From Arenibacter arenosicollis (GTDB lineage: Bacteria; Bacteroidota; Bacteroidia; Flavobacteriales; Flavobacteriaceae), in assembly GCF_014397245.1 (NCBI RefSeq), contig NZ_JACLHY010000011.1, positions 1 through 64,000 of the forward strand: a DNA stretch of 64,000 nucleotides. Direction: 5' to 3'. The notes under the pieces are model-generated. The model worked only from the letters and a program-made list of their open reading frames with translations, was not told the origin of the DNA and did no database searches. Below, piece by piece: positions 1-64,000 of the stretch. A program made the translations under genes and the position numbers. Each line of letters starts with the position of its first letter. Positions within the stretch are counted from its first letter, which is position 1.

Positions 1-420
1 GTATCCATGTCCTCATCTGAATCCAAGGGGAAGGCATCCGATGTATCAGGGGTGCCGTCGTTATCATCATCGGTATCGGTGTTGTTGCCCACACCATCGC
101 TGTCCGTATCCATGTCCTCATCTGAATCCAAGGGGAAGGCATCCGATGTATCAGGGGTGCCGTCGTTATCATCATCGGTATCGGTGTTGTTGCCCACACC
201 ATCGCTGTCCGTATCCATGTCCTCATCTGAATCCAAGGGGAAGGCATCCGATGTATCCGGGATGCCGTCGTTATCGTCATCGGTATCGGCGTTGTTGCCC
301 ACTCCATCGCTGTCCGTATCCATGTCCTCATTTGCATCCAAGGGGAAGGCATCCGATGTATCCGGGGTGCCGTCGTTATCGTCATCTTGATCCTGGTAGT
401 TTGGCAGGCCATCATTATCA
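1..420 (-). repeat. 105-bp tandem repeats inside the secreted protein gene
   Basis: Units begin at 1, 106, 211 and 316, each 105 bp (35 codons). Units 1-105 and 106-210 are identical by eye. The unit at 211 differs at a handful of positions and the fourth diverges further. The array continues past the left edge. Near-identity of the outer copies suggests recent expansion or gene conversion. Confidence 0.9.
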
Positions 421-608
421 CTATCTTGGTAACTTTGTGGGTCGGAACAAGTGTTGTTTGTTCTAGAAGTAAAACCTTTACGCGTTTTTTGCTTCTGAAA
501 CTGCTGGCATATTTCCTCTGCAGTCATTTCACTGCTATCTTGAGAATGAGCATTGGAAATAAAAAGTAAAAACAATAAGGCTATTAAATATTTTGATTTA
601 CATTTCAT
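1..608 (-). CDS. Secreted protein with 35-residue Asp-rich (TSP3-like) repeats, partial
   Basis: This is the first 202 codons of a gene that runs off the left edge. I translated it from the minus strand, with the ATG at 608-606. A signal peptide (MKCKSKYLIALLFLLF, then a Ser/Ala region ending near HSQ) is followed by about 45 residues without repeats. After that come acidic repeats of the DTDSDGVGNN...DDDNDGTPDTSDAFPLD type, which resemble calcium-binding thrombospondin type 3 repeats. The unit is exactly 105 bp, and the two leftmost copies are identical. Such proteins in flavobacteria usually end with a type IX secretion sorting domain, but that end lies outside the window. Function is unknown; a calcium-stiffened surface stalk or adhesin is an inference. 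The two long plus-strand reading frames here are shadows of the repeat. Confidence 0.85.
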   Translation of the reverse strand, partial: MKCKSKYLIALLFLLFISNAHSQDSSEMTAEEICQQFQKQKTRKGFTSRTNNTCSDPQSYQDSDNDGLPNYQDQDDDNDGTPDTSDAFPLDANEDMDTDSDGVGNNADTDDDNDGIPDTSDAFPLDSDEDMDTDSDGVGNNTDTDDDNDGTPDTSDAFPLDSDEDMDTDSDGVGNNTDTDDDNDGTPDTSDAFPLDSDEDMD

Positions 609-1013
609 AGATTATCACAATGTTAAGAAAAGCCATTTTTATTTTTCTAAAGATTATAACTAAATGAAGCAGTTTCACAATAGCATTCCATTGTAAATCC
701 ACCAACCATCAAGATAGTTTAATCGATAAACAGCAAAATAAATTAGTCGTTTAAATAGGGAATAAGATTGACAGTCCGCTTGGTTTAAAAAAGGGTTATT
801 TTTGAAAAAATTTTAACAAGAGCTAAAATATGGTAATTACGCTGTGATTTCTATCATAATTAGACTAAAGGACGATATCAGTGCTGAACTACTACCTAGA
901 ATTATGTTGTTTTAAATTTTATGTTAATACCTGAAAAAAATTGAAGAGGATGATGATGTACAAAATGTCTATCACACCATGCAGGAATAATAATTTCCTA
1001 TAATACCATAAAT
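609..1013. other. Intergenic region with no recognised gene
   Basis: AT-rich sequence between the start of the repeat protein and the terminator of the beta-helix gene. It should contain the promoter of the left-edge gene. I found no clear TAnnTTTG box with a matching -33 element, no RNA gene and no reading frame resembling a protein. Confidence 0.5.
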
Positions 1014-1043
1014 AAAAAGAGGCCCGATCATGGGCCTCTTTTT
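1014..1043 (-). terminator. Intrinsic terminator of the beta-helix gene
   Basis: A perfect 12-bp stem (1014-1025 with 1032-1043) has a 6-base loop. The A/T arms supply the U-tract. It lies about 60 bp after the stop codon of the minus-strand gene ending at 1104. Confidence 0.85.
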
Positions 1044-1103
1044 ATTTATATGTTTCAGTTCTTTCTGCTTTAATACAATTCCAACATTTGGAAATATACG
1101 TCT

Positions 1104-2198
1104 TTAGTGCAATTCTTCGTCCTCTTTTATTAGTAGGGATTTGTTCAAATTAAGAAAAACCGTGCTGTCATCTTCCGATGGGGATACCGAATCAACAAAA
1201 TTGTTCTGTTGGTTTCCAGACTCTACAATTGGATTACCATACCACATCTTTCCATTGTTCACAAAAATATTATTCGTAATAGTAGTTTTGGAATCATGTT
1301 TAAAACCTCCACCAGTATTAAGAATGGTCCCAGTATTTCCCTGAAATAGGTTCCCGTCAAAAAGGGTATTATTAACCCCCAGCGTATCCTCGCCCCACGA
1401 TGGAGTATCGCCAATCTTACTTGAAAATGTAAAAAGTAGGCGGCCTGTATTGTTTACAAAGGTAGAGTTTAAAACCTGGTAGCGGTTTACTCCTCTAAAA
1501 CTGGCAATTTGACCATAATTCCTAATAAAGTTACATTTGTTAATTTTTACATAGCGCTCCGTTGAAAAGATTAAGTCCCGATTGTAACTAAATGTAGATT
1601 CCGTTACTGTAATTCTGTTGGTATAGTCACTTTCATTATCTGATGTAAAATTTGGAGTAGATCCCCAATAGCTCCTAAAAAGAGTAGCTGTATTGTTTTT
1701 GAAAATTGAATTGGAGATAGTAATGGTTGAATTGTCTCCTTTGGACCAAAACGCAGTTTGATTGGAAATCCCAGTAACCACTATTTCAGTAGCTATTACA
1801 GATGATCCGGAAACATCAAAAATAGTCCCGTTGTTGTAATTGTTGGCAGAATCAGTAAAGGTAATTCCAGAAATATCCAAGGTAAATCCAGATTCAATTA
1901 CAAACATTCGGTATTCACCAGCACCGGAAATAGTAATATTATCCGCCCCGGACCCCCTAATAACCATATTACTAGTAACATTCGGCAAGTTTGAGGTAAG
2001 GCTAATGGTACCTTTTAACGCAGTATCAAAAATAATTTCATTGATTTTGGTATCGGCATTGGCGGTAATTATTGCACGGCGTAAAGTTCCTTCATTATTA
2101 TCATCGGCAAGGGAAGATACTCTTATTTCCCCCTGTGCATAGGATACTGAAAAACAGATGACTGCAATGAGAAAATATATTATTTGAATTCTTTTCAT
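1104..2198 (-). CDS. Secreted right-handed beta-helix (pectin-lyase-fold) protein
   Basis: A 364-residue protein with a clear signal peptide (MKRIQIIYFLIAVICFSVSYAQ). The mature start, IRVSSLADDNNEGTLRRAI, is the pattern seen at the N-terminus of many secreted parallel beta-helix proteins. The rest is a series of short strand-turn units rich in Asn, Thr, Ser and Ile (for example NITISGAGE, NSTITISNSIFKNNTA), as expected for stacked beta-helix rungs. I see no catalytic polysaccharide-lyase residues and no obvious C-terminal sorting domain, so calling it an enzyme would be a guess. It has its own terminator. Its promoter layout matches that of the gene starting at 6707, which suggests co-regulation. 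Fold confidence is good; function is unknown. Confidence 0.75.
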   Translation of the reverse strand: MKRIQIIYFLIAVICFSVSYAQGEIRVSSLADDNNEGTLRRAIITANADTKINEIIFDTALKGTISLTSNLPNVTSNMVIRGSGADNITISGAGEYRMFVIESGFTLDISGITFTDSANNYNNGTIFDVSGSSVIATEIVVTGISNQTAFWSKGDNSTITISNSIFKNNTATLFRSYWGSTPNFTSDNESDYTNRITVTESTFSYNRDLIFSTERYVKINKCNFIRNYGQIASFRGVNRYQVLNSTFVNNTGRLLFTFSSKIGDTPSWGEDTLGVNNTLFDGNLFQGNTGTILNTGGGFKHDSKTTITNNIFVNNGKMWYGNPIVESGNQQNNFVDSVSPSEDDSTVFLNLNKSLLIKEDEELH

Positions 2199-2293
2199 TC
2201 TCGATGGAATTTATACTCTAGTTGCTGATTTATAAATCGTTTTTCCTTGTTATAAATAGACTTATACTTTGTTCATTCATAACGTATTGAGAT

Positions 2294-2380
2294 CAAAATT
2301 AGTATTTCAACCATTGTAAAGTATTTATTATGACACCAAAGATGTGAAAGTGTTAAATTTTGTTGTGAACTAGACTATAA
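2294..2380 (-). promoter_or_regulatory. Putative activator-type promoter of the beta-helix gene
   Basis: On the minus strand a Bacteroidota -7 box, TAATTTTG (2301-2294), lies 96 bp before the start codon. A 28-bp upstream element (2353-2380) lies 52 bp further up. No TTG is found at the usual -33 distance. The same arrangement, with identical 52-bp spacing, stands before the gene starting at 6707. Activator dependence is an inference. Confidence 0.5.
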
Positions 2381-2564
2381 GTAAAGTCTTGACTATTTTG
2401 ATTCTTGCCAAATCCATACCAAAAATAGGTTTTGGCCTATTAACTGATTAATAGTATTGGTCTATTCTGGAATATCATATTAGGAAATATTTTTATTAAG
2501 ACCCTTCTAACGCATATACGGAAATGGAAAAAAAGAGGAATCCCGTTCATAAAAATTTTGAATT

Positions 2565-2604
2565 AAAAAATAGGGCTAATGCCTATGCAATAGCCCTATT
2601 TTTT
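2565..2604 (-). terminator. Intrinsic terminator of the PorP operon
   Basis: A 14-bp perfect stem (2565-2578 with 2591-2604) has a 12-base loop and A/T-rich arms giving a U-tract on the minus strand. It lies about 20 bp after the porP-like stop codon. Confidence 0.85.
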
Positions 2605-2625
2605 TTTTAATCGCTCACAACTTCT

Positions 2626-3513
2626 TTAAAAAAGGAACCTCAACAAAAATTCGTTGGTGTTTTTGGCACTTGCCAGTTCACTTCGGGTACTTATCTCATA
2701 GGCATAGCCCAAAAGCAATCTTTTTTTGATGCTGAAATTCACCAGTCCGGCAAATGCCCCATCTGTCCTGTAACTGCCTCCTAATTCAAAAATGTTGTCA
2801 AAGGATAGCATAGCGTTGAAATCTACGGAAATTGGTGCACCGCTTACATAACGTCCCATGGCGGATGGCCTGAGCATTAGGTTGGTGATGGGATTCAACA
2901 TTAGCTCATACCCCGCCGTGGCGTAGACATGTGGCTTGGCCAAAGCTGCCGTTGCCACTCCGTTGTCGTTATCTGCACGGTCCGTAGACAGGAGACGTGG
3001 AACCGCCAAAGAAGCATACCACTTACCGTTTTTCAACAAGGCCCCTACCCCAACATTGGGATTAAAGCGGGATATAGAGGAGATACTGGGGTCCGAATTT
3101 ACGTTATAGGTCTCCAGGCCCGAGGTGTTAACGCTGTAGGTGTTACCACCTGCCTTTAATCCAAGGTATAGCTCCGTTCCTTGGGACAACTGTAGTCTAT
3201 ACGAAAAATCGATTCCCGTAAAGGTCTGACTCTCCACAAAGGTATTACTGTTGTAAATGGATATGCCGATCCCCAACTTTTTGCCCAAGGTGGTCCCGAA
3301 GGATACCGCCTCTGCACTGGGGGCATCCTGGATGCCAGTCCATTGTTGTCTGAAAGTAGCCGTGACCATTGTTTCCCCATCCACCCCAACATAGGCCGGG
3401 TTATAGCTATTCATATGGTACATATAATTGGTGACCACCCCTTCCTGTTGGGCAAACGAACTTCCGCCCACTATCAAAAGTGCGCCTAAAATAATCTTAT
3501 TTAATATCTGCAT
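2626..3513 (-). CDS. PorP/SprF family type IX secretion system membrane protein
   Basis: An outer-membrane beta-barrel protein of the PorP/SprF family, about 295 residues from the chosen start. Members assist secretion or attachment of specific T9SS substrates, in the way SprF serves the SprB adhesin. Family marks are the N-terminal block QQEGVVTNYMYHMNSYNPAYVG, FRQQWTGI with GAPISVDFNAML and LGGSYR downstream, and a barrel-like alternating C-terminus ending LLRFLF. I start at the ATG at 3513 because it opens a normal signal peptide (MQILNKIILGALLIVGGSSFAQ). The 20-codon longer frame would overlap the upstream gene. The gene lies 35 bp behind the TSP3-repeat/CHU_C gene, the usual substrate-partner pairing. 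Confidence 0.9.
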   Translation of the reverse strand: MQILNKIILGALLIVGGSSFAQQEGVVTNYMYHMNSYNPAYVGVDGETMVTATFRQQWTGIQDAPSAEAVSFGTTLGKKLGIGISIYNSNTFVESQTFTGIDFSYRLQLSQGTELYLGLKAGGNTYSVNTSGLETYNVNSDPSISSISRFNPNVGVGALLKNGKWYASLAVPRLLSTDRADNDNGVATAALAKPHVYATAGYELMLNPITNLMLRPSAMGRYVSGAPISVDFNAMLSFDNIFELGGSYRTDGAFAGLVNFSIKKRLLLGYAYEISTRSELASAKNTNEFLLRFLF

Positions 3514-3548
3514 TTTATTGATTTCTTTTTCTGTAAATAATAGTTTGG

Positions 3549-6500
3549 TTACCGTGAAGTGATATAAAGCCATCCGTCCTGGTCTACTTTTCCATCTCCC
3601 TCATAATCGATCTGAAAATAGTAGGATCCGGCATCAGGAAGTTTGGCTCCTAGGTCTTTGTAACGGCCGTCCCAAATATTCTGGTACTTACGTGCCGAGA
3701 AGACCTCTTTCCCCCAAGAGTTGAATACCCTTACCAAAGAATTGGGATAGTTCTCTATATTGGAAATCACCCAGGTATCATTGATCCCGTCTCCGTTGGG
3801 CGTAAAGGATTGTGAAATATTAAGTTCAACGGTATCACATACATTGCCAAGACTATCGTTGTCCCGGTCCTCCTGACCTGGGTTGTGCACAGCCGGGCAG
3901 TTGTCCAAAGAATCCTGAATACCATCACCGTCGGCATCCTTCTGGGAATCTGCACAGCCTATGGCATCCACACTTTCACCGGATGCAGTATTAGGACATT
4001 CGTCAAGCTCATCACTCACACCGTCGTTGTCAGTATCCTTTTGGGAAGTAGTACACCCATTTGCGTCCACTGCCTCATCCTCGGGCGAAGCTGGACATTG
4101 ATCTTCTGCATCGTTCACTCCATCAAAATCACTGTCCTTTTGGGAGTCCGAACAACCATTGGCATCGACAGACTCTCCAGCGGGAGTAGCAGGACAATCA
4201 TCCACCTCATTCTTGACTTCATCGCCATCTGCATCTTTTTGGGAAGCGGAACAGCCCATGCTATCCGCATTTTCACCTCCTGGGGTATTATCACAGATAT
4301 CAATCGCATCTAAAACACCATCGTCATCCGAATCCTTTTGACTATCTGAACAACCATTGGCATCTACAGTTTCTCCACTCGGAGTATTGTAACAAGTATC
4401 AACATTGTCCATTATCCCGTCGTTATCACTATCTTTTTGACTATCTGAACATCCGTTGGCATCTACGGGTTCTCCCGTGGGTGTATTGCTACAATTATCG
4501 ACATTATCCATAACACCATCGTTATCGGCATCCTTTTGACTATCCGAACATCCGTTGGCATCTGCTGTTTCTCCGCTTGGCGTATTGGCACAGGTATCGA
4601 TCGCATCAGAAACACCATCGTTATCTGCATCCTTTTGTGAATCTGAACATCCGTTGGCGCCTACATTTTCTCCGCTTGCGGTATCGGCACAGGTATCCGT
4701 ATCATCCATAACACCATCATTATCACTGTCCTTTTGACTATCCGAACAACCATTGTTATCTACAATTTCTCCTGTAGGCGTATTGGCACAGGTATCCGTA
4801 TCATCCATAACACCATCGTTATCACTGTCCTTTTGACTATCCGAACAACCATTCGCATCTACAGATTCTCCTGAAGGGGTATCTGCACAAGTATCGGCAT
4901 CATCCATAACACCATCGTCATCGCTGTCTTTTTGACTATCGGAACATCCGTTAGCACCTACTGTTTCCCCTGTTGGAGTATCAGCACAGATATCAATAGC
5001 ATCTGAAACACCATCATTATCTGCATCTTTTTGACTGTCCGAACATCCGTTGGCATCTACTGTTTCTCCGTTTGGCGTGTTTGCACAGGTATCTACATCG
5101 TCCATGACACCGTCGTCATCGCTGTCCTTTTGGCTATCGGAACATCCATTTGAATCAGGTGTTTCCCCGGATGGTGTATCTGCACAGGTATCAACATCGT
5201 CCATGACACCATCGTCATCGCTGTCCTTTTGGCTATCAGAGCATCCATTTGAATCAGGTGTTTCCCCAGTCGGTGTATTCGCACAGATATCTACATCGTC
5301 CATGACACCATCGTCATCGCTGTCCTTTTGGCTATCAGAACATCCATTTGAATCAGGTGTTTCCCCAGTCGGTGTATTCGCACAGATATCTACATCGTCC
5401 ATGACACCATCATTGTCACTATCCTTTTGACTATCCGAACATCCATTTGAATCAGGTGTTTCCCCGGATGGTGTATCAGCACAGGTATCAACATCGTCCA
5501 TGACACCATCATTGTCACTATCCTTTTGACTATCCGAACATCCGTTGGCATCTACAGACTGCCCACTGGGAGTACTTGGACATAAATCAAGGGAATCATG
5601 TATACCGTCCTGATCCGTATCTAAAAAAGGCTTTTCAAATACTATATTTCCCAAAAAATCACTGGAAGAAGTAGATATAGTACTTATATTCCCTGAAATA
5701 AGATCAACATGTTTTAAAACATTGGAGGACACAACATACAAGAATGATCCCGTTGGATCAATTTCCATATGGCTTACAGAACCAGTATTGTAGGTATCTG
5801 AGGAAAGTGAATGAGCATTCGTACTAAGATTTCTTTCTATAACCTTTACTCCACCCCCTGTTCCTACATAAATTTTAGAACCATCATTATTTGAAACTAC
5901 ATCAACAGCACCACCTACATTAATATAATCGATTACTGAATTGGTATTTGTATCTATAATTGCTATATCTGATGAATGATTGGAGTTTTCTACCCCATAT
6001 ATATCTGTCATCAATGAAGGATCATTTGCACAACTACTATAACCCCAACTTGTATTACATACATAGACAAAATTATTATCGGAACTAATATTTAACCTTG
6101 TTGCTCCAGAAATACCCGAATGAATTTTAATTTCGCTTCCTGTTGAAGTATCATAAACGGACACTCCTTTTTTTCGAGGATCCAAATTTGCCACATATAG
6201 TTTCGTTCCAGAAGAATTAATTGCTAATCTAACGCTTTGATATGCTTCATTAGGATTTGCTGCATTACAAGTTCCCGTATTCCTACTCACAAAATTTGTA
6301 CTCAATTGTGAATTAACATCATAAATGTTAACACTATATGCAGCTGCCGTATAAATCTTGCTTCCAGAGGGAGAGGATACAATTCCACTTTTACCAGAAA
6401 AATTGCTGATATTTCCTATTATAGAATTATCTGATAAATCTATAATTTTAGTACCACCGCCGCAATTATAACAATCTTGAAAAAGATATTTATTATCATT

Positions 6501-6707
6501 ACTTACACCAATCGTTCTTTCGTTGTTACGCCAATTTGTATCCCCAGAAATTGGGCCTATAGTTCCGGACAAAGTATGGGTATCTGTATTGATGATTTGA
6601 ATATTACCCCCTTTCAATGCAGAAACGTAGGCTTTGTTTTGTGAAAACAATGCTAAAGGAGTCAATAGTAAGAAAAATAGAATTTTAATAAAACTTTGGT
6701 TATTCAT
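3549..6707 (-). CDS. T9SS type B substrate: beta-propeller, 17 TSP3-like repeats, gliding-motility C-terminal domain
   Basis: A 1052-residue secreted protein. Residues 1-22 are a signal peptide. Residues 25-360 form YncE/YVTN-like propeller blades (NKAYVSALKGGNIQIINT, SSDNNFVYVCN, NNDGSKIYVGTGGG). From about residue 363 there are 17 repeats of 33 residues of the DSDNDGVMDDVDTCADTPSG type, each with a pair of Cys and many Asp, followed by a shorter final unit. This is the thrombospondin type 3 pattern that binds calcium. The C-terminus (SFTPNGDGINDTWVI... to the end) is the CHU_C / gliding-motility-associated domain that directs T9SS type B export. It sits in an operon with the PorP/SprF-like gene. 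A calcium-dependent surface adhesin is the likely role; the ligand is unknown. Confidence 0.88.
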   Translation of the reverse strand: MNNQSFIKILFFLLLTPLALFSQNKAYVSALKGGNIQIINTDTHTLSGTIGPISGDTNWRNNERTIGVSNDNKYLFQDCYNCGGGTKIIDLSDNSIIGNISNFSGKSGIVSSPSGSKIYTAAAYSVNIYDVNSQLSTNFVSRNTGTCNAANPNEAYQSVRLAINSSGTKLYVANLDPRKKGVSVYDTSTGSEIKIHSGISGATRLNISSDNNFVYVCNTSWGYSSCANDPSLMTDIYGVENSNHSSDIAIIDTNTNSVIDYINVGGAVDVVSNNDGSKIYVGTGGGVKVIERNLSTNAHSLSSDTYNTGSVSHMEIDPTGSFLYVVSSNVLKHVDLISGNISTISTSSSDFLGNIVFEKPFLDTDQDGIHDSLDLCPSTPSGQSVDANGCSDSQKDSDNDGVMDDVDTCADTPSGETPDSNGCSDSQKDSDNDGVMDDVDICANTPTGETPDSNGCSDSQKDSDDDGVMDDVDICANTPTGETPDSNGCSDSQKDSDDDGVMDDVDTCADTPSGETPDSNGCSDSQKDSDDDGVMDDVDTCANTPNGETVDANGCSDSQKDADNDGVSDAIDICADTPTGETVGANGCSDSQKDSDDDGVMDDADTCADTPSGESVDANGCSDSQKDSDNDGVMDDTDTCANTPTGEIVDNNGCSDSQKDSDNDGVMDDTDTCADTASGENVGANGCSDSQKDADNDGVSDAIDTCANTPSGETADANGCSDSQKDADNDGVMDNVDNCSNTPTGEPVDANGCSDSQKDSDNDGIMDNVDTCYNTPSGETVDANGCSDSQKDSDDDGVLDAIDICDNTPGGENADSMGCSASQKDADGDEVKNEVDDCPATPAGESVDANGCSDSQKDSDFDGVNDAEDQCPASPEDEAVDANGCTTSQKDTDNDGVSDELDECPNTASGESVDAIGCADSQKDADGDGIQDSLDNCPAVHNPGQEDRDNDSLGNVCDTVELNISQSFTPNGDGINDTWVISNIENYPNSLVRVFNSWGKEVFSARKYQNIWDGRYKDLGAKLPDAGSYYFQIDYEGDGKVDQDGWLYITSR
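3939..5621 (-). repeat. 17 tandem 99-bp units coding for TSP3-like repeats
   Basis: The repeat register was checked at both ends: the first unit begins at 5621, and 17 x 99 bp brings the 18th, degenerate unit to 3938. Units in the middle (about 5130-5530) are nearly identical at DNA level. The outermost units are more diverged. Confidence 0.9.
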
Positions 6708-6737
6708 ATTTGCGAGGGCTGGTTTTTATTTAAAATA

Positions 6738-6793
6738 TGTAGTCTATTTCCTGAACTTTAACAATTCAATACTCATTGCACAGATAGACTACA
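6738..6793 (-). promoter_or_regulatory. Inverted repeat in the 5' leader of the TSP3-repeat gene
   Basis: TGTAGTCTAT (6738-6747) and ATAGACTACA (6784-6793) are perfect 10-bp complements separated by 36 bases. They lie between the putative -7 box and the start codon, so the transcript leader could fold. Function is unknown. Confidence 0.35.
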
Positions 6794-6800
6794 ATGGAGC

Positions 6801-6887
6801 CAAAAGTAGCAATACACCGCTATAATGGGTAGTTTATCCAGGCCAATGATGTATAAACATTAAATTATGTTGTGAAATATCCTATAA
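6801..6887 (-). promoter_or_regulatory. Putative activator-type promoter of the TSP3-repeat/PorP operon
   Basis: A minus-strand -7 box, TACTTTTG (6808-6801), lies 94 bp before the start codon. The 28-bp element at 6860-6887 lies 52 bp upstream of it and matches 24 of 28 positions of the element at 2353-2380. The shared core is TTAAATTWTGTTGTGAA, written on the plus strand. No convincing -33 TTG is present. Confidence 0.5.
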
Positions 6888-7068
6888 CTGTAGTCACAAT
6901 TGTATGTAGGAAAATTAATCGCTTACAATTACCTGCCATTCAGGCCATTTTAGTACTTAACTATTGCCTTGATCTGGGAATTACATTTAGAATTTAAGTA
7001 AAAATAGAATCTGTGAAGAAATTTGATATAATATTAGAGTAAGGTGAATGGCACAAAATTTCGGTAGT

Positions 7069-7197
7069 TTAAAAACTATTCTCTGGAATCTTGCCCTCCA
7101 CTCCCATAAAGAATGCCTTATAAGTTATAAAATACAGTTCCTTATCGTCTGTAGGATATTGCGGTTTGGAAATTTTAATCTGCTTTTTTCCAAAGTC
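7069..7197 (-). pseudogene. Orphan 3' end of the acyltransferase gene (129-bp direct repeat)
   Basis: This stretch is about 94% identical (7 mismatches by eye) to 24857-24985, the last 42 codons and stop of the PlsC-like acyltransferase. The frame is intact and reads DFGKKQIKISKPQYPTDDKE and onward to KIPENSF-stop, with four amino-acid differences. Similarity starts exactly at the stop codon and ends sharply at 7197. There is no start codon and no upstream part of the gene, so it is a remnant. Both copies face the same way and they bracket the two giant genes. Confidence 0.9.
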
Positions 7198-7287
7198 TTG
7201 CAATACAATAATGAAATAAATTTTATAAAAGTATTATTACCTGTAATCATCCCTGGAAAGACTAATAACTCGACTATTAACAAAAAA

Positions 7288-7316
7288 AATAGCACCGGAT
7301 TTTGCCCGGTGCTATT
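7288..7316 (-). terminator. Intrinsic terminator of the giant-gene operon
   Basis: An 11-bp stem (7288-7298 with 7306-7316), a 7-base loop and an A8 run at 7282-7289 that becomes the U-tract on the minus strand. It lies about 30 bp after the stop codon of the 2871-codon gene. Confidence 0.88.
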
Positions 7317-7347
7317 ACTGCTATTACATTGAATACTATATTATGTG

Positions 7348-10300
7348 TTACAATCCGCTAGGTACTTCACCCGCGACATTAAAATTAGTTACCAACAATG
7401 AGAAATCCTCCAATCCAACAGAACCATCTCCGTTGAAATCTGCCTTAGAATCATAGCCTGCGTTCCCTAAACTAAGATTGAAAGTAGTAACTAAAACAGA
7501 GAAATCCTCAAGTCCAACCGCATTGTCATTGTCGGCATCCCCTACCCTAAGTTCCCCCACACTCAGATTGTTGTCTCCAGCCTCTAAGGTAATGGTCGTC
7601 ACTTTTTGCAAATGCATTCCAGATTTAACAGCTATTTCATAGGTTCCCTGGGGAATTCCTATCATTACTGCTTCGCCATTGGAAGTTCCAATAGGAGTAA
7701 ATTCCAATAAAGGTGTAACAGCCCCAACTTCAAATATCCCTACCGATAAATCAATACTATAATCTGTGCGCCCCTGTAGGCTATAGGAAACGGTCAAATC
7801 CGATTCTGCTGCGGAAGGATCAAACTCCAATACTATAGTATTGGATGCAATGCTATTTATTCCATTGGCACCAGTAACTACAGCAACGAAATGATTTAGA
7901 CCTCCATTTGGCGTTCCGGAAGCTCCCGATGTTTGTGTTAGGGTAACCGGAATATTGGCAACTCCCGATGCATTTAGCTGGGTTGTATACAACTCTTTGG
8001 CCATCGCCTCATTAGCCTCAAAAGGATCAATATCATAACCTATAGAAGGATTACCTGCATCAATGTATAATCGGCCATCTACACGCAATAAGCTAACCAA
8101 AGCATTTGGCTCACCCGTAATTTGGACAACTTGATTCGCCTCTGTTACCAGTCTCGAGGCTACTGACCCCGCTATTAAAATAGAAGGTGCCACCAAATTA
8201 TTGCTTTCGCCATTTACAATTGCATCAGACCCACCGAGCGAGCCTTCATCATATAAACTTGTAGTATACACAACCCCACTGGCAAACTCAATGGTAATTG
8301 TAGCCCCAATCAGTTCAAATCCCGAAATGGAACCTGCATCACCGGAGGACAAATCACCCTTAATGGTTGTTGGATCCATATCCACTCCAAACACAAATGA
8401 TTCGCCCGGATTGAAATCTGTAAAATTCAGCTCCAAAACATCATATCCCTCTGCGTTATTAACACCATTATGTGGCTGACCAAATACACTTACACAATCT
8501 TCGTTATCCGATCCACCATTTCCTGGTACAGTCAAGCCAACGGCAGTAGACGTGCTACCCGCATTACCCGCCGTTAAACACTTTGCAACACTATCACCTG
8601 CTGTTCCCACTGGATCAAAAACCACATCCATCATAAAGCCAGTTGCCGTATTGATGGTAACATTTACAATGTTATCGTCCCCTGTATTGTCAATAAAGAA
8701 AGAATTGTTTCCATAAGTTGATGCTTCTAAATCACTACCTGGTGTAACCTTTACAGTAGCTTCCGGATTACCAATAGGTAAGGCCGTAACATTCCAATTA
8801 AAACTAACCACCGTACTTGAAGGGGGGACACAAGCATCATTTACCGTTACGGTAACATTGTAAGGACTATTTTCTGAGGCTCCGGGTGCGCCACCAACAT
8901 TCTGTGAAGATTGAGCTCCATTTAATAAGGTATTGTTTACACCTGTCCCTGTATTGTCTATATGGGTTAAAGCAATACGATCTATTTTATGGCCTTCTGA
9001 ACGCTCGTTCATAGTAATTGCATATGTACCAGGGTTCGCGAAATAAGCGTATATAGGCCAAGCATTATTATCTATAGTACGCGCATACCACGAATTAGCA
9101 ATCGTATTGGTATACACCTTGAAGAAACCATTGATTCCAGGGTTTTCATTTCCATGATCAGGCCTTCCTTGGGCATTTCCCTTAGGCCAATACAAGGTTT
9201 TCGTAGTACTTGCCGGATTGCTTAGTTCACTAAGGAATTGTTGGGTTCCGGTAAGATCTCCTCCCTGCACCGTAAAGAAATGAACATCAGGGGTGTTGTC
9301 TATTTTAAACCACGTATCATTTTTGTCCGTAGAAGTTGAACCTGTAATAGCCGATTTCACATGAAAGCGATATACTCCAGGTGTTGTAATTTCGACATTA
9401 TAATTAACGCTTTGCCCGTTTAGGTTCGAAAAATGGTCTGTACTTGCCACCAAAAATGTTGTTCCTGAAGTGGTTTGAAGATTAAATCCACCGGCGGTAT
9501 CTGTAAAATCGGTCTCAGCTTCCATAATAACTACTCCATTGTTCTCAATAAAAGCACCGGCTGTTCCACTTCCTGAACCTCCAAGAATAGTACCAGAAAT
9601 TAGACCAGTAGTCGGGTCAATTGTAAGATTAGGTGGTAAATTGGTCGCTGAAAAATTTAAGGGTCCACAAGGATCAGTATTTTCATCATTTGCAACAATT
9701 TGAAGGTTTACGGAATCCCCGTCCACTGCGGTCTGTGCGCCAGGATTGGCAACCACGGGCGGCAAACCAGAGGTAGGATTACCTGTAACTGCAACTATTT
9801 CAATTGCTTTGAGGGCAGGATTCTCTACTCCGTGAATAAATTGGAGATCCAAAGTTCCATCTGTAACAGTTATCCTATGGGATACCATAAAAGCGCCCAA
9901 AGCTCCAGCTGTACTAAATGGATCGATATCATTGAATGTACTAGGGACGGATCCCTCAACAGAAACATCAAAAACCCTTTGTCCTGCCGCAGTTATTTGA
10001 TTGTACAACTCAGCAAAATAAAGTCGCACTTCTACTTCCGTCCCAGAATCCACTGGAAACTGCCACAACATCTCCGGTGCTGCAATGGCGTCATATCTTT
10101 CTGTCTCAAAAATAATACTCGGTGTTCCTGAAGGAAGGGATGAATGGGTCATATTAATAGGTCCCGTATATGCGGAACCAGCAGATTTGTTGTATAGGCC
10201 ACCAGGGGTAGTTGCAGCTGCTAAATATTGCGAGTTTCCAGCAACCCCAAAAGTACCTTGATCCACACTCCAGTCCGGATTGGGTGAGTCCGTTGCCGCA

Positions 10301-13300
10301 ATCAATTCACCTCCTGCATTTATTCGGTATAAAACAGTCGATACCTCTTCGCCACTAGAAACTCCTATACTAGCAGAACCATTGCTCCCATATGCCACAA
10401 CCAAAGAAGCAACTTCCCCAGTTTGGGAACCTGTATGTTCTATTTGAACTGTTTTGGTTGCACCTGCCTCAATTAAAAAGCTTGTTGGTCCAAGAATATT
10501 AAAATTGGACGCATTTGAACCCGTAAGTGCCAAGGATTTAACATATATCCCTTGATTTCCTCCTGAAATATTGACCAACAAATTCTCTACTCCCCCTTGT
10601 GGAACTGTTATGGTTGCAGGTACCGATAGTACACTTGCCACAACTGAAGTCCCTGTAGGGTTGTCCACACCATAAACCTCCATTTTGGTCTGGTTACCGC
10701 CTCCTTGGTTGGGAGACCCTGAAGTAATCCATATACCATCTCCAGATACAATACCCTGTGTACCGTGACGTGGATTGTTAAGACTGCTTAAAGATGTCCA
10801 TGTATTGGTATTTACATCCAAGGCATCTGTATTGCCATAGGCCTGTCCATTTCCTTCCCCACCAATTACGAGCACTTTTCCATTAAAAGTGACTGTTCCA
10901 GAAGCAGCGCGCGGAGTAGGCAAATTACCGGATGTCGGTAGGGTTATCCATGTTTTACTAACAAAATCATATACATCCACCTCAGGGATGACGGGAGCGA
11001 AAGTTCCTCCATCACCACCTGTAAGCCTACCACCTACGACATATAATTTATTGCCAACAACGGTAGCGTGAAAATGATCTCGGGGCCGTGGCACATCTCC
11101 CAAGACTGTCCATTTGCCCGTAGCAGGGTCAAATTCGTCGAACCATGAGATATAACCGCCATTATGCCCAATGGTATTTCCTGCTATAACATAAAACTTA
11201 TTATTGTACATCACCAATCCGGCAGAACCTCTTTTACGTGCACTAGGTATGGCGGGACCTTGAATCCAAGTATCGGAAACAGGATTGTACATATAAATAT
11301 GATCGGCCGGGGCTTCAGTGGGGTATCCATTATCCTTAAAGGATCCAATAACCCAAATTAACCCTTCATAAGCAACAGCTTGGAAGTGATTAAATTCGAA
11401 TGGGGCAGTTGAGGCCGCCTGGGACCATGTATTGGTATTGTAGTCATAAATTTCTACCTTTTTGGCATTTTCCCTACCACCGAACAAATAAAATTTATCT
11501 CCTGCTTGTACGAATGAGTTCTCGTGTCTAGGAGTATGTTCCGTTACATTGGTTATATTAGTCCAGTCTCCACTAACGGCACCTCCGGAGGTAATAATCT
11601 CAATACCTTTAATATTGGGGTTTTCAATTCCTTTGATAAAATCAATATCAAGGTTTCCATCATTTACCTCTACTACAAAACTCTCCACTCCTACAGTAGC
11701 AAACCCATATTTAGCTGTTTGATCCAAATTGTTCAGTACTATTTGGCCTTCAATGGCTACATCGAATACGCGTACACCCGGAGTGTTGGCTCCAGTCCAT
11801 ACCTCTGCAAATAGCAAATTTATGGTATAGGTCCCCTGCGCCAGTGGAATATCCCACTGCATATTTCCAGGTACGACCAATGTATTATATCTTTCTGTAG
11901 CGAAAATATTATTGGGATAGGACGTATTGTTGACAAAAGCGCCTGGAAGTGCTGCCCCATAAGTTTTATCCTCTGTTGAAGAATTTACATATGCGGAAGG
12001 TATTCCGTTTTGTGCAGTACCGTTGGCACCACTTGCTGCCTGATCCTCTCCCCAATTTATTGGAGACGCATCGCTGGAGGCAACAATGTTTCCCCCTGCG
12101 TTAATGCGGTACAACACATTGTTAGGCGCGTTGGGATCATTTACTGTCCAAGCAAAATTAACATTTGCCGGTGTGGATGATGGTTTACTGACGGTTACTG
12201 TCACATTGTACTGCCCGGCATCTTCTGCATAGGAAGAAATGGTTCCTAATATAGCTCCTTGGGTTGGTTCTATACTCAAGCCAGGAGGTAATCCAGTAAC
12301 AGAAAATGTGAAATTCTCATTAGGATCACCACCACTTGCGGTAATGTTCAAGGTTGGTGTATCGCCCGGATTGTTTATTTGATTGGCAACAGGGTCAATA
12401 ACGATCGGTGAATTTACAACACTTCCTGCACCAAGTATTTCAATGGCGTTTATCAAGGGGTTTTCAGTTTGATGTATAAATTCAATATTCAAAACGCCAT
12501 CGCTAACAGTAACTTGATAACTTTCCATAGCACCTACCTTATTTCCATATTGTGCAGTTAGATCCTTATCGTTTATAACCAGTACATCTTCCATTTTAAC
12601 ATCGAACACACGCTGCCCCGGAGCTCCTGTACCATCGTACCCATTACCCATATATAGATTTACAGTAAAAGTGCCATTGCCAGTATTAAAAGTCCACTCC
12701 ATTTCCGGCAGACCAGCTGGATCCCATCGCTCCTTCGCAAATAATTCCTGGGGTGCATAAGTTGGAACCGATGAATGCCTTCCAGCAATATTATGTGTAG
12801 AAATATTGCCAGTGTTAACATCAAAATTAGTTCCGCCAGTTGCTCCAACAACATCATTGCCCGCCCAATTGGGATTTGGGGCATCTATTGTCGTAACGGT
12901 AGCGCCACCAGCATTTACCCTGAATAACACTGCTGGCTGCTCTGTTACATTGACTGTAAACATTTGTTCTACAAACAACGAATTGGAATCCGTGGCCCTA
13001 ATGGTAATATTTGAACTTGCCTCGGTATTGGGATAAGTCAAGGTCAGTATATTGGCAGAAATGCTAGCACCGATAGCCGGATTTGAATTGTTTTCTACAG
13101 TGTATGTTAAATTCCCTACCCCTTGGTCATCTCCAAAATAATCGTTAAGATCAATATTTTGATCTGGAGAACTAATCAATTTATCCAAATTGGCCAAAGG
13201 CTGGGATATAGTAGGTTGACTTCCTGTAACATTCAAATAATCCCATGTTCCTTCTACCTCTTCTCCGGCTGCATTGGAGGTTCCTATTAAACCTACCGCT

Positions 13301-15963
13301 AAAATGGTAGACGATTGTTGTATTGCTGTTTTTATTGTCCCAGATGCCGCAATAGTCCCTAAGGAAATTGGGGGATTACCATCAAGACTGTATAAAACTT
13401 CTACTGCCGCGGTAACCGCATTAATATTAAATGAAAAAACAACATCATTGGAAGGCCTATTTCCTGCTGCGATTGTAGCCGTTAGCGGTGTTTGGGGCAC
13501 ATCATTGATTTCCTGTAAGGCTACAACCCCGTTCTGGGTAAGGACAACCTTAATATAATTGCTTTGAGTTCCATCCCCTATAAATATTCCCAATTCACCT
13601 CCAGATGGAGCACTGGAACCATAAAGCTGGGTAGGATCGGAAAAATTAAATAATCGGCCAACAACGGTAAATGAGTTAACGGATTGATCTACGTTTACAC
13701 CATATTGAAATCCTTTTTCCTGACTATTGTCTGTACCCAATGCCGTTCCCGAAGTCATCTGCATGGTCATTGCACCTGTTGCTCCTCCTAAAATATCATT
13801 GGGGTTTGGACCGGCACCAACTACATCCAACCAATTTAGCCAGTTAGGATTGGGGGCACCATTATTCATAAGACCTGTTAATCCAAGACCCAAATAACCA
13901 CCTAGAACTAAATTATCGGATAATAATTCGTTCAGCACTGGTAAATCAAATCCATCAGAACCATTATCCAACGGGTTACCCAATTGAAATGGGTCATTGG
14001 CATCTATAATACCATCGTTATCATCGTCATTATCGTTCAAATCAGAAACCAAAACCCCACCTGCCACTTTATCAAAATCATTTGGCTGTGATCCCCCGTT
14101 ACAATGGTCTATATTGTTCTGAACTTCATCTTGATTGGTGTAACCGTCTTGATCGGTATCTGCCAACCCATCATATAAGTCATCGGAGGGGTCTAAACAC
14201 ACAACCTCTGGTTGTGGCTCCAAAATTTTGATGGTACCATTAAATGTCGCCACCCATATGGTCCCAGGAAAAGGATCATTGTCCCCATTACATGTAATAC
14301 CCAGGGCATTACCCCCAAGACCAGATGCAAAAGTATTGGTCAATTGATCCAAGCTACCATCGGGCTGTAATTGTACCCTTCTCAAAATACCGTTATTATG
14401 ACCAGCGATCAAGTCGCCAACCATACTTTCCGAACCGGTAAATATTGTTGAGGTATATTCATCTATTCCATTAGTGTTATTGCCCCAGACAGTTACCAAA
14501 GCATCTTGTGGTCCATCTGGATTGTTGGTTGAAGGTCCTCTCCAATCACCTTGTGCTCCATCTGCAAGACTTACGGGAACAGGTGGCCAATCTACAGGTA
14601 ACGCAATACTTGCATTATTAGTATAGCCAGCTCCTTTTAAACCCGTTGGGTCATAAATCAACGTTCTAAATACCGCTCCGTTGGTGTTGTTTACGGAGGG
14701 GTTAGTATAAAGTCCCGCTCCGGCCGGATTGGCCCTGATCGGTGCCGGGTGACCTCCATAAAAAGTCCCAAATGAATACCCTTGAATATTTGTGGTAACC
14801 AAGGACAAATGGTCATCGTTATCTACCTTTTCCCCTCCAATAGCCGTATTACTTCCAGGTTCACTGGAATTATAATCGTTGGTCACGTTAGCTGTTCCTT
14901 CGTTATTGGGAAAACCGCCCCATCCTCCATTGGCTCCATTATCGGTCACATACACCGCCCCAGAGGCCGTAAGCACTAAATCATATGCATTTCTATACCC
15001 CGGTGAAAATATTTGCACAGGTCCTCCAATTACAATTTTTGCCTGGTTCAATCCATCATTACCACCCCAGGGATCATTTACATCTATACCATCATAGCCC
15101 GGTGCATCCGGATCAATTATACCATTAACGTTGGCCCTGGTAGGATCGTCCAAAGTAGGAATGTCATATATATAATTTCTTCCATCGTTTTTAATGGGCA
15201 AACCTTCTATAAGGTTTAGGTTTATGGAAAGAACTGCAGCAGATAGAGCGTATTCGGTTGTCCAAGCAAAATTGTCAGATGGCGATCCAGCATTGGTATG
15301 GCCGCCCTGTGCTACTATTAGAAAATCCACACCATTTATAGTTGCAAATTCCAATCCATTGGTCGCATGGTTTTCCTCGGACCTGGGTAGGCCACGGACA
15401 ATATCCACCACGGCCCATGAACTTCCTGTCCAAGTAAATCGTGTAATTACGCCCGAATTGGTGTCGAGATTTAAATCACCACTAGGACCTCCTACACGAG
15501 AATCACTGGAAGTAACATAAATTATAGGGTTTGAAGTCGTTCCTGCCACAGTAATACCTGTAGCCTCTCGGTTAGTTCCACTGTTTGCCGAACCGTCATC
15601 ATTGTGATTTGGAATGTTCTTAACTCCCAACAGTTTTTCGGATGCCGTTACAACATAATCATTACTTCCATTCTTCTGCACCGTAAAAATATCAATAGTG
15701 CCATTTAAGTTAAGAACATACAATCTGCCATCAGGTCCATACATCAAGGAGGTACCTTGACTAACCCCACCATTCCCGTTGTAATTAAGGTTACTTTGAC
15801 TAAAGGATTGTGCCTTTAAACCATTAGTACAGAGTAGTAACATCACAGTAAACATAATTATGGAGCTACTCCCATTTCCTCGAGAAATTGTATTTATACT
15901 TAATGGTCTGAAATACTTCATAATCTTTGGAATAATGGTTTGTTTAAAATTAAATTTTTCCAT
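7348..15963 (-). CDS. Giant secreted carbohydrate-binding protein with three malectin domains, Kelch propeller and C-terminal dockerin
   Basis: 2871 residues. An N-terminal signal peptide (IIMFTVMLLLCTNGLKAQ) can be reached from the first Met or from Met15. Approximate domains in order: sugar-dehydrogenase-like beta-propeller 55-590; Asp-rich EF-like stretch near 604-660; concanavalin-like region 720-915; cadherin-like 920-1005; malectin 1010-1178, 1283-1452 and 1878-2052 (each starting F/YRxNAGG); Kelch propeller 1465-1780; CBM6-like segment starting VIMEAETDF, 2148-2331. The last 65 residues contain two type I dockerin calcium loops, DADNDNAVGLED and DFNGDGSVGLED, each followed by a short helix. 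There is no T9SS sorting domain. It follows the cohesin-like gene by 26 bp, in the same operon. Inference: it docks on that protein at the cell surface. How it crosses the outer membrane is not visible. Confidence 0.85.
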   Translation of the reverse strand: MEKFNFKQTIIPKIMKYFRPLSINTISRGNGSSSIIMFTVMLLLCTNGLKAQSFSQSNLNYNGNGGVSQGTSLMYGPDGRLYVLNLNGTIDIFTVQKNGSNDYVVTASEKLLGVKNIPNHNDDGSANSGTNREATGITVAGTTSNPIIYVTSSDSRVGGPSGDLNLDTNSGVITRFTWTGSSWAVVDIVRGLPRSEENHATNGLEFATINGVDFLIVAQGGHTNAGSPSDNFAWTTEYALSAAVLSINLNLIEGLPIKNDGRNYIYDIPTLDDPTRANVNGIIDPDAPGYDGIDVNDPWGGNDGLNQAKIVIGGPVQIFSPGYRNAYDLVLTASGAVYVTDNGANGGWGGFPNNEGTANVTNDYNSSEPGSNTAIGGEKVDNDDHLSLVTTNIQGYSFGTFYGGHPAPIRANPAGAGLYTNPSVNNTNGAVFRTLIYDPTGLKGAGYTNNASIALPVDWPPVPVSLADGAQGDWRGPSTNNPDGPQDALVTVWGNNTNGIDEYTSTIFTGSESMVGDLIAGHNNGILRRVQLQPDGSLDQLTNTFASGLGGNALGITCNGDNDPFPGTIWVATFNGTIKILEPQPEVVCLDPSDDLYDGLADTDQDGYTNQDEVQNNIDHCNGGSQPNDFDKVAGGVLVSDLNDNDDDNDGIIDANDPFQLGNPLDNGSDGFDLPVLNELLSDNLVLGGYLGLGLTGLMNNGAPNPNWLNWLDVVGAGPNPNDILGGATGAMTMQMTSGTALGTDNSQEKGFQYGVNVDQSVNSFTVVGRLFNFSDPTQLYGSSAPSGGELGIFIGDGTQSNYIKVVLTQNGVVALQEINDVPQTPLTATIAAGNRPSNDVVFSFNINAVTAAVEVLYSLDGNPPISLGTIAASGTIKTAIQQSSTILAVGLIGTSNAAGEEVEGTWDYLNVTGSQPTISQPLANLDKLISSPDQNIDLNDYFGDDQGVGNLTYTVENNSNPAIGASISANILTLTYPNTEASSNITIRATDSNSLFVEQMFTVNVTEQPAVLFRVNAGGATVTTIDAPNPNWAGNDVVGATGGTNFDVNTGNISTHNIAGRHSSVPTYAPQELFAKERWDPAGLPEMEWTFNTGNGTFTVNLYMGNGYDGTGAPGQRVFDVKMEDVLVINDKDLTAQYGNKVGAMESYQVTVSDGVLNIEFIHQTENPLINAIEILGAGSVVNSPIVIDPVANQINNPGDTPTLNITASGGDPNENFTFSVTGLPPGLSIEPTQGAILGTISSYAEDAGQYNVTVTVSKPSSTPANVNFAWTVNDPNAPNNVLYRINAGGNIVASSDASPINWGEDQAASGANGTAQNGIPSAYVNSSTEDKTYGAALPGAFVNNTSYPNNIFATERYNTLVVPGNMQWDIPLAQGTYTINLLFAEVWTGANTPGVRVFDVAIEGQIVLNNLDQTAKYGFATVGVESFVVEVNDGNLDIDFIKGIENPNIKGIEIITSGGAVSGDWTNITNVTEHTPRHENSFVQAGDKFYLFGGRENAKKVEIYDYNTNTWSQAASTAPFEFNHFQAVAYEGLIWVIGSFKDNGYPTEAPADHIYMYNPVSDTWIQGPAIPSARKRGSAGLVMYNNKFYVIAGNTIGHNGGYISWFDEFDPATGKWTVLGDVPRPRDHFHATVVGNKLYVVGGRLTGGDGGTFAPVIPEVDVYDFVSKTWITLPTSGNLPTPRAASGTVTFNGKVLVIGGEGNGQAYGNTDALDVNTNTWTSLSSLNNPRHGTQGIVSGDGIWITSGSPNQGGGNQTKMEVYGVDNPTGTSVVASVLSVPATITVPQGGVENLLVNISGGNQGIYVKSLALTGSNASNFNILGPTSFLIEAGATKTVQIEHTGSQTGEVASLVVAYGSNGSASIGVSSGEEVSTVLYRINAGGELIAATDSPNPDWSVDQGTFGVAGNSQYLAAATTPGGLYNKSAGSAYTGPINMTHSSLPSGTPSIIFETERYDAIAAPEMLWQFPVDSGTEVEVRLYFAELYNQITAAGQRVFDVSVEGSVPSTFNDIDPFSTAGALGAFMVSHRITVTDGTLDLQFIHGVENPALKAIEIVAVTGNPTSGLPPVVANPGAQTAVDGDSVNLQIVANDENTDPCGPLNFSATNLPPNLTIDPTTGLISGTILGGSGSGTAGAFIENNGVVIMEAETDFTDTAGGFNLQTTSGTTFLVASTDHFSNLNGQSVNYNVEITTPGVYRFHVKSAITGSTSTDKNDTWFKIDNTPDVHFFTVQGGDLTGTQQFLSELSNPASTTKTLYWPKGNAQGRPDHGNENPGINGFFKVYTNTIANSWYARTIDNNAWPIYAYFANPGTYAITMNERSEGHKIDRIALTHIDNTGTGVNNTLLNGAQSSQNVGGAPGASENSPYNVTVTVNDACVPPSSTVVSFNWNVTALPIGNPEATVKVTPGSDLEASTYGNNSFFIDNTGDDNIVNVTINTATGFMMDVVFDPVGTAGDSVAKCLTAGNAGSTSTAVGLTVPGNGGSDNEDCVSVFGQPHNGVNNAEGYDVLELNFTDFNPGESFVFGVDMDPTTIKGDLSSGDAGSISGFELIGATITIEFASGVVYTTSLYDEGSLGGSDAIVNGESNNLVAPSILIAGSVASRLVTEANQVVQITGEPNALVSLLRVDGRLYIDAGNPSIGYDIDPFEANEAMAKELYTTQLNASGVANIPVTLTQTSGASGTPNGGLNHFVAVVTGANGINSIASNTIVLEFDPSAAESDLTVSYSLQGRTDYSIDLSVGIFEVGAVTPLLEFTPIGTSNGEAVMIGIPQGTYEIAVKSGMHLQKVTTITLEAGDNNLSVGELRVGDADNDNAVGLEDFSVLVTTFNLSLGNAGYDSKADFNGDGSVGLEDFSLLVTNFNVAGEVPSGL

Positions 15964-15989
15964 TTTCTAAATCTTTTTTTGGGACTGGG

Positions 15990-18900
15990 TTATCGTTTAA
16001 TTGCCATTTGTTGTTGTAATTCCTTTCCTTCAGCATCTATAGTTCTTATGAAATAAGATCCTGTTGGGAGATCCTGAACTCCAAGGAGATAGGTCTCAAC
16101 GTCCTCACTTGCATCCATCTTTAATGATTTTACCAACCTACCCGTTATATCATATACATAAATCTGGGTTAATGGTGTTGGCTCATCAAAGGAAACCGTA
16201 ACACTTTCATTAGCCGGATTTGGAGAGATATTCATTGAGGTAACGGATGCTTTGGCAGTAGAAGCGGACTGTACTACATTAAAAACAATTGTCAATGATT
16301 GTCCCGCAACTCCTGTGCCCCCTGCCAAGGTATAAGGTGTTGCCTTAAGGGTATAAGTTCCGATCGGGAGAGATGTTGGTATATAATCACCGTTAAAGTC
16401 ACCATAAAGCGCATATGGAGCACTTGTCTCTGTCCATGTTCTGGTCAGAGTACCTGACAATTCAAACTTCACACTTCCTACAATCCCAGGATCCGTATTA
16501 GCTCTTATGTTGACTCCTTCACCATCATTAACATTCATATTATTCTGAATATCAAATAGGTCAAATTGGTTTTCCGCATCTATCAAGGTAAAACTTACCA
16601 CTTTGTCGATATCGGTAGGATCAACAGCAACAACCTGAATGCTTGTAGTTCCTATTCCATCATCATCATCGGTTACTGTAAGCGTTACTGTTTTAGTACC
16701 CCCAGAGCTATAGGTATGGGAAGGATTTTGGGAAGTTGAGGTAGTTCCGTCTCCAAAATTCCAAGAGTACCCAACTATGTTCCCATCACTATCCGTTGAA
16801 CCTAAGCTTGAGAAATTAATTTTAAACGCAGTGTTGGCATCCGAGTTGCCTATTGCAACAGCTATTGGATTAACATTGCCCGGTGGTCCACTTACAACAC
16901 TAAAATTAATTGTTTGGGTAGTTCCCACGGATGGTCTCGCCACTAAAGTGTAATTCCCTACCGGAAAGGGTTTGCCTTGAATATCCACACCTATATCCCC
17001 GAACAATGAGTAAGGTGCTGATGGTCCTTCGGACTTAGTCTGACTTATTGGTCCCGTAAGTGTAAAATAAACATTACCCGGATTTAGATTAGGGTTAAAG
17101 ATGATACCCAAAGGAGTCTCTCCTATATCGGTTTTGGAAATCTGCAATCCATTGGTTAAAGCATATAATTGACTATCATTATTGGCATTCAATATAAATA
17201 GTGCCGCATTGCTGTTAGGTGCATTTACATTGACACTTACACTTGTTGTACCTATTGCTCCATCGTCATCCCTTACGGTAAGAGTACAAACAAAACTACC
17301 CTGGGTGGCATAGGTATGTGACGGGTTGATCTGGGTAGAGGTTGCTCCATCCCCAAAGTCCCATTCGTAGGAGTCTATATTACCATCGGCATCACTGGAA
17401 CCAACACTTGAAAAATTTACCAATAAAGGTGCCGTTCCACTATTGGCCGTAGCCGTGACCACAGCAATTGGAGGTTGATTAATACTAGGATCAATTGCAG
17501 TTACATTAATACTTTTAGTACTAGTTGCGTTGTCATCATCCATCAATGTTAGGCTAACACTAAATATACCACCTGAGCCGTAAGTATGTGCTGGATTTTG
17601 CAGATTTGAGGTATTACCATCACCGAAATTCCATGAATACCCTGTTATAATTCCATCATTATCAGTAGATCCTGCGCTCGAGAAATTAATTTTAAACGGA
17701 ACACTATTGTCTGGGTTACCTGCTAGAGCCACAACTGGAGGCACATTGGCCGGAGGACCACTTATAATCGAGAAATTAATGGTCTGACTTACTCCCGAAG
17801 TAGTAGAGGTTACCAAGGTATAATTCCCAATTGGGAAGGGCTTCCCCTGTATATCTACACCTATATCTCCGAATAAAGAATATGGAGCAGATGGCCCTTC
17901 AGATTTATTCTGATTTATGGGACCGGTCAACTTAAATGAGACGTTTCCAGGATTTAAAGCTGCGTTATAAATAATACCCAAAGGCGTATTGCCTATGGTA
18001 GTTTTATCTATCTGAAGTCCGTCAGTTAAAGCAAATAAGGTAATATCAGTATTCGCATCAACTACAATCACCGAGGCATTATTTATTGGACTACCTACTT
18101 TTATTGTTCGTGTAGCACTATTAGAACAACCATTACCATCTTGATACGTATACATTATAGTGTAAGTTCCACTTCCTATAGAAGGGTCAAAGGTATTACT
18201 GCTTACCCCTGTACCACTATATACACCTCCGGAAGGACTACCTCCAGTTAAAGCAAACTGGTTATCTGTTATAAGTACATCGGCAAAAGGCGCCAAGGTT
18301 ACTACAGGAAGTGTTGGGCCATTTAATGTAATTGCCAAATTTTCGGAACAACCATTAGCATCGGTAACTGTAACATTATAAGTACCAGCTCCCAATCCAC
18401 TAACTGTAGCAGTGTTCAAATTGGCATTATGGCTCCAATTATATGTAAGAGGCCCCACAAACCCAACGGTGTTGATGACTATAGAACCATCGTTGCTATT
18501 ACAAGCGCTAGGGTTAGAAGAAGTACTCACGCTTGCGTCAAAATTACTACATAATGGATTCTGATTTGTGAATTGAAAGGTTATGGTCTTTGGAGAACCT
18601 TGATTTCCACTCAATCCTGAATTGGCATATGGAGTAGCCATAAGGGTATAATTTCCTATAGGAAACAACTCACCAATATAATCGCCTGTTGTTGCATTAT
18701 CACCATACAATGTGAAGGGTGCAACACTTTCAGTTTGATTCCTACTCTTAGTGCCAGTGAGCAATAACTTTACGCTACCCACATCCGGGGTAGCATTGGC
18801 CCTGATGGCAAGGTTGGTGGTGACGTAAGTTCCAGCGTTGATCAATTTACCATTAGTCAATGGCATTATATCCTGATCTGTATCCGCATTTACAAGCGTA

Positions 18901-21900
18901 AATCCATTTACGGTAAGCGAAGCTGGGGCTGTAGTTTCTATGGTTACATTGAAACTACAGGTCTGATTGTTTCCTGCCGCATCAGTAACCTCAAAAATAT
19001 TTAATGTTGTTCCCAGTGGAAAGTTGGAACCACTTGCAAGACCTTGAGTTTGCTGAATATTGGCATTAGGACAATTGTCACTAAAAAGCGGAGTCGTAAA
19101 ATCCACGATGGCAGTTGAAACTCCTTCTGCAACCTGGATAACAATATCTTGCGGACAACTTATTGTTGGATTTTCAGAGTCTAGTACGGTAACCGTAAAA
19201 CTACATGAAGATGTATTTCCTGATGCATCAGTAACGGTATAAACCTCTGTAGTTATACCGATAGGGAAAAACTCCCCACTTCCCAAACCTTGGGTTAGGT
19301 TGGTTATAGCCTCTGGAACATTGTCCGTTCCAACCGGTGCGGTATAATTTACCACCGCTCCGCATTGTCCGCTGTCATTGGACATACTAATGTCTCCCAA
19401 GCAAGTAATTTCCGGATCTTCGTTATCTTCTTGAACAGTAACAGTAACCGTCCAATTCTTTAAAGTTCCATTTTGAGCTGTAACCGTATAATTTACTGAG
19501 TTGGTAAAATCCAAAACTGTTCCCGAGGAAGGATTTATTGTGGCATCTGCCGAAATCCCAATACTAGGTGAAAGGCCAGTAACATCTGTTCCAGCAACAA
19601 CGGTAACTCCTACTGTACCAGACGAAGCATCAATAATTTCCGGTCCAAACTGTCCTTCGACACTAAAAGACTCAATGTTTTTCTGGGTGGAAGCCGTAAA
19701 ATCAACTGTAACTGATTGTATACAAGAACTTATATTGCCAGCATTATCAGTAGCTTTCCATTCTATCTGGGTAGTCCCTACGGGATAAGCATCGTCTATT
19801 TCCTGACCATCATTACGTGTACTCGTTAATGTAACATCCAATTGCGAACATGAATCGAAAACAGATGGGGGAATAATTGTGACAGCAATTGGATTACCAT
19901 TGAAACTAGTCTCATTAATATTGGACGGACATTCAAAATTTGGCCCCACCTCATCATTTACAGTAATGGTCTGTATACATGAGTCCGAAACATTCCCCGA
20001 TCCATCTTCCGCAGTCCAGGTCACTATGGTCTGTCCTAAAGCATAGGCCGAGTCCAAGGGAAGACCATCACTTCTGTTGGCCTCAAAAGTTATATTTCCA
20101 TCAATATCCGTTGCAGATACTCCAGTAAGTGTCAACAACACACCGCAAATATCCGGATCCGTAGATGTCACAACATTATCTGGACATGTAATAACCGGTG
20201 CAGTGCTGTCAAAAACGGTGACCGTTTGGGTTACCTCCGTCGCAGGATTACCAGCCCCATCAGAAACATTATAGGTAATTAAATAATCTCCCAAAGCATC
20301 GGGATCAACAATGTCCCCACCAATTAAAATTTCATCGGTCAGATCACCATCGACATCGTCCAAGGCACTGGCCCCCAAATTAAAATAAGTTGAGCCTAAT
20401 TCCACCAAAAGTGGATCAACATCCAGAAGTGTTATAACTGGTGGTATATTGTCCGGTAGGTTTACCAAAAAATTCACTACAGCCGTAGCCTCTGCATTTT
20501 CAAAAGCTGCATGAGTAGGATCTGCCACTACTAGAACAATGGTATTTGGTCCATCCACTATCCCATCTGCAGCTGTTAGGTCCCAGAATTCCTGTCCTAT
20601 CTGTGAAGCTGTTGAAATTCGGGTAGCTGGATCAATATTATTGAGGTCTGGTGGATTAACAAATAAATGATAGTGCTCTGTAAGAGCATATAACACATCC
20701 GTTCCTGTCCATTCCAATCTTACATCGGTAGAATTCAATTCTGCAGCTTCTAAAGGAAGGTCTATAACCACACCGGGCCCAGAAACATTAACAGTTACGT
20801 TGGCAGTACCCACTTCTGAACCATTATCTGTCGCAGTTGCCGTCAAGGTTTGAACTCCTGGCGTAACAAATTGTCCGGTAATTGCCGAACCAATTCCGTC
20901 TAAAGGTGTTGTAGTAAATCTAGTGTCGTTAGAACTCCAATCGATAAAATTGGAAATGTCTCCATCCTCAATATCCAAAGCAGTTCCGGTAAGAGTAACA
21001 TCCGTCCCCCGTATTACTGGATCTCCATTAGCCGGTGCAGTTATTGACACCACTGGCGGAGTGTTAATGGGTTCAGAAATTAAACAAATACTGAATCCTT
21101 TTACAGATGGATTTTGATTACCTTTTTTAAAGTCGATATTCATAATACCGTCCGTAACTTCAACGATAAAAGTTTCAACTTTTGCTATGTTGAACCCACC
21201 AGCGGCTAAATATGGTCTATAGTCATCCAACACCAGATCACCTTCTATTTCCACATCAAAAATCCTATTGTTATTGGGGTTGGCTTCTCCAGTCCAGTTT
21301 TCATTGAATAAAATATTTACTTCGTACGTACCGTTAGCTGGAAACTCCCAGTTCATTAAAACCCCGCCATCTATATGCCGCTCTGTTTGAAAAATAGCAT
21401 CAGGATATCCAGTGTTATTTGACACCAAAGCTGCATTTGAGCCAAAGGTTTTATCTACAACACCCTTGTAATAAGGGGAAGGAGTTCCTGTACCAGCAGT
21501 TCCGCCGGCCCCAGCAACAGATTGATCTGCTTCAAAATCCCCCCCTGACAATCCTTGGATGGGACCTCCTGCATTTACCCTGAAAGCCACATTGCAGGCT
21601 GCAATGGCAGACTGTGTTATATCAAAATTTTTAAGGTTGACCCCGGCGTTAAAATCCAGACGGATTGTCTGTATACCCGGATTGCTAAATTCCACGGAGG
21701 TAGAAAAAGACGAATAAGTCTGCCAACCCGAGGTAGACGATACATTGACCGATCCAATGGCAGCAAACCCTCCTCCATCTTCTTCAGAAACTGTTATAAC
21801 AGTAATTCCCCCGGGCTGCTTGGCTGCAAAAAACTCAATATCATAAACTCCGGGAGCGGGAACATCAATTAAATACTCTACAAAATCCCCCGCATCTATA

Positions 21901-24155
21901 TACCCTATATTCTTAGCAGCATTGGCCTCAATAGCCACTGTAAACGGTGCAGCCGGAGAAGCTCCATACCAAGGTAAAGGGTTGCTAAAAGTTCTGGCAA
22001 AAATATCTGTTGGAATCGGTTGGGCAATATTAATATTAAAGCTCTGTTTTACAGCTGGATTAACACCATCATCGGCAGTGACTTCGGCCACATAGGAGCG
22101 ACCGTCTCCTTGGCTAGTACTCCAATTAAGTACAAAACTACCACCTCCATTATCCGTAAACGTATAATCTGTTGCAGGTATCACTGTGGATGGCAATAAG
22201 GGACTATTGGTTCCTCCATTACTTTTGTCATAAATAACAATACTGGCATTGAACACATCTTTATCATCTGAAACAATTACATCAGCGGATGCTGTTGATC
22301 CCTCTGCCACTTCAATATCATTTATGGGGGCAATACTAGGAGGAAGATCAGTTCCAGAAGGATAAATTGTAATTGTAAACTCTGCGGTTACAGGATCACT
22401 GACCCCATCATCAATAATGGCATTGATTACATGATCACCAAGCTCGGCTACCAAAGGAGTTCCCTCCAATTGGTTTGTTGATGGATTATAGCTTAAGGAA
22501 GCCGGTAAGTTATTAAATACAATATTCAACTGATCGCTATCTACAATATTCAAGGTTTCTGCCACGGCAGCAAGTGCCTCAAATTGAAGATTGCCGATAT
22601 TGGCTATTGGATGTACATTTGTGCCAGAAGTCGCCGTAACGCAAAGTCCGGATATTTTTCCATTATCGACCGACGCAGGTCCAACTTGCACATTAAGATT
22701 TCCGTCAACAACCTCTACAAAATAGGTTCTTACAATAGCTGTTTTGTTGGAAGAAATACCGTCTTTTATAGGATCTACCAAATCGTATTCATCCAAAATA
22801 ACGTTCCCTTCCATAAGAACGTCAAAAACCCTACCACCTGCAGCAGGATGATAAACTTCGGCGAAATACAGATCTACTTTATAATAACCATTTGGAACAG
22901 GAATCTCATACATCAATGGAGGGTTGGCACTATCCTTACCCCCATAAATTTCCTTTTGAAAAAATAAAAGTTCATCAGCAGTGGATGTCCCACTAATTGC
23001 ACCATTATAACCTAAATAAGCTTTACCACCAGTCCGTACAAAGGAAGTCCCAGTCGGTGGAGTGGTCGCGGGATCTCCAACGAAATTGCGACCAAAAGCA
23101 GTAAGTGCATCATTACCACTGGCTATACATAATTGGAAAGCATTTTCTATGAACGTAGCACTTATACTTGCAGTTGCCTGAACATCTGTGAACTCATATG
23201 AGGCTACGGGACCAACAGAGCTTCCATTTACTATAACATCTTCTATTTCAAACCCTTGGTCCGGGGTTATGGTAAAAATAATATTATCTCCTTGGTTAAC
23301 TTGGGTAGTAGATGGGGATATAGTTCCATTTGCGCCAGGATTAGTAGTGATCGTATATGTGTTAACCACAACTTGGGAAACATTTACCGTACGTACTACT
23401 TCTGCTGCCGGATTCTCAGCTGCATCCATTACGTTATATGTAACAAAATAACTTCCCACTGTATTGGTATCCACCACATCTCCTCCTATAATTACATTTT
23501 CACTAATATCACCATCTGTTTCATCGTTGGCATTGACTCCTTGTTCGGAATAGACATCTCCTACCGATAAATTGATGACCTCATCTCCGATGAGGGTAAT
23601 AACTGGAGGTATTATATCTGTTACTCCAACTATAATTGTGGATCCACTTGTCCCGGACAATATGTTTTGTCCCTCAAACGTAACTTTTGAAGGAAGTCCA
23701 CTAAATTCTAAATCGGTAGAGCCTTCAGCGATTGCCGTAAATTGTATTTCCAGTAAATCGAAATCAGTATTCGGAAAGGCAAAAAATGTTCCTCCCACAT
23801 AATCGATCACACCCAGAGCATTATCAAAACCAGGACCGATGATGGGTAGCGGTAAGGGATTTGGCTGAGGTAGGCTTACACTTGTCACCTCAATTATACT
23901 TGGATCAAAACTCATATGAATTTCAGCTCCATCCGCAGATTGATCTGTCTCAACCCTCACTGTAATTGTAAAAGTTTCATTAAGTGCAACGGTAGGTGAT
24001 GATGGATCGGTCGTTATTTGCACCTGCCCCATAAGGGATGAGCTAAAACATAAAAGTATTAGCAGTATCACTATTACCCTACTTTCCAATTTAATGGACT
24101 GCGCTAATTGCATTGGTAATAAATATCCAATAGGTTTACGTAAAAATCTGTGCAT
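15990..24155 (-). CDS. Giant T9SS surface protein with N-terminal cohesin-like domain, malectin, CBM6, HYR and PKD domains
   Basis: 2721 residues. The signal peptide ends near SLMGQ. Residues 44-176 look like a cohesin: TFTITVRVETDQ, then AEIHMSFDPSIIEVTSVSL, a Gly-rich middle and LLEIQFTAIAEGSTDLEF. Next come an Ig-like DUF5011-type domain (182-257), an InlB-type repeat (264-335), malectin (339-510 and 855-1029), cadherin-like domains (519-715), CBM6-like (718-845), Ig-like domains, four HYR-type domains (1318-1745), a SprB-type repeat (1868-1945) and three PKD domains with the NFGDG motif (2150-2515). The PKD domains are interleaved with an unnamed module of about 110 residues. The end (NISPNPANESVTVSF... 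to the last residue) is a T9SS type A sorting domain. It is the first gene of a two-gene operon. Inference: a surface-anchored glycan-binding scaffold whose cohesin holds the dockerin protein encoded next. Confidence 0.85.
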   Translation of the reverse strand: MHRFLRKPIGYLLPMQLAQSIKLESRVIVILLILLCFSSSLMGQVQITTDPSSPTVALNETFTITVRVETDQSADGAEIHMSFDPSIIEVTSVSLPQPNPLPLPIIGPGFDNALGVIDYVGGTFFAFPNTDFDLLEIQFTAIAEGSTDLEFSGLPSKVTFEGQNILSGTSGSTIIVGVTDIIPPVITLIGDEVINLSVGDVYSEQGVNANDETDGDISENVIIGGDVVDTNTVGSYFVTYNVMDAAENPAAEVVRTVNVSQVVVNTYTITTNPGANGTISPSTTQVNQGDNIIFTITPDQGFEIEDVIVNGSSVGPVASYEFTDVQATASISATFIENAFQLCIASGNDALTAFGRNFVGDPATTPPTGTSFVRTGGKAYLGYNGAISGTSTADELLFFQKEIYGGKDSANPPLMYEIPVPNGYYKVDLYFAEVYHPAAGGRVFDVLMEGNVILDEYDLVDPIKDGISSNKTAIVRTYFVEVVDGNLNVQVGPASVDNGKISGLCVTATSGTNVHPIANIGNLQFEALAAVAETLNIVDSDQLNIVFNNLPASLSYNPSTNQLEGTPLVAELGDHVINAIIDDGVSDPVTAEFTITIYPSGTDLPPSIAPINDIEVAEGSTASADVIVSDDKDVFNASIVIYDKSNGGTNSPLLPSTVIPATDYTFTDNGGGSFVLNWSTSQGDGRSYVAEVTADDGVNPAVKQSFNINIAQPIPTDIFARTFSNPLPWYGASPAAPFTVAIEANAAKNIGYIDAGDFVEYLIDVPAPGVYDIEFFAAKQPGGITVITVSEEDGGGFAAIGSVNVSSTSGWQTYSSFSTSVEFSNPGIQTIRLDFNAGVNLKNFDITQSAIAACNVAFRVNAGGPIQGLSGGDFEADQSVAGAGGTAGTGTPSPYYKGVVDKTFGSNAALVSNNTGYPDAIFQTERHIDGGVLMNWEFPANGTYEVNILFNENWTGEANPNNNRIFDVEIEGDLVLDDYRPYLAAGGFNIAKVETFIVEVTDGIMNIDFKKGNQNPSVKGFSICLISEPINTPPVVSITAPANGDPVIRGTDVTLTGTALDIEDGDISNFIDWSSNDTRFTTTPLDGIGSAITGQFVTPGVQTLTATATDNGSEVGTANVTVNVSGPGVVIDLPLEAAELNSTDVRLEWTGTDVLYALTEHYHLFVNPPDLNNIDPATRISTASQIGQEFWDLTAADGIVDGPNTIVLVVADPTHAAFENAEATAVVNFLVNLPDNIPPVITLLDVDPLLVELGSTYFNLGASALDDVDGDLTDEILIGGDIVDPDALGDYLITYNVSDGAGNPATEVTQTVTVFDSTAPVITCPDNVVTSTDPDICGVLLTLTGVSATDIDGNITFEANRSDGLPLDSAYALGQTIVTWTAEDGSGNVSDSCIQTITVNDEVGPNFECPSNINETSFNGNPIAVTIIPPSVFDSCSQLDVTLTSTRNDGQEIDDAYPVGTTQIEWKATDNAGNISSCIQSVTVDFTASTQKNIESFSVEGQFGPEIIDASSGTVGVTVVAGTDVTGLSPSIGISADATINPSSGTVLDFTNSVNYTVTAQNGTLKNWTVTVTVQEDNEDPEITCLGDISMSNDSGQCGAVVNYTAPVGTDNVPEAITNLTQGLGSGEFFPIGITTEVYTVTDASGNTSSCSFTVTVLDSENPTISCPQDIVIQVAEGVSTAIVDFTTPLFSDNCPNANIQQTQGLASGSNFPLGTTLNIFEVTDAAGNNQTCSFNVTIETTAPASLTVNGFTLVNADTDQDIMPLTNGKLINAGTYVTTNLAIRANATPDVGSVKLLLTGTKSRNQTESVAPFTLYGDNATTGDYIGELFPIGNYTLMATPYANSGLSGNQGSPKTITFQFTNQNPLCSNFDASVSTSSNPSACNSNDGSIVINTVGFVGPLTYNWSHNANLNTATVSGLGAGTYNVTVTDANGCSENLAITLNGPTLPVVTLAPFADVLITDNQFALTGGSPSGGVYSGTGVSSNTFDPSIGSGTYTIMYTYQDGNGCSNSATRTIKVGSPINNASVIVVDANTDITLFALTDGLQIDKTTIGNTPLGIIYNAALNPGNVSFKLTGPINQNKSEGPSAPYSLFGDIGVDIQGKPFPIGNYTLVTSTTSGVSQTINFSIISGPPANVPPVVALAGNPDNSVPFKINFSSAGSTDNDGIITGYSWNFGDGNTSNLQNPAHTYGSGGIFSVSLTLMDDDNATSTKSINVTAIDPSINQPPIAVVTATANSGTAPLLVNFSSVGSSDADGNIDSYEWDFGDGATSTQINPSHTYATQGSFVCTLTVRDDDGAIGTTSVSVNVNAPNSNAALFILNANNDSQLYALTNGLQISKTDIGETPLGIIFNPNLNPGNVYFTLTGPISQTKSEGPSAPYSLFGDIGVDIQGKPFPVGNYTLVARPSVGTTQTINFSVVSGPPGNVNPIAVAIGNSDANTAFKINFSSLGSTDSDGNIVGYSWNFGDGTTSTSQNPSHTYSSGGTKTVTLTVTDDDDGIGTTSIQVVAVDPTDIDKVVSFTLIDAENQFDLFDIQNNMNVNDGEGVNIRANTDPGIVGSVKFELSGTLTRTWTETSAPYALYGDFNGDYIPTSLPIGTYTLKATPYTLAGGTGVAGQSLTIVFNVVQSASTAKASVTSMNISPNPANESVTVSFDEPTPLTQIYVYDITGRLVKSLKMDASEDVETYLLGVQDLPTGSYFIRTIDAEGKELQQQMAIKR

Positions 24156-24856
24156 AATGTGGAGTGTTAAAAATGAATGTGGAATGATTATTTAGTATTG
24201 TTTGGTAATTATGATCTTTTCGGATTAATGGTATGTATTCACCTGACCATAAACAGAAGTACTCAAAGAAATAATCCGTAAGACACCATGTTGAATAGTA
24301 ACAGTGTAACAACGAATTAAGCCCAATGACAAATTTTTTCTTTAAGTAAAATTTATTCATAAAAATCCTGTTGGTCATGAGCATAACCAAGGAGAGCCAT
24401 AGAGATCTGGGGTGCAAATCAAATATTTGTAAATATAAAAACGGGGGAGTTTTTTTATTTCGGTATAAAAATCACGCCTCACATCCGGTTAACATAGAAT
24501 TGTTACTAGAACAAATTGGTAATCGCTGTGCAGCATTTTTTAACAATGGATAAATATTGATATAAAATGTTAAATTAACAGTAAAGAGTTTATTATTTCG
24601 ACAAGTGGTATCATATTTCAGACAATCAACCATCTTTCAACACAATAATTTAAAAAATCAAAAAATAATAAATCAGGTTTTTAATAAAATAAATTTAGAA
24701 GAAATCTACATTTTAATTATTTTCAAGAGGTGAAATAATAATTAGCAATATTATTATTTATAACAAAAAAATATAACCTTCTAAGTTTCATATATTATTC
24801 TTACAAATAAAATTGAATAAACTTATAATCACTGATGTTTTCTACTAATATCACCA
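24156..24856. other. Promoter-side intergenic region of the giant-gene operon
   Basis: About 700 bp, very AT-rich from about 24540 on. It must hold the promoter of the giant genes, but no clean TAnnTTTG box was found. A 93-codon minus-strand frame (24136-24417) overlaps the start of the giant gene, resembles nothing I know and is not annotated. The region ends exactly at the acyltransferase stop codon, one end of the 129-bp direct repeat. Confidence 0.5.
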
Positions 24857-24985
24857 TTAAAAACTATTCTCTGGAATCTTGCCCACTACTCCCTTAAAGA
24901 ATGTCTTATAAGTTATAAAATCCTGTTCCTTATCGTCTGTAGGATATTGCGGTTTGGAAATTTTAATCTGCTTTTTTCCGAAGTC
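24857..24985 (-). repeat. Right copy of the 129-bp direct repeat
   Basis: Direct-orientation partner of 7069-7197, differing at about 7 positions. It comprises the last 42 codons and stop codon of the acyltransferase. The interval between the copies (7198-24856) contains only the cohesin-like and dockerin genes plus their control regions. Confidence 0.9.
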
Positions 24986-25396
24986 GAACGCCACCAAAAC
25001 AATGGGAACTTTGGCCGCTTTGGCAATAAAATAAAAACCTGTTTTCCATACCGTAACTTTTTTTCTAGTGCCTTCCGGGGAAAGTGCCAATCTGAACTTT
25101 TTATTCTGCTCAAATACTTTGACCGTGGCACTAACAGTATCCATATTTCTACTTCTATCTATGGGGGCGCCACCCATCCATCGAAAATACCAGCCGAATG
25201 GTGGTTTAAAAAGTGCTTTCTTTCCAATAAAATGAATATCCTCATTCAATACCCGTCGAATCAGAAGTCCAAGAAAAAAATCGACCCAGCTGGTATGGGG
25301 CACCACAATAACAACGCATTTGTCCAATTGTGGAAATGAGCCGACTAGCTTCCATCCCAGAATCTTAAAATATATAAATTTTGCAATAGCATGCAT
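24857..25396 (-). CDS. 1-acyl-sn-glycerol-3-phosphate acyltransferase family protein (PlsC-like)
   Basis: A 179-residue membrane-associated acyltransferase, short but with all family blocks. The catalytic HxxxxD motif is HTSWVD at residues 34-39. The acceptor-binding block FIGKKALFKPPFGWYFRWMG follows at about 56-75, and SPEGTR is at 106-111. Such enzymes move an acyl chain onto lysophosphatidate or related acceptors in phospholipid synthesis. The small size and soluble look fit the short flavobacterial relatives, whose exact acceptor is uncertain. The last 129 bp are duplicated at 7069-7197 on the far side of the two giant genes, which suggests that the 3' end served as an insertion or recombination point. 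Confidence 0.85.
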   Translation of the reverse strand: MHAIAKFIYFKILGWKLVGSFPQLDKCVVIVVPHTSWVDFFLGLLIRRVLNEDIHFIGKKALFKPPFGWYFRWMGGAPIDRSRNMDTVSATVKVFEQNKKFRLALSPEGTRKKVTVWKTGFYFIAKAAKVPIVLVAFDFGKKQIKISKPQYPTDDKEQDFITYKTFFKGVVGKIPENSF

Positions 25397-25535
25397 AAAC
25401 CATCAATTGTTTAAAATGTTAAGGTCACAGATAGTTTTAATTACAAGGAACCATTTTACCAATTGTTACCTAACCCCAAATAAAATCAAGTTCATAATTA
25501 GCAAAAAATAAACAGATTCAATTTGTTCAGAAATA

Positions 25536-26663
25536 TTAGATTTTTTGATAAATAGACTTCAATTTCTCAGGGTTTATAATATTTCGCCATTCACTTCCCA
25601 ACGCATTTTCCCATAGGGGTACAAGGCTTAAAGCTACATTGATCATAATATCAAAATCGTTATTGGTAAGTTCATTGCAGATGCCTTTTGGAAGTTGGAT
25701 GTTGTGTTTTTCCTTCATTTCATTAAAAAGTTCAACCCCCTCTGGATAAAATTCTTCTAAATGCTGAAAAACCAAACAATTCCCAATACCATGTCTAACC
25801 CCTAATAAATAGGACAAGCCATAGCTCATGGCATGGGCAACCCCAACCTGTGAATATGCTATACTCATACCTCCATGCCAAGAAGCCATCATAAGTTTAT
25901 CTCTGGCATCCTCTTCCGTCAAATCTCCCAAATATACTTCTTTGCACAATTCCAGTGACTTTTCCCCATAGCTTTGGCTAAAGGCATTTAAAAAAGTGCC
26001 ATTGAGCGATTCTATGCAATGAATAAAACAATCCATACCCGTGTAAAACCATTGCTCCTTAGGAACCCCTTGTGTTAAATCGGGATCCATAAGGACTTGG
26101 TCAAAAGTGGTATAATCCGAGTTAATCCCAAGTTTTTTCTCGGGACCCAATAATACCGTGGTCCTGGAAACCTCTGCTCCCGTACCACTGATTGTTGGAA
26201 TACCCACATGATAAATGGACGGTTTTTTCACCAAATCCCAACCTTGATACTCATATGCATTTCCCCTATTGGTCAACATGATTGCCACAGCTTTTGCCAG
26301 GTCCAATAAAGTACCACCACCAATACCTATAATTCCAGAAGGGAGTTCGGCAAAATCATTTTTGATTTTATTTACCAAGACGTCTACTTGGTCTGTCTTG
26401 GGCTCCTCATCCGCTGATATAAAAATTATCTGATCGTTAAATATCAAAGGTATTCTAGAAACTAGTTCCGAACCTTCAAAAACATCATCGACCAGAAAGA
26501 TAAAAGGTGCCTCGGAATGAATCCTTTTAGGCATCAATATCTCTCCCAATTGTCCAAAACATCCTTGGCCAAAAATAACTCGGGGTACCATAGGAAAGTT
26601 CTTGTAATTCGTCATCAATCCGGGGTAGTTAATTGTAATATTATTATTACTCTTTACGTTCAT
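25536..26663 (-). CDS. kdnB: 3-deoxy-D-manno-octulosonate 8-oxidase, KdnB-like iron-containing alcohol dehydrogenase
   Basis: A 375-residue member of the iron-dependent alcohol dehydrogenase family. It resembles the KdnB protein I know from Shewanella in blocks such as PRVIFGQGCFGQL, VDDVFEGSEL, YQGWDLVKKP, GIPTISGTGAE and QWFYTGMDCFIHC. KdnB oxidises C8 of Kdo so that the transaminase KdnA can make 8-amino-Kdo (Kdo8N) for lipopolysaccharide. The nucleotide-binding GGGT is at 115-118. His residues in the AHAMSYGLSY and RHGIGN blocks are likely metal ligands. It is last in an operon after kdsB and a HAD phosphatase, 4 bp behind the latter. No kdnA is in this window. Met17 (26615) is an alternative start closer to the family's usual N-terminus. 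Confidence 0.82.
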   Translation of the reverse strand: MNVKSNNNITINYPGLMTNYKNFPMVPRVIFGQGCFGQLGEILMPKRIHSEAPFIFLVDDVFEGSELVSRIPLIFNDQIIFISADEEPKTDQVDVLVNKIKNDFAELPSGIIGIGGGTLLDLAKAVAIMLTNRGNAYEYQGWDLVKKPSIYHVGIPTISGTGAEVSRTTVLLGPEKKLGINSDYTTFDQVLMDPDLTQGVPKEQWFYTGMDCFIHCIESLNGTFLNAFSQSYGEKSLELCKEVYLGDLTEEDARDKLMMASWHGGMSIAYSQVGVAHAMSYGLSYLLGVRHGIGNCLVFQHLEEFYPEGVELFNEMKEKHNIQLPKGICNELTNNDFDIMINVALSLVPLWENALGSEWRNIINPEKLKSIYQKI

Positions 26664-26667
26664 AAAC

Positions 26668-27369
26668 TTATTTTAGATACTCCAATATATCCGAGATAGT
26701 GTTCAATGTAAGATGATTATTATTGTGCTCCTCCAATTTTACTTCTTCATGTTGCCATGTGGTATGAAATGGAATATGAACCGCCTTTGCCCCAATATTC
26801 AAAATTGGCAATACATCCGATTTCAATGAATTTCCAATCATCAGGAACTCCTCTACGGGAATTTCCAAATGATTCAATAGATTCTTATAATTTTCTTCCT
26901 TTTTATCACTAAGAACTTCCACGTGATGAAAATATTTGGACAAACCTGACTTTTCCAATTTTCTTTCCTGATCCAATAAATCACCTTTGGTCAATACGAT
27001 CAAGCGATATTTATCCTTCAATTTTTCCAGCACTTCCTCTACGCCATCCAATAACTCAACCGGGTGCAACAACATTTCCTTTCCAAGATTCAAAATATCC
27101 GTAATCCTTGCTTGAGAAATCCTATTATTGGACAAATCCAAGGCAGACTCTATCATGGATAACATAAATCCCTTTATTCCATAACCATATAATTCAAGGT
27201 TCTTGATCTCCGTTTTAAAAAGTTCCTGATCTATTTGGTTTTTAGTCTCATAGCTATCCAAAAGGCTGGCAAATTTTTCTTCAGCATTCCTAAAATACGT
27301 TTCATTTACCCAAAGGGTATCATCGGCATCAAAACCAACCACCTTTATATTCTTAAAATCTATTTCCAT
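26668..27369 (-). CDS. HAD-superfamily hydrolase in the Kdo operon
   Basis: A 233-residue haloacid-dehalogenase-type phosphatase. The catalytic DxDxT motif is DADDT at residues 14-18. Later motifs are LTKGD (motif II Thr), a Lys before LLNHLEIP (motif III) and GNSLKSD (motif IV). The helical cap between motifs I and II fits the YjjG/phosphoglycolate-phosphatase-like subclass, not KdsC, which is shorter and capless. Its start overlaps the end of kdsB by 10 bp, and kdnB follows 4 bp after its stop, so all three are translated together. A role in Kdo or nucleotide-sugar metabolism is suggested only by position; the substrate is unknown. Confidence 0.85.
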
Positions 27370-28088
27370 ACCTTCTTAGCTTTTTCTAAATCTTCGGGCG
27401 TGTCAATTTCTATACCGCTTACGTTGGTTTCTACCATCTTGATTTTTTTTCCGTATTCCAGATATCGTATTGCTTCTATTTTTTCCGTCGCTTCCAATAT
27501 AAGCATAGGCAATCTCTGGAAATCCATGAGGGCACTTTTTCTAAAGGCATAGATTCCTTTATGCTTAAAATAAGGAATATCCAATTCCCTTGACCTAGGG
27601 TATGGAATTGGGGCACGTGAAAAATAAAGGGCAAAATTCTGATTATCAACAATCACCTTTACCGTGTTGGGGTCATTAATCTCTACCCAATCGGAGATTC
27701 TCGTCATTAAAGAAGCTAAATCTATTTCTTTTTTAACATCATCTTTAAAAACTTCTATTACACCGGCAAGACTTTCCCTGTCCGTAAATGGTTCATCTCC
27801 CTGAACATTAACAATAATATCAACATCCATGGCCTCCACAGCTTCTGCTATACGATCACTTCCACATTCATGCTGCTTTATACTCATGATGGCTTTTCCA
27901 CCTACCTTTTTAATAGTATCATATATAGTGGTACTATCCGTAACTACATACACTTCTTGAAACAAACCGGTATTTACAGCTGCTTCATATGTTCTTTGTA
28001 TTACAGGTTTCCCCTGTAGGTCTTGCATAAGCTTACCAGGAAATCTTGAGGCCGCGTAACGAGCCGGTATCATTGCAATGATTTTCAT
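27360..28088 (-). CDS. kdsB: 3-deoxy-manno-octulosonate cytidylyltransferase
   Basis: A 242-residue CMP-Kdo synthetase that activates Kdo with CTP for transfer onto lipid A. The N-terminus [15 protein letters not shown] is the family's CTP-binding signature. NVQGDEPF (94-101) holds the metal-binding Asp. SRAPIPYPR and the C-terminal [13 protein letters not shown] are also conserved. It is the first gene of the kdsB-HAD-kdnB operon. This agrees with a Gram-negative outer membrane in which the Kdo pool may be diverted to 8-amino-Kdo. Confidence 0.95.
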
Positions 28089-28204
28089 ATGTAGATATTT
28101 ATTATTTTTTAATTGTTATATGTAATACGCATATCTTCATTGATTTTGTGACCAGTTTTGGGTCATGCTCATTTCACACGAAAATTATTTAAGATTAATT
28201 TGGA

Positions 28205-28768
28205 TTATGTTTTAGGTCTAAGTTTTTTATATATCCTAAAAATGCCAATCAATATTATAAGCACCAAGAAGGCTGCCAGAATGGGTGCAAAAATTGATGC
28301 AGTAGCCACTACGGCGGCAGTTCCCGTCTCCACCAGACCAATTACCGGATTAGCCGTTCCGCCTGTAGTGGCAGTTGAGGCCAATCTACCAGTAGCAGAG
28401 GCTCCCTTTATGGCAGTTGCTGTACCACCGCCGGCGATTATTGCCAAGGTCCAAGTAATCAAGGGATCTAAATTGGATGCAGTTGAAACCATTACTGCTG
28501 TTCCTGCCAAAGCGGCCATTGGTATTGCAACACTATCCAATAGATTGTCCAACCAAGGGATAAAGTAAGCGAAAATTTCAACCATGGTTGCTACTCCTAG
28601 AACTATTAGAGCTGTAAAACTACCGATCCACTGCCAATTTTCATTCAGTTCCCACACATTAAAATAAGCGGCCAAACTTAAAAAAAACAATGGTAAAAAA
28701 ATTCTAAACCCCACAGATGCAGCTAGCCCGACACCCAAAAATATGCTTAAAATGGTCTCAAAAGCCAT
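28205..28768 (-). CDS. DUF4126 domain membrane protein
   Basis: A 187-residue integral membrane protein with about four hydrophobic segments. Among them is an Ala/Thr/Gly-rich repeat-like centre (GTAVMVSTASN, AIIAGGGTATAIKGASATGR, GLVETGTAAVVATAS) typical of DUF4126. It starts with hydrophobic MAFETILSIFLGVGLAASVGF and ends with a short basic tail. No biochemical role is established for the family. It lies on its own between the helicase gene and kdsB, with a 33-bp gap to the helicase upstream, so the two may share a transcript. Confidence 0.85.
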   Translation of the reverse strand: MAFETILSIFLGVGLAASVGFRIFLPLFFLSLAAYFNVWELNENWQWIGSFTALIVLGVATMVEIFAYFIPWLDNLLDSVAIPMAALAGTAVMVSTASNLDPLITWTLAIIAGGGTATAIKGASATGRLASTATTGGTANPVIGLVETGTAAVVATASIFAPILAAFLVLIILIGIFRIYKKLRPKT

Positions 28769-28801
28769 ATTCCTATATTATAATGCGAAATTAGACTATT
28801 C

Positions 28802-30235
28802 CTAATCAACAAAAAAATCGTTCTTAAAGCCTATAAGGTACAATTTGTGCTTTGCCCTGGTCACCGCAGTATACAACCAACGAAGATACTCCTTGTCTAT
28901 TCCGTTCGGCAAATAAGGTTGTTCTACAAACACGGTATTCCATTGCCCCCCTTGCGACTTATGACAGGTGATGGCGTATGAGAATTTAACCTGAAGCGCA
29001 TTGAAAAATTTATTGTTCTTTACCGCCAGAAATTTCTTGTATTTGGATTTCTCATCAGCATAGTCCCTCATAACTTCCTGATAAAGCCGGTTGCCATCCT
29101 CATAGGATAAAGATGGGGTCTCTGCCATTATGGTATCCAATAGGAGCACTGTTTCAAAAGGTTTTTGGTTGGGATAATCCACCATTTTAACCTTCACTTC
29201 CGCGAATTTAAAGCCGTACAATTCTTTTATTGAAAATATCTCCAATACTTCAATGATATCCCCATTGGCTATAAAACCTGCCTCAGAGGTAGGCTTCAAC
29301 CAAAAATAGTTGTTCTTCACCACCATCATATAATCACCTACCGCCAGCTCATTTTCAAGGTATAGAATTCTATTTCTAATGTTCTCGTTATATAAATTGG
29401 CCCTCTTATTGGATCTGACTATAATGGCAGTTTCCTCCTTACCATTTTGTGAATAGGATTCGTCTATAGCCTCCTGTATATCATTCCCATCCACAAGGCG
29501 CACGATATCACTATATTGACTCACAATAAATTTAAAGTCATCGTAATATTCACCTTGAAGTTGCTCCCGTAAATTAGTGGCATTTATCAGGATCCCAGAA
29601 TCCTCGGCCTGTCTAACAACCTCATCCAATTCCAATTTTATTACTTCCTTATTATAATTCAAGGACAATTGGTTTTCGTCCAAAGCAGGACTAATATTTA
29701 AATGTACAGGAGGAAGCTGGGCGGTATCACCAATTAGGATCAATTTACAATTGTGTCCTGAATAAACAAACATCAATAAATCATCCAAAAGAGACCCATT
29801 CTCAAACAACTTGGAATCTGCGGGAGTATCAGGAATCATTGAGGCCTCGTCCACAATAAAAATGGTATTTCTATGCTTGTTGGGCGACAATACGAACTGT
29901 ACTCCGCCACCACTCTGTTTTTTTGGAAAATAAATTTTTCTGTGAATTGTAAATGCCTGCGTTCCGGAGTAATTGGACATTACCTTGGCTGCCCTGCCCG
30001 TGGGAGCCATTAAAACGGCCTTCATAGTAGTTTTCCAAAGATTGGTCACAATGGTGCCGACAATGGTTGTCTTTCCTGTACCAGCAAACCCTTTTAACAT
30101 GAAAACACTATCCTTTTCCTTAGATAAAACAAAACTTGCAAGTTTCTCTAAAGCCACTGACTGCATGGCAGTTGGATCATGTGGAAATTTGTCTTTAAGC
30201 AGTTTAAAAAAAGTAGCGTCAGTTATAGAAGTCAT
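28802..30235 (-). CDS. ATP-dependent RecD-like DNA helicase
   Basis: A 477-residue superfamily 1 helicase of the short RecD2/Pif1-like type common in flavobacteria. The Walker A motif GFAGTGKTT is at 49-57, the DEAS motif (IFIVDEASM) at about 135, and GDTAQLPP follows. The UvrD-like C-terminal block TCHKSQGGQWNTV is at about 424-436, with YTAVTRAK (motif VI) near 458. It probably takes part in DNA repair or replication restart. There is no N-terminal RecD2 extension. It is divergent from the plus-strand gene starting at 30337. Confidence 0.92.
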   Translation of the reverse strand: MTSITDATFFKLLKDKFPHDPTAMQSVALEKLASFVLSKEKDSVFMLKGFAGTGKTTIVGTIVTNLWKTTMKAVLMAPTGRAAKVMSNYSGTQAFTIHRKIYFPKKQSGGGVQFVLSPNKHRNTIFIVDEASMIPDTPADSKLFENGSLLDDLLMFVYSGHNCKLILIGDTAQLPPVHLNISPALDENQLSLNYNKEVIKLELDEVVRQAEDSGILINATNLREQLQGEYYDDFKFIVSQYSDIVRLVDGNDIQEAIDESYSQNGKEETAIIVRSNKRANLYNENIRNRILYLENELAVGDYMMVVKNNYFWLKPTSEAGFIANGDIIEVLEIFSIKELYGFKFAEVKVKMVDYPNQKPFETVLLLDTIMAETPSLSYEDGNRLYQEVMRDYADEKSKYKKFLAVKNNKFFNALQVKFSYAITCHKSQGGQWNTVFVEQPYLPNGIDKEYLRWLYTAVTRAKHKLYLIGFKNDFFVD

Positions 30236-30296
30236 AGGTCATCAAAGATAATCAGTATTTTTAAGGTCAAATACTTTTACCATTAAAAAAAAATTG

Positions 30297-30304
30297 TAGA
30301 TTTG
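30297..30304 (+). promoter_or_regulatory. Possible -7 box upstream of the 30337 gene
   Basis: TAGATTTG fits the Bacteroidota TAnnTTTG consensus and lies 32 bp before the ATG. The expected -33 TTG is not evident, so support is limited. Confidence 0.35.
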
Positions 30305-30336
30305 TGACAACCACTAAATAAAATAACACTTACAAG

Positions 30337-30987
30337 ATGAAGACCATATTACAAATTTTCCTTTGGATAGTATCTATCGTGTTGGGATATATGATTTATA
30401 ATTCTGTGAACGGCCCAATTGAATTTAAAAAAATTAAGCAAGAACGGTTTGCTAAAGTAATATCCAATTTAAAGGATATCAGGAATTCCCAAGAAGCCTA
30501 TAAAACTGTAAATGGTAGATATGCAAAAGATTTTAACGCACTTATTAGTTTTGTAGATACTGGATATTACACCATTACTCAGCAGAGAGATTCCTCTTAC
30601 TTGGAATACGACAAGAATTTTGGTATCGATATGTTGAAGGAGGTAAAAATAATTGATACCTTAGGAAGAGTTTCCGTTAAGGACTCCCTATTCAAAAAAG
30701 ACGATCGTTTCAAAACAATGATGAATGTTCCTTACGCAGCCAATGGGGAAAAATTTGAAATGAAATCCAGTATACTTGAAAAAAGTGGATATAAAGCTCC
30801 GGTTTTCGAAGCTAAAGTTAGCAAGGATGTAGTTTTACATGACCAACCCAAAACTTTATTGGCCAGGGAAAATACCCAGATAAATGTTGATGAAGTAAAT
30901 GGAAACGTTATTAAGGTTGGATCTTTGACCGAGGTAAGCACCAGTGGAAATTGGCCATCTATATATGACAAACGAAACGACCAATAG
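30337..30987 (+). CDS. Conserved hypothetical protein with one N-terminal membrane anchor
   Basis: 216 residues. Residues 4-22 form a membrane segment (ILQIFLWIVSIVLGYMIY). A mostly periplasmic or extracytoplasmic soluble part follows. The stretch after the anchor, KVISNLKDIRNSQEAYKTVN followed by GRYAKDFNALI, resembles the helix-plus-turn after the membrane helix in pseudopilins. There is no prepilin peptidase site and no other secretion gene nearby. I recognise it as a protein that often stands before DUF3822 and rsmD in flavobacteria, without a known role. The downstream gene's start lies inside its last 23 bases, which suggests coupled translation. Confidence 0.75.
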   Translation: MKTILQIFLWIVSIVLGYMIYNSVNGPIEFKKIKQERFAKVISNLKDIRNSQEAYKTVNGRYAKDFNALISFVDTGYYTITQQRDSSYLEYDKNFGIDMLKEVKIIDTLGRVSVKDSLFKKDDRFKTMMNVPYAANGEKFEMKSSILEKSGYKAPVFEAKVSKDVVLHDQPKTLLARENTQINVDEVNGNVIKVGSLTEVSTSGNWPSIYDKRNDQ

Positions 30988-31801
30988 CATTTTAGAAAAT
31001 TCTAAATCGGAATATCATAAATTGTCCATTCAAGTTAGCTTGAATGGACTTTCTTTTTGTGTCCTGGACACACTTTCCAACAAAATTCTTGCTTCTGAAA
31101 AGCTGGTGTTCGAAAATGAACTTACCCCATATGCCGTTCAAAAGGAAATAAAGCAACTTTTTGAAAAAAACAGAATAAAGGATGTAAAGTTTTCAGAGGT
31201 TGTTGTGATACATAGGAACAATCTTTTTAGTCTTGTTCCCCAATCCCTTTTCAATAAAGAAGAATTAGCCAATTATTTAAAATTCAATGCCAAAATCCTA
31301 GCCAACGACCATCTGGAATATGATGAAATTAAAAGTTTGGACATGGTAAACGTTTATGTTCCCTTTATGAATATAAACAATTACATCTATGATCTTTTTG
31401 GTGAATTTGAATTTTTGCACCATGGCACCATCTTGATTCAGACTTTGACCAACAGTCATGGCAACCTAAGTGAGCCCATTTGTTATATACACCTCATACA
31501 GGGACATATGGACATCACTGTGATTTCCAATAAAAAGTTGATCCTATACAACAACTTTAGTTTTAATACCAAAGAGGATTTTATTTACTATCTACTATTT
31601 ACTTTGGAACAATTAAAATTGGATACGGAAACTACTAAACTTAAACTTTTCGGATCCATCGAGGAAGGTGATGAATTATATAACATGTGTCATCAATACG
31701 TAAGGGATATTTCTATTTTTATTCCCTCCAACACGACTTTTTATCATTTTGGGGGATCGGAAAAGGAAACTATAGACTTTACACTGCTAAATACCCTTTA
31801 A
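30965..31801 (+). CDS. DUF3822 family protein
   Basis: A 278-residue protein of the DUF3822 family from Bacteroidota. It has the two-lobed ASKHA-like look of that family: KLSIQVSLNGLSFCVLD at the start, then SEVVVIHRNNLFSLVPQ, and ICYIHLIQGHMDITVIS in the second half. No function is established. I start at ATG 30965 (MTNETTNS...) because the longer frame would extend seven codons further into the upstream gene. Its stop TAA overlaps the rsmD ATG by one base (TAATG), so the two are translated together, the usual pairing in this group. Confidence 0.85.
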   Translation: MTNETTNSILENSKSEYHKLSIQVSLNGLSFCVLDTLSNKILASEKLVFENELTPYAVQKEIKQLFEKNRIKDVKFSEVVVIHRNNLFSLVPQSLFNKEELANYLKFNAKILANDHLEYDEIKSLDMVNVYVPFMNINNYIYDLFGEFEFLHHGTILIQTLTNSHGNLSEPICYIHLIQGHMDITVISNKKLILYNNFSFNTKEDFIYYLLFTLEQLKLDTETTKLKLFGSIEEGDELYNMCHQYVRDISIFIPSNTTFYHFGGSEKETIDFTLLNTL

Positions 31802-32349
31802 TGCGTATAATATCTGGCAAAAACAAAGGCCAAAGGCTTACCGCCCCTAAAAAACTCCCAGTTCGTCCTACAACGGATATGGCAAAAGAAGCTTTGTTCA
31901 ACATCCTTAACAATCAATACTACTTTAACGATGTAATGGTATTAGATCTTTTTGCCGGTACCGGAAACATCAGTTACGAATTTGCTTCCAGAGGTTCTGA
32001 AAATATAACTGCTATTGATGCAGACCTAGGTTGCATTAAGTATATTACCAAAACGTCCACAGACTTGGACTTTCCAATTACTGCCCTAAAGAAAGATGTT
32101 TTTCAATATTTGGAAACCAACCCTATAAAAGCTCATATCATCTTTGCCGATCCACCTTACGATCTATCTCCGGAAGAATTCTCGGCAATTCCCAAATTGG
32201 TTTTTGAAAAACAGCTATTATTGGAGAATGGTGTTTTGATTATAGAGCATTCCAAACATACCGATCTATCCCACTTGGAGCATTTCACCGATCAAAGAAG
32301 ATATGGCGGCAGTATTTTTAGTTTTTTCGAATGGACAGAGGGTAATTGA
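31801..32349 (+). CDS. rsmD: 16S rRNA (guanine966-N2)-methyltransferase
   Basis: 182 residues from the ATG at 31801. The open frame extends upstream, but that part lies inside DUF3822. RsmD methylates G966 of 16S rRNA during 30S assembly. It shows the family start MRIISGKNKGQRL, RPTTDMAKEALFNIL, the SAM-binding motif VLDLFAGTGNISYEFASRG, and the catalytic DPPY motif in FADPPYDL. It is the last gene of the 30337-DUF3822-rsmD run. No terminator hairpin is obvious behind it. Confidence 0.94.
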   Translation: MRIISGKNKGQRLTAPKKLPVRPTTDMAKEALFNILNNQYYFNDVMVLDLFAGTGNISYEFASRGSENITAIDADLGCIKYITKTSTDLDFPITALKKDVFQYLETNPIKAHIIFADPPYDLSPEEFSAIPKLVFEKQLLLENGVLIIEHSKHTDLSHLEHFTDQRRYGGSIFSFFEWTEGN

Positions 32350-32457
32350 AGACTTAGGGACAGAAATACCTTAAATTCCTTTAAGGAACTATTTAGTTTT
32401 ACATATTAATATTGAAAAGGTATCTGCTGGACATCGGTAATAAATCCTATTATAAAA

Positions 32458-32607
32458 ATACCCCAGTAGCGGCAAGAATTGAAATAATCTTCCCATGGCA
32501 GCATTCATTCAGAAGATACCGTCTGCGGTGGCATTAATTGAAAGGATCTCTCCTCTGCTAGTATTAATCAAAAGGATACCGCCTGCGTCGGCATTAATTC
32601 GACTAGG
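32458..32607. repeat. Five degenerate 30-bp tandem units between rsmD and rnpB
   Basis: Contiguous 30-bp units start at 32458, 32488, 32518, 32548 and 32578, sharing a GCATTAAT core followed by AAAAGGAT. The third and fifth are most alike. There is no unique spacer between units and no coding frame, so this is not a CRISPR. A weaker unit may precede the first. Function is unknown. Confidence 0.6.
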
Positions 32608-32642
32608 TATTTGCTATGCAAATACTGTCTCATTAAAAAAAA

Positions 32643-32949
32643 GCAGGTCATAAGCCGGATTCTGTTAGCCTTGAATTACTTCAGGGCCTCCTTATCATTT
32701 ATCTAGGCCAAAAGTTGCCCTTTGGCTCCAACCGCCTACCCTTCAGCTCGAGCGTGCAGCCCTCAAACACTGATTTACATGACGTTGCACCGTATAGAGT
32801 TTACCTGGTTTCACTACAGCATAACCTGTACATACTTTCTGTTGCACTTGTCCTCATCTCACGACGGACGGGCGTTACCCGCTATACTGCACTATGGTGT
32901 CCGGACTTTCCTCCCCCCGCGGAACGCGGGGAGCGATAAGGCGACCTGC
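32643..32949 (-). ncRNA. rnpB: RNase P RNA
   Basis: The catalytic RNA of RNase P, which trims tRNA 5' ends. Read on the minus strand, the conserved 5' core GAGGAAAGTCCGGACACC lies after a GC-rich hairpin (CCCCGCG...CGCGGGG). The conserved 3' region reads AGAATCCGGCTTATGACCTGC. The ends GCAGGTC (32949-32943) and GACCTGC (32649-32643) pair as helix P1. An 8-base T-run on the minus strand (32642-32635) follows directly and should end transcription. ACAGAAAGT and GAAGGGTAGGCGG lie in between, as expected. The 5' end is placed by the P1 pairing. Confidence 0.95.
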
Positions 32950-32954
32950 TGCAA

Positions 32955-32962
32955 CAAAGGTA
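32955..32962 (-). promoter_or_regulatory. Possible -7 box of rnpB
   Basis: TACCTTTG on the minus strand fits TAnnTTTG and lies about six bases before the inferred RNA 5' end. The -33 element is not clear. Confidence 0.45.
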
Positions 32963-33031
32963 ATTCAATTGTTGATAAATAAAATACTAAAGAAGGTTAA
33001 ATAGGCGCTTTAATGCAATGCTATTTTTATA

Positions 33032-33063
33032 TTTGTACTTCACCCTTCCGCGTAGTATTTTTG
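33032..33063 (+). promoter_or_regulatory. Putative dnaX promoter
   Basis: TTTG (33032-33035) is separated by 20 bp from TATTTTTG (33056-33063). This matches the Bacteroidota -33/-7 arrangement and predicts a short leader of about 16 bases before the TTG start at 33086. Confidence 0.55.
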
Positions 33064-33085
33064 CGCTGAATTTAAGTCAATAGCC

Positions 33086-34924
33086 TTGGAACCTTTTATA
33101 GTATCCGCCCGAAAATACAGGCCCCAAACATTTAAAGATGTTGTTGGGCAACAGGCTATTACCAATACATTGACCAATGCCATAGACAACAATCATCTTG
33201 CACAGGCCCTATTGTTTACAGGTCCAAGAGGTGTTGGCAAAACCACTTGTGCCAGAATATTGGCCAAACAAATTAACCAAGATGGCAGGGCACATGAAGA
33301 TGAGGACTTTGCTTTTAATATATTTGAGCTCGATGCTGCATCCAACAATTCCGTGGATGATATAAGGGAGCTGACCAGTCAAGTACGCATACCCCCCCAA
33401 GTAGGAAAATATAAGGTATACATTATTGATGAGGTACATATGCTATCCCAGGCTGCATTCAATGCATTCTTAAAGACCCTGGAGGAACCACCCGCACATG
33501 CCATATTTATATTGGCCACAACGGAAAAGCATAAGATTATCCCTACCATCCTGTCCCGTTGCCAAATATTCGATTTTAAACGCATTACGGTAAAGGATGC
33601 CGCAGAATACCTAAAATATATTGCGGAGAACCAAGAAATTGATGCCGAGGACGATGCACTCCATATTATAGCCCAAAAAGCTGATGGTGCCATGCGCGAT
33701 GCGCTATCCATCTTTGATAGGGTCGTGAGTTTTTCCGGTAAAAAACTGACCAGAAAAGCCGTAACCGAAAATTTGAATGTTCTGGACTACGACACCTATT
33801 TTACTGCTACCGATCTTATTCTAAAGCATGATATTCCAGGCTTATTGATTCTTTTTAATGAAACCTTGGCCAGAGGGTTCGACGGACACCATTTTATAAG
33901 TGGTCTGGCTTCGCACTTTAGGGATTTAATGGTATGCCTTCACCCAAACACTATTGAACTCTTGGAAGTTGGTGAGGAGGCTAAAAAGCATTATAGTGAA
34001 CAATCTAAAAAAACTTCCAGTTCCTTTTTACTTACCGCCATTGACCTGGCCAATGATTGCGACATAAAGTATAAGTCCAGTAAAAATCAGCGCCTTCTTG
34101 TTGAATTAACCTTAATGAAATTAGCCTCTATCGATTTTGATGGAGAAAAAAAAAAGTCTGAATCCTTAGGGAATGGTCGTAACAAACCAGATTTTATAAT
34201 TCCAGCTTCATTTTACAAAGTCAACCGCCCAATTGTGGTGGAAAAGGAGTTAAAGGCCAAGAAAACTGAGGAAGCTATAATTAATACCACAGCCACTAGT
34301 ACCGAAACCATTAAGGAAGAACAGGGTATTCAGCACCAAACTTCCACTCGCAATACTCAAGATCAAGCTCACCGTAAGGAAGAGGTAGGCAGTACGGATG
34401 TTGCCTTGGAAAAAGATCCAAATCCTACCCCAAAGGCCAAAATAAATCTTAAATCTACCGAAAGGAGGGTTTCAGGTCTTTCACTTTCCAGTTTAAAGGC
34501 AAAAAAAGAACATCAACTTAACAAAAAGGAAGATGTTATTGATGAAAGCAACCTGCCCAAAACAAAGTTTACGGAAGAGGAAATGCAAAAACATTGGGCA
34601 GATTTTGTTGATATCGTAGACAAAGATGGCCGAAAAATTTTAGCCTCCAACCTACATTCCGATGTTCCCAAACTAACTGAAAATTTTACCATTTGGATAG
34701 AATTACCAAATGGCACTATGAAGAAGGAAATTGAGCGTGATAAGTATGATTTAATGGAGTACTTAAAATTAAAACTCAACAATCACTTTATACAACTGAG
34801 AATAACAGTAAACGAAGCTACTGCCAAAAAATTTGCTTTTACCCCTGAAGAGAAGTATCTAAAATTACGGGAGAAAAATCCGGCCATCGACCTTCTGCGC
34901 AAGGAGTTCGATTTAGATATTTAA
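33086..34924 (+). CDS. dnaX: DNA polymerase III subunit gamma/tau
   Basis: 612 residues. The clamp-loader ATPase that loads the beta clamp and couples polymerases. The start is TTG at 33086, chosen because the family begins right there (MEPFIVSARKYRPQTFKDVVGQQ-like) and no ATG precedes it. Walker A GPRGVGKTT is at 46-54 and Walker B VYIIDEVH at 111-118. LEEPP and the sensor LSRCQIFDFKR follow. The zinc-binding Cys cluster found between residues 60 and 80 in many bacteria is absent, being replaced by NQDGRAHEDEDFAFN. The AAA+ and collar domains end near residue 350. A charged linker and a tau-type C-terminal domain (460-612) follow. An A10 run at 34146-34155 (codons 354-357) lies exactly at that boundary; one base of slippage either way meets a stop within a few codons. 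Confidence 0.95.
   Translation: MEPFIVSARKYRPQTFKDVVGQQAITNTLTNAIDNNHLAQALLFTGPRGVGKTTCARILAKQINQDGRAHEDEDFAFNIFELDAASNNSVDDIRELTSQVRIPPQVGKYKVYIIDEVHMLSQAAFNAFLKTLEEPPAHAIFILATTEKHKIIPTILSRCQIFDFKRITVKDAAEYLKYIAENQEIDAEDDALHIIAQKADGAMRDALSIFDRVVSFSGKKLTRKAVTENLNVLDYDTYFTATDLILKHDIPGLLILFNETLARGFDGHHFISGLASHFRDLMVCLHPNTIELLEVGEEAKKHYSEQSKKTSSSFLLTAIDLANDCDIKYKSSKNQRLLVELTLMKLASIDFDGEKKKSESLGNGRNKPDFIIPASFYKVNRPIVVEKELKAKKTEEAIINTTATSTETIKEEQGIQHQTSTRNTQDQAHRKEEVGSTDVALEKDPNPTPKAKINLKSTERRVSGLSLSSLKAKKEHQLNKKEDVIDESNLPKTKFTEEEMQKHWADFVDIVDKDGRKILASNLHSDVPKLTENFTIWIELPNGTMKKEIERDKYDLMEYLKLKLNNHFIQLRITVNEATAKKFAFTPEEKYLKLREKNPAIDLLRKEFDLDI
34146..34155 (+). other. A10 slippery run inside dnaX
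   Basis: Ten consecutive A bases read GAA AAA AAA AAG in frame. One extra A gives GTC TGA immediately after the Lys codons, ending at about 358 residues. One fewer A gives AGT CTG AAT CCT TAG, ending at about 360 residues. Both products would keep the ATPase and collar domains and lose the tau-specific part. Confidence 0.6.
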
Positions 34925-35274
34925 ACCTTTCCTACCCTTCTTATCCTCCAAGCATAAAACAACATCACTAAGGCGTTTATTATAAGGCCTAAAGATTCCC
35001 GTGCATGTTCTATATTATTTATATTTCCCCCATCAATGGAAACCCCTTCAAAGTGCTCTGGCCAAAATATATAGGCACCTATGAAATAAGCAAAGGATAG
35101 TACTAGCGGCACTATCAATACCAATTTTTCCATTAAAAACAAAAACGAAGCTATCGCTGCCAATCCATAAATAAAATACCACAGCATGGCATCGGGATCG
35201 TTATACTGAACAAATGCGGCCCAAATAAACAGTATGGTAAATACGGCCGAAATAATCTTGGAAAAAAGTCGCAT
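34921..35274 (-). CDS. Transmembrane protein 220 (TMEM220) family
   Basis: A 117-residue membrane protein with three to four hydrophobic segments (IISAVFTILFIWAAFVQYND, AMLWYFIYGLAAIASFLFLM, LVLIVPLVLSFAYFIGAYIF, LIINALVMLFYAWRI). The QYNDPDA motif after the first helix is the mark of the TMEM220 family. Its function is not known. It converges on dnaX: the four bases TTAA (34921-34924) supply the stop codons of both genes. Its start is only 1 bp from the eboF stop codon upstream, so it is likely cotranscribed at the end of the ebo run. Confidence 0.82.
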   Translation of the reverse strand: MRLFSKIISAVFTILFIWAAFVQYNDPDAMLWYFIYGLAAIASFLFLMEKLVLIVPLVLSFAYFIGAYIFWPEHFEGVSIDGGNINNIEHARESLGLIINALVMLFYAWRIRRVGKV

Positions 35275-35275
35275 A

Positions 35276-36652
35276 TTAAGAATTTATAAGATGGTTTTCT
35301 ATAATGCCGCAAACTTCTGTGGCCAACAAAGTCTCTTTCAAATCAGCTCCACTTTTGTTGGTTATCAAAATTGGATGATCATTGGAATCTTCCGGCATTC
35401 TACCGTGTGAACCTTTCACCAAAGTAGCATCCAACGGAATAATGTCCATTACGGTTCTGAAACCTAATTTCTTCTTGAACAACTTCCAAATAACCTTTGG
35501 CATCAATAGTTTATCCTTAGGATCTGTTAGCATCTCTACGGGGTCGTACCCAGGCTTTTTGTGAATGTCTACCATTCTGGCATAATCAGGTGCCTTACTA
35601 TCATCCAACCAGAAGTAGTAGGTAAACCAAGAATCCTTATCTGCCACCACCACTAGATCTCCACAACGTTCGTGATCTAATTGTAATTTTTGTATTTCAC
35701 TACCAGAAAGCACTTGTTCTACCCCTTTAATATTCTTCAATATGGCCTTAACCTTAGCCACGTCCTCTTTATCCTTAACATAAACATGGGCCAACTGATG
35801 ATCTGCAACGGCAAAGGCCTTGCTTGCACCAGCATCCAATAATTCCAATCCCCGTTCCACTCGAATATCAAGGTAACCCTCTTGCCTAAGCTTTCTATTT
35901 AAATGAATGGGGTTACTAACATTGGTTATCCCATATTCGGAAAGCAAAATAATATGGGCAGTCTTGCTTTCATAATGCTCAACCAACTGCTTAACTACAT
36001 TATCTATCTCCCTTAAATCTTTTGATATTTTACTAAAATCCGTACCAAAACGTTGCATATTATAATCCAAATGTGGCAGATACACCAAGGTCAAGGTAGG
36101 ATCATGTAATAAATCGGTTTTCAGGGCAGCCTCTGCTATCCACTGACTAGATTTAATGGAGGTTTTTGGACCCCAAAAATGAAAAAGAGGGAATGTACCC
36201 AATTCATTTTGCAATTGGTCCCGAAGTTCTGCTGGATAAGAATACACATCTGGGATTTTTCTACCATCGGCCAAATAATTTGGTCGTGGAGTAACACTAT
36301 AATCTGCATTGGAATACATATTGTACCACCAAAACATATTGGCGCAAGTAAAATTTTTATCTTGCCTTTTGAGTTTGTCCCAAATTTTTTCCGATTGGAT
36401 CAAACTATTGGATTGTCGCCAAAATTTAACTTCTTGTTCCTCCTTAAAATACCAACCGTTTCCCACTATGCCGTGTTCGGCAGGTGTTTTTCCCGTTAGG
36501 TAGGTAGCTTGTACACTACATGTTACTGCGGGCAATTGAGGGGTAACTGTTGCCGATGTACCTTTCTCCAAAAAAGACTTAATAAAGGGAGTGTGCTCCC
36601 CTATCAATCCCCTGGTTAATCCAACTATGTTAAGTACTACGGTTTTCTTCAT
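35276..36652 (-). CDS. eboF: EboF-like alkaline phosphatase / nucleotide pyrophosphatase family protein
   Basis: 458 residues of the type I phosphodiesterase/nucleotide pyrophosphatase fold. Near the start is LPAVTCSVQATYLTGKTPAE, whose Thr is the expected nucleophile. Metal-binding blocks are YLPHLDYNMQRFG, LLSEYGIT and KGSHGRMPED. It has no signal peptide. It is the last gene of the ebo run, 3 bp behind eboE. The ebo cluster is known from cyanobacteria, where it is needed to export scytonemin precursors to the periplasm, and from many other bacteria and algal plastids. The individual reactions are not known, and no pigment genes are seen nearby. TMEM220 follows at once. Confidence 0.85.
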   Translation of the reverse strand: MKKTVVLNIVGLTRGLIGEHTPFIKSFLEKGTSATVTPQLPAVTCSVQATYLTGKTPAEHGIVGNGWYFKEEQEVKFWRQSNSLIQSEKIWDKLKRQDKNFTCANMFWWYNMYSNADYSVTPRPNYLADGRKIPDVYSYPAELRDQLQNELGTFPLFHFWGPKTSIKSSQWIAEAALKTDLLHDPTLTLVYLPHLDYNMQRFGTDFSKISKDLREIDNVVKQLVEHYESKTAHIILLSEYGITNVSNPIHLNRKLRQEGYLDIRVERGLELLDAGASKAFAVADHQLAHVYVKDKEDVAKVKAILKNIKGVEQVLSGSEIQKLQLDHERCGDLVVVADKDSWFTYYFWLDDSKAPDYARMVDIHKKPGYDPVEMLTDPKDKLLMPKVIWKLFKKKLGFRTVMDIIPLDATLVKGSHGRMPEDSNDHPILITNKSGADLKETLLATEVCGIIENHLINS

Positions 36653-36655
36653 GCT

Positions 36656-37849
36656 TTATATGTTGCTCTTCAACCATTCCAATTCACGTACAATGGAATT
36701 GGATAGTTCAGTTTTAAGATTTTTAGGCAATACATCCCAAGTATAGGTTTCAATTTCCAATTGATCCGAAAATTGATCTTTTTTAAGATATTCCAACACC
36801 TTGATTATTTGATCCTGGGTGGAAAATAAATTATCATACTTCTCCAAAAAGATGGGAACATGAAAGTGGGATCTTAACTCTGGCACCTTTGGGCGTTTCT
36901 CCAAAACCTCAGCTAAATCCTTATAAGTCACTACCTTGCCCCTAACCTTTTCAGTGACCTGATGTAAATAGGTAGGTTCATCGAACTGAGCCAAGGAACG
37001 CCATATTTCCTCATTTTCGCCTTCTTTAAAAAGTATTTTAAGGGCCGAGCTAACTTGTATTTTGCCAACCTTTATACCTGCCTTTCTAAATTTTCCCAGA
37101 GTATACTCAGGTTCCTCATAAGCCAATGAAAAATGGCAAACGTCGTAACAAACGGTAATATGTTTTAAAATTAACTCCTTGGCCTTTTCTTTATCACAGC
37201 CCAGGACATCCATCAATTTCCGAGTGGCTATAGGAATCAAATATGCTTCATAGAAATGAAGTACTTCATCGCTATTCTCCATCATACCATCCGGTTCAGG
37301 TTCAATGTCCAGATGAAGGCTTTTACCCGTAATCCTTTCAATATCCACCAATTGCAAAACAACCTTGGCCATACTTTCCGCACCTGTCGTAAATGCTTCG
37401 TGCAGTGCTTCCGATGAAGTATGCCAATGTCTGTAGCTGACCGGCGAAGTAGAAATACCCCCTGAAATACCTTCTGGGATCAAAAAAGCCAATTGATCAA
37501 AAAGACGCTTGGTATAGTCCAATCTCTCACTGGTGGTCCAATCCGGGGCATGCACCATATCCTTTACCCGTTCATTGTGAAAGTTTCCATACGGGAAACC
37601 GTTCATAGTAAAAACATAAAATTGATTTTGGTCCAGCCAATCCTTAAACTCTTGTAAATTACTACCTTCATTGAGCCCTAAACTTGCAATATTGGACAAA
37701 CGCAATCCAATTCCAAAAGGGGATTCTGGTGAAACTTCCTTTTTAATTTTAGGCAGATAGGTTTTTAAGCTATTTAGGGTCTGCTCCCAATCTTCACCCG
37801 GATGTATATTGGAACAATAACTAACATGATACTTATTATCTACTAACAT
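36656..37849 (-). CDS. eboE: Metabolite traffic protein EboE
   Basis: A 397-residue TIM-barrel-like protein of the EboE family (xylose-isomerase-like fold). Recognisable stretches are HVSYCSNIHPGEDW near the start, NGFPYGNFHN, LHLDIEPEPDG with acidic metal-type residues, CYDVCHFSLAYEEP, and KIQVSSALKI. It acts in the cytoplasm by its lack of a signal peptide. It overlaps the end of eboD by 7 bp and is followed after 3 bp by eboF, so it is part of a tight operon. The substrate is unknown. Confidence 0.88.
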   Translation of the reverse strand: MLVDNKYHVSYCSNIHPGEDWEQTLNSLKTYLPKIKKEVSPESPFGIGLRLSNIASLGLNEGSNLQEFKDWLDQNQFYVFTMNGFPYGNFHNERVKDMVHAPDWTTSERLDYTKRLFDQLAFLIPEGISGGISTSPVSYRHWHTSSEALHEAFTTGAESMAKVVLQLVDIERITGKSLHLDIEPEPDGMMENSDEVLHFYEAYLIPIATRKLMDVLGCDKEKAKELILKHITVCYDVCHFSLAYEEPEYTLGKFRKAGIKVGKIQVSSALKILFKEGENEEIWRSLAQFDEPTYLHQVTEKVRGKVVTYKDLAEVLEKRPKVPELRSHFHVPIFLEKYDNLFSTQDQIIKVLEYLKKDQFSDQLEIETYTWDVLPKNLKTELSNSIVRELEWLKSNI

Positions 37850-39024
37850 ATGCTATTGGATACTTGAGGTTTGTACTTTTCTTTTAACCAAACTATTGCT
37901 TTTCCCATTGTAGCAATATCAATTTCATGCACATCGTGCTTTGCTCCTATTTCAGATATCAATGTAATGGTAAGTTCCCCTCCTAAATGCTCCCTAAATT
38001 CCTGAATACCATTTAGCAACTCATCCAGTTCATTATCTTTTTCAATAGGAATATATAAATTGAACCCAATTTGTTCCAAGACATTTAATATACGGTCCAG
38101 CGTATCTTTATTTATTAACCCAGTAAAATTGGCATATACCAAATCCAAAGCCATCCCAATGGCTACAGCCTCACCGTGTCTTAGCTGGTAATTGGTCATA
38201 TATTCCAATTTATGAGCGGCCCAATGTCCAAAATCCAAAGGTCTGGACGAACCACTTTCAAAAGGATCTCCTCCTTGGGCAATATGCTCCATATGCATCT
38301 CGGCACAGCGATAAACCAGGTACTCCATAGACTCCATTTCGCGTGCCTGAAGTCTTGTACCATTTTCCTCTATAAACTCAAAGAAAGTCTTATCCTTGAT
38401 CAAAGCCACTTTTACAGCTTCAGCTATTCCTGAAATCCAGTCGCGTTGATGTAGTGTGGTTAAAAAATTGTTGTCATTTATTATGGCATAGGCAGGAGCA
38501 AAAGTCCCAAGAAAATTCTTTTTACCTAAAATATTAAAACTGTTCTTAACGCCTACGGCAGAATCATTCTGTGACAGTACTGTGGTAGGTATCCTAATAA
38601 GTTTCACTCCCCTGTGGGCAATGGCGGCAGCATAACCTACCATATCTATTATAGCACCCCCTCCAATAGCAACTACAAAGGAATGTCTACAGATTCTATT
38701 GTCGTTAATGGCCTTCAATATGCGCTCCACATTTTGGTAGTCGTTCTTACATTGTTCCCCACCAGCAATTTCCATTTGTTCAGTAAGAGTTATCACGGAA
38801 CTATTAGCTTTGCAATATGAGGATATTTGTGAGCTTAGATTAGGATGACATTGCTGAACACCACTATCTATAACAAAAAGTACCTTTACCTTTCCCTTCT
38901 TATTATAACCTTCAATGATATCTTTGAACAGAGGATTATTGGAGCTAAATACATGTTCGGTAAAATGCAACTTATACTCATAAGATACTTTGAAGGACTG
39001 CTCAATTGGCTTATAATGTGACAT
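37843..39024 (-). CDS. eboD: EboD: 3-dehydroquinate synthase-like protein
   Basis: 393 residues of the dehydroquinate synthase/sugar-phosphate cyclase family. The NAD-binding GGGAIIDMVGYAAA, the block RIPTTVLSQNDSAVGVKNS, the metal-ligand block GIAEAVKVALIKD, and DFGHWAAHKLEYM with RHGEAVAIGMA are all present. Classical AroB makes 3-dehydroquinate from DAHP. Ebo-cluster members form a separate branch, possibly cyclising another sugar phosphate, and the product is unknown. It lies between eboC (11-bp gap) and eboE (7-bp overlap). Context, not a specific motif, decides for EboD over AroB. Confidence 0.88.
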   Translation of the reverse strand: MSHYKPIEQSFKVSYEYKLHFTEHVFSSNNPLFKDIIEGYNKKGKVKVLFVIDSGVQQCHPNLSSQISSYCKANSSVITLTEQMEIAGGEQCKNDYQNVERILKAINDNRICRHSFVVAIGGGAIIDMVGYAAAIAHRGVKLIRIPTTVLSQNDSAVGVKNSFNILGKKNFLGTFAPAYAIINDNNFLTTLHQRDWISGIAEAVKVALIKDKTFFEFIEENGTRLQAREMESMEYLVYRCAEMHMEHIAQGGDPFESGSSRPLDFGHWAAHKLEYMTNYQLRHGEAVAIGMALDLVYANFTGLINKDTLDRILNVLEQIGFNLYIPIEKDNELDELLNGIQEFREHLGGELTITLISEIGAKHDVHEIDIATMGKAIVWLKEKYKPQVSNSIC

Positions 39025-39035
39025 ACTCTAAAAAG

Positions 39036-39938
39036 TTAGGTAACTGCAAACAGTTTGGATAAAAAAATTGATAGGGGCAATAGCAATAAGGTAATCAACC
39101 CTACCCACCAATAGGAAAATCCCACTGCCAAGGTAGCGTCCAAAACTATGATCGATATTACTCCGGCCATCACTGCTTTTTTTATGTTTTGTGGTGAATT
39201 TTCCTTGTAAGCCTTCAATAAAGGCCTAAATACCAAAAAAGCAAACAGCAATAAAAAAGGAATGGATTCCAACAGATTTAAGTTGGAAATGGAAAAAAGA
39301 ACTATAATTCCTAAAATAACACTTGTATATAATCCTCCTGCAAAAAGAATATGGCTTTTATTGTTACCATGTACTTCCCCCCTGCTTATAAGTGTAATAG
39401 CCGCGATGTAAACCACAGGAAAAACAAAATATCCCCAATTGCTAATATCGCCCAAAATGGAAATACCTAGCAACAAATTCAATCCTCTACAAACACCCAT
39501 ATTTAGTGGACCAAGAAAGGAATGATGTTTCCCCAAGGCATCATACAAAAGAATAGCAAGCCCTAAGGCAAAAGCTATTATTCCACATACTGAGCTCACC
39601 AGAAATGCACTCAGCACACCCAAATTCATTAAAACACCTCCAAAGATAGCTGCAGATTTCACCGAAATTAATCCCGAAGGAATGGGTCTTTCCGGTCGCT
39701 CTATTTTATCCAACTTATGATCAAAGACATCATTGAGCACAACACCTGCCGCATATAGGAATACGGAAGAAAATATTAGCAATAGTAAATCTACAATCCT
39801 AATTGTATCCCAGACAACATTAAGGGAAGTGCCCATAAATAATCCCGAAATAGCCACCCCTGCGAAAATATCGGCAGCCGCAGTAGGTAAATTTGCCGGT
39901 CGGGCCAGTCTTAAATATCCTTTAAATACAGGATTCAT
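39036..39938 (-). CDS. eboC: EboC: UbiA-like prenyltransferase
   Basis: 300 residues with about eight membrane helices. The prenyl-diphosphate/Mg-binding signature is NDVFDHKLDKIERPERPIPSG. The second Asp-rich motif expected in UbiA proteins is weak here. Family members transfer isoprenoid chains onto aromatic or sugar-derived acceptors in the inner membrane. In the ebo cluster the acceptor is probably the product of the neighbouring cyclase, but this is an inference. The start and the eboB stop share one base at 39938. Confidence 0.87.
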   Translation of the reverse strand: MNPVFKGYLRLARPANLPTAAADIFAGVAISGLFMGTSLNVVWDTIRIVDLLLLIFSSVFLYAAGVVLNDVFDHKLDKIERPERPIPSGLISVKSAAIFGGVLMNLGVLSAFLVSSVCGIIAFALGLAILLYDALGKHHSFLGPLNMGVCRGLNLLLGISILGDISNWGYFVFPVVYIAAITLISRGEVHGNNKSHILFAGGLYTSVILGIIVLFSISNLNLLESIPFLLLFAFLVFRPLLKAYKENSPQNIKKAVMAGVISIIVLDATLAVGFSYWWVGLITLLLLPLSIFLSKLFAVT

Positions 39939-40846
39939 TATACTATTTTATCGGCATCGACCTTAGGCTCCTGCCCTCGCAAAACACTATTGTCATTATA
40001 TAATTTTGTCTGATTGATGCCTTGTGGCTTTAACCAATCGGATTCCTTCATTTTACCGTTCTTACCAAAAATATCCAATGCATTTTGGTAACAGGTTTTA
40101 ACTACATCCGATTTTGCTATTCCCCTTTTCAACATAAGGGACGCCGTTTTTGGCACCGCAAGGGGATCACTTACACCCCAGTCGGCAGAACTATCCACAA
40201 TGATTCTATCACTTCCAAAATTTCTAACTACTTCCACCATTCTTTCATTCCCCATTTTGGTTTTTGGATAAATTGTAAATGCTGCCCAAAATCCGCGATC
40301 CAATACATCCTTAACAGTTTCTTCGTTGTTGTGATCTATTACAACCATCCCTGGATCCAAACCATGTTCCAGACAAACCTCCATACTTTTTAGGGTTCCA
40401 GACTTTTTGTCCCTATGTGGGGTATGTATCTGTACAGGTATATTTAATTCTTTGGCCAACTCCAATTGCATTCTAAAATATTTGTCCTCGGCCGGAGTCT
40501 GATCGTCATAACCAATCTCACCTATGGCCACCACATTTTCCTTATGCACATATAGCGGCAATAACTCAATTACTTGTTCCGCCAATGCCTCATTATTGGC
40601 TTCCTTTGAGTTTAACCCTATAGTGCAATAATGATGTATACCAAACTGACTGGCCCTAAAAGGCTCCCAACCTACAAGGCTGCTGTAATAGTCTTGAAAC
40701 GAACCTACTTGGGTACGTGGTTGCCCCAACCAAAAAGATGGCTCTATAATAGCCACTACACCTGCTGCTGCCATTGCCTCATAATCATCGGTGGTCCTGG
40801 ATGTCATATGCACGTGCGGGTCTATAATCATCATTTTCTCTTCCAT
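39938..40846 (-). CDS. eboB: EboB: TatD-like metal-dependent hydrolase
   Basis: 302 residues, amidohydrolase fold. Metal-binding motifs are IDPHVHM near residue 8, GEIGYDD, HTPHRDKKSG, VVIDHNNEET and a late Asp in IIVDSSADWG. It is the first gene of the minus-strand ebo run (B-C-D-E-F). The reaction is unknown. Met5 or Met6 would also serve as start. In compact ebo operons eboA lies directly upstream; here it lies 8 kb away at 48808-49665, beyond three unrelated genes. Confidence 0.88.
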   Translation of the reverse strand: MEEKMMIIDPHVHMTSRTTDDYEAMAAAGVVAIIEPSFWLGQPRTQVGSFQDYYSSLVGWEPFRASQFGIHHYCTIGLNSKEANNEALAEQVIELLPLYVHKENVVAIGEIGYDDQTPAEDKYFRMQLELAKELNIPVQIHTPHRDKKSGTLKSMEVCLEHGLDPGMVVIDHNNEETVKDVLDRGFWAAFTIYPKTKMGNERMVEVVRNFGSDRIIVDSSADWGVSDPLAVPKTASLMLKRGIAKSDVVKTCYQNALDIFGKNGKMKESDWLKPQGINQTKLYNDNSVLRGQEPKVDADKIV

Positions 40847-41095
40847 AATAATATTGTATACTTTAATTGATAATCGTGTCTTAAATTAAAATGTTTCACT
40901 ACCCCAATCGGACTAAATCATAAAAAACTGAGAAATCCATATTTTTAATAGCAATTCCAACCGTTAAAGTTAATTAAATAATGGGGTTTAACGCTTATAA
41001 CAACTCCATTTTAAAAGTGTTTTAACAGTAAATCAAATTGCAGTTCTGAAATTCCGACTGAAAAAATCACCCTAACTACAATTCCGATCCACGAA

Positions 41096-44000
41096 TTAAT
41101 ATATCAACATCATGGAGCTAAAATTCCCTATAATTTGTTCCTTGTCCCCGGCTCCCTTAAACACCAGGTATATAGCATCAAAATCCGAAGAGGGCTTTAC
41201 CGGAATATCATATTTCTTCTTGGCACCATGCTCCTTATTAAAATACTTCAAGGAACTTTTTCCAATAAGGTTACCGCTAGAACTATTTTCCCTTATTTCA
41301 ACGGTTCCCTCGTATGGATAGTCTGCGCCGAAATACATGAATAGTTCTATATTTTTTAGACCCTCCAATCCTATGTCGTTAAATTTCAAATAAGAATTAT
41401 TTTTTATGGATCCTATTACTTCTTCACCCTCCACTTCCCATTTACTTAATCCACCACTTTTCTCATCCGCATTAACTCCTTCAAATTTTGGAAATTTAAA
41501 TATTATTTGATCCCTAGCCGACAAGGAGGATTCTGGCTGCGCTTTACTTCCTTTATCCGAATATGAAGCCATTAAAACGTACTTTCCTTGGCTCCTTTTT
41601 GCCTTATGGGCGTTAAAGGCAACTTCACCGGATAGGGGAAGCAAGTTTTCATTTTTGCCCATTTTTGGATCCAGTGAAAGAATGTAATCCACTATTTTAT
41701 CTACCTCTGCTACCTTTAATTGAGGGTGGGCAGACATCATACTTTCTCCCCAAACCCCAGAGCCACCTTTGATAATTTTATCTATTAGATAATTTTTGTC
41801 CGCCGATGAATACCGAGCTGCAATTTCCTCATAAGTAGGTCCATTGACCTTTACGTTTACCGCATGGCATGCTTTACAGTCCGTATTGTCCATAATTAAT
41901 TTACCTTCCGGTATGGTGTTCTGTTGATGACCTAAGGTAGCCATAACCATATCTTTACCTTCCGGAATATAATCGAAGGTAACTTTAACCTCCTTGGGAT
42001 CAATGGTACCGTCCAAAGTACTGCCATCCTGCTTATCCGTCACAACAACCTTGTAGGCCACTTTTCGTCCATCCCAATAGGTCTTGTTCTTGGTGTCCAA
42101 TTCAATTTTTAATTCGGGGATATCATTCCCAACCAATATTCTCTGGTTGGATATATCCGTATTTCCAGCTTCATCGGTAACCTTTAAACGGACCGTATAA
42201 TTCCCAGGTTCATTGAATGTAAAACTGGGCTCCATTGAAGTATCTTGGACCTCATCCGAATTAAAGAACCATTCGTATTTTAATTGATCCTTATCAAAAT
42301 CCTCAGAAGAACTTCCGGAGAAGCGTACAGTAAAGGGGTGGGCTCCTACCATTTTGTCCGATGTTATCCTAGACACAGGTTTGCGATTGCCACTTACATA
42401 ACCTATTCTATTTAAACGGGCATCCATATTTTGTGAATTCCATTTTTGTCCATATTCAAGAACATAAAGATTGCCATCTGAAGCAAAAAGCATGTCCATT
42501 GGATGGGAAAACTCACTACTAGGCATAAATGGATCTGCCTTTACATAGCTGTGATTTTCATCCAGGGTCACTACATAGACCCAATCCCTCATCCATTCAT
42601 ACAAGAGAATCTTATTCTCAAAATATTCTGGAAAATTATTCGTGGCATTGGGATAATTGGAGGCATGATAAATAGGACCCGCCATAGGGTTAACTCCTCC
42701 AGAGCCCAACCAAGGAAATTCTTCAGAAGCAGCATAGGAAAACCATATCATTGATTCCTGCGCAGGTGGAAGCTCCCTTATACCTGTATTATTTGGTGAA
42801 TCATTTATTAATTTGGCAGGGTTAAATTTTTTTCCAGAAGTTTCCGTAGCAAAATTATAATCATTGTACGGCTGATTGTTTCCTCGGGTATATGGCCATC
42901 CCCAATTCCCAGCTTTTCGGGCTTGGTCAAATTCGCCCATACCATGAGGTCCACGGTTGGGGTCGCCCTTACCCGCGTCCGGACCAACATCGCCCCAATA
43001 GAGATAGCCTGTTGAACTATCAATGGAAAATCTAAAGGGGTTTCGGCTACCCATTACGTATATTTCCGGCCTTGTATTTGGAGTGCCTACTGGAAAAAGG
43101 TTGCCCTCGGGTATAGAATAAGTGCCATCATCCTCTGGCCTAATCCTTAGTATTTTACCTCTTAGATCATTGGTATTAGCCGCTGATTTTTGAGCATCCC
43201 ATAAGGCTCTACCCTCCCTTTCATCTATAGGCGCATACCCAGAAGACTCAAAAGGATTGGTATTGTCACCCAAACCGATATATAAGTTACCATCAGGACC
43301 AAATTCCAATGCACCTCCACTGTGGCAGCATTTACGTAATGTTGGAATGGTCAAAAGATTTTTTTCAGACGCTAAATCCAACGAATCTCCAACCAAAGTA
43401 AATCTTGAAATACGTTGTTCCGATATTTCACCAGGTGCGGAATAAAATAAATAGATCCAATTATTTTTCTGATAATTTGGGTCAACTGCAATACCCAATA
43501 ATCCGTCTTCATTGCCATAGAACAAATTCAGTTGAGCTATTTGCTTTGTTTTTTCCTCCTTAAAATCGTAGAGTTTTAAAGCTCCCCTTCTTTCTACGAA
43601 TAAAATTCCCCTACTAGGCAATTCTTCGAGTTCCATAGGCTCGTTCAGGTTAAAATCCAGCACCGTGCGCACATACCTGTTTTCCTCTGGAATCCTTTCT
43701 GTTTTCGCCTTACTATAGTCCAAATTATCTTTCCCGATTACATAGTGAAGTCCACCTAAAACATGATCTAGAAAATCAGGATTTTCAAAGGTAGCATCGG
43801 TATGCCCCATTTCTGTGTAAAATGACCTACCCCCATCAAAGTCATGATACCAAGATATAGGATGGTGCTCCCCATTTTCTCCTCCCTCATAACTGCTTTC
43901 GTCAATTTCAATTAAGACCTTAATATCTGGATTGATATCCCTGAAATTATACCATTCGTCTGTCTTCATCCATGTATCTGCCATAAATTTTGTTGCAGGG

Positions 44001-44446
44001 TGGCTTTTGTCCACAATATTCAACTTAGCTTCTTGAGTTTTCGGATGCCCTTTAAAATATGCTCCGACCAATTTATTGTACCATGGCCAACCGTATTCAG
44101 TATCCGTGGCGGCATGAATACCAAAAAATCCACCGCCCGCTTGAATATATCTCTCAAAATCGGCCTGCTGCACTTCATTTAAAACATCTCCCGTGGTATT
44201 TAAAAATACAACGGCCGAGTATTGCCGAAGTATTTCCTCAGTAAAATAAGTTGCATCTTCGGTAGCATCCACGGAAAAACCATTTTGCTCTCCCAACTTT
44301 TTCATAGCTACCACCCCTGCCTCGATGGAACCATGTCTAAATCCTTCCGTTTTACTAAACACCAATACTTTTTCTTCTTTGGACGTGCAAGAACCAAGAA
44401 AACCTACCAAGATCAGTATTAATAGTGATTTTGAAATGTTAGCCAT
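41096..44446 (-). CDS. Multidomain lipoprotein: ThuA, PQQ-type sugar dehydrogenase propeller, PKD, cytochrome c, C-terminal carbohydrate-binding-like domain
   Basis: 1116 residues. The lipoprotein signal ends LGSC at Cys20, followed by TSKEE, an acidic tract resembling the flavobacterial surface-lipoprotein export signal. Domains: ThuA (27-245, with HAATDTEYGWPWYNKLVGA); glucose/sorbosone-dehydrogenase propeller (265-690, with GLLGIAVDPNY, GDNTNPF, RNPFRFSID and GNWGWPYTRG); PKD (693-775); a cytochrome c with CKACH near 855 and Met ligand candidates in ESMMSAHPQ; and a CBM6-like beta domain from about 960. Such proteins probably oxidise sugars and pass electrons to the haem. ThuA proteins are linked to 3-keto-glycoside metabolism. 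The gene is divergent from the DUF1080-cytochrome pair, pointing to a joint oxidative glycan pathway. Confidence 0.9.
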   Translation of the reverse strand: MANISKSLLILILVGFLGSCTSKEEKVLVFSKTEGFRHGSIEAGVVAMKKLGEQNGFSVDATEDATYFTEEILRQYSAVVFLNTTGDVLNEVQQADFERYIQAGGGFFGIHAATDTEYGWPWYNKLVGAYFKGHPKTQEAKLNIVDKSHPATKFMADTWMKTDEWYNFRDINPDIKVLIEIDESSYEGGENGEHHPISWYHDFDGGRSFYTEMGHTDATFENPDFLDHVLGGLHYVIGKDNLDYSKAKTERIPEENRYVRTVLDFNLNEPMELEELPSRGILFVERRGALKLYDFKEEKTKQIAQLNLFYGNEDGLLGIAVDPNYQKNNWIYLFYSAPGEISEQRISRFTLVGDSLDLASEKNLLTIPTLRKCCHSGGALEFGPDGNLYIGLGDNTNPFESSGYAPIDEREGRALWDAQKSAANTNDLRGKILRIRPEDDGTYSIPEGNLFPVGTPNTRPEIYVMGSRNPFRFSIDSSTGYLYWGDVGPDAGKGDPNRGPHGMGEFDQARKAGNWGWPYTRGNNQPYNDYNFATETSGKKFNPAKLINDSPNNTGIRELPPAQESMIWFSYAASEEFPWLGSGGVNPMAGPIYHASNYPNATNNFPEYFENKILLYEWMRDWVYVVTLDENHSYVKADPFMPSSEFSHPMDMLFASDGNLYVLEYGQKWNSQNMDARLNRIGYVSGNRKPVSRITSDKMVGAHPFTVRFSGSSSEDFDKDQLKYEWFFNSDEVQDTSMEPSFTFNEPGNYTVRLKVTDEAGNTDISNQRILVGNDIPELKIELDTKNKTYWDGRKVAYKVVVTDKQDGSTLDGTIDPKEVKVTFDYIPEGKDMVMATLGHQQNTIPEGKLIMDNTDCKACHAVNVKVNGPTYEEIAARYSSADKNYLIDKIIKGGSGVWGESMMSAHPQLKVAEVDKIVDYILSLDPKMGKNENLLPLSGEVAFNAHKAKRSQGKYVLMASYSDKGSKAQPESSLSARDQIIFKFPKFEGVNADEKSGGLSKWEVEGEEVIGSIKNNSYLKFNDIGLEGLKNIELFMYFGADYPYEGTVEIRENSSSGNLIGKSSLKYFNKEHGAKKKYDIPVKPSSDFDAIYLVFKGAGDKEQIIGNFSSMMLIY

Positions 44447-44881
44447 GTTACCTATTTAATTTGATTAATGAATAATAGAACTCCAATCCTTGCTTTAGCA
44501 TTGGTATTTTAACCTTAAAATCTATCCATCGCGGAACAATATATGCCTTTATTGATACTATTTTTGCCTTTTCCCCATTGTATCAATGAATAATGCAGCA
44601 ATTTAAATCATTTAAAAATAATTTTACAAAATCCTAGCAAAAAATACGAACCTGCTCTCATATTTAACCTTTGCCAGCTCCTTTTTAATTTAAACTGTAA
44701 AAACTCAAAAACAAAAGCTTAAAATATTAATAAACCAACCGAAAGTCACCGAGCCGACCTATCTACTGGTCCATAAAAAAAACTTAAATATGCACTAAAT
44801 GTTAAATTCCAGATGACCTTATTATTAAACTGTGAATAATGATACCTTTAGATCCTATTTTTAATAATCAAGTTTATCACA
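44447..44881. other. Divergent control region of the sugar-oxidation block
   Basis: A 435-bp AT-rich gap between two genes reading away from each other. It should carry promoters for both. The best box on the plus strand is TACCTTTA (44843-44850), one base off consensus. I see no hairpin or RNA gene. Confidence 0.45.
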
Positions 44882-46771
44882 ATGAAAATCAAACTAGCAA
44901 TCCTATTACTTTTTTCTGGATTTAGCATGTTGTCCCAAGAACAATTATCGCTGGAAAACTTAAACGATTTTAGAGACCCGGGCAATAATTGGAAAATAGT
45001 GGGGGATGTAGTTGCCGACCGCAACATTACCGTTCACACGCATCAGGATCCGGAACCTATTAATTTATCCAAAAAGGAAAAACGAAGACAAAAAAAGTCA
45101 AAAGAAACAGTACATCCCATACACATTGAACCAGGAACGGGTGTTTTGTTCAACGATTATTCCTTTACGCAAAAAGACCATCTTTTGTCCCAGTGGGAAC
45201 ACGGCGATATAAAATTGGAAATGGAAATCCTAATACCCAATGGCTCAAATTCAGGAATATATTTACAAGGCCGTTATGAATTGCAAATAAAAGACAGCTG
45301 GGGTATTTTAAATCCTACATCCTATGATTTTGGGGGCATCCATAGAAATTGGGAAGAAGAGCCATCAAAGAAATTTCTAGGAATTACTCCGTTGAGCAAT
45401 CCGGCAAAGGCACCGGGATTATGGCAAAAGATCAAAATCCACTTTGAGGCTCCAAAATTCAATGATTCCGGAGAAAAAATTGCAAATGCAAAATTTGTTT
45501 CCGTAACATTGAACGGTGTATTAATCCACAGCAATGTGGAAGTTCCATTGCCAACAGGCGGTCCTATTTCTACAGAAGAAACCGCAATGGGCCCACTAAT
45601 GATTCAAGGAGACCATGGTCCTATGGCTTTTCGGAATATTAATTATCAGCTATTAAAAGAATCGCAAGTCACTTTATCGGATTTAAGTTACATCACCTAT
45701 AAAGGCGATTTTAAGGGCTTGGAAGAATTGGAAGGTGCAGTGGCGTCGGAAAAACAATCAGGGGAATTAATAGATATTAATGTTGTACATGAAGAAGACC
45801 GGTATGGCATTACCTATACGGGTAAAATTAATATTCCGGAAGCCGATGACTACCTCTTTTCCATAGGATATACAGGAGGAATAGATTTTAGTCTGGACGG
45901 CAAAACCATTGCCACCAATAATTCCTCGGATGCCCAAGAAAATTTGGAGAAAACCGTTTCTTTAAATGCGGGAGAGCATGTATTTACATTGACCAACATA
46001 AAAAATGCAGGCTGGAGAGCACCTAGATTAGGCCTTTCAATTGCAACGGCTAGTACCAATCATAAAAAATTTCATGTTTACGATTCCTATCCACCCGATA
46101 TAAGTTCCGTTTCCCCAATTTTGGTCAACGCCGAGGCAACTCCACGTATGTTAAGGGGCTTTGTAAGTTTTAAAGGCAATGAGGAGCGGCTTTCCCACAC
46201 CATAGGCCTCGGGACCCCTGAGGGAATTAATTTTGTATATGATATGGGCGCCGAAAATCTTATTGGTATGTGGCGCGGTGCTTTTGTTGATGCTACCCCA
46301 ATGTGGCACAGTCGAGGTAACGGATCTTTTAAACCTAATGGCGCCGTACAATGGACTTTTTTAAATCAACCTTTGGCCGAACTAGCGGACTTGCAAAGTC
46401 CGTTCCCTAAAACGGGAAGCGCTCCAGACTTTAAATCCAACGGGTATACTATGGACCCAGTCAACGGACTTCCTATCTTTAAATATACCTACAAAGGCGT
46501 TGAGGTAGAGAACAAAATCTATCCCAATGACAAAAATACCCATCTGATCAATGAAGTTAGTTTTTCCCAAACCGGAAAACCCAATTGGTATTATAAAATT
46601 GCTTCAGGAAAAGCCAAGAAATTAGCTGACGGGTCATTCGATGTTGATAATCATCAATTCTACGTAAAAGTACTTTCTGGACAAGAGCCTATTCTTAGAG
46701 AAGTAAATGATGAAGCGGAAATAATTATTCCCGTGGATGGCAGCACTATTAAATATGAAATAATTTGGTAA
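44882..46771 (+). CDS. Secreted DUF1080 (3-keto-disaccharide hydrolase) protein with PA14-like domain
   Basis: 629 residues with a signal peptide (MKIKLAILLLFSGFSMLSQ). Residues 25-245 form the concanavalin-like DUF1080 domain (GVLFNDYSFTQKDHLLSQWE, GDIKLEMEILIPNGSNSGIYLQGRYE and GPLMIQGDHGPMAFRNI). Members of this family cleave 3-keto-disaccharides or bind glycans. Residues 265-395 look like a PA14-type beta-barrel (YGITYTGKINIPEADDYLFSI, AGEHVFTL). The C-terminal 220 residues (MLRGFVSFKGN onward) are an uncharacterised domain often fused or adjacent to haem-binding sugar oxidases. The next gene starts 5 bp after the stop, so the two form an operon. Confidence 0.85.
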   Translation: MKIKLAILLLFSGFSMLSQEQLSLENLNDFRDPGNNWKIVGDVVADRNITVHTHQDPEPINLSKKEKRRQKKSKETVHPIHIEPGTGVLFNDYSFTQKDHLLSQWEHGDIKLEMEILIPNGSNSGIYLQGRYELQIKDSWGILNPTSYDFGGIHRNWEEEPSKKFLGITPLSNPAKAPGLWQKIKIHFEAPKFNDSGEKIANAKFVSVTLNGVLIHSNVEVPLPTGGPISTEETAMGPLMIQGDHGPMAFRNINYQLLKESQVTLSDLSYITYKGDFKGLEELEGAVASEKQSGELIDINVVHEEDRYGITYTGKINIPEADDYLFSIGYTGGIDFSLDGKTIATNNSSDAQENLEKTVSLNAGEHVFTLTNIKNAGWRAPRLGLSIATASTNHKKFHVYDSYPPDISSVSPILVNAEATPRMLRGFVSFKGNEERLSHTIGLGTPEGINFVYDMGAENLIGMWRGAFVDATPMWHSRGNGSFKPNGAVQWTFLNQPLAELADLQSPFPKTGSAPDFKSNGYTMDPVNGLPIFKYTYKGVEVENKIYPNDKNTHLINEVSFSQTGKPNWYYKIASGKAKKLADGSFDVDNHQFYVKVLSGQEPILREVNDEAEIIIPVDGSTIKYEIIW

Positions 46772-46776
46772 GAGAT

Positions 46777-48723
46777 ATGAGAACCATAACAAAAAAAACA
46801 AATACGATCATAAAGACATTTGGCTTCCTGGCGATGATGCTTACAGCAACAATTTTAGTCGCTCAAAATGCTTCCAGTGAAGACGATTACTATAGATTAA
46901 CAACTGTACCAACACCAGAGGGAGTCCAAATGGAAGGCGGAGGTGTTTTATCCCTTCCCAATGGAAATCTTGCCGTGTGTACAAGACGTGGAGATGTTTG
47001 GATCATTGAAAATCCGTCCATGGCTAACGGGGTTTCGCCAACATTCAAAAAATTCGCTTCCGGTCTACATGAACCCTTGGGACTTGCCTACCATGACCAA
47101 GCTCTTTACACCGCACAAAGAGGCGAGCTAACCAAACTAATTGACACCAACGGGGATGATATTGCTGATGAATACAAGACCATTTATGCCTGGCCTGTTT
47201 CCACCCACTATCACGAATATTCCTTTGGCCCTGTACTGGCACCCGATAATACCTTTTTCGTTACCGCCAATGTTGCCTTTGGCGATGAAGAATGGTGGAG
47301 GGGCGAAAGCAGGGTACCATGGAGGGCCTGGACAATGAAAATCACCGAGGATGGCAAGATGGAACCTTGGGCCACTGGAATGCGGTCTCCTGCCGGCTAT
47401 GGTTTGGTGAATGATGAATTATTTTATACTGAAAACCAGGGGGATTGGGTAGGCTCCGGGGCCATCTGGCATCTTACCAAAGGTACTTTTGCAGGACACC
47501 CTGCAGGACTAAGATGGACAGGTCACGAGGATTCACCAATTAAACTTACGGAGGAAGAATTTTACAGCAAGGTAGACAAAAGACAAGTCAAGGTAAATGG
47601 CAGGTATGTGAAACCGGAAAATATTAGGGATGAAGCAAATCCTGATTTTGCATATGAAATAAAGAAATCCTTCCCTGAATTGAAATTACCCGCTGTAATC
47701 TTACCACATGGCATTTTGGGAATATCAAATTCTGAAATTAAAGTGGACAAGACCCAGGGTAAATTTGGGCCATTTAATGGCCAATTACTTGTTGGGGACA
47801 TGGGGCAAAGTAAAATTATGAGGGTAGTTCTCGAAAAAGTTAATGGGGAATATCAAGGAGTGGCATTCGACTTTAGGACAGGCTTTCAATCTGGAGTAAT
47901 GCGGATGGATTTTGATAACGAAGGAAGACTTTTTGTTGGAGAAACCAATAGAGGTTGGGGATCTGCCGGCACCACCAATTCTGGTCTGGAATACCTGACA
48001 TGGACAGGACGCACACCATTTGAAATGAAAACAGTAAGCGCAATGCCTGATGGTTTTGAAATTGAATTTACATTACCGGTAGACAAAGCTTCGGCCGAGG
48101 ATCTGGATTCCTATTTTGGCAAGAGCTACATCTACAAATATCATGCGGCCTATGGAAGTCCGCAAACCAATATTGAGGAGATCAAAATCAAAGGGGTTAA
48201 AGTAAGCGATGACGGAATGAAAGTGCGTGTAGTTATAGACAATCTTCGTCAATACTATGTACATGAAATAATGTTACCAGGGCTAAAGGCCAAAGAAACG
48301 GGCAATACTATCTTACATCCTACCTTGTACTACACCTTGAACAATATACCAGAGGGTGCTACGGTTCCGGTTTCGGAACTGTCTACCAAACGCTCCAGTC
48401 TATTAAAAAAAGCGGTTAGTATCAAGAAAACGACACCTAAAAGGACAACAGTTAATAGTAAGATTTTGACGGACGCTGAAGTGCAGCCTCTATTAATGAC
48501 CAATACTTGTGTGGCATGCCATCATAAGGACAAGAGGGTCATTGGCCCTTCCTTTACCGAAATTTCAAAACGTAATTACGACAATGAAAAAATTGTGGAA
48601 TTAATTTACAATCCACAACCCAAAAATTGGCCGGAATACGCTACCCCAATGGCACCCATGCCACATGTGCCCGAGGACGAAGCTCTAAAAATTGCAGGGT
48701 GGATCAATTCATTAAAGAAGTAA
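46777..48723 (+). CDS. Secreted sugar-dehydrogenase-like propeller with C-terminal cytochrome c
   Basis: 648 residues. I take ATG 46777 as start because MRTITKKTNTIIKTFG opens a proper signal peptide ending TILVAQ. A TTG four codons earlier lies inside the previous gene. Residues 30-420 form a propeller (GVLSLPNGNLAVCTRRGDVW, GLAYHDQALYTAQRGE, GPVLAPDNTFFVTANV and GDMGQSKIMRVVLE). The C-terminal 80 residues are a class I cytochrome c with CVACH near residue 579 and a likely distal Met in TPMAPMPHVP. Periplasmic or surface oxidation of a sugar coupled to the haem is the likely job, together with the DUF1080 protein encoded upstream. The exact substrate is not visible. Confidence 0.87.
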   Translation: MRTITKKTNTIIKTFGFLAMMLTATILVAQNASSEDDYYRLTTVPTPEGVQMEGGGVLSLPNGNLAVCTRRGDVWIIENPSMANGVSPTFKKFASGLHEPLGLAYHDQALYTAQRGELTKLIDTNGDDIADEYKTIYAWPVSTHYHEYSFGPVLAPDNTFFVTANVAFGDEEWWRGESRVPWRAWTMKITEDGKMEPWATGMRSPAGYGLVNDELFYTENQGDWVGSGAIWHLTKGTFAGHPAGLRWTGHEDSPIKLTEEEFYSKVDKRQVKVNGRYVKPENIRDEANPDFAYEIKKSFPELKLPAVILPHGILGISNSEIKVDKTQGKFGPFNGQLLVGDMGQSKIMRVVLEKVNGEYQGVAFDFRTGFQSGVMRMDFDNEGRLFVGETNRGWGSAGTTNSGLEYLTWTGRTPFEMKTVSAMPDGFEIEFTLPVDKASAEDLDSYFGKSYIYKYHAAYGSPQTNIEEIKIKGVKVSDDGMKVRVVIDNLRQYYVHEIMLPGLKAKETGNTILHPTLYYTLNNIPEGATVPVSELSTKRSSLLKKAVSIKKTTPKRTTVNSKILTDAEVQPLLMTNTCVACHHKDKRVIGPSFTEISKRNYDNEKIVELIYNPQPKNWPEYATPMAPMPHVPEDEALKIAGWINSLKK

Positions 48724-48742
48724 ATTCCAAGAAGGCTCAATA

Positions 48743-48792
48743 AAAAAGAGCGGTTAAAAAGTACTATAAAGTACTTTTTAACCGCTCTTTTT
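48743..48792. terminator. Bidirectional terminator between the cytochrome gene and eboA
   Basis: A perfect 23-bp stem (48743-48765 with 48770-48792) with a 4-base loop. The flanking A and T runs give a U-tract in both directions. It sits in the 84-bp gap between convergent genes. Confidence 0.92.
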
Positions 48793-48807
48793 ACTTATAG
48801 TACAGGA

Positions 48808-49665
48808 TTATACTTTGATATTCTCCCAAGTAATACTTCCATTTTCAATACCCTTTAATAGGTCAGGGAATTCTACCAACAAAGCTTTTGCTTCTTTAAA
48901 ATTGGAATTATGGCAGCATAGACTTGCGGCTTTTCTCTCGGCCAGATTATCACTGGAAAATAACCTTTTCATATCCTTTAGCAATTTTTCGTCCATGAAA
49001 TTGCCCACTGGCCTCCAAAAGCAGGGATCTATTTCCCTTGATGCCGCCCATCGTTCGTGAGCATAGTCGGAAATAATTCTTGTAAGTTCCTTATTTGCCC
49101 TTTTATCTACCTGAACAATGTCATTAAGGTTTTGTTGCATAAATGCCGCCTTTAGATACATTTGGTTCCACTGCTGCTCATTAAAATAAAGTGCAGGATA
49201 AGGATTGTTCAATGCAATAGCATCAAAAACGGTTGCAATATTGGTCCGAAGTGCCTCCACGGCCTGATATTTATAATTTTCGGGATTCGGCAGCAACACC
49301 AGAAATTTCAAAAAGGTTTCCAATTCACTCTTGTCGGCCACTTCTATAATATTTGCCACCTTGGCTTTAAAAAATTCTTCCTTTGCCTCCAATACCTTGT
49401 AAAGCAGGAAAATTCTAGCAATCTGCTGAAGGTTCGCTTGTTGAATTTCCAGATATGCCTTTAATTTTTTGTCATCCAATAAAAGTGAAAAATCTTTCTC
49501 CGTTTTAATTTTGGTAGGAACCAGACTATAGGTCAAATACAGATCCTTAGTTGACTCCGTTTCCACAATGCTTTCTATTTTGGACAATAGCCATTGCTTA
49601 TTTTCTTTATCCACATTATCCTCCAAAATTTTGAGGAGCTGTGAACCAATATTTTCAAATAACAT
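48808..49665 (-). CDS. eboA: EboA domain-containing protein
   Basis: A 285-residue, mainly helical protein of the EboA family. The mark is the C-terminal half: NEQQWNQMYLKAAFM, then RISDYAHERWAASREIDPCFWRPVG and AERKAASLCCHNS. No signal peptide and no enzyme motif. EboA belongs with eboBCDEF, which are needed for periplasmic export of scytonemin precursors in cyanobacteria and of unknown metabolites elsewhere. Here it is cut off from eboB by about 8 kb holding three sugar-oxidation genes, two of which run the other way. It must therefore have its own promoter in the 176-bp gap before miaE. Confidence 0.88.
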   Translation of the reverse strand: MLFENIGSQLLKILEDNVDKENKQWLLSKIESIVETESTKDLYLTYSLVPTKIKTEKDFSLLLDDKKLKAYLEIQQANLQQIARIFLLYKVLEAKEEFFKAKVANIIEVADKSELETFLKFLVLLPNPENYKYQAVEALRTNIATVFDAIALNNPYPALYFNEQQWNQMYLKAAFMQQNLNDIVQVDKRANKELTRIISDYAHERWAASREIDPCFWRPVGNFMDEKLLKDMKRLFSSDNLAERKAASLCCHNSNFKEAKALLVEFPDLLKGIENGSITWENIKV

Positions 49666-49841
49666 ATAATAAGATACTTTTTATTGTTAAACCAAATGTA
49701 TTGATAAGACCATGCTTAGGTAATTTTGGCAATTCAAATTAATTTGCACTGCTTACCAAGAAGGCTTAAATATAAAACTATATCATCATAAATTACTGCG
49801 GTTTATGGTATTCTTTCTATTTTTGAAAAGAAATTTACACT

Positions 49842-50423
49842 ATGCTAGGTTTAAAATTACCCACAGACCCCAGATGGGTCAATATTGTTGAAAAAAATAT
49901 CGACGAAATATTGACAGATCATGCCTATTGCGAACAAAAGGCGGCTAGTACAGCTATTTCCTTAATTGTCAGCTTTCCTGAGTATACGGAACTTACCCAG
50001 GAAATGATAGCGCTATCCCGGGAAGAAATGGGACATTTTAAAATGGTACACGATCGTATTATAGCTCGGGGAAAAACTCTTGGAAGGGATAGAAAGGACG
50101 AGTATGTGGTGGCCCTATTAAAATTCTTTCCAAAAGGTGGTAGTAGAACAACCCAACTGGTCCATCGTTTATTATATGCCGCATTGATTGAAGCTCGCAG
50201 CTGTGAACGCTTCAGGTTACTTTCCGAGGAATTAAAGGATAAAGAGTTGGCAGATTTCTACCATAAACTAATGGTAAGTGAGGCCGGACATTATACCATG
50301 TTCCTAAATTTTGCCCGTAAGTATGGAGACCGTAAAGAAGTGGACAAGAAATGGGATGAGCTTCTATCTTATGAGGCTTCCATAATGAAGGATCTGGGTA
50401 AGAATGAATCGGTCCATGGCTAA
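49842..50423 (+). CDS. miaE: tRNA-(ms2io6A)-hydroxylase
   Basis: A 193-residue diiron ferritin-like hydroxylase that hydroxylates the isopentenyl side chain of ms2i6A37 in tRNA. Ligand candidates are Glu31 (HAYCEQKAA), the EEMGHF block at 61-66, EARSCERF in the middle, and EAGHYTMF near the end. Together they give the Glu/His pattern of a four-helix diiron site. The length matches the family. It is monocistronic, between eboA (divergent) and ppx (convergent, 41-bp gap, no clear hairpin). Confidence 0.93.
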   Translation: MLGLKLPTDPRWVNIVEKNIDEILTDHAYCEQKAASTAISLIVSFPEYTELTQEMIALSREEMGHFKMVHDRIIARGKTLGRDRKDEYVVALLKFFPKGGSRTTQLVHRLLYAALIEARSCERFRLLSEELKDKELADFYHKLMVSEAGHYTMFLNFARKYGDRKEVDKKWDELLSYEASIMKDLGKNESVHG

Positions 50424-50464
50424 AATTCATTGCAGCCACAAAGGAATATCTATACTATGAACAC

Positions 50465-51352
50465 CTATTTTTTGGCGTAGTAAAGGGTTTTAATAATTCC
50501 ATCGGACAACCCTATTTTGGGTACATGAATTTTTTTGGCCCCGATCCATTTGGCAGAAGAAACAAAAATCTCGGTAGCCGGAATTATTACGTCCGCCCTA
50601 TCCGGATTTAATCCCAATTCCGAGACCCTTTCCTCAAATGTTAAACTGGACAAAAAATGATATTGTGCCCTAAGCCAAATATAGGAAAGCGACTCACCTT
50701 CCTTTCTACCCGACATTTTATGTAATTTATTAATGTTGCCCCCTGAACCAATGATCGATAAATTGGGCAGCCCTTTAACATGTTTCTTTAACCACAGTTC
50801 CAATTCATTCCACATTTCTTCATCCACCATACCATTTAGGAGCCTAACGGTTCCAATTTTGAAGGATTCGGAAATTTTTATTTTCCCTTCGGAAAAGACC
50901 GTAAATTCGGTGCTACCTCCCCCAACATCAATATAAAGATAAGTCTCATCTTTCCTTATCAAATTCTTAAGATCTGTAGATGCGATGATAGAAGCCTCTT
51001 TTTCCCCATCGATCAATTGAATTTTTACTCCCGAAGCCTCCAAAATATTATCAATAACCACCTGTCCATTATCCGCCTCCCTCATGGCCGAAGTGGCACA
51101 TGCCATATATTTTTCCACCCCATGAACCTCCATTAAAAGTTGAAATGCCTTCATGGCACTTAACAAGCGCTCCTCATTACGCTTGGAAATGGTCCCATTT
51201 TTAAAGACATCTTCCCCCAATCTGATTGGCAATCGCACCAATGCACTTTTTCTAAAAAGGGTTTCTTTCCCCTCTTCTTCTATTACGTTATGTGTAAGCA
51301 AACGTATGGCATTGGAACCGATATCTATTGCGGCATATTTCCGTACTATCAA
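50465..51352 (-). CDS. ppx: Exopolyphosphatase (Ppx/GppA family)
   Basis: A 295-residue ASKHA-fold phosphatase. AAIDIGSNAIRLL (phosphate 1 motif) is at the N-terminus, YLYIDVGGGSTEFTVF (phosphate 2) in the middle, and IIGSGGNINKL further on. It lacks the long C-terminal HD-like domain of E. coli Ppx, as is normal in flavobacteria. It hydrolyses polyphosphate ends or pppGpp. It lies 12 bp behind ppk1 in the sixA-ppk1-ppx operon, so synthesis and breakdown of polyphosphate are co-expressed. Confidence 0.92.
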   Translation of the reverse strand: MIVRKYAAIDIGSNAIRLLTHNVIEEEGKETLFRKSALVRLPIRLGEDVFKNGTISKRNEERLLSAMKAFQLLMEVHGVEKYMACATSAMREADNGQVVIDNILEASGVKIQLIDGEKEASIIASTDLKNLIRKDETYLYIDVGGGSTEFTVFSEGKIKISESFKIGTVRLLNGMVDEEMWNELELWLKKHVKGLPNLSIIGSGGNINKLHKMSGRKEGESLSYIWLRAQYHFLSSLTFEERVSELGLNPDRADVIIPATEIFVSSAKWIGAKKIHVPKIGLSDGIIKTLYYAKK

Positions 51353-51364
51353 TTGAGTTATTTT

Positions 51365-53443
51365 TTAAGAATTCAATTTATTGAGGTAGTAATCGTAGGT
51401 CGCGAATTGGGATCGCACTTTTGAGTTATTGTTCTTTCTATAGGCATTGTCATGCTTTTCAGAAAAGACCCTGGCCTTAACATTATCCCTCCAGGAGATA
51501 TCAAAAGTATCCAAAAGCTCCTGCTTTACATCTGCATCGTAAATGGGCACTCCTACTTCTACCCTATAATCCAAATTTCTCGTCATCCAATCCGCCGAGG
51601 ATATATACACTTTGGAATTGCCATCATTACCAAAAATAAAAACCCTTGGATGCTCCAAAAATTTATCCACAATACTAATGGCCTCTATATTTTCGCTCAT
51701 CCCCTTAACCCCTGGAACCAAGCAACAGACACCTCTGATAATAAGTTGGATTTTTACGCCTGCCCTACTTGCCTCATAAAGTTTATCCACCATTTTATAG
51801 GAGGTAAAGCTGTTCATTTTAATTTTAATGTACGCTTCTTTGCCTGCCTTCGCATATTGAATTTCCTTATCTATCAATTTCTTGAAAACATTTTTGGTGT
51901 AATGCGGAGAAACTATGAGATGTTTGTATTTATTGATCTTATAGGTTGTCTCAAAGAAATCGAAAACCTTATTCAATTCCTTTAAAATTCCATCATGGGC
52001 GGTAAACAAGGTATAATCCGTATAGATACGGGCGGTTGATTCATTAAAGTTTCCGGTACTAACAAACCCATATCGTTTAGTATGTGAACCTTCTTCCCTT
52101 TCTACCAAACATATTTTGCTATGCACTTTTAGGCCACGAACACCAAAGATCAGTTTTACACCCTCTGCCTGTAACTGTTCCGCATATTCTATATTGGCCT
52201 GCTCATCAAATCTGGCCTGCAATTCTATCTGCACGGTTACGTGTTTTCCATTTTTTACGGCATTGATCAAAGAAGCAGCTACCTGCGAGTTATCTGCCAA
52301 TCTATATACCGTAATCTTAATATTTCTAACCTTGGGATCCAAGGCAGCCTCCCTTAAAAATTTAATAATATAGGAAAAGGTCTGGTAGGGTGTGTACTGT
52401 AAGAAATCCTTTTCCGAAATCCTCTCAAAAAGACTGCCTTCCATGGAAATTCCTTTAACAGGCAAGGCAGTAATCTTATCATACATTAAATCATTTCGTC
52501 CCAAACTGGGAAAGCCCATATAGTCACGTCTGTTGTGGTACCTTCCTCCGGGAATTACACTATCCGTGTCCTCAATGTCCATTTTGTCTTTTAGAAATTC
52601 AAGTGTGTCCTTTCCTATACTTTTATCGTAAACAAAACGAACGGGATCACTTATTTTTCGATGTTCCACACTAGAGGATATTTTTTCAATAAAACTTTTA
52701 CTTAAATCGTTATCCATATCCAACTCGGCATCACGTGTAATTTTAATCATGTGAGCCGATATGGATTCGTAATCGAACATATTAAAAATACTCCCAAGAC
52801 AATATCGGATAAGGTCATCCAAAATCATGATATAATTTTTATCGCCCTCCTTCGGAAGCACCACAAAACGATCTATACCCTTGGGGATCTCAATAAGCGC
52901 ATAACGCTTCTCTTTGGCGGTTGTTTTACTATCAGGGTGTTGCTTTAAAATCAATTTTACAGCCAGATAAGCCGCTGTATCCTTCAACATCGGAAAGCCT
53001 GCCAAATCGTTTAAAATTATTGTCATCAGGACAGGACTTACCTTTTCAATGAAATAATTCTTGATAAAAGAACATTGGGCCTCGGTTATCTTTTTTTCGT
53101 TGACCAAAAAAATATTTTGACCCTCCAATTCCTTTTCTATGTCACTAAGTATTTTTAAGCTTTTGGTTTGCTGTTTAATTACGACATCGGTAATTTCTTC
53201 CAATAAATCCTTTGCGGTTTCACCTCCCAAAACACTTTTTCCTGTTCTGCCTGCTTCCACAATTCTTTTCACGGTAGCATACCTAACCTTGAAAAACTCA
53301 TCCAAATTATTGGAAAATATTCCTAAAAATCGAAGTCGCTCTATTAAAGGAACATTCTTATCAGCACTTTCTTGTAAAACCCTCTCATTAAAACTTAACC
53401 AACTAATTTCTCTGTTTATATATTGATTCTTACTCTTAATCAT
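51365..53443 (-). CDS. ppk1: Polyphosphate kinase 1
   Basis: 692 residues from ATG 53443. It reversibly makes polyphosphate from ATP. The N-terminal motif YINREISWLSFNERVLQES is the PPK1 family start, and IFSNNLDEFFKVRYA follows. The autophosphorylated His lies in VHSKICLVER near residue 440, with TGNFNESTARIYTDY behind it. The second phospholipase-D-like half has SADWMTRNLDYRVEVGVPI. I reject the upstream 20-codon extension because it lies in sixA. The sixA stop and this start overlap as ATGA (53443-53440), typical of coupled translation. Confidence 0.94.
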   Translation of the reverse strand: MIKSKNQYINREISWLSFNERVLQESADKNVPLIERLRFLGIFSNNLDEFFKVRYATVKRIVEAGRTGKSVLGGETAKDLLEEITDVVIKQQTKSLKILSDIEKELEGQNIFLVNEKKITEAQCSFIKNYFIEKVSPVLMTIILNDLAGFPMLKDTAAYLAVKLILKQHPDSKTTAKEKRYALIEIPKGIDRFVVLPKEGDKNYIMILDDLIRYCLGSIFNMFDYESISAHMIKITRDAELDMDNDLSKSFIEKISSSVEHRKISDPVRFVYDKSIGKDTLEFLKDKMDIEDTDSVIPGGRYHNRRDYMGFPSLGRNDLMYDKITALPVKGISMEGSLFERISEKDFLQYTPYQTFSYIIKFLREAALDPKVRNIKITVYRLADNSQVAASLINAVKNGKHVTVQIELQARFDEQANIEYAEQLQAEGVKLIFGVRGLKVHSKICLVEREEGSHTKRYGFVSTGNFNESTARIYTDYTLFTAHDGILKELNKVFDFFETTYKINKYKHLIVSPHYTKNVFKKLIDKEIQYAKAGKEAYIKIKMNSFTSYKMVDKLYEASRAGVKIQLIIRGVCCLVPGVKGMSENIEAISIVDKFLEHPRVFIFGNDGNSKVYISSADWMTRNLDYRVEVGVPIYDADVKQELLDTFDISWRDNVKARVFSEKHDNAYRKNNNSKVRSQFATYDYYLNKLNS

Positions 53444-53928
53444 TCTTTTAATTGTTTTGGAAAAAGTGTCCGTACCGTAATCCCTTTTGTAACGGCACTC
53501 CAATCGTTAGTGTCAAATTTTAATTGTACCAGCCCACTTGTGGGAACATTGTCAATATACATGTTTCCTAAGGAATTGGCAATATGTGTAAAGGCTTCAT
53601 TGTGTCCAAAAATAATAACTGTATTCTTATCATTGTTCAATCCCAATATGAACCGATGAACATCCTCACCGGAAAAATCATATAGTTCATTGGACAATTC
53701 AAAATTTGCAAATGGAAAGCTTAAGCTTCTGAGGAAAATCATAGCAGTATGCATGGCCCTATTGGCGGGACTTGAATAAGCAGCTTCGATAGGTGTCAAT
53801 TCCGACTGAAATGCCTTTGCCACTTTGTTGACATCTTTGATGCCCCTTTCCATTAGTGGTCTATCCCTATCCGAAACATTATATTCCCAAGACGATTTTC
53901 CGTGTCTAACCAATATTACCGTTTTCAT
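53440..53928 (-). CDS. sixA: Phosphohistidine phosphatase SixA family
   Basis: A 162-residue histidine phosphatase with the RHG catalytic motif at residues 8-10 (VILVRHGKSSWE), DRPLMERG, SSPANRAMHTA (second Arg) and the second catalytic His in IIFGHNEAFTH. SixA removes phosphate from phosphohistidine in phosphotransfer proteins. Here it stands first in an operon with ppk1, whose intermediate is itself a phosphohistidine, so an effect on PPK1 is possible, though this is conjecture. Confidence 0.87.
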   Translation of the reverse strand: MKTVILVRHGKSSWEYNVSDRDRPLMERGIKDVNKVAKAFQSELTPIEAAYSSPANRAMHTAMIFLRSLSFPFANFELSNELYDFSGEDVHRFILGLNNDKNTVIIFGHNEAFTHIANSLGNMYIDNVPTSGLVQLKFDTNDWSAVTKGITVRTLFPKQLKE

Positions 53929-54073
53929 ACGTTGAAGTCTTTTTAATTAAAAAATTGAAATCATAGGTAACCCCTTTGCTCTTACATTATAAACTTTTAA
54001 TGTTTGTTTCATTAAATAATATATACTTGTTTATGCCTTCCCGCTGCTATCACAATCCAAGGACATGAAGTAA

Positions 54074-54721
54074 TTAGGGCGCCAATCTTTCTATTTTCCA
54101 ATCAAAATTATCCTGTAAACTATAACGTATTCTATCATGCAATCTATTGGGCCTTCCCTGCCAAAATTCCATGGAAATAGGCTTCACAATAAATCCACCC
54201 CAATACTTGGGACGTTCTATCTCCTTATTTTCATACTCCTTCTCCAAATCCTTTAATTTTTTCTCCAAAAACTCCCTACTTGGAATTACCTGGCTCTGAT
54301 TGGATACTATGGCTCCCAGTTTACTGCCGTCCGGCCTGGATTCAAAATAGCCATCCGACAAATTTTCAGCTATTTTCTCGGCCTTTCCCTTTATAATAAT
54401 CTGCCTTTCCATATTAGGCCAGAAAAATGAAATGCACATATTGGGATTATGTGCTATGGCCCTCCCCTTTTCACTTTCATAATTGGTATAAAAGATAAAG
54501 CCTTCAAAAGTGTACTTTTTTAGTAGGACAACCCTATTTTTGGGATAACCATCCAAACCAATGGTAGATACCGTCATGGCATTGGGTTCATCTACCCCCT
54601 CGGATGCCTCTACCTCATAAAACCATTTCTGAAATAACTCCATAGGGTTATCAGAAATTACCTCTTCGGTAAGCGCGCTTTTCTCATAGGATTTTCTGTA
54701 ATTCCCTAGGTCTTTTTGCAT
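54074..54721 (-). CDS. pdxH: Pyridoxamine 5'-phosphate oxidase
   Basis: A 215-residue FMN enzyme that makes pyridoxal 5'-phosphate from the pyridoxine or pyridoxamine phosphates. Conserved blocks are PNAMTVSTIGLDGYPKNRVV, GFIFYTNYESEKGRAIAHNP, FFWPNMERQIIIKG, FESRPDGSKLGAIVSNQS, and the C-terminal signature MEFWQGRPNRLHDRIRY. Full length for the family. Single gene with 145 bp to sixA and 263 bp to rnz, neither holding another gene. Confidence 0.95.
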   Translation of the reverse strand: MQKDLGNYRKSYEKSALTEEVISDNPMELFQKWFYEVEASEGVDEPNAMTVSTIGLDGYPKNRVVLLKKYTFEGFIFYTNYESEKGRAIAHNPNMCISFFWPNMERQIIIKGKAEKIAENLSDGYFESRPDGSKLGAIVSNQSQVIPSREFLEKKLKDLEKEYENKEIERPKYWGGFIVKPISMEFWQGRPNRLHDRIRYSLQDNFDWKIERLAP

Positions 54722-54984
54722 GTGTCCTCTTGGATAATTATATCATGAAAGTTACTATACAAAATTGCATAAAACAAACTGAAACACGAAAACTAAGCCC
54801 AGTTTTTTTTGAGGTCTTTCACCCCAGGAATGACAAATAAAACACTGCATATTTAAAGGATTATAATAAGTGGCTCAAAAGAGTACAATAAGCAACAATA
54901 ATAGCCGGACACCCTTCATCTATCTCTGAACGACTAATAATGATTTGAAACTATAGACCCCAATTAGAAAGTAGGTGATTGTAA

Positions 54985-55890
54985 TTAAAGCTCAAACTCC
55001 TTGCCGTCATCTGCAAGTTCTACCATGGGGAATATGGTTTTGGCCTCTTCCCTAAAAAGCTCCAGTGAGGCATATCTGGTAGAAAAATGACCTAAAATCA
55101 ACATCCCAACATTGGCGGCTTTTGCTATGGCGGCAGCCTCCTTGGCTGTGGCATGTTTTGTTTTCGGGGCCAATTTCCTTTCACTCTCCAAAAAGGTGGC
55201 TTCATGATACAACACATCCACATTAATGATCAAAGGAATAATCTTCTCCGAATAAGCAGTATCACTACAAAAGGCATAACTCTTGGGTGCCGGTGGATCA
55301 AATGTCAATAAGGCATTGCGAATTACCTGATTATTTTCCAAAACAATGTCCTTGCCGTTCTTTATATTTTGAAAATAACATTTATCAATTTTGTATTTGG
55401 CAACAGCCGCTATATTCAATTTTCGTTCCGCCAACTGCTCTTTAAACAAAAACCCATTGGTGTATATCCTATGATCCAACGGTATTGTTGTGATGGTAAC
55501 TTTTTTATCCTCATAAATCTTTTCGGGCTCTGTTGATGATAACTCGTGAAAAATAAGTGGATAATTGGTCCATGAATCGCCCAATTTCAAAAATAAGGTA
55601 ATAGCCTCCTTTATTCCTTGGGGACCATAAATGTGCAACTCATTGGTTCTGCCCAATAATCTAAATGTAGAAATTAACCCTGGTAAACCAAAGAAATGAT
55701 CTCCATGTAAATGGGATATTAGAATATGATTGATTCTTGAAAATTTAATCTTACTTTTTCGCAATTGAACCTGTGTTCCCTCACCACAATCTATCAAAAA
55801 CAAATGATTTTTAATCTCCAGAACTTGGGATGTGGGATTGTTCAATGATCTTGGTGTTGCAGCATAACAACCCAATATGGTTAGTTTCAT
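54985..55890 (-). CDS. rnz: Ribonuclease Z
   Basis: 301 residues, metallo-beta-lactamase fold endonuclease for the 3' ends of tRNA precursors. The zinc motif HLHGDH is at 60-65. Other marks are FLIDCGEGTQVQLR, YAFCSDTAYSEKI, LYHEATFLES and the late His in LILGHFSTRY. KTKHATAKEAAAIA is the usual stretch before it. The next gene upstream is a small STAS-like gene, 155 bp away. Confidence 0.95.
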   Translation of the reverse strand: MKLTILGCYAATPRSLNNPTSQVLEIKNHLFLIDCGEGTQVQLRKSKIKFSRINHILISHLHGDHFFGLPGLISTFRLLGRTNELHIYGPQGIKEAITLFLKLGDSWTNYPLIFHELSSTEPEKIYEDKKVTITTIPLDHRIYTNGFLFKEQLAERKLNIAAVAKYKIDKCYFQNIKNGKDIVLENNQVIRNALLTFDPPAPKSYAFCSDTAYSEKIIPLIINVDVLYHEATFLESERKLAPKTKHATAKEAAAIAKAANVGMLILGHFSTRYASLELFREEAKTIFPMVELADDGKEFEL

Positions 55891-56045
55891 AAAAATGAAA
55901 TATTGAAAATGGAAATAGGAAAATTGAAAATTAAACCCTAGTTATTTATTTGGGCGTACATTAAAATTGACGCCAACAATCTTTTATATTGGGTTATTTC
56001 CTCAACTATATTCCTTCTTCCGTTTTCCTTTTAAATTTTAATTTC

Positions 56046-56378
56046 CTAAAAGTCCAAATCCCTTTCAATCTCCTCCATTTCTATAATATCTTTCGCCTCT
56101 TGAATGGTTGGCACAACACAGATGCTATCCGGAACTTCATCGTAGGATACCTTTTCGGTAACCAAAACGAAGGATTTTTTGCTTTTTCGATGCGCATCCG
56201 AAAGCTCCAAAAATTCTAAAACATCATTGGAAGTAAGTTTTGCAAAGGAAAAGAGATTAATAATAATATGATCGTTCTTTATTTTAGGATAAATATCCCT
56301 AAAATTGGAAATAAACTTATTTAATGAAATATTCTCTTGGAGAACAGTGGTCACATTTCCTTCTTTATCCAATATCAT
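56046..56378 (-). CDS. Small STAS-like protein of unknown function
   Basis: 110 residues. The alternation IIINLFSFAKLTSNDVLEFL, then SKKSFVLVTEKVSYDEVPD and VPTIQEAKDIIEMEE, looks like the alpha/beta STAS fold of anti-sigma-factor antagonists, although the phosphoacceptor Ser region is not clear. It stands 7 bp behind pyrB and before rnz, an order I recognise from other flavobacteria, where it is sometimes mislabelled ribonuclease Z. Function is unknown. It is probably cotranscribed with pyrR-pyrB. Confidence 0.75.
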   Translation of the reverse strand: MILDKEGNVTTVLQENISLNKFISNFRDIYPKIKNDHIIINLFSFAKLTSNDVLEFLELSDAHRKSKKSFVLVTEKVSYDEVPDSICVVPTIQEAKDIIEMEEIERDLDF

Positions 56379-56385
56379 AAGTCAA

Positions 56386-57312
56386 TTATTTAATTTTTGA
56401 CGCTAACAAATAAATCACTGCCATACGTATGGCTACCCCATTTTCCACCTGATTCAATATAATGGATTGCTTTGAATCAGCTACATCACTGGTAATCTCC
56501 ACACCTCGGTTAATGGGCCCAGGATGCATAATTACTATTTCTTTGTCCAAACTATCCAATAAGGCCTTGTTAACCCCAAACTGCTGTGTATATTCCCTAG
56601 TCGTCGGAAAATAACTTATATCCAAGCGCTCATTCTGTATACGGAGCATATTGGCTACATCGCACCAATTTAAAGCCTTGCGCAAATTGGTCTCCACCGT
56701 AACACCCAAGGATTCTACATGTTTTGGCAATAAGGTTTTAGGTCCACAAACTTTTACATTAGCCCCCTGTAATTGTAAGGCAAAAATATTGGAAAGTGCT
56801 ACCCTTGAATGAAGGATATCACCCACGATAACAACATTTTTCCCAGCTACATCACCTAACTTCTCCCGAATGGAATACGAATCCAACAAAGCTTGTGTAG
56901 GATGCTCGTGAGCACCATCCCCTGCATTTACTATAGAAGCCTTAACATTTTTGGACAGGAATATACCAGCTCCCGGATTTGGATGGCGCATTACCACCAT
57001 ATCCACCTTCATGGATAGAATATTATTCACCGTATCGATCAAGGTTTCCCCTTTCTTCACGGATGACTGTGCCGCAGAAAAATTTATAACGTCCGCGGAC
57101 AACCTCTTTTCCGCCAGTTCAAAGGAAAGCCTAGTACGGGTGCTGTTTTCAAAAAATACATTTGCTATGGTAATATCGCGAAGTGAGGGCACTTTTTTGA
57201 TAGAACGGTTGATTACCTCTTTAAAATGATCTGCAGTTTCAAAAATGAGCTGAATATCCGATTCTTTCAGATACTTTATTCCCAACAAGTGTTTTACACT
57301 TAATTCGCCCAT
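56386..57312 (-). CDS. pyrB: Aspartate carbamoyltransferase catalytic subunit
   Basis: 308 residues. First committed step of pyrimidine synthesis: carbamoyl phosphate plus aspartate. STRTRLSFE at 57-65 is the carbamoyl-phosphate loop. GDGAHEHPTQALLD (HPTQALLD), VIVGDILHSRVALSN and MHPGPINRGVEI are all present. It sits 3 bp behind pyrR, and the start codons are close enough for coupled translation. Confidence 0.96.
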   Translation of the reverse strand: MGELSVKHLLGIKYLKESDIQLIFETADHFKEVINRSIKKVPSLRDITIANVFFENSTRTRLSFELAEKRLSADVINFSAAQSSVKKGETLIDTVNNILSMKVDMVVMRHPNPGAGIFLSKNVKASIVNAGDGAHEHPTQALLDSYSIREKLGDVAGKNVVIVGDILHSRVALSNIFALQLQGANVKVCGPKTLLPKHVESLGVTVETNLRKALNWCDVANMLRIQNERLDISYFPTTREYTQQFGVNKALLDSLDKEIVIMHPGPINRGVEITSDVADSKQSIILNQVENGVAIRMAVIYLLASKIK

Positions 57313-57315
57313 GCG

Positions 57316-57855
57316 CTATGTCTTTACTAAATATATTACATCCTCCCCGTCATTTTCCTCCCACATTACCTTAACCTTTTCTCCATTAATGGCATCCACT
57401 TGCCTTCCCCTATAATTGGGCTGTATGGGCAAATGTCGGCTAAATCGGCGGTCGATCAGGGTTAATAACTCAATTTCCAACGGTCTTCCAAAAGATTGTA
57501 TAGCCGTTAATGCCGCCCTGATACTTCTTCCAGTATATAGTACATCATCTACAAAAACTACTTTCCGATCTTCCACAAGAAAGTCGATTTTAGTCTTGTT
57601 GGCCTCCAAGGTCTTCTCCCCTCTTCTAAAATCATCACGATAAAATGTAATGTCCAGAAAACCTAAATCGATTTTCTTTACTCCATAATCTTCTTGAAGA
57701 ATCTTAGCTAGGCGCGATGCCACAAATATGCCCCTAGGTTGTATACCTATTAGAACCGTATTTTTAAAATCCAGATGATTTTCTAATAATTGACAAGCCA
57801 AGCGATGCAGGATAATATTTATTTCTTTGGAAGAAAGTAATACTTTTTGACTCAT
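57316..57855 (-). CDS. pyrR: Bifunctional pyr operon regulator / uracil phosphoribosyltransferase
   Basis: 179 residues from ATG 57855, where the family N-terminus begins (MSQKVLLSSKEINIILHRLA). The frame extends 28 codons further upstream but with atypical sequence. The PRPP-binding loop is VVFVDDVLYTGRSIRAAL. In Bacillus, PyrR binds pyr leader RNA and also makes UMP from uracil; here it opens the pyrR-pyrB operon. I saw no obvious anti-antiterminator hairpin in the short leader, so RNA control is not demonstrated. Confidence 0.92.
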   Translation of the reverse strand: MSQKVLLSSKEINIILHRLACQLLENHLDFKNTVLIGIQPRGIFVASRLAKILQEDYGVKKIDLGFLDITFYRDDFRRGEKTLEANKTKIDFLVEDRKVVFVDDVLYTGRSIRAALTAIQSFGRPLEIELLTLIDRRFSRHLPIQPNYRGRQVDAINGEKVKVMWEENDGEDVIYLVKT

Positions 57856-58090
57856 AGATGATTTGGCCAATGCTTTTGAATTACAAAAGTAGCGATTTCT
57901 ATTTAATATTGGCGCTATAAAGACAAAAGACCTCTTCAATACCGGACCAAGGAATTTGCACTTCCATACAATCCATTGAGTACCTATGGGTTGTAGCCAA
58001 ACTTGATACTGTAATTACTGATCCTAAAATGGGATGTGCAAGTAGCGAGGTAGCAGGGATATGTATTTTAATTCAATTAATCCCAAAAAA

Positions 58091-58116
58091 AAAGCCCTGA
58101 CAAATGCCAGGGCTTT
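58091..58116 (-). terminator. Intrinsic terminator of rpsA
   Basis: A 9-bp stem (58091-58099 with 58108-58116) with an A-run at 58085-58093 that becomes the U-tract on the minus strand, 23 bp behind the rpsA stop. Confidence 0.85.
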
Positions 58117-58138
58117 AATATATCAATAATCCAAAAGC

Positions 58139-59980
58139 TTACTTTTTCTTCTTATCGTTAGCTTCCATTTTATCTTTCAACGCTTGCAAAGCTTCGTTTG
58201 CGTCACCTAAAGTAGGCTTAGCTTCATCTGCAGATGCTGCAGCTTTCTTAACAGCCGCTTTTACATTACGTTGTTCCTCTTCTCTAAAGATAGCAGTGTG
58301 ACTGGCTACAACTCTTTTGAATTCTTTGTTGAATTCAATGATTTTAAACTCAGCTTCTTCACCTTTTACCAATTTCTTGCCATCTTCTTTTTCCAAATGA
58401 CGAGATGGTACAAAGGCAACGATATCTTCGTTAAAATCTATAGTGGCTCCTTTATCTACTATTTCAGCTATACTTCCTTTGTGAACTGTGTCCAAAGCAA
58501 ATTCAGTTTCGTACTTATCCCAAGGATTTTCAGTAGTTTGCTTATGTCCTAAACTTAATTTACGACCGTCAACATCCAATTCCAATACCTCTACTTCCAA
58601 AGTATCACCTACGGTTACAAACTCGGATGGATGCTTAATTTTCTTGGTCCAAGAAAGATCGGAGATATAGATCAATCCGTCAATTCCTTCTTCCAATTCA
58701 ACAAACACACCAAAATTAGTGAAGTTACGTACAATACCTTTATGCTTAGATCCAACAGGATATTTGGTAGTAATATCAGTCCATGGGTCTGGAGTTAATT
58801 GCTTAATTCCAAGAGACATTTTACGGTCTTCCCTATCCAAGGTCAATACTACAGCTTCAACCTGATCACCAACTTTTACGAAATCCTGAGCGGAACGTAA
58901 ATGTGTAGACCAAGACATTTCAGAAACGTGGATCAATCCTTCAACACCTTCTGCAACTTCGATAAATGCACCGTAGTCAGCAATAACAACTACCTTACCT
59001 TTAACTTTGTCTCCAATTTTAATGTCTTCGCTAAGAGCATCCCAAGGATGTTTCTCCAATTGCTTAAGACCTAATTGAATTCTAGACTTGTTCTCATCAA
59101 AGTCAAGGATAACAACATTCAATTTCTGATCCAATTCCACCACTTCATTTGGATGGTTGATTCTGCTCCAAGAAAGATCGGTAATATGCACCAATCCATC
59201 TACACCACCAAGATCAATAAAGACACCGTAAGAAGTAATGTTTTTAACAACACCTTCCAATACCTGTCCTTTTTCCAATTGACCGATGATTTCTTTTTTC
59301 TGCTCTTCAATATCAGCCTCGATCAACGCTTTATGGGAAACTACTACGTTTTTGAATTCGTGGTTTATTTTCACCACTTTGAATTCCATAGTTTTGTTTA
59401 CATACTGGTCGTAATCACGGATTGGCTTAACATCTATTTGTGAACCTGGCAAGAATGCCTCAATTCCAAATACGTCCACAATCATACCACCTTTAGTTCT
59501 GCACTTAACAAAACCACTAACAATTTCTTCTTTGTCATGAGCAGCATTTACGCGATCCCAAGCCATGATAGTCCTTGCTTTTCTATGGGATAGTACCAAC
59601 TGTCCACTTTTATCCTCACGGATATCGATCAACACTTCTACCTTATCACCAACTTTTAGGTCAGGATTGTAACGGAATTCGTTCAGAGAAATAACACCTT
59701 CAGATTTAGCGTTTATATCAATAATCGCCTCACGCTCTGTTAGGTAAACTACTGTTCCCTGTACTACTTCTGCGTCTGCAGTATCTACAAAGTTCTCAGC
59801 TACTAATTCTTCAAATTCCTTTAATTTGGTGTCATCAACGCGCTCAATTCCTTGCTCATACTTGTCCCAATCAAAATTAGCCAAAAACTCTTTTGGATCT
59901 TGTGCTGGGGCCTCTACTTTTGTTTCTTGTGTAGCTGCGGTAGTTTCCTCTACCTCAACTGTTGTTTTTTCTTCAGCCAT
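58139..59980 (-). CDS. rpsA: 30S ribosomal protein S1
   Basis: 613 residues with six S1 RNA-binding domains. Their core strands read GTVVYLTEREAIIDI, GFVKCRTKGGMIVDV, GVVKNITSYGVFIDLGG, GKVVVIADYGAFIEV, GIVRNFTNFGVFVEL and GSIAEIVDKGATIDF. Acidic and lysine-rich tails flank them. S1 helps mRNA bind the 30S subunit. Bacteroidota often lack strong Shine-Dalgarno sequences, so S1 may carry more weight here. Single gene with its own promoter (60100-60130) and terminator. Confidence 0.96.
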   Translation of the reverse strand: MAEEKTTVEVEETTAATQETKVEAPAQDPKEFLANFDWDKYEQGIERVDDTKLKEFEELVAENFVDTADAEVVQGTVVYLTEREAIIDINAKSEGVISLNEFRYNPDLKVGDKVEVLIDIREDKSGQLVLSHRKARTIMAWDRVNAAHDKEEIVSGFVKCRTKGGMIVDVFGIEAFLPGSQIDVKPIRDYDQYVNKTMEFKVVKINHEFKNVVVSHKALIEADIEEQKKEIIGQLEKGQVLEGVVKNITSYGVFIDLGGVDGLVHITDLSWSRINHPNEVVELDQKLNVVILDFDENKSRIQLGLKQLEKHPWDALSEDIKIGDKVKGKVVVIADYGAFIEVAEGVEGLIHVSEMSWSTHLRSAQDFVKVGDQVEAVVLTLDREDRKMSLGIKQLTPDPWTDITTKYPVGSKHKGIVRNFTNFGVFVELEEGIDGLIYISDLSWTKKIKHPSEFVTVGDTLEVEVLELDVDGRKLSLGHKQTTENPWDKYETEFALDTVHKGSIAEIVDKGATIDFNEDIVAFVPSRHLEKEDGKKLVKGEEAEFKIIEFNKEFKRVVASHTAIFREEEQRNVKAAVKKAAASADEAKPTLGDANEALQALKDKMEANDKKKK

Positions 59981-60099
59981 TTGCTGATTATAAATTTGTA
60001 TTCCATGGAGTTACAAGAGTTAACAATTACCACAGAAGAAGTTATATTGATTTTCTTTTCGTCCCTTTTTTCTCTTGATGCTTTGCTAAAAAAGGAGTG

Positions 60100-60130
60100 C
60101 AAAAATACAACTAAAAAATGGTTTTACAAA
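60100..60130 (-). promoter_or_regulatory. rpsA promoter
   Basis: On the minus strand, TTTG (60130-60127), a 19-bp spacer and TATTTTTG (60107-60100). This is a full match to the Bacteroidota sigma-A-type promoter, with a leader of about 110 bases before the start codon. Confidence 0.7.
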
Positions 60131-60243
60131 CCTAAAAATGAGATGAGTGTCAATTACTTAACTATTTTGCGCAAATTGACGAAAAACATGCCAAGATTCC
60201 CTATATTGGATAGTTAAATATTAACCGTTAAATAAATACTATT

Positions 60244-60621
60244 ATGAGTGTTAAAGCAAAGTATCAAGCTGTATTGAACCTTGGTGAGGAACTAAAAATA
60301 AAAGGTGGGGATGTAACCGAGGAAGCCGGAATTCTAAAAATAAAAGGGCAGGCTGCAACCCAGTATGAAAAGAACCTTTTGTGGGATAAAATCAAAGAAT
60401 TGGGTGGAGAAAATCCTTCTGACATCAAAGCCAATATTACCGTTGCCGATGAAAGTGTTTACCACCGGCATACTGTAAAAAGTGGAGAATCTCTAAGCAA
60501 GATTGCCAAAAAATACTATGGTGACCCTATGAAGTACAAGAAAATTTTTGAGGCCAACACCAATATCCTAAAAAATCCGGATCTTATTCATCCAGATCAA
60601 GTTTTGGTCATACCTAACTAA
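60244..60621 (+). CDS. BON/LysM domain protein (Kbp/YgaU-like)
   Basis: 125 residues. An N-terminal BON-like part (VLNLGEELKIKGGDVTEEAG, KIKGQAATQYEKNLLWDKI) is followed by a LysM domain (HTVKSGESLSKIAKKYYGDP to the end, HPDQVLVIPN). This layout is that of YgaU/Kbp, which binds potassium in E. coli, although there is no signal peptide. Role in this organism is unknown. Single gene between divergent rpsA and convergent cmk. Confidence 0.88.
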   Translation: MSVKAKYQAVLNLGEELKIKGGDVTEEAGILKIKGQAATQYEKNLLWDKIKELGGENPSDIKANITVADESVYHRHTVKSGESLSKIAKKYYGDPMKYKKIFEANTNILKNPDLIHPDQVLVIPN

Positions 60622-60719
60622 AGGCTGAATCAATTCATTTTGGGCGGAGTCTGGAGATAGGCCGAATCGGCAATTAACTTCCTTACTGCGCCCAAATGTT
60701 AACAGGATTAATAAAAAAA

Positions 60720-61412
60720 CTAGTGTCCCTCAATTTTACGGAGCGCAAAATTGTAAATTCGTTCCAATTGTTCCTTTAGACCCATATCGCTATTATCAAA
60801 TTCTATGGCGTCCTCTGCTTTTCTCAAAGGCGAAAATTCACGATGTGAATCTATATAATCCCGGGTTTGAACATTCTTAAGCACATCTTCGTATGCCACC
60901 TTCTCCCCTCTATCCAAAAGTTCCTTATACCTTCTAGAAGCTCTGGTTTCGGGAGATGCGGTCATAAAAATTTTAAATTCGGCATCCGGAAAGACTACAG
61001 TGCCAATATCCCTGCCGTCCATTACAACACCTTTTTTCTTCCCCATATCTTGCTGCATCGCCACCAACTTCACACGCACTTTTTCAATGGTAGCAATCTT
61101 ACTCACTTGCTGTGAAACAGGCAAGGTCCTAATTTCCTTTTCCACATTTTCCCCATTCAAATACATTTCTGAAAACCCAAGGGATTTATTGTAGACAAAC
61201 TTAAGATCTAGCCCAGAGAGCGCATTTCCCAATCCTTCCAGATCCTCTGTTTCACCACCAATAAAACCTTGGCGCATGGCAAAAAGAGTTACCGCCCTAT
61301 ACATGGCGCCAGTATCTACATAAACATAATCCAGTGCTTTTGCCAGCTGTTTTGCTATAGTACTCTTTCCTGTTGATGAAAATCCATCAATTGCAATAGT
61401 AATCTTTCCCAT
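60720..61412 (-). CDS. cmk: Cytidylate kinase
   Basis: A 230-residue (d)CMP kinase. The P-loop GFSSTGKST is at 10-18, YVDTGAMYRAVTLFA follows, and the core motif VVMDGRDIGTVVFPDAEFKI is present, with ASRRYKELLDRG and a C-terminal helix. Full length. Single gene, upstream of which an intrinsic terminator ends lon transcription. Confidence 0.96.
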   Translation of the reverse strand: MGKITIAIDGFSSTGKSTIAKQLAKALDYVYVDTGAMYRAVTLFAMRQGFIGGETEDLEGLGNALSGLDLKFVYNKSLGFSEMYLNGENVEKEIRTLPVSQQVSKIATIEKVRVKLVAMQQDMGKKKGVVMDGRDIGTVVFPDAEFKIFMTASPETRASRRYKELLDRGEKVAYEDVLKNVQTRDYIDSHREFSPLRKAEDAIEFDNSDMGLKEQLERIYNFALRKIEGH

Positions 61413-61564
61413 GGGTCTAAAAATAACAAGAATTGCTTAATTCCTTAGTATGCATAAGGCTAATGTTGACAAGACAACACCTCAAAGTTAACAAATTCAA
61501 CTTACACCGAATCCCCAACCACCTGTTAAGGCTGGCCTTTACGCAAAAATCCTTATCAAAATAA

Positions 61565-61599
61565 AAAAGTACCTACCGAGTAAGCCGGTAGGTACTTTT
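61565..61599 (-). terminator. Intrinsic terminator of lon
   Basis: A 14-bp stem (61565-61578 with 61586-61599) with a 7-base loop and A/T-rich arms giving a U-tract, about 26 bp behind the lon stop codon. Confidence 0.88.
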
Positions 61600-61624
61600 A
61601 TTAAATTAATTTTACATAAAATAC

Positions 61625-64000
61625 TTAAAGTTGCTTAGGATTTTTAACAGAATCATTTGTGATGGCAATATCTATCACCTCCTGCATATCGGTCACATAA
61701 TGGAAAGTAAGACCCTTTAAATAGTCTTCCTTAATTTCCAAAATATCCTTCCTATTATCCTCACAAAGAATTATCTCCTTTATTTTTGCACGCTTAGCAG
61801 CCAAAATCTTCTCCTTTATTCCCCCTACAGGAAGCACCTTGCCCCTTAAGGTTATTTCTCCTGTCATGGCCAAACTCTTTTTAATCTTTTTCTGCGTAAA
61901 CAAAGACACCAAAGAGGTTAGCATCGTAATACCTGCACTAGGTCCATCCTTTGGGGTAGCCCCTTCCGGAACGTGTATATGGACATTGTATTTATCGAAA
62001 ACCTCTGGATCTAAACCATACCTGTCCGAATTGGATTTAATATACTCCATAGCTATAGTCGCAGATTCCTTCATTACCGTACCCAGGTTACCGGTAATAG
62101 TTAAATTACCTTTCCCCTTGGACAAAATGGATTCAATAAAAAGAATATCACCACCAACACTGGTCCATGCCAATCCTGTAACCACTCCAGCAACATCATT
62201 ATTCTCATATTTATCCCTTTCCATACGCGCTGGTCCCAAAACCTTTTCAACGTCATCAAAGGAAACCTTAAGATTGTACTCTTCTTCCATGGCAATGGAT
62301 TTGGCGGCGTGTCGCACCATTTTGGCAATTTGTTTTTCCAAGGACCTAACGCCAGATTCCCTGGTATAGCCTTCAACAATTTTTTCCAATTGTGGCTTGC
62401 CAATTTTTAAATCTTTTGGAGTCAGACCATGTTCCTTCAATTGCTTTGGCAACAAATGCTTTCTCGCAATTTCTACCTTTTCCTCAATGGTATATCCCGT
62501 TACATGGATTATTTCCATTCTGTCCCTAAGGGCAGGCTGAATTTCACCCAAACTATTGGCGGTGGCTATGAACATTACCTTGGAAAGGTCGTAGCCCATT
62601 TCCAAGAAATTGTCATGAAACTCATAGTTCTGTTCCGGATCCAAAACCTCCAACATAGCCGAAGAAGGATCTCCTTGATGGCTATTGGACAGCTTGTCTA
62701 TTTCATCCAGAATAAAAACAGGGTTGGATTTGCCCGCCTTTTTTAAACTTTGAACAATTCGGCCAGGCATTGCTCCTATATATGTTTTGCGATGACCACG
62801 TATCTCTGCCTCATCCCTTAGACCACCAAGTGAAATCCGCACATATTCCCTTCCCAAAGCTTCCGCAACAGATTTCCCCAAAGAAGTTTTACCAACTCCA
62901 GGAGGTCCGTACAAACAAAGGATAGGCGATTTCATATCGTTACGCAGTTTTAAGACCGCTAAATATTCAATGATTCTCCTCTTTACATCTTCCAATCCAT
63001 AATGATCCCTATCCAATATTTTTTGAGCCCTTTTCAAGTCAAATTTATCCTTGGAATATTCGTTCCAAGGCAATTCTATAAACAAATCCAAATAATTGCG
63101 CTGAATGGAATACTCGGCAACTTGGGGGTTCATCCGTTGCAATTTTGCCAATTCCTTTTCAAAATGTTCGCCAACATCCTTGCTCCACTTCTTCTTTTTG
63201 GCCTTTGTCCGCATTTCATCAACCTCTTCCTCATAAGAAATACCACCCAATTCTTCCTGGATAGTCTTCATTTGTTGATGAAGATAGTATTCCCTTTGTT
63301 GCTGATCCATATCGGTTCTCACCTTGGACTGAATGTCATTTTTCAGTTCCAGCTTCTGAAGTTCAATGTTCATATACCTAAGTGTCGCCAACGCCCTATC
63401 CTGCAAACTTCCGATCTCCAAAAGCTCCTGTTTATCCTTTACACTCAAATTAAGATTGGAGGAAACAAAATTGATCAAAAATGAATCGCTCTGAATATTC
63501 TTTATCGCAAACGAGGCCTCACTTGGGATATTGGGATTGTCCCTAATAATCTGAAGGGACAGTTCTTTTATCGAATCTATGATCGCCCTGAATTCCTTAT
63601 TGTTCCGTTCCGGTCTATCTTCTTTTGTCTCCCTAACAGTAGCGGTGATATACGGTTTTTCCGTAAGCACTTCTGCCACTTCAAAACGTTTCTTACCCTG
63701 AATGATCACCGTAGTGTTTCCATCGGGCATTTGTAATACCCTCAGAATTCTGGCTACGGTACCAAGGGTGTTTATATCCTTTACCCCAGGATTCTCCGTT
63801 TCCTCATCTTTTTGGGAAACAACACCAATTACCTTTGACCCATTATTGGCATCCTTAATTAGTTTAATGGATTTATCCCTTCCGGCCGTAATTGGAATAA
63901 CCACGCCAGGAAACAATACAGTATTGCGCAACGGCAATATAGGCAAGGTTTCAGGCAATTTTTCATTATTAATTTCCTCCTCATCCTCCGGTGTCATCAG
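61625..64000 (-). CDS. lon: ATP-dependent Lon protease, 5' end cut by the window
   Basis: At least 791 residues. The N-terminal substrate domain starts with [19 protein letters not shown]. Walker [15 protein letters not shown] is near residue 363 of the visible frame. Walker B lies in [10 protein letters not shown]. The Ser-Lys dyad is in [10 protein letters not shown] (about Ser687) and [14 protein letters not shown] (about Lys730). An ATG at 63997 exists, but flavobacterial Lon proteins usually carry some 25 more acidic residues in front, so the real start is probably beyond 64000. Degrades misfolded and regulatory proteins in the cytoplasm. Confidence 0.95.

Follow-up and report, generated by a model that had tools for sequence, protein, structure and literature searches.

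A predicted cohesin and a putative X-dockerin encoded by adjacent giant genes of Arenibacter arenosicollis

Two giant genes and their domains

The window analysed here, i.e. the whole stretch of 64,000 nucleotides from the marine flavobacterium Arenibacter arenosicollis, contains two giant genes, A and B, which lie side by side on the minus strand and read in the same direction. The open reading frame list of the window gives proteins of 2721 aa and 2871 aa, both of them where a first-pass annotation made from the letters alone had put them. The features considered below are the following:

15990..24155, minus strand: gene A, 2721 aa, with signal peptide, predicted cohesin, Ig-like and InlB-like domains, two malectin domains, CBM6, HYR and PKD repeats and a T9SS type-A tail
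24027..24155, minus strand: A residues 1-43, signal-peptide-like with a long n-region (read from the sequence)
23622..24026, minus strand: A residues 44-178, predicted cohesin domain (profiles; AF2, pLDDT 94.6; Foldseek; VIA-align)
22650..23135, minus strand: A residues 341-502, malectin (Pfam)
21615..21923, minus strand: A residues 745-847, CBM6 (Pfam)
16017..16229, minus strand: A residues 2643-2713, T9SS type-A sorting tail (PF18962, 1.9e-11; TIGR04183, 1.3e-6)
15964..15989, minus strand: gap of 26 nt from the stop of A to the start of B, which lies downstream of A (coordinates)
7348..15963, minus strand: gene B, 2871 aa, with signal peptide, conserved N-terminal region, malectins, kelch propeller, He_PIG, putative X-module and dockerin; T9SS tail absent
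15808..15963, minus strand: B residues 1-52, signal-peptide-like (read from the sequence)
14164..15816, minus strand: B residues 50-600, N-terminal body without a Pfam name, whose relatives lacking an X-dockerin (XDoc) mostly end in a T9SS tail of their own
11632..12117, minus strand: B residues 1283-1444, malectin (Pfam)
10714..11571, minus strand: B residues ~1465-1750, kelch propeller (Pfam)
7555..7830, minus strand: B residues ~2712-2803, putative X-module (PDB XDoc matches of the window sequence; fold modelled in the L165 relative)
7351..7554, minus strand: B residues ~2804-2871, putative dockerin with two EF-type loops at 7504-7539 and 7405-7440 (profiles and sequence)

Both proteins have close counterparts in Arenibacter algicola E3M18, with 89% identity for A and 90% for B. 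The T9SS sorting domain that the first-pass annotation had read at the end of A is a type-A tail recognised by both PF18962 and TIGR04183, and the genome also encodes the T9SS translocon SprA (TIGR04189, 2918 bits). At the C-terminus of B, neither a type-A nor a type-B sorting domain was found with Pfam, NCBIfam or a PF18962 scan, as had been claimed, and its signal peptide, judged by eye, has no clear lipoprotein box. The richness in malectin/CBM6-type domains is borne out by Pfam, with two malectin stretches and one CBM6 in A and three malectin stretches plus the kelch propeller in B. The claim that neither protein has a glycoside hydrolase also stood, Pfam giving just a sub-threshold GH115_C match in B (E 0.12). 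The NCBIfam glucuronidase/arabinofuranosidase model NF049877 matches A with 50 bits and B with 102 bits (cut-off 1800), over positions 1053-1288 of its 1400; since the matching stretch of B (1277-1472) coincides with the Pfam malectin at 1283-1444, it is read as the malectin part of that family.

Downstream of B, two genes at positions 2626-6707 (minus strand) form a classic type B pair: the one at 3549-6707 encodes a thrombospondin-type-3 protein that ends in a T9SS type B tail, and the one at 2626-3573 encodes PorP/SprF. Upstream, positions 24857-28088 (minus strand) encode an acyltransferase, an iron alcohol dehydrogenase, a HAD hydrolase and a KdsB-type cytidylyltransferase; similar genes, compared by eye, flank the giant pairs of Pricia, Muriicola and Robiginitalea, so that the site of the pair seems to be conserved. 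A second relative of the N-terminal body of B, 68% identical, is found elsewhere in the same genome (G000:C45:221655-223322), its C-terminus lying beyond the contig end.

The N-terminus of A and the C-terminus of B

The curated Pfam models touch both domains below their cut-offs. The isolated A domain matches the cohesin model PF00963 with E 0.0013 and 19.3 to 19.6 bits (cut-off 24.1), while PF00963 is not listed for the whole of protein A and gives 0 matches in a search of the genome; the dockerin of the window sequence matches PF00404 with E 0.0014 and 19.2 bits (cut-off 22.9). For this reason, families were built for profile tests. The cohesin profile finds the A domain although PF00963 finds nothing in the genome, and the curated model thus looks too strict for this branch. 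Within the family of 10 sequences, PF00963 matches nine members at E<=1 (best 1.2e-6). The relative in locus L169 exceeds the cut-off with 32.5 bits. The best PDB match of the family profile is a cellulosomal scaffoldin cohesin (2.7e-8).

The AF2 model of the domain, based on 47 aligned sequences, reaches a pTM of 0.87 along with the pLDDT given above. The 50 Foldseek matches listed from the PDB all belong to cohesins or cellulosomal scaffoldins (best 1.3e-8), and the best of the 50 VIA-align matches listed is 6kgc_A (Z 17.0, 2.1 A, 134 residues). Among the latter, 48 are titled cohesin or scaffoldin; of the other two, 9ifr (Z 12.1) is a CLIPPER domain from an adhesin and 2o4e (Z 12.5) a glycosidase interaction module. 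Type I- and type II-titled cohesins both occur at Z 13.6 or more, type II up to 15.1. The modelled domain therefore has the beta-sandwich fold of cohesins by AF2, Foldseek and VIA-align, and by this predicted fold the N-terminal domain of A is a real cohesin. The first-pass annotation had called it cohesin-like and had set structure prediction beforehand as a refutation check; the domain now spans residues 44-178, cohesins head the PDB lists, and a plain Ig or CBM fold is ruled out by the Foldseek and VIA-align matches. In a comparison of three Arenibacter orthologues, identity is lower in the cohesin (78-83%) than in the body of A (82-90%), while the cohesin has a dN/dS of 0.09-0.13 that is no higher than the 0.11-0.15 of the body. 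Arenibacter certesii was excluded from the dN/dS comparison because its A is shortened: at L156:4104-8333 the protein is cut to 1409 aa, the cohesin end and the T9SS tail being kept.

At the other end of the pair, the two dockerin loops that had been written down for B, at residues 2809 and 2842, are confirmed, and the B dockerin matches a PDB dockerin at 9.6e-7. Moreover, the ~95 residues preceding the loops, which the first-pass annotation had missed, look like an X-module (2b59_B, 1.5e-8 over query 35-163), so that, to judge from sequence matches, the C-terminus of B looks like an X-module plus dockerin dyad. The X-module matches directly precede the dockerin, as in type II X-dockerin dyads, and the fold is taken from the AF2 model of the L165 relative, residues 16-166 of which superpose on 4wi0_B with X-module and dockerin together (Z 15.4, 141 residues). 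The XDoc-family profile matches clostridial X-dockerin structures of the PDB at 1.6e-10 to 2.4e-8. The two EF-type loops are aligned in 37 XDoc sequences, and PF00404 is found at E<=0.01 in 35 of 37 XDoc-ending proteins, some of these relatives being over the cut-off. PF00404 also matches weakly at eight other places in the genome (E 0.04 to 0.74, covering 14 to 25 of 57 positions), which were judged to be chance calcium loops.

Taken one by one, such domains could also be read as a generic beta-sandwich and a calcium-stabilised spacer, brought together by the ordinary clustering of surface genes and without any interaction, given that cohesin-like folds occur in adhesins too, as the CLIPPER match illustrates, and that giant surface proteins often contain calcium-loop domains. 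Against this stand the genome-wide co-occurrence of the two domains, their adjacency in two gene orders and their natural fusion, described below, which make a pair without interaction improbable.

Pairing across genomes and the place of the sorting tail

A search with the window XDoc found it in 9/299 genomes of the family, and the cohesin profile, applied to at most the best 13 candidates per genome, found a cohesin in the same 9/299, an agreement that is partly circular because the profile was made from those nine. The better test is therefore given by genomes found through the XDoc scan alone: a cohesin is present in 31 of 31 such Bacteroidota genomes, 25 of which were not used to build the profile. 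These 31 were taken from 77 XDoc loci as those labelled Bacteroidota, with one locus per genome and a second Muriicola locus excluded; three further G genomes bring the pairing count to 34 genomes. In these, 43 strong XDocs were counted, and for 40 of them a cohesin is encoded by the same gene or by its direct neighbour. The remaining three are one unlinked Muriicola gene and the XDocs of two genomes in which the partner genes sit on separate contigs. Within the nine family genomes, 11 dockerin genes were read, ten of which adjoin a gene for a cohesin with a T9SS tail. Two layouts occur: the window, Pricia, Muriicola and Robiginitalea encode a giant cohesin protein upstream, and others (e.g. 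Hanstruepera, Xanthomarina, Mangrovimonas) encode, directly downstream, a protein of ~255 aa that consists of signal peptide, cohesin and tail.

In a wider draw of 395 genomes of the class, three have an XDoc at E<=1e-10 and eight a cohesin at E<=1e-6, those three included; the other five, with a cohesin and no XDoc at these thresholds, are an exception to the pairing. Cohesin distances track those of the XDoc (r 0.91, n=29) better than those of the tail of the cohesin's own protein (0.75), a comparison that is supportive only, since it uses uncorrected identities and a short tail. The search for adjacent pairs in other genomes, which had been proposed along with the scaffold idea, thus found them widely, and at the sequence level the distribution supports A and B as a probable matched pair.

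Several arrangements depart from the simple pair. In the product of the unlinked Muriicola gene (L026:6037-8823, minus strand), the XDoc is accompanied by glucose/sorbosone dehydrogenase and cytochrome-like domains, which makes it an enzyme-like client without a cohesin neighbour of its own. In G255, a protein of 393 aa that combines two cohesins with a T9SS tail (L169:6109-7290) is encoded far from the single strong XDoc of the genome, which has no second strong XDoc for it and two weak matches at E 4.7e-4. A Chitinophagaceae MAG (L170:2845-9736) encodes an N,N-dimethylformamidase-like protein that ends in an XDoc and adjoins a gene for a cohesin with a T9SS tail. Among the loci not labelled Bacteroidota, a cohesin is contained in 17 of 45 and in 28 none was found within the locus DNA; five of these loci (L059, L060, L064, L067 and L070, four of them labelled Oscillochloris or Chloroploca) have the order cohesin-XDoc-cohesin in one protein, often with a YLPL-like end.

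The distribution of the sorting tail is one-sided. The PF18962 tail was found in all 32 cohesin proteins scanned, most of which are direct XDoc neighbours, and, at E<=0.01, in 0 of 37 XDoc-ending proteins. The 32 C-termini exclude ORFs running off the DNA (the third ORF of L159, and L160), duplicates, XDoc-ending and fused proteins and the Portibacter ORFs of L166 and L168, while the 37 exclude fusions, duplicates and one Portibacter ORF, and include two proteins that also carry cohesins. As for Portibacter, the XDoc of ORF L166:6578-13783 is not terminal and the tail is absent; one of the two cohesin ORFs of L166 has a tail and the other, the small L166:5854-6618, has none.

The relatives of the N-terminal body of B end otherwise. 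At least 49 of them without XDoc were found in 31/298 genomes (E<=1e-60, at most the best four candidates per genome). The C-termini were read for 39 outside the loci already covered, of which 11 run off the contig (one of these, judged by eye, is the 5' portion of an XDoc gene already known) and 28 are closed frames. Of these closed frames, 24 have a T9SS tail at the C-terminus and none has a dockerin there; of the four without tail, two have masked bases and two have other ends. Furthermore, two neighbouring paralogues of Mangrovimonas (G098), 61% identical over 1252 aligned residues, differ in that one ends in an XDoc and the other in the tail (PF18962, 8.4e-12).

In Saprospiria, XDoc and cohesin are fused in one ORF five times, PF18962 following in four of the five and not in L168. 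Multi-cohesin and chain-like sets are also seen in this group; in Neolewinella xylanilytica an XDoc-ending gene is followed by a cohesin plus XDoc gene and then by a cohesin gene whose end lies beyond the DNA examined. Outside the loci labelled Bacteroidota, six loci (L093, L098, L101, L104, L105 and L106, some labelled Gemmatimonadetes or Latescibacteria) have an XDoc-like match inside a protein ending in FlgD_ig, three of these proteins with weak PF18962 matches below the cut-off, so that in this set a dockerin and a tail-like end do not exclude each other.

Tails on the cohesin proteins, none on the XDoc-ending ones and body relatives with a tail of their own make it seem that the dockerin replaces the sorting tail, which would be supplied in trans; as B has none, A seems to lend its own. 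The first-pass annotation had spoken of one T9SS partner held on another: the pairing is supported, but only A carries a T9SS tail.

The same position at the protein end, together with the fact that Pfam and NCBIfam reveal no other export signal in B, could also mean that the XDoc acts as a T9SS export signal in its own right, so far unrecognised, and replaces the type-A tail, the neighbouring cohesin not being its receptor. Four of the Saprospiria fusions, however, have XDoc and T9SS tail both, an XDoc occurs with a cohesin also in loci labelled Chloroflexi or Chloroploca, groups that are not known to have a T9SS, and the cohesin pairing would be left unexplained; we therefore regard this reading as highly improbable.

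A putative surface assembly and its relation to known systems

The scaffold-pair interpretation of the first-pass annotation is supported by these results, and A and B probably form a dedicated two-protein surface assembly, the XDoc of B being bound by the cohesin of A and A supplying the anchor. Both proteins would reach the periplasm by Sec signal peptides, as read from their sequences. A would then be exported and anchored through its type-A tail, given the established role of that tail as described in PMC10202324. The C-terminal dyad of B would bind the N-terminal cohesin of A, with calcium probably sitting in both dockerin loops, and A would in this way keep the malectin- and kelch-rich body of B at the cell surface, with the dockerin in the place where relatives of B have their sorting tail. 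This clasp is inferred from the established behaviour of the cohesin and dockerin families, the folds being taken from models or profiles. The AF2 model of a natural XDoc-cohesin fusion, with an alignment (A8) of 30 rows comprising five natural fusions and 25 XDoc rows, shows high local confidence and a pTM of 0.54, so that the domains are not confidently docked. Two alignments with unpaired cohesin rows (A6 and A7) were dropped, because these rows fell partly (A6) or wholly (A7) on the X-dockerin.

The order of events allows two versions. B may fold in the periplasm, clasp A or, in other genera, the ~255-aa adaptor, and be dragged through SprA as a complex, a T9SS piggyback that we propose tentatively and at somewhat less than an even chance; SprA accepts folded proteins, according to PMC9251779. 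Alternatively, B might cross the outer membrane or be released in some other way and be captured outside by A, on the same or neighbouring cells, which we consider possible and less likely than not. Such a capture would follow the order of events known from cellulosomes, whose scaffoldins and enzymes leave the cell independently of each other, and would avoid the heavy co-export load of a 2871-aa partner, but B lacks both a known signal for export across the outer membrane and a clear lipoprotein box.

A cellulosome is ruled out for this pair. The genome has one cohesin at E<=0.001, where a cellulosomal scaffoldin has several, and one XDoc protein, in which no hydrolase catalytic domain is called. 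Among the Bacteroidota loci read, multi-cohesin proteins occur only in N. persica, Portibacter and G255.

The clostridial type II cohesin-XDoc complex of PDB 2b59, which we take to be CipA-SdbA, is similar in that the dyad lies at the C-terminus of a giant protein and the cohesin partner at the cell surface. There, anchoring is by an S-layer type domain and the envelope is Gram-positive, whereas here a T9SS tail would serve in a Gram-negative one. The T9SS type B substrates with their PorP/SprF partners are likewise encoded by clustered genes and depend on a second protein for secretion, proposed also for anchoring; in that case, however, the T9SS signal is part of the substrate and the partner, PorP/SprF, sits in the membrane, while here the client has no signal and the partner carries the tail. 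The nearest published precedent found, as far as the consulted part of PMC8542988 extends, is Candidatus Stygibacter (Cloacimonadota), with a 3755-aa tandem-cohesin scaffoldin inferred from MAGs. As here, the dockerins are encoded separately, and a non-catalytic cohesin protein is said to have a conserved C-terminal domain that attaches it to the surface of its own cell, with reference to a review of the T9SS, but that scaffoldin serves several dockerin-bearing glycosidases and peptidases, and the same portion of PMC8542988 describes neither an adjacent one-to-one pair nor a tail swap. An Omnitrophota giant protein with nine non-cellulosomal dockerins is also surface-type and outside cellulosomes, and the section of PMC10066038 available names no cohesin partner for it. 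Tat hitchhiker export resembles the present case only if the co-export reading holds, one signal then carrying two proteins; it uses a different membrane and machine, and co-export here is a proposal.

Cohesins and dockerins outside cellulosomes are already known, and the review of non-cellulosomal cohesins by Peer (2009) may list some of the present modules. In the texts and excerpts covered by the literature search, no account was found of a cohesin-dockerin pair in Flavobacteriia, of a T9SS piggyback, or of an adjacent pair, a minimal adaptor or a tail swap. For the Bacteroidota cellulose users, the portions of PMC5831590 and PMC6247017 seen report no such modules in the genomes treated, and T9SS substrates are described as recognised by their own C-terminal domain in PMC10202324.

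If the clasp works as proposed, a sorting signal could be lent from protein to protein, Bacteroidota would use cohesin and dockerin in a non-cellulosomal manner for surface display, and some T9SS clients would be hidden from domain-based counts; the ~255-aa adaptors make the clasp testable with small constructs. If, in addition, the piggyback is true, these adaptors would be detachable T9SS tags, the T9SS would also export proteins that themselves lack a sorting signal, and counts of T9SS secretomes based on C-terminal domains would fall short.
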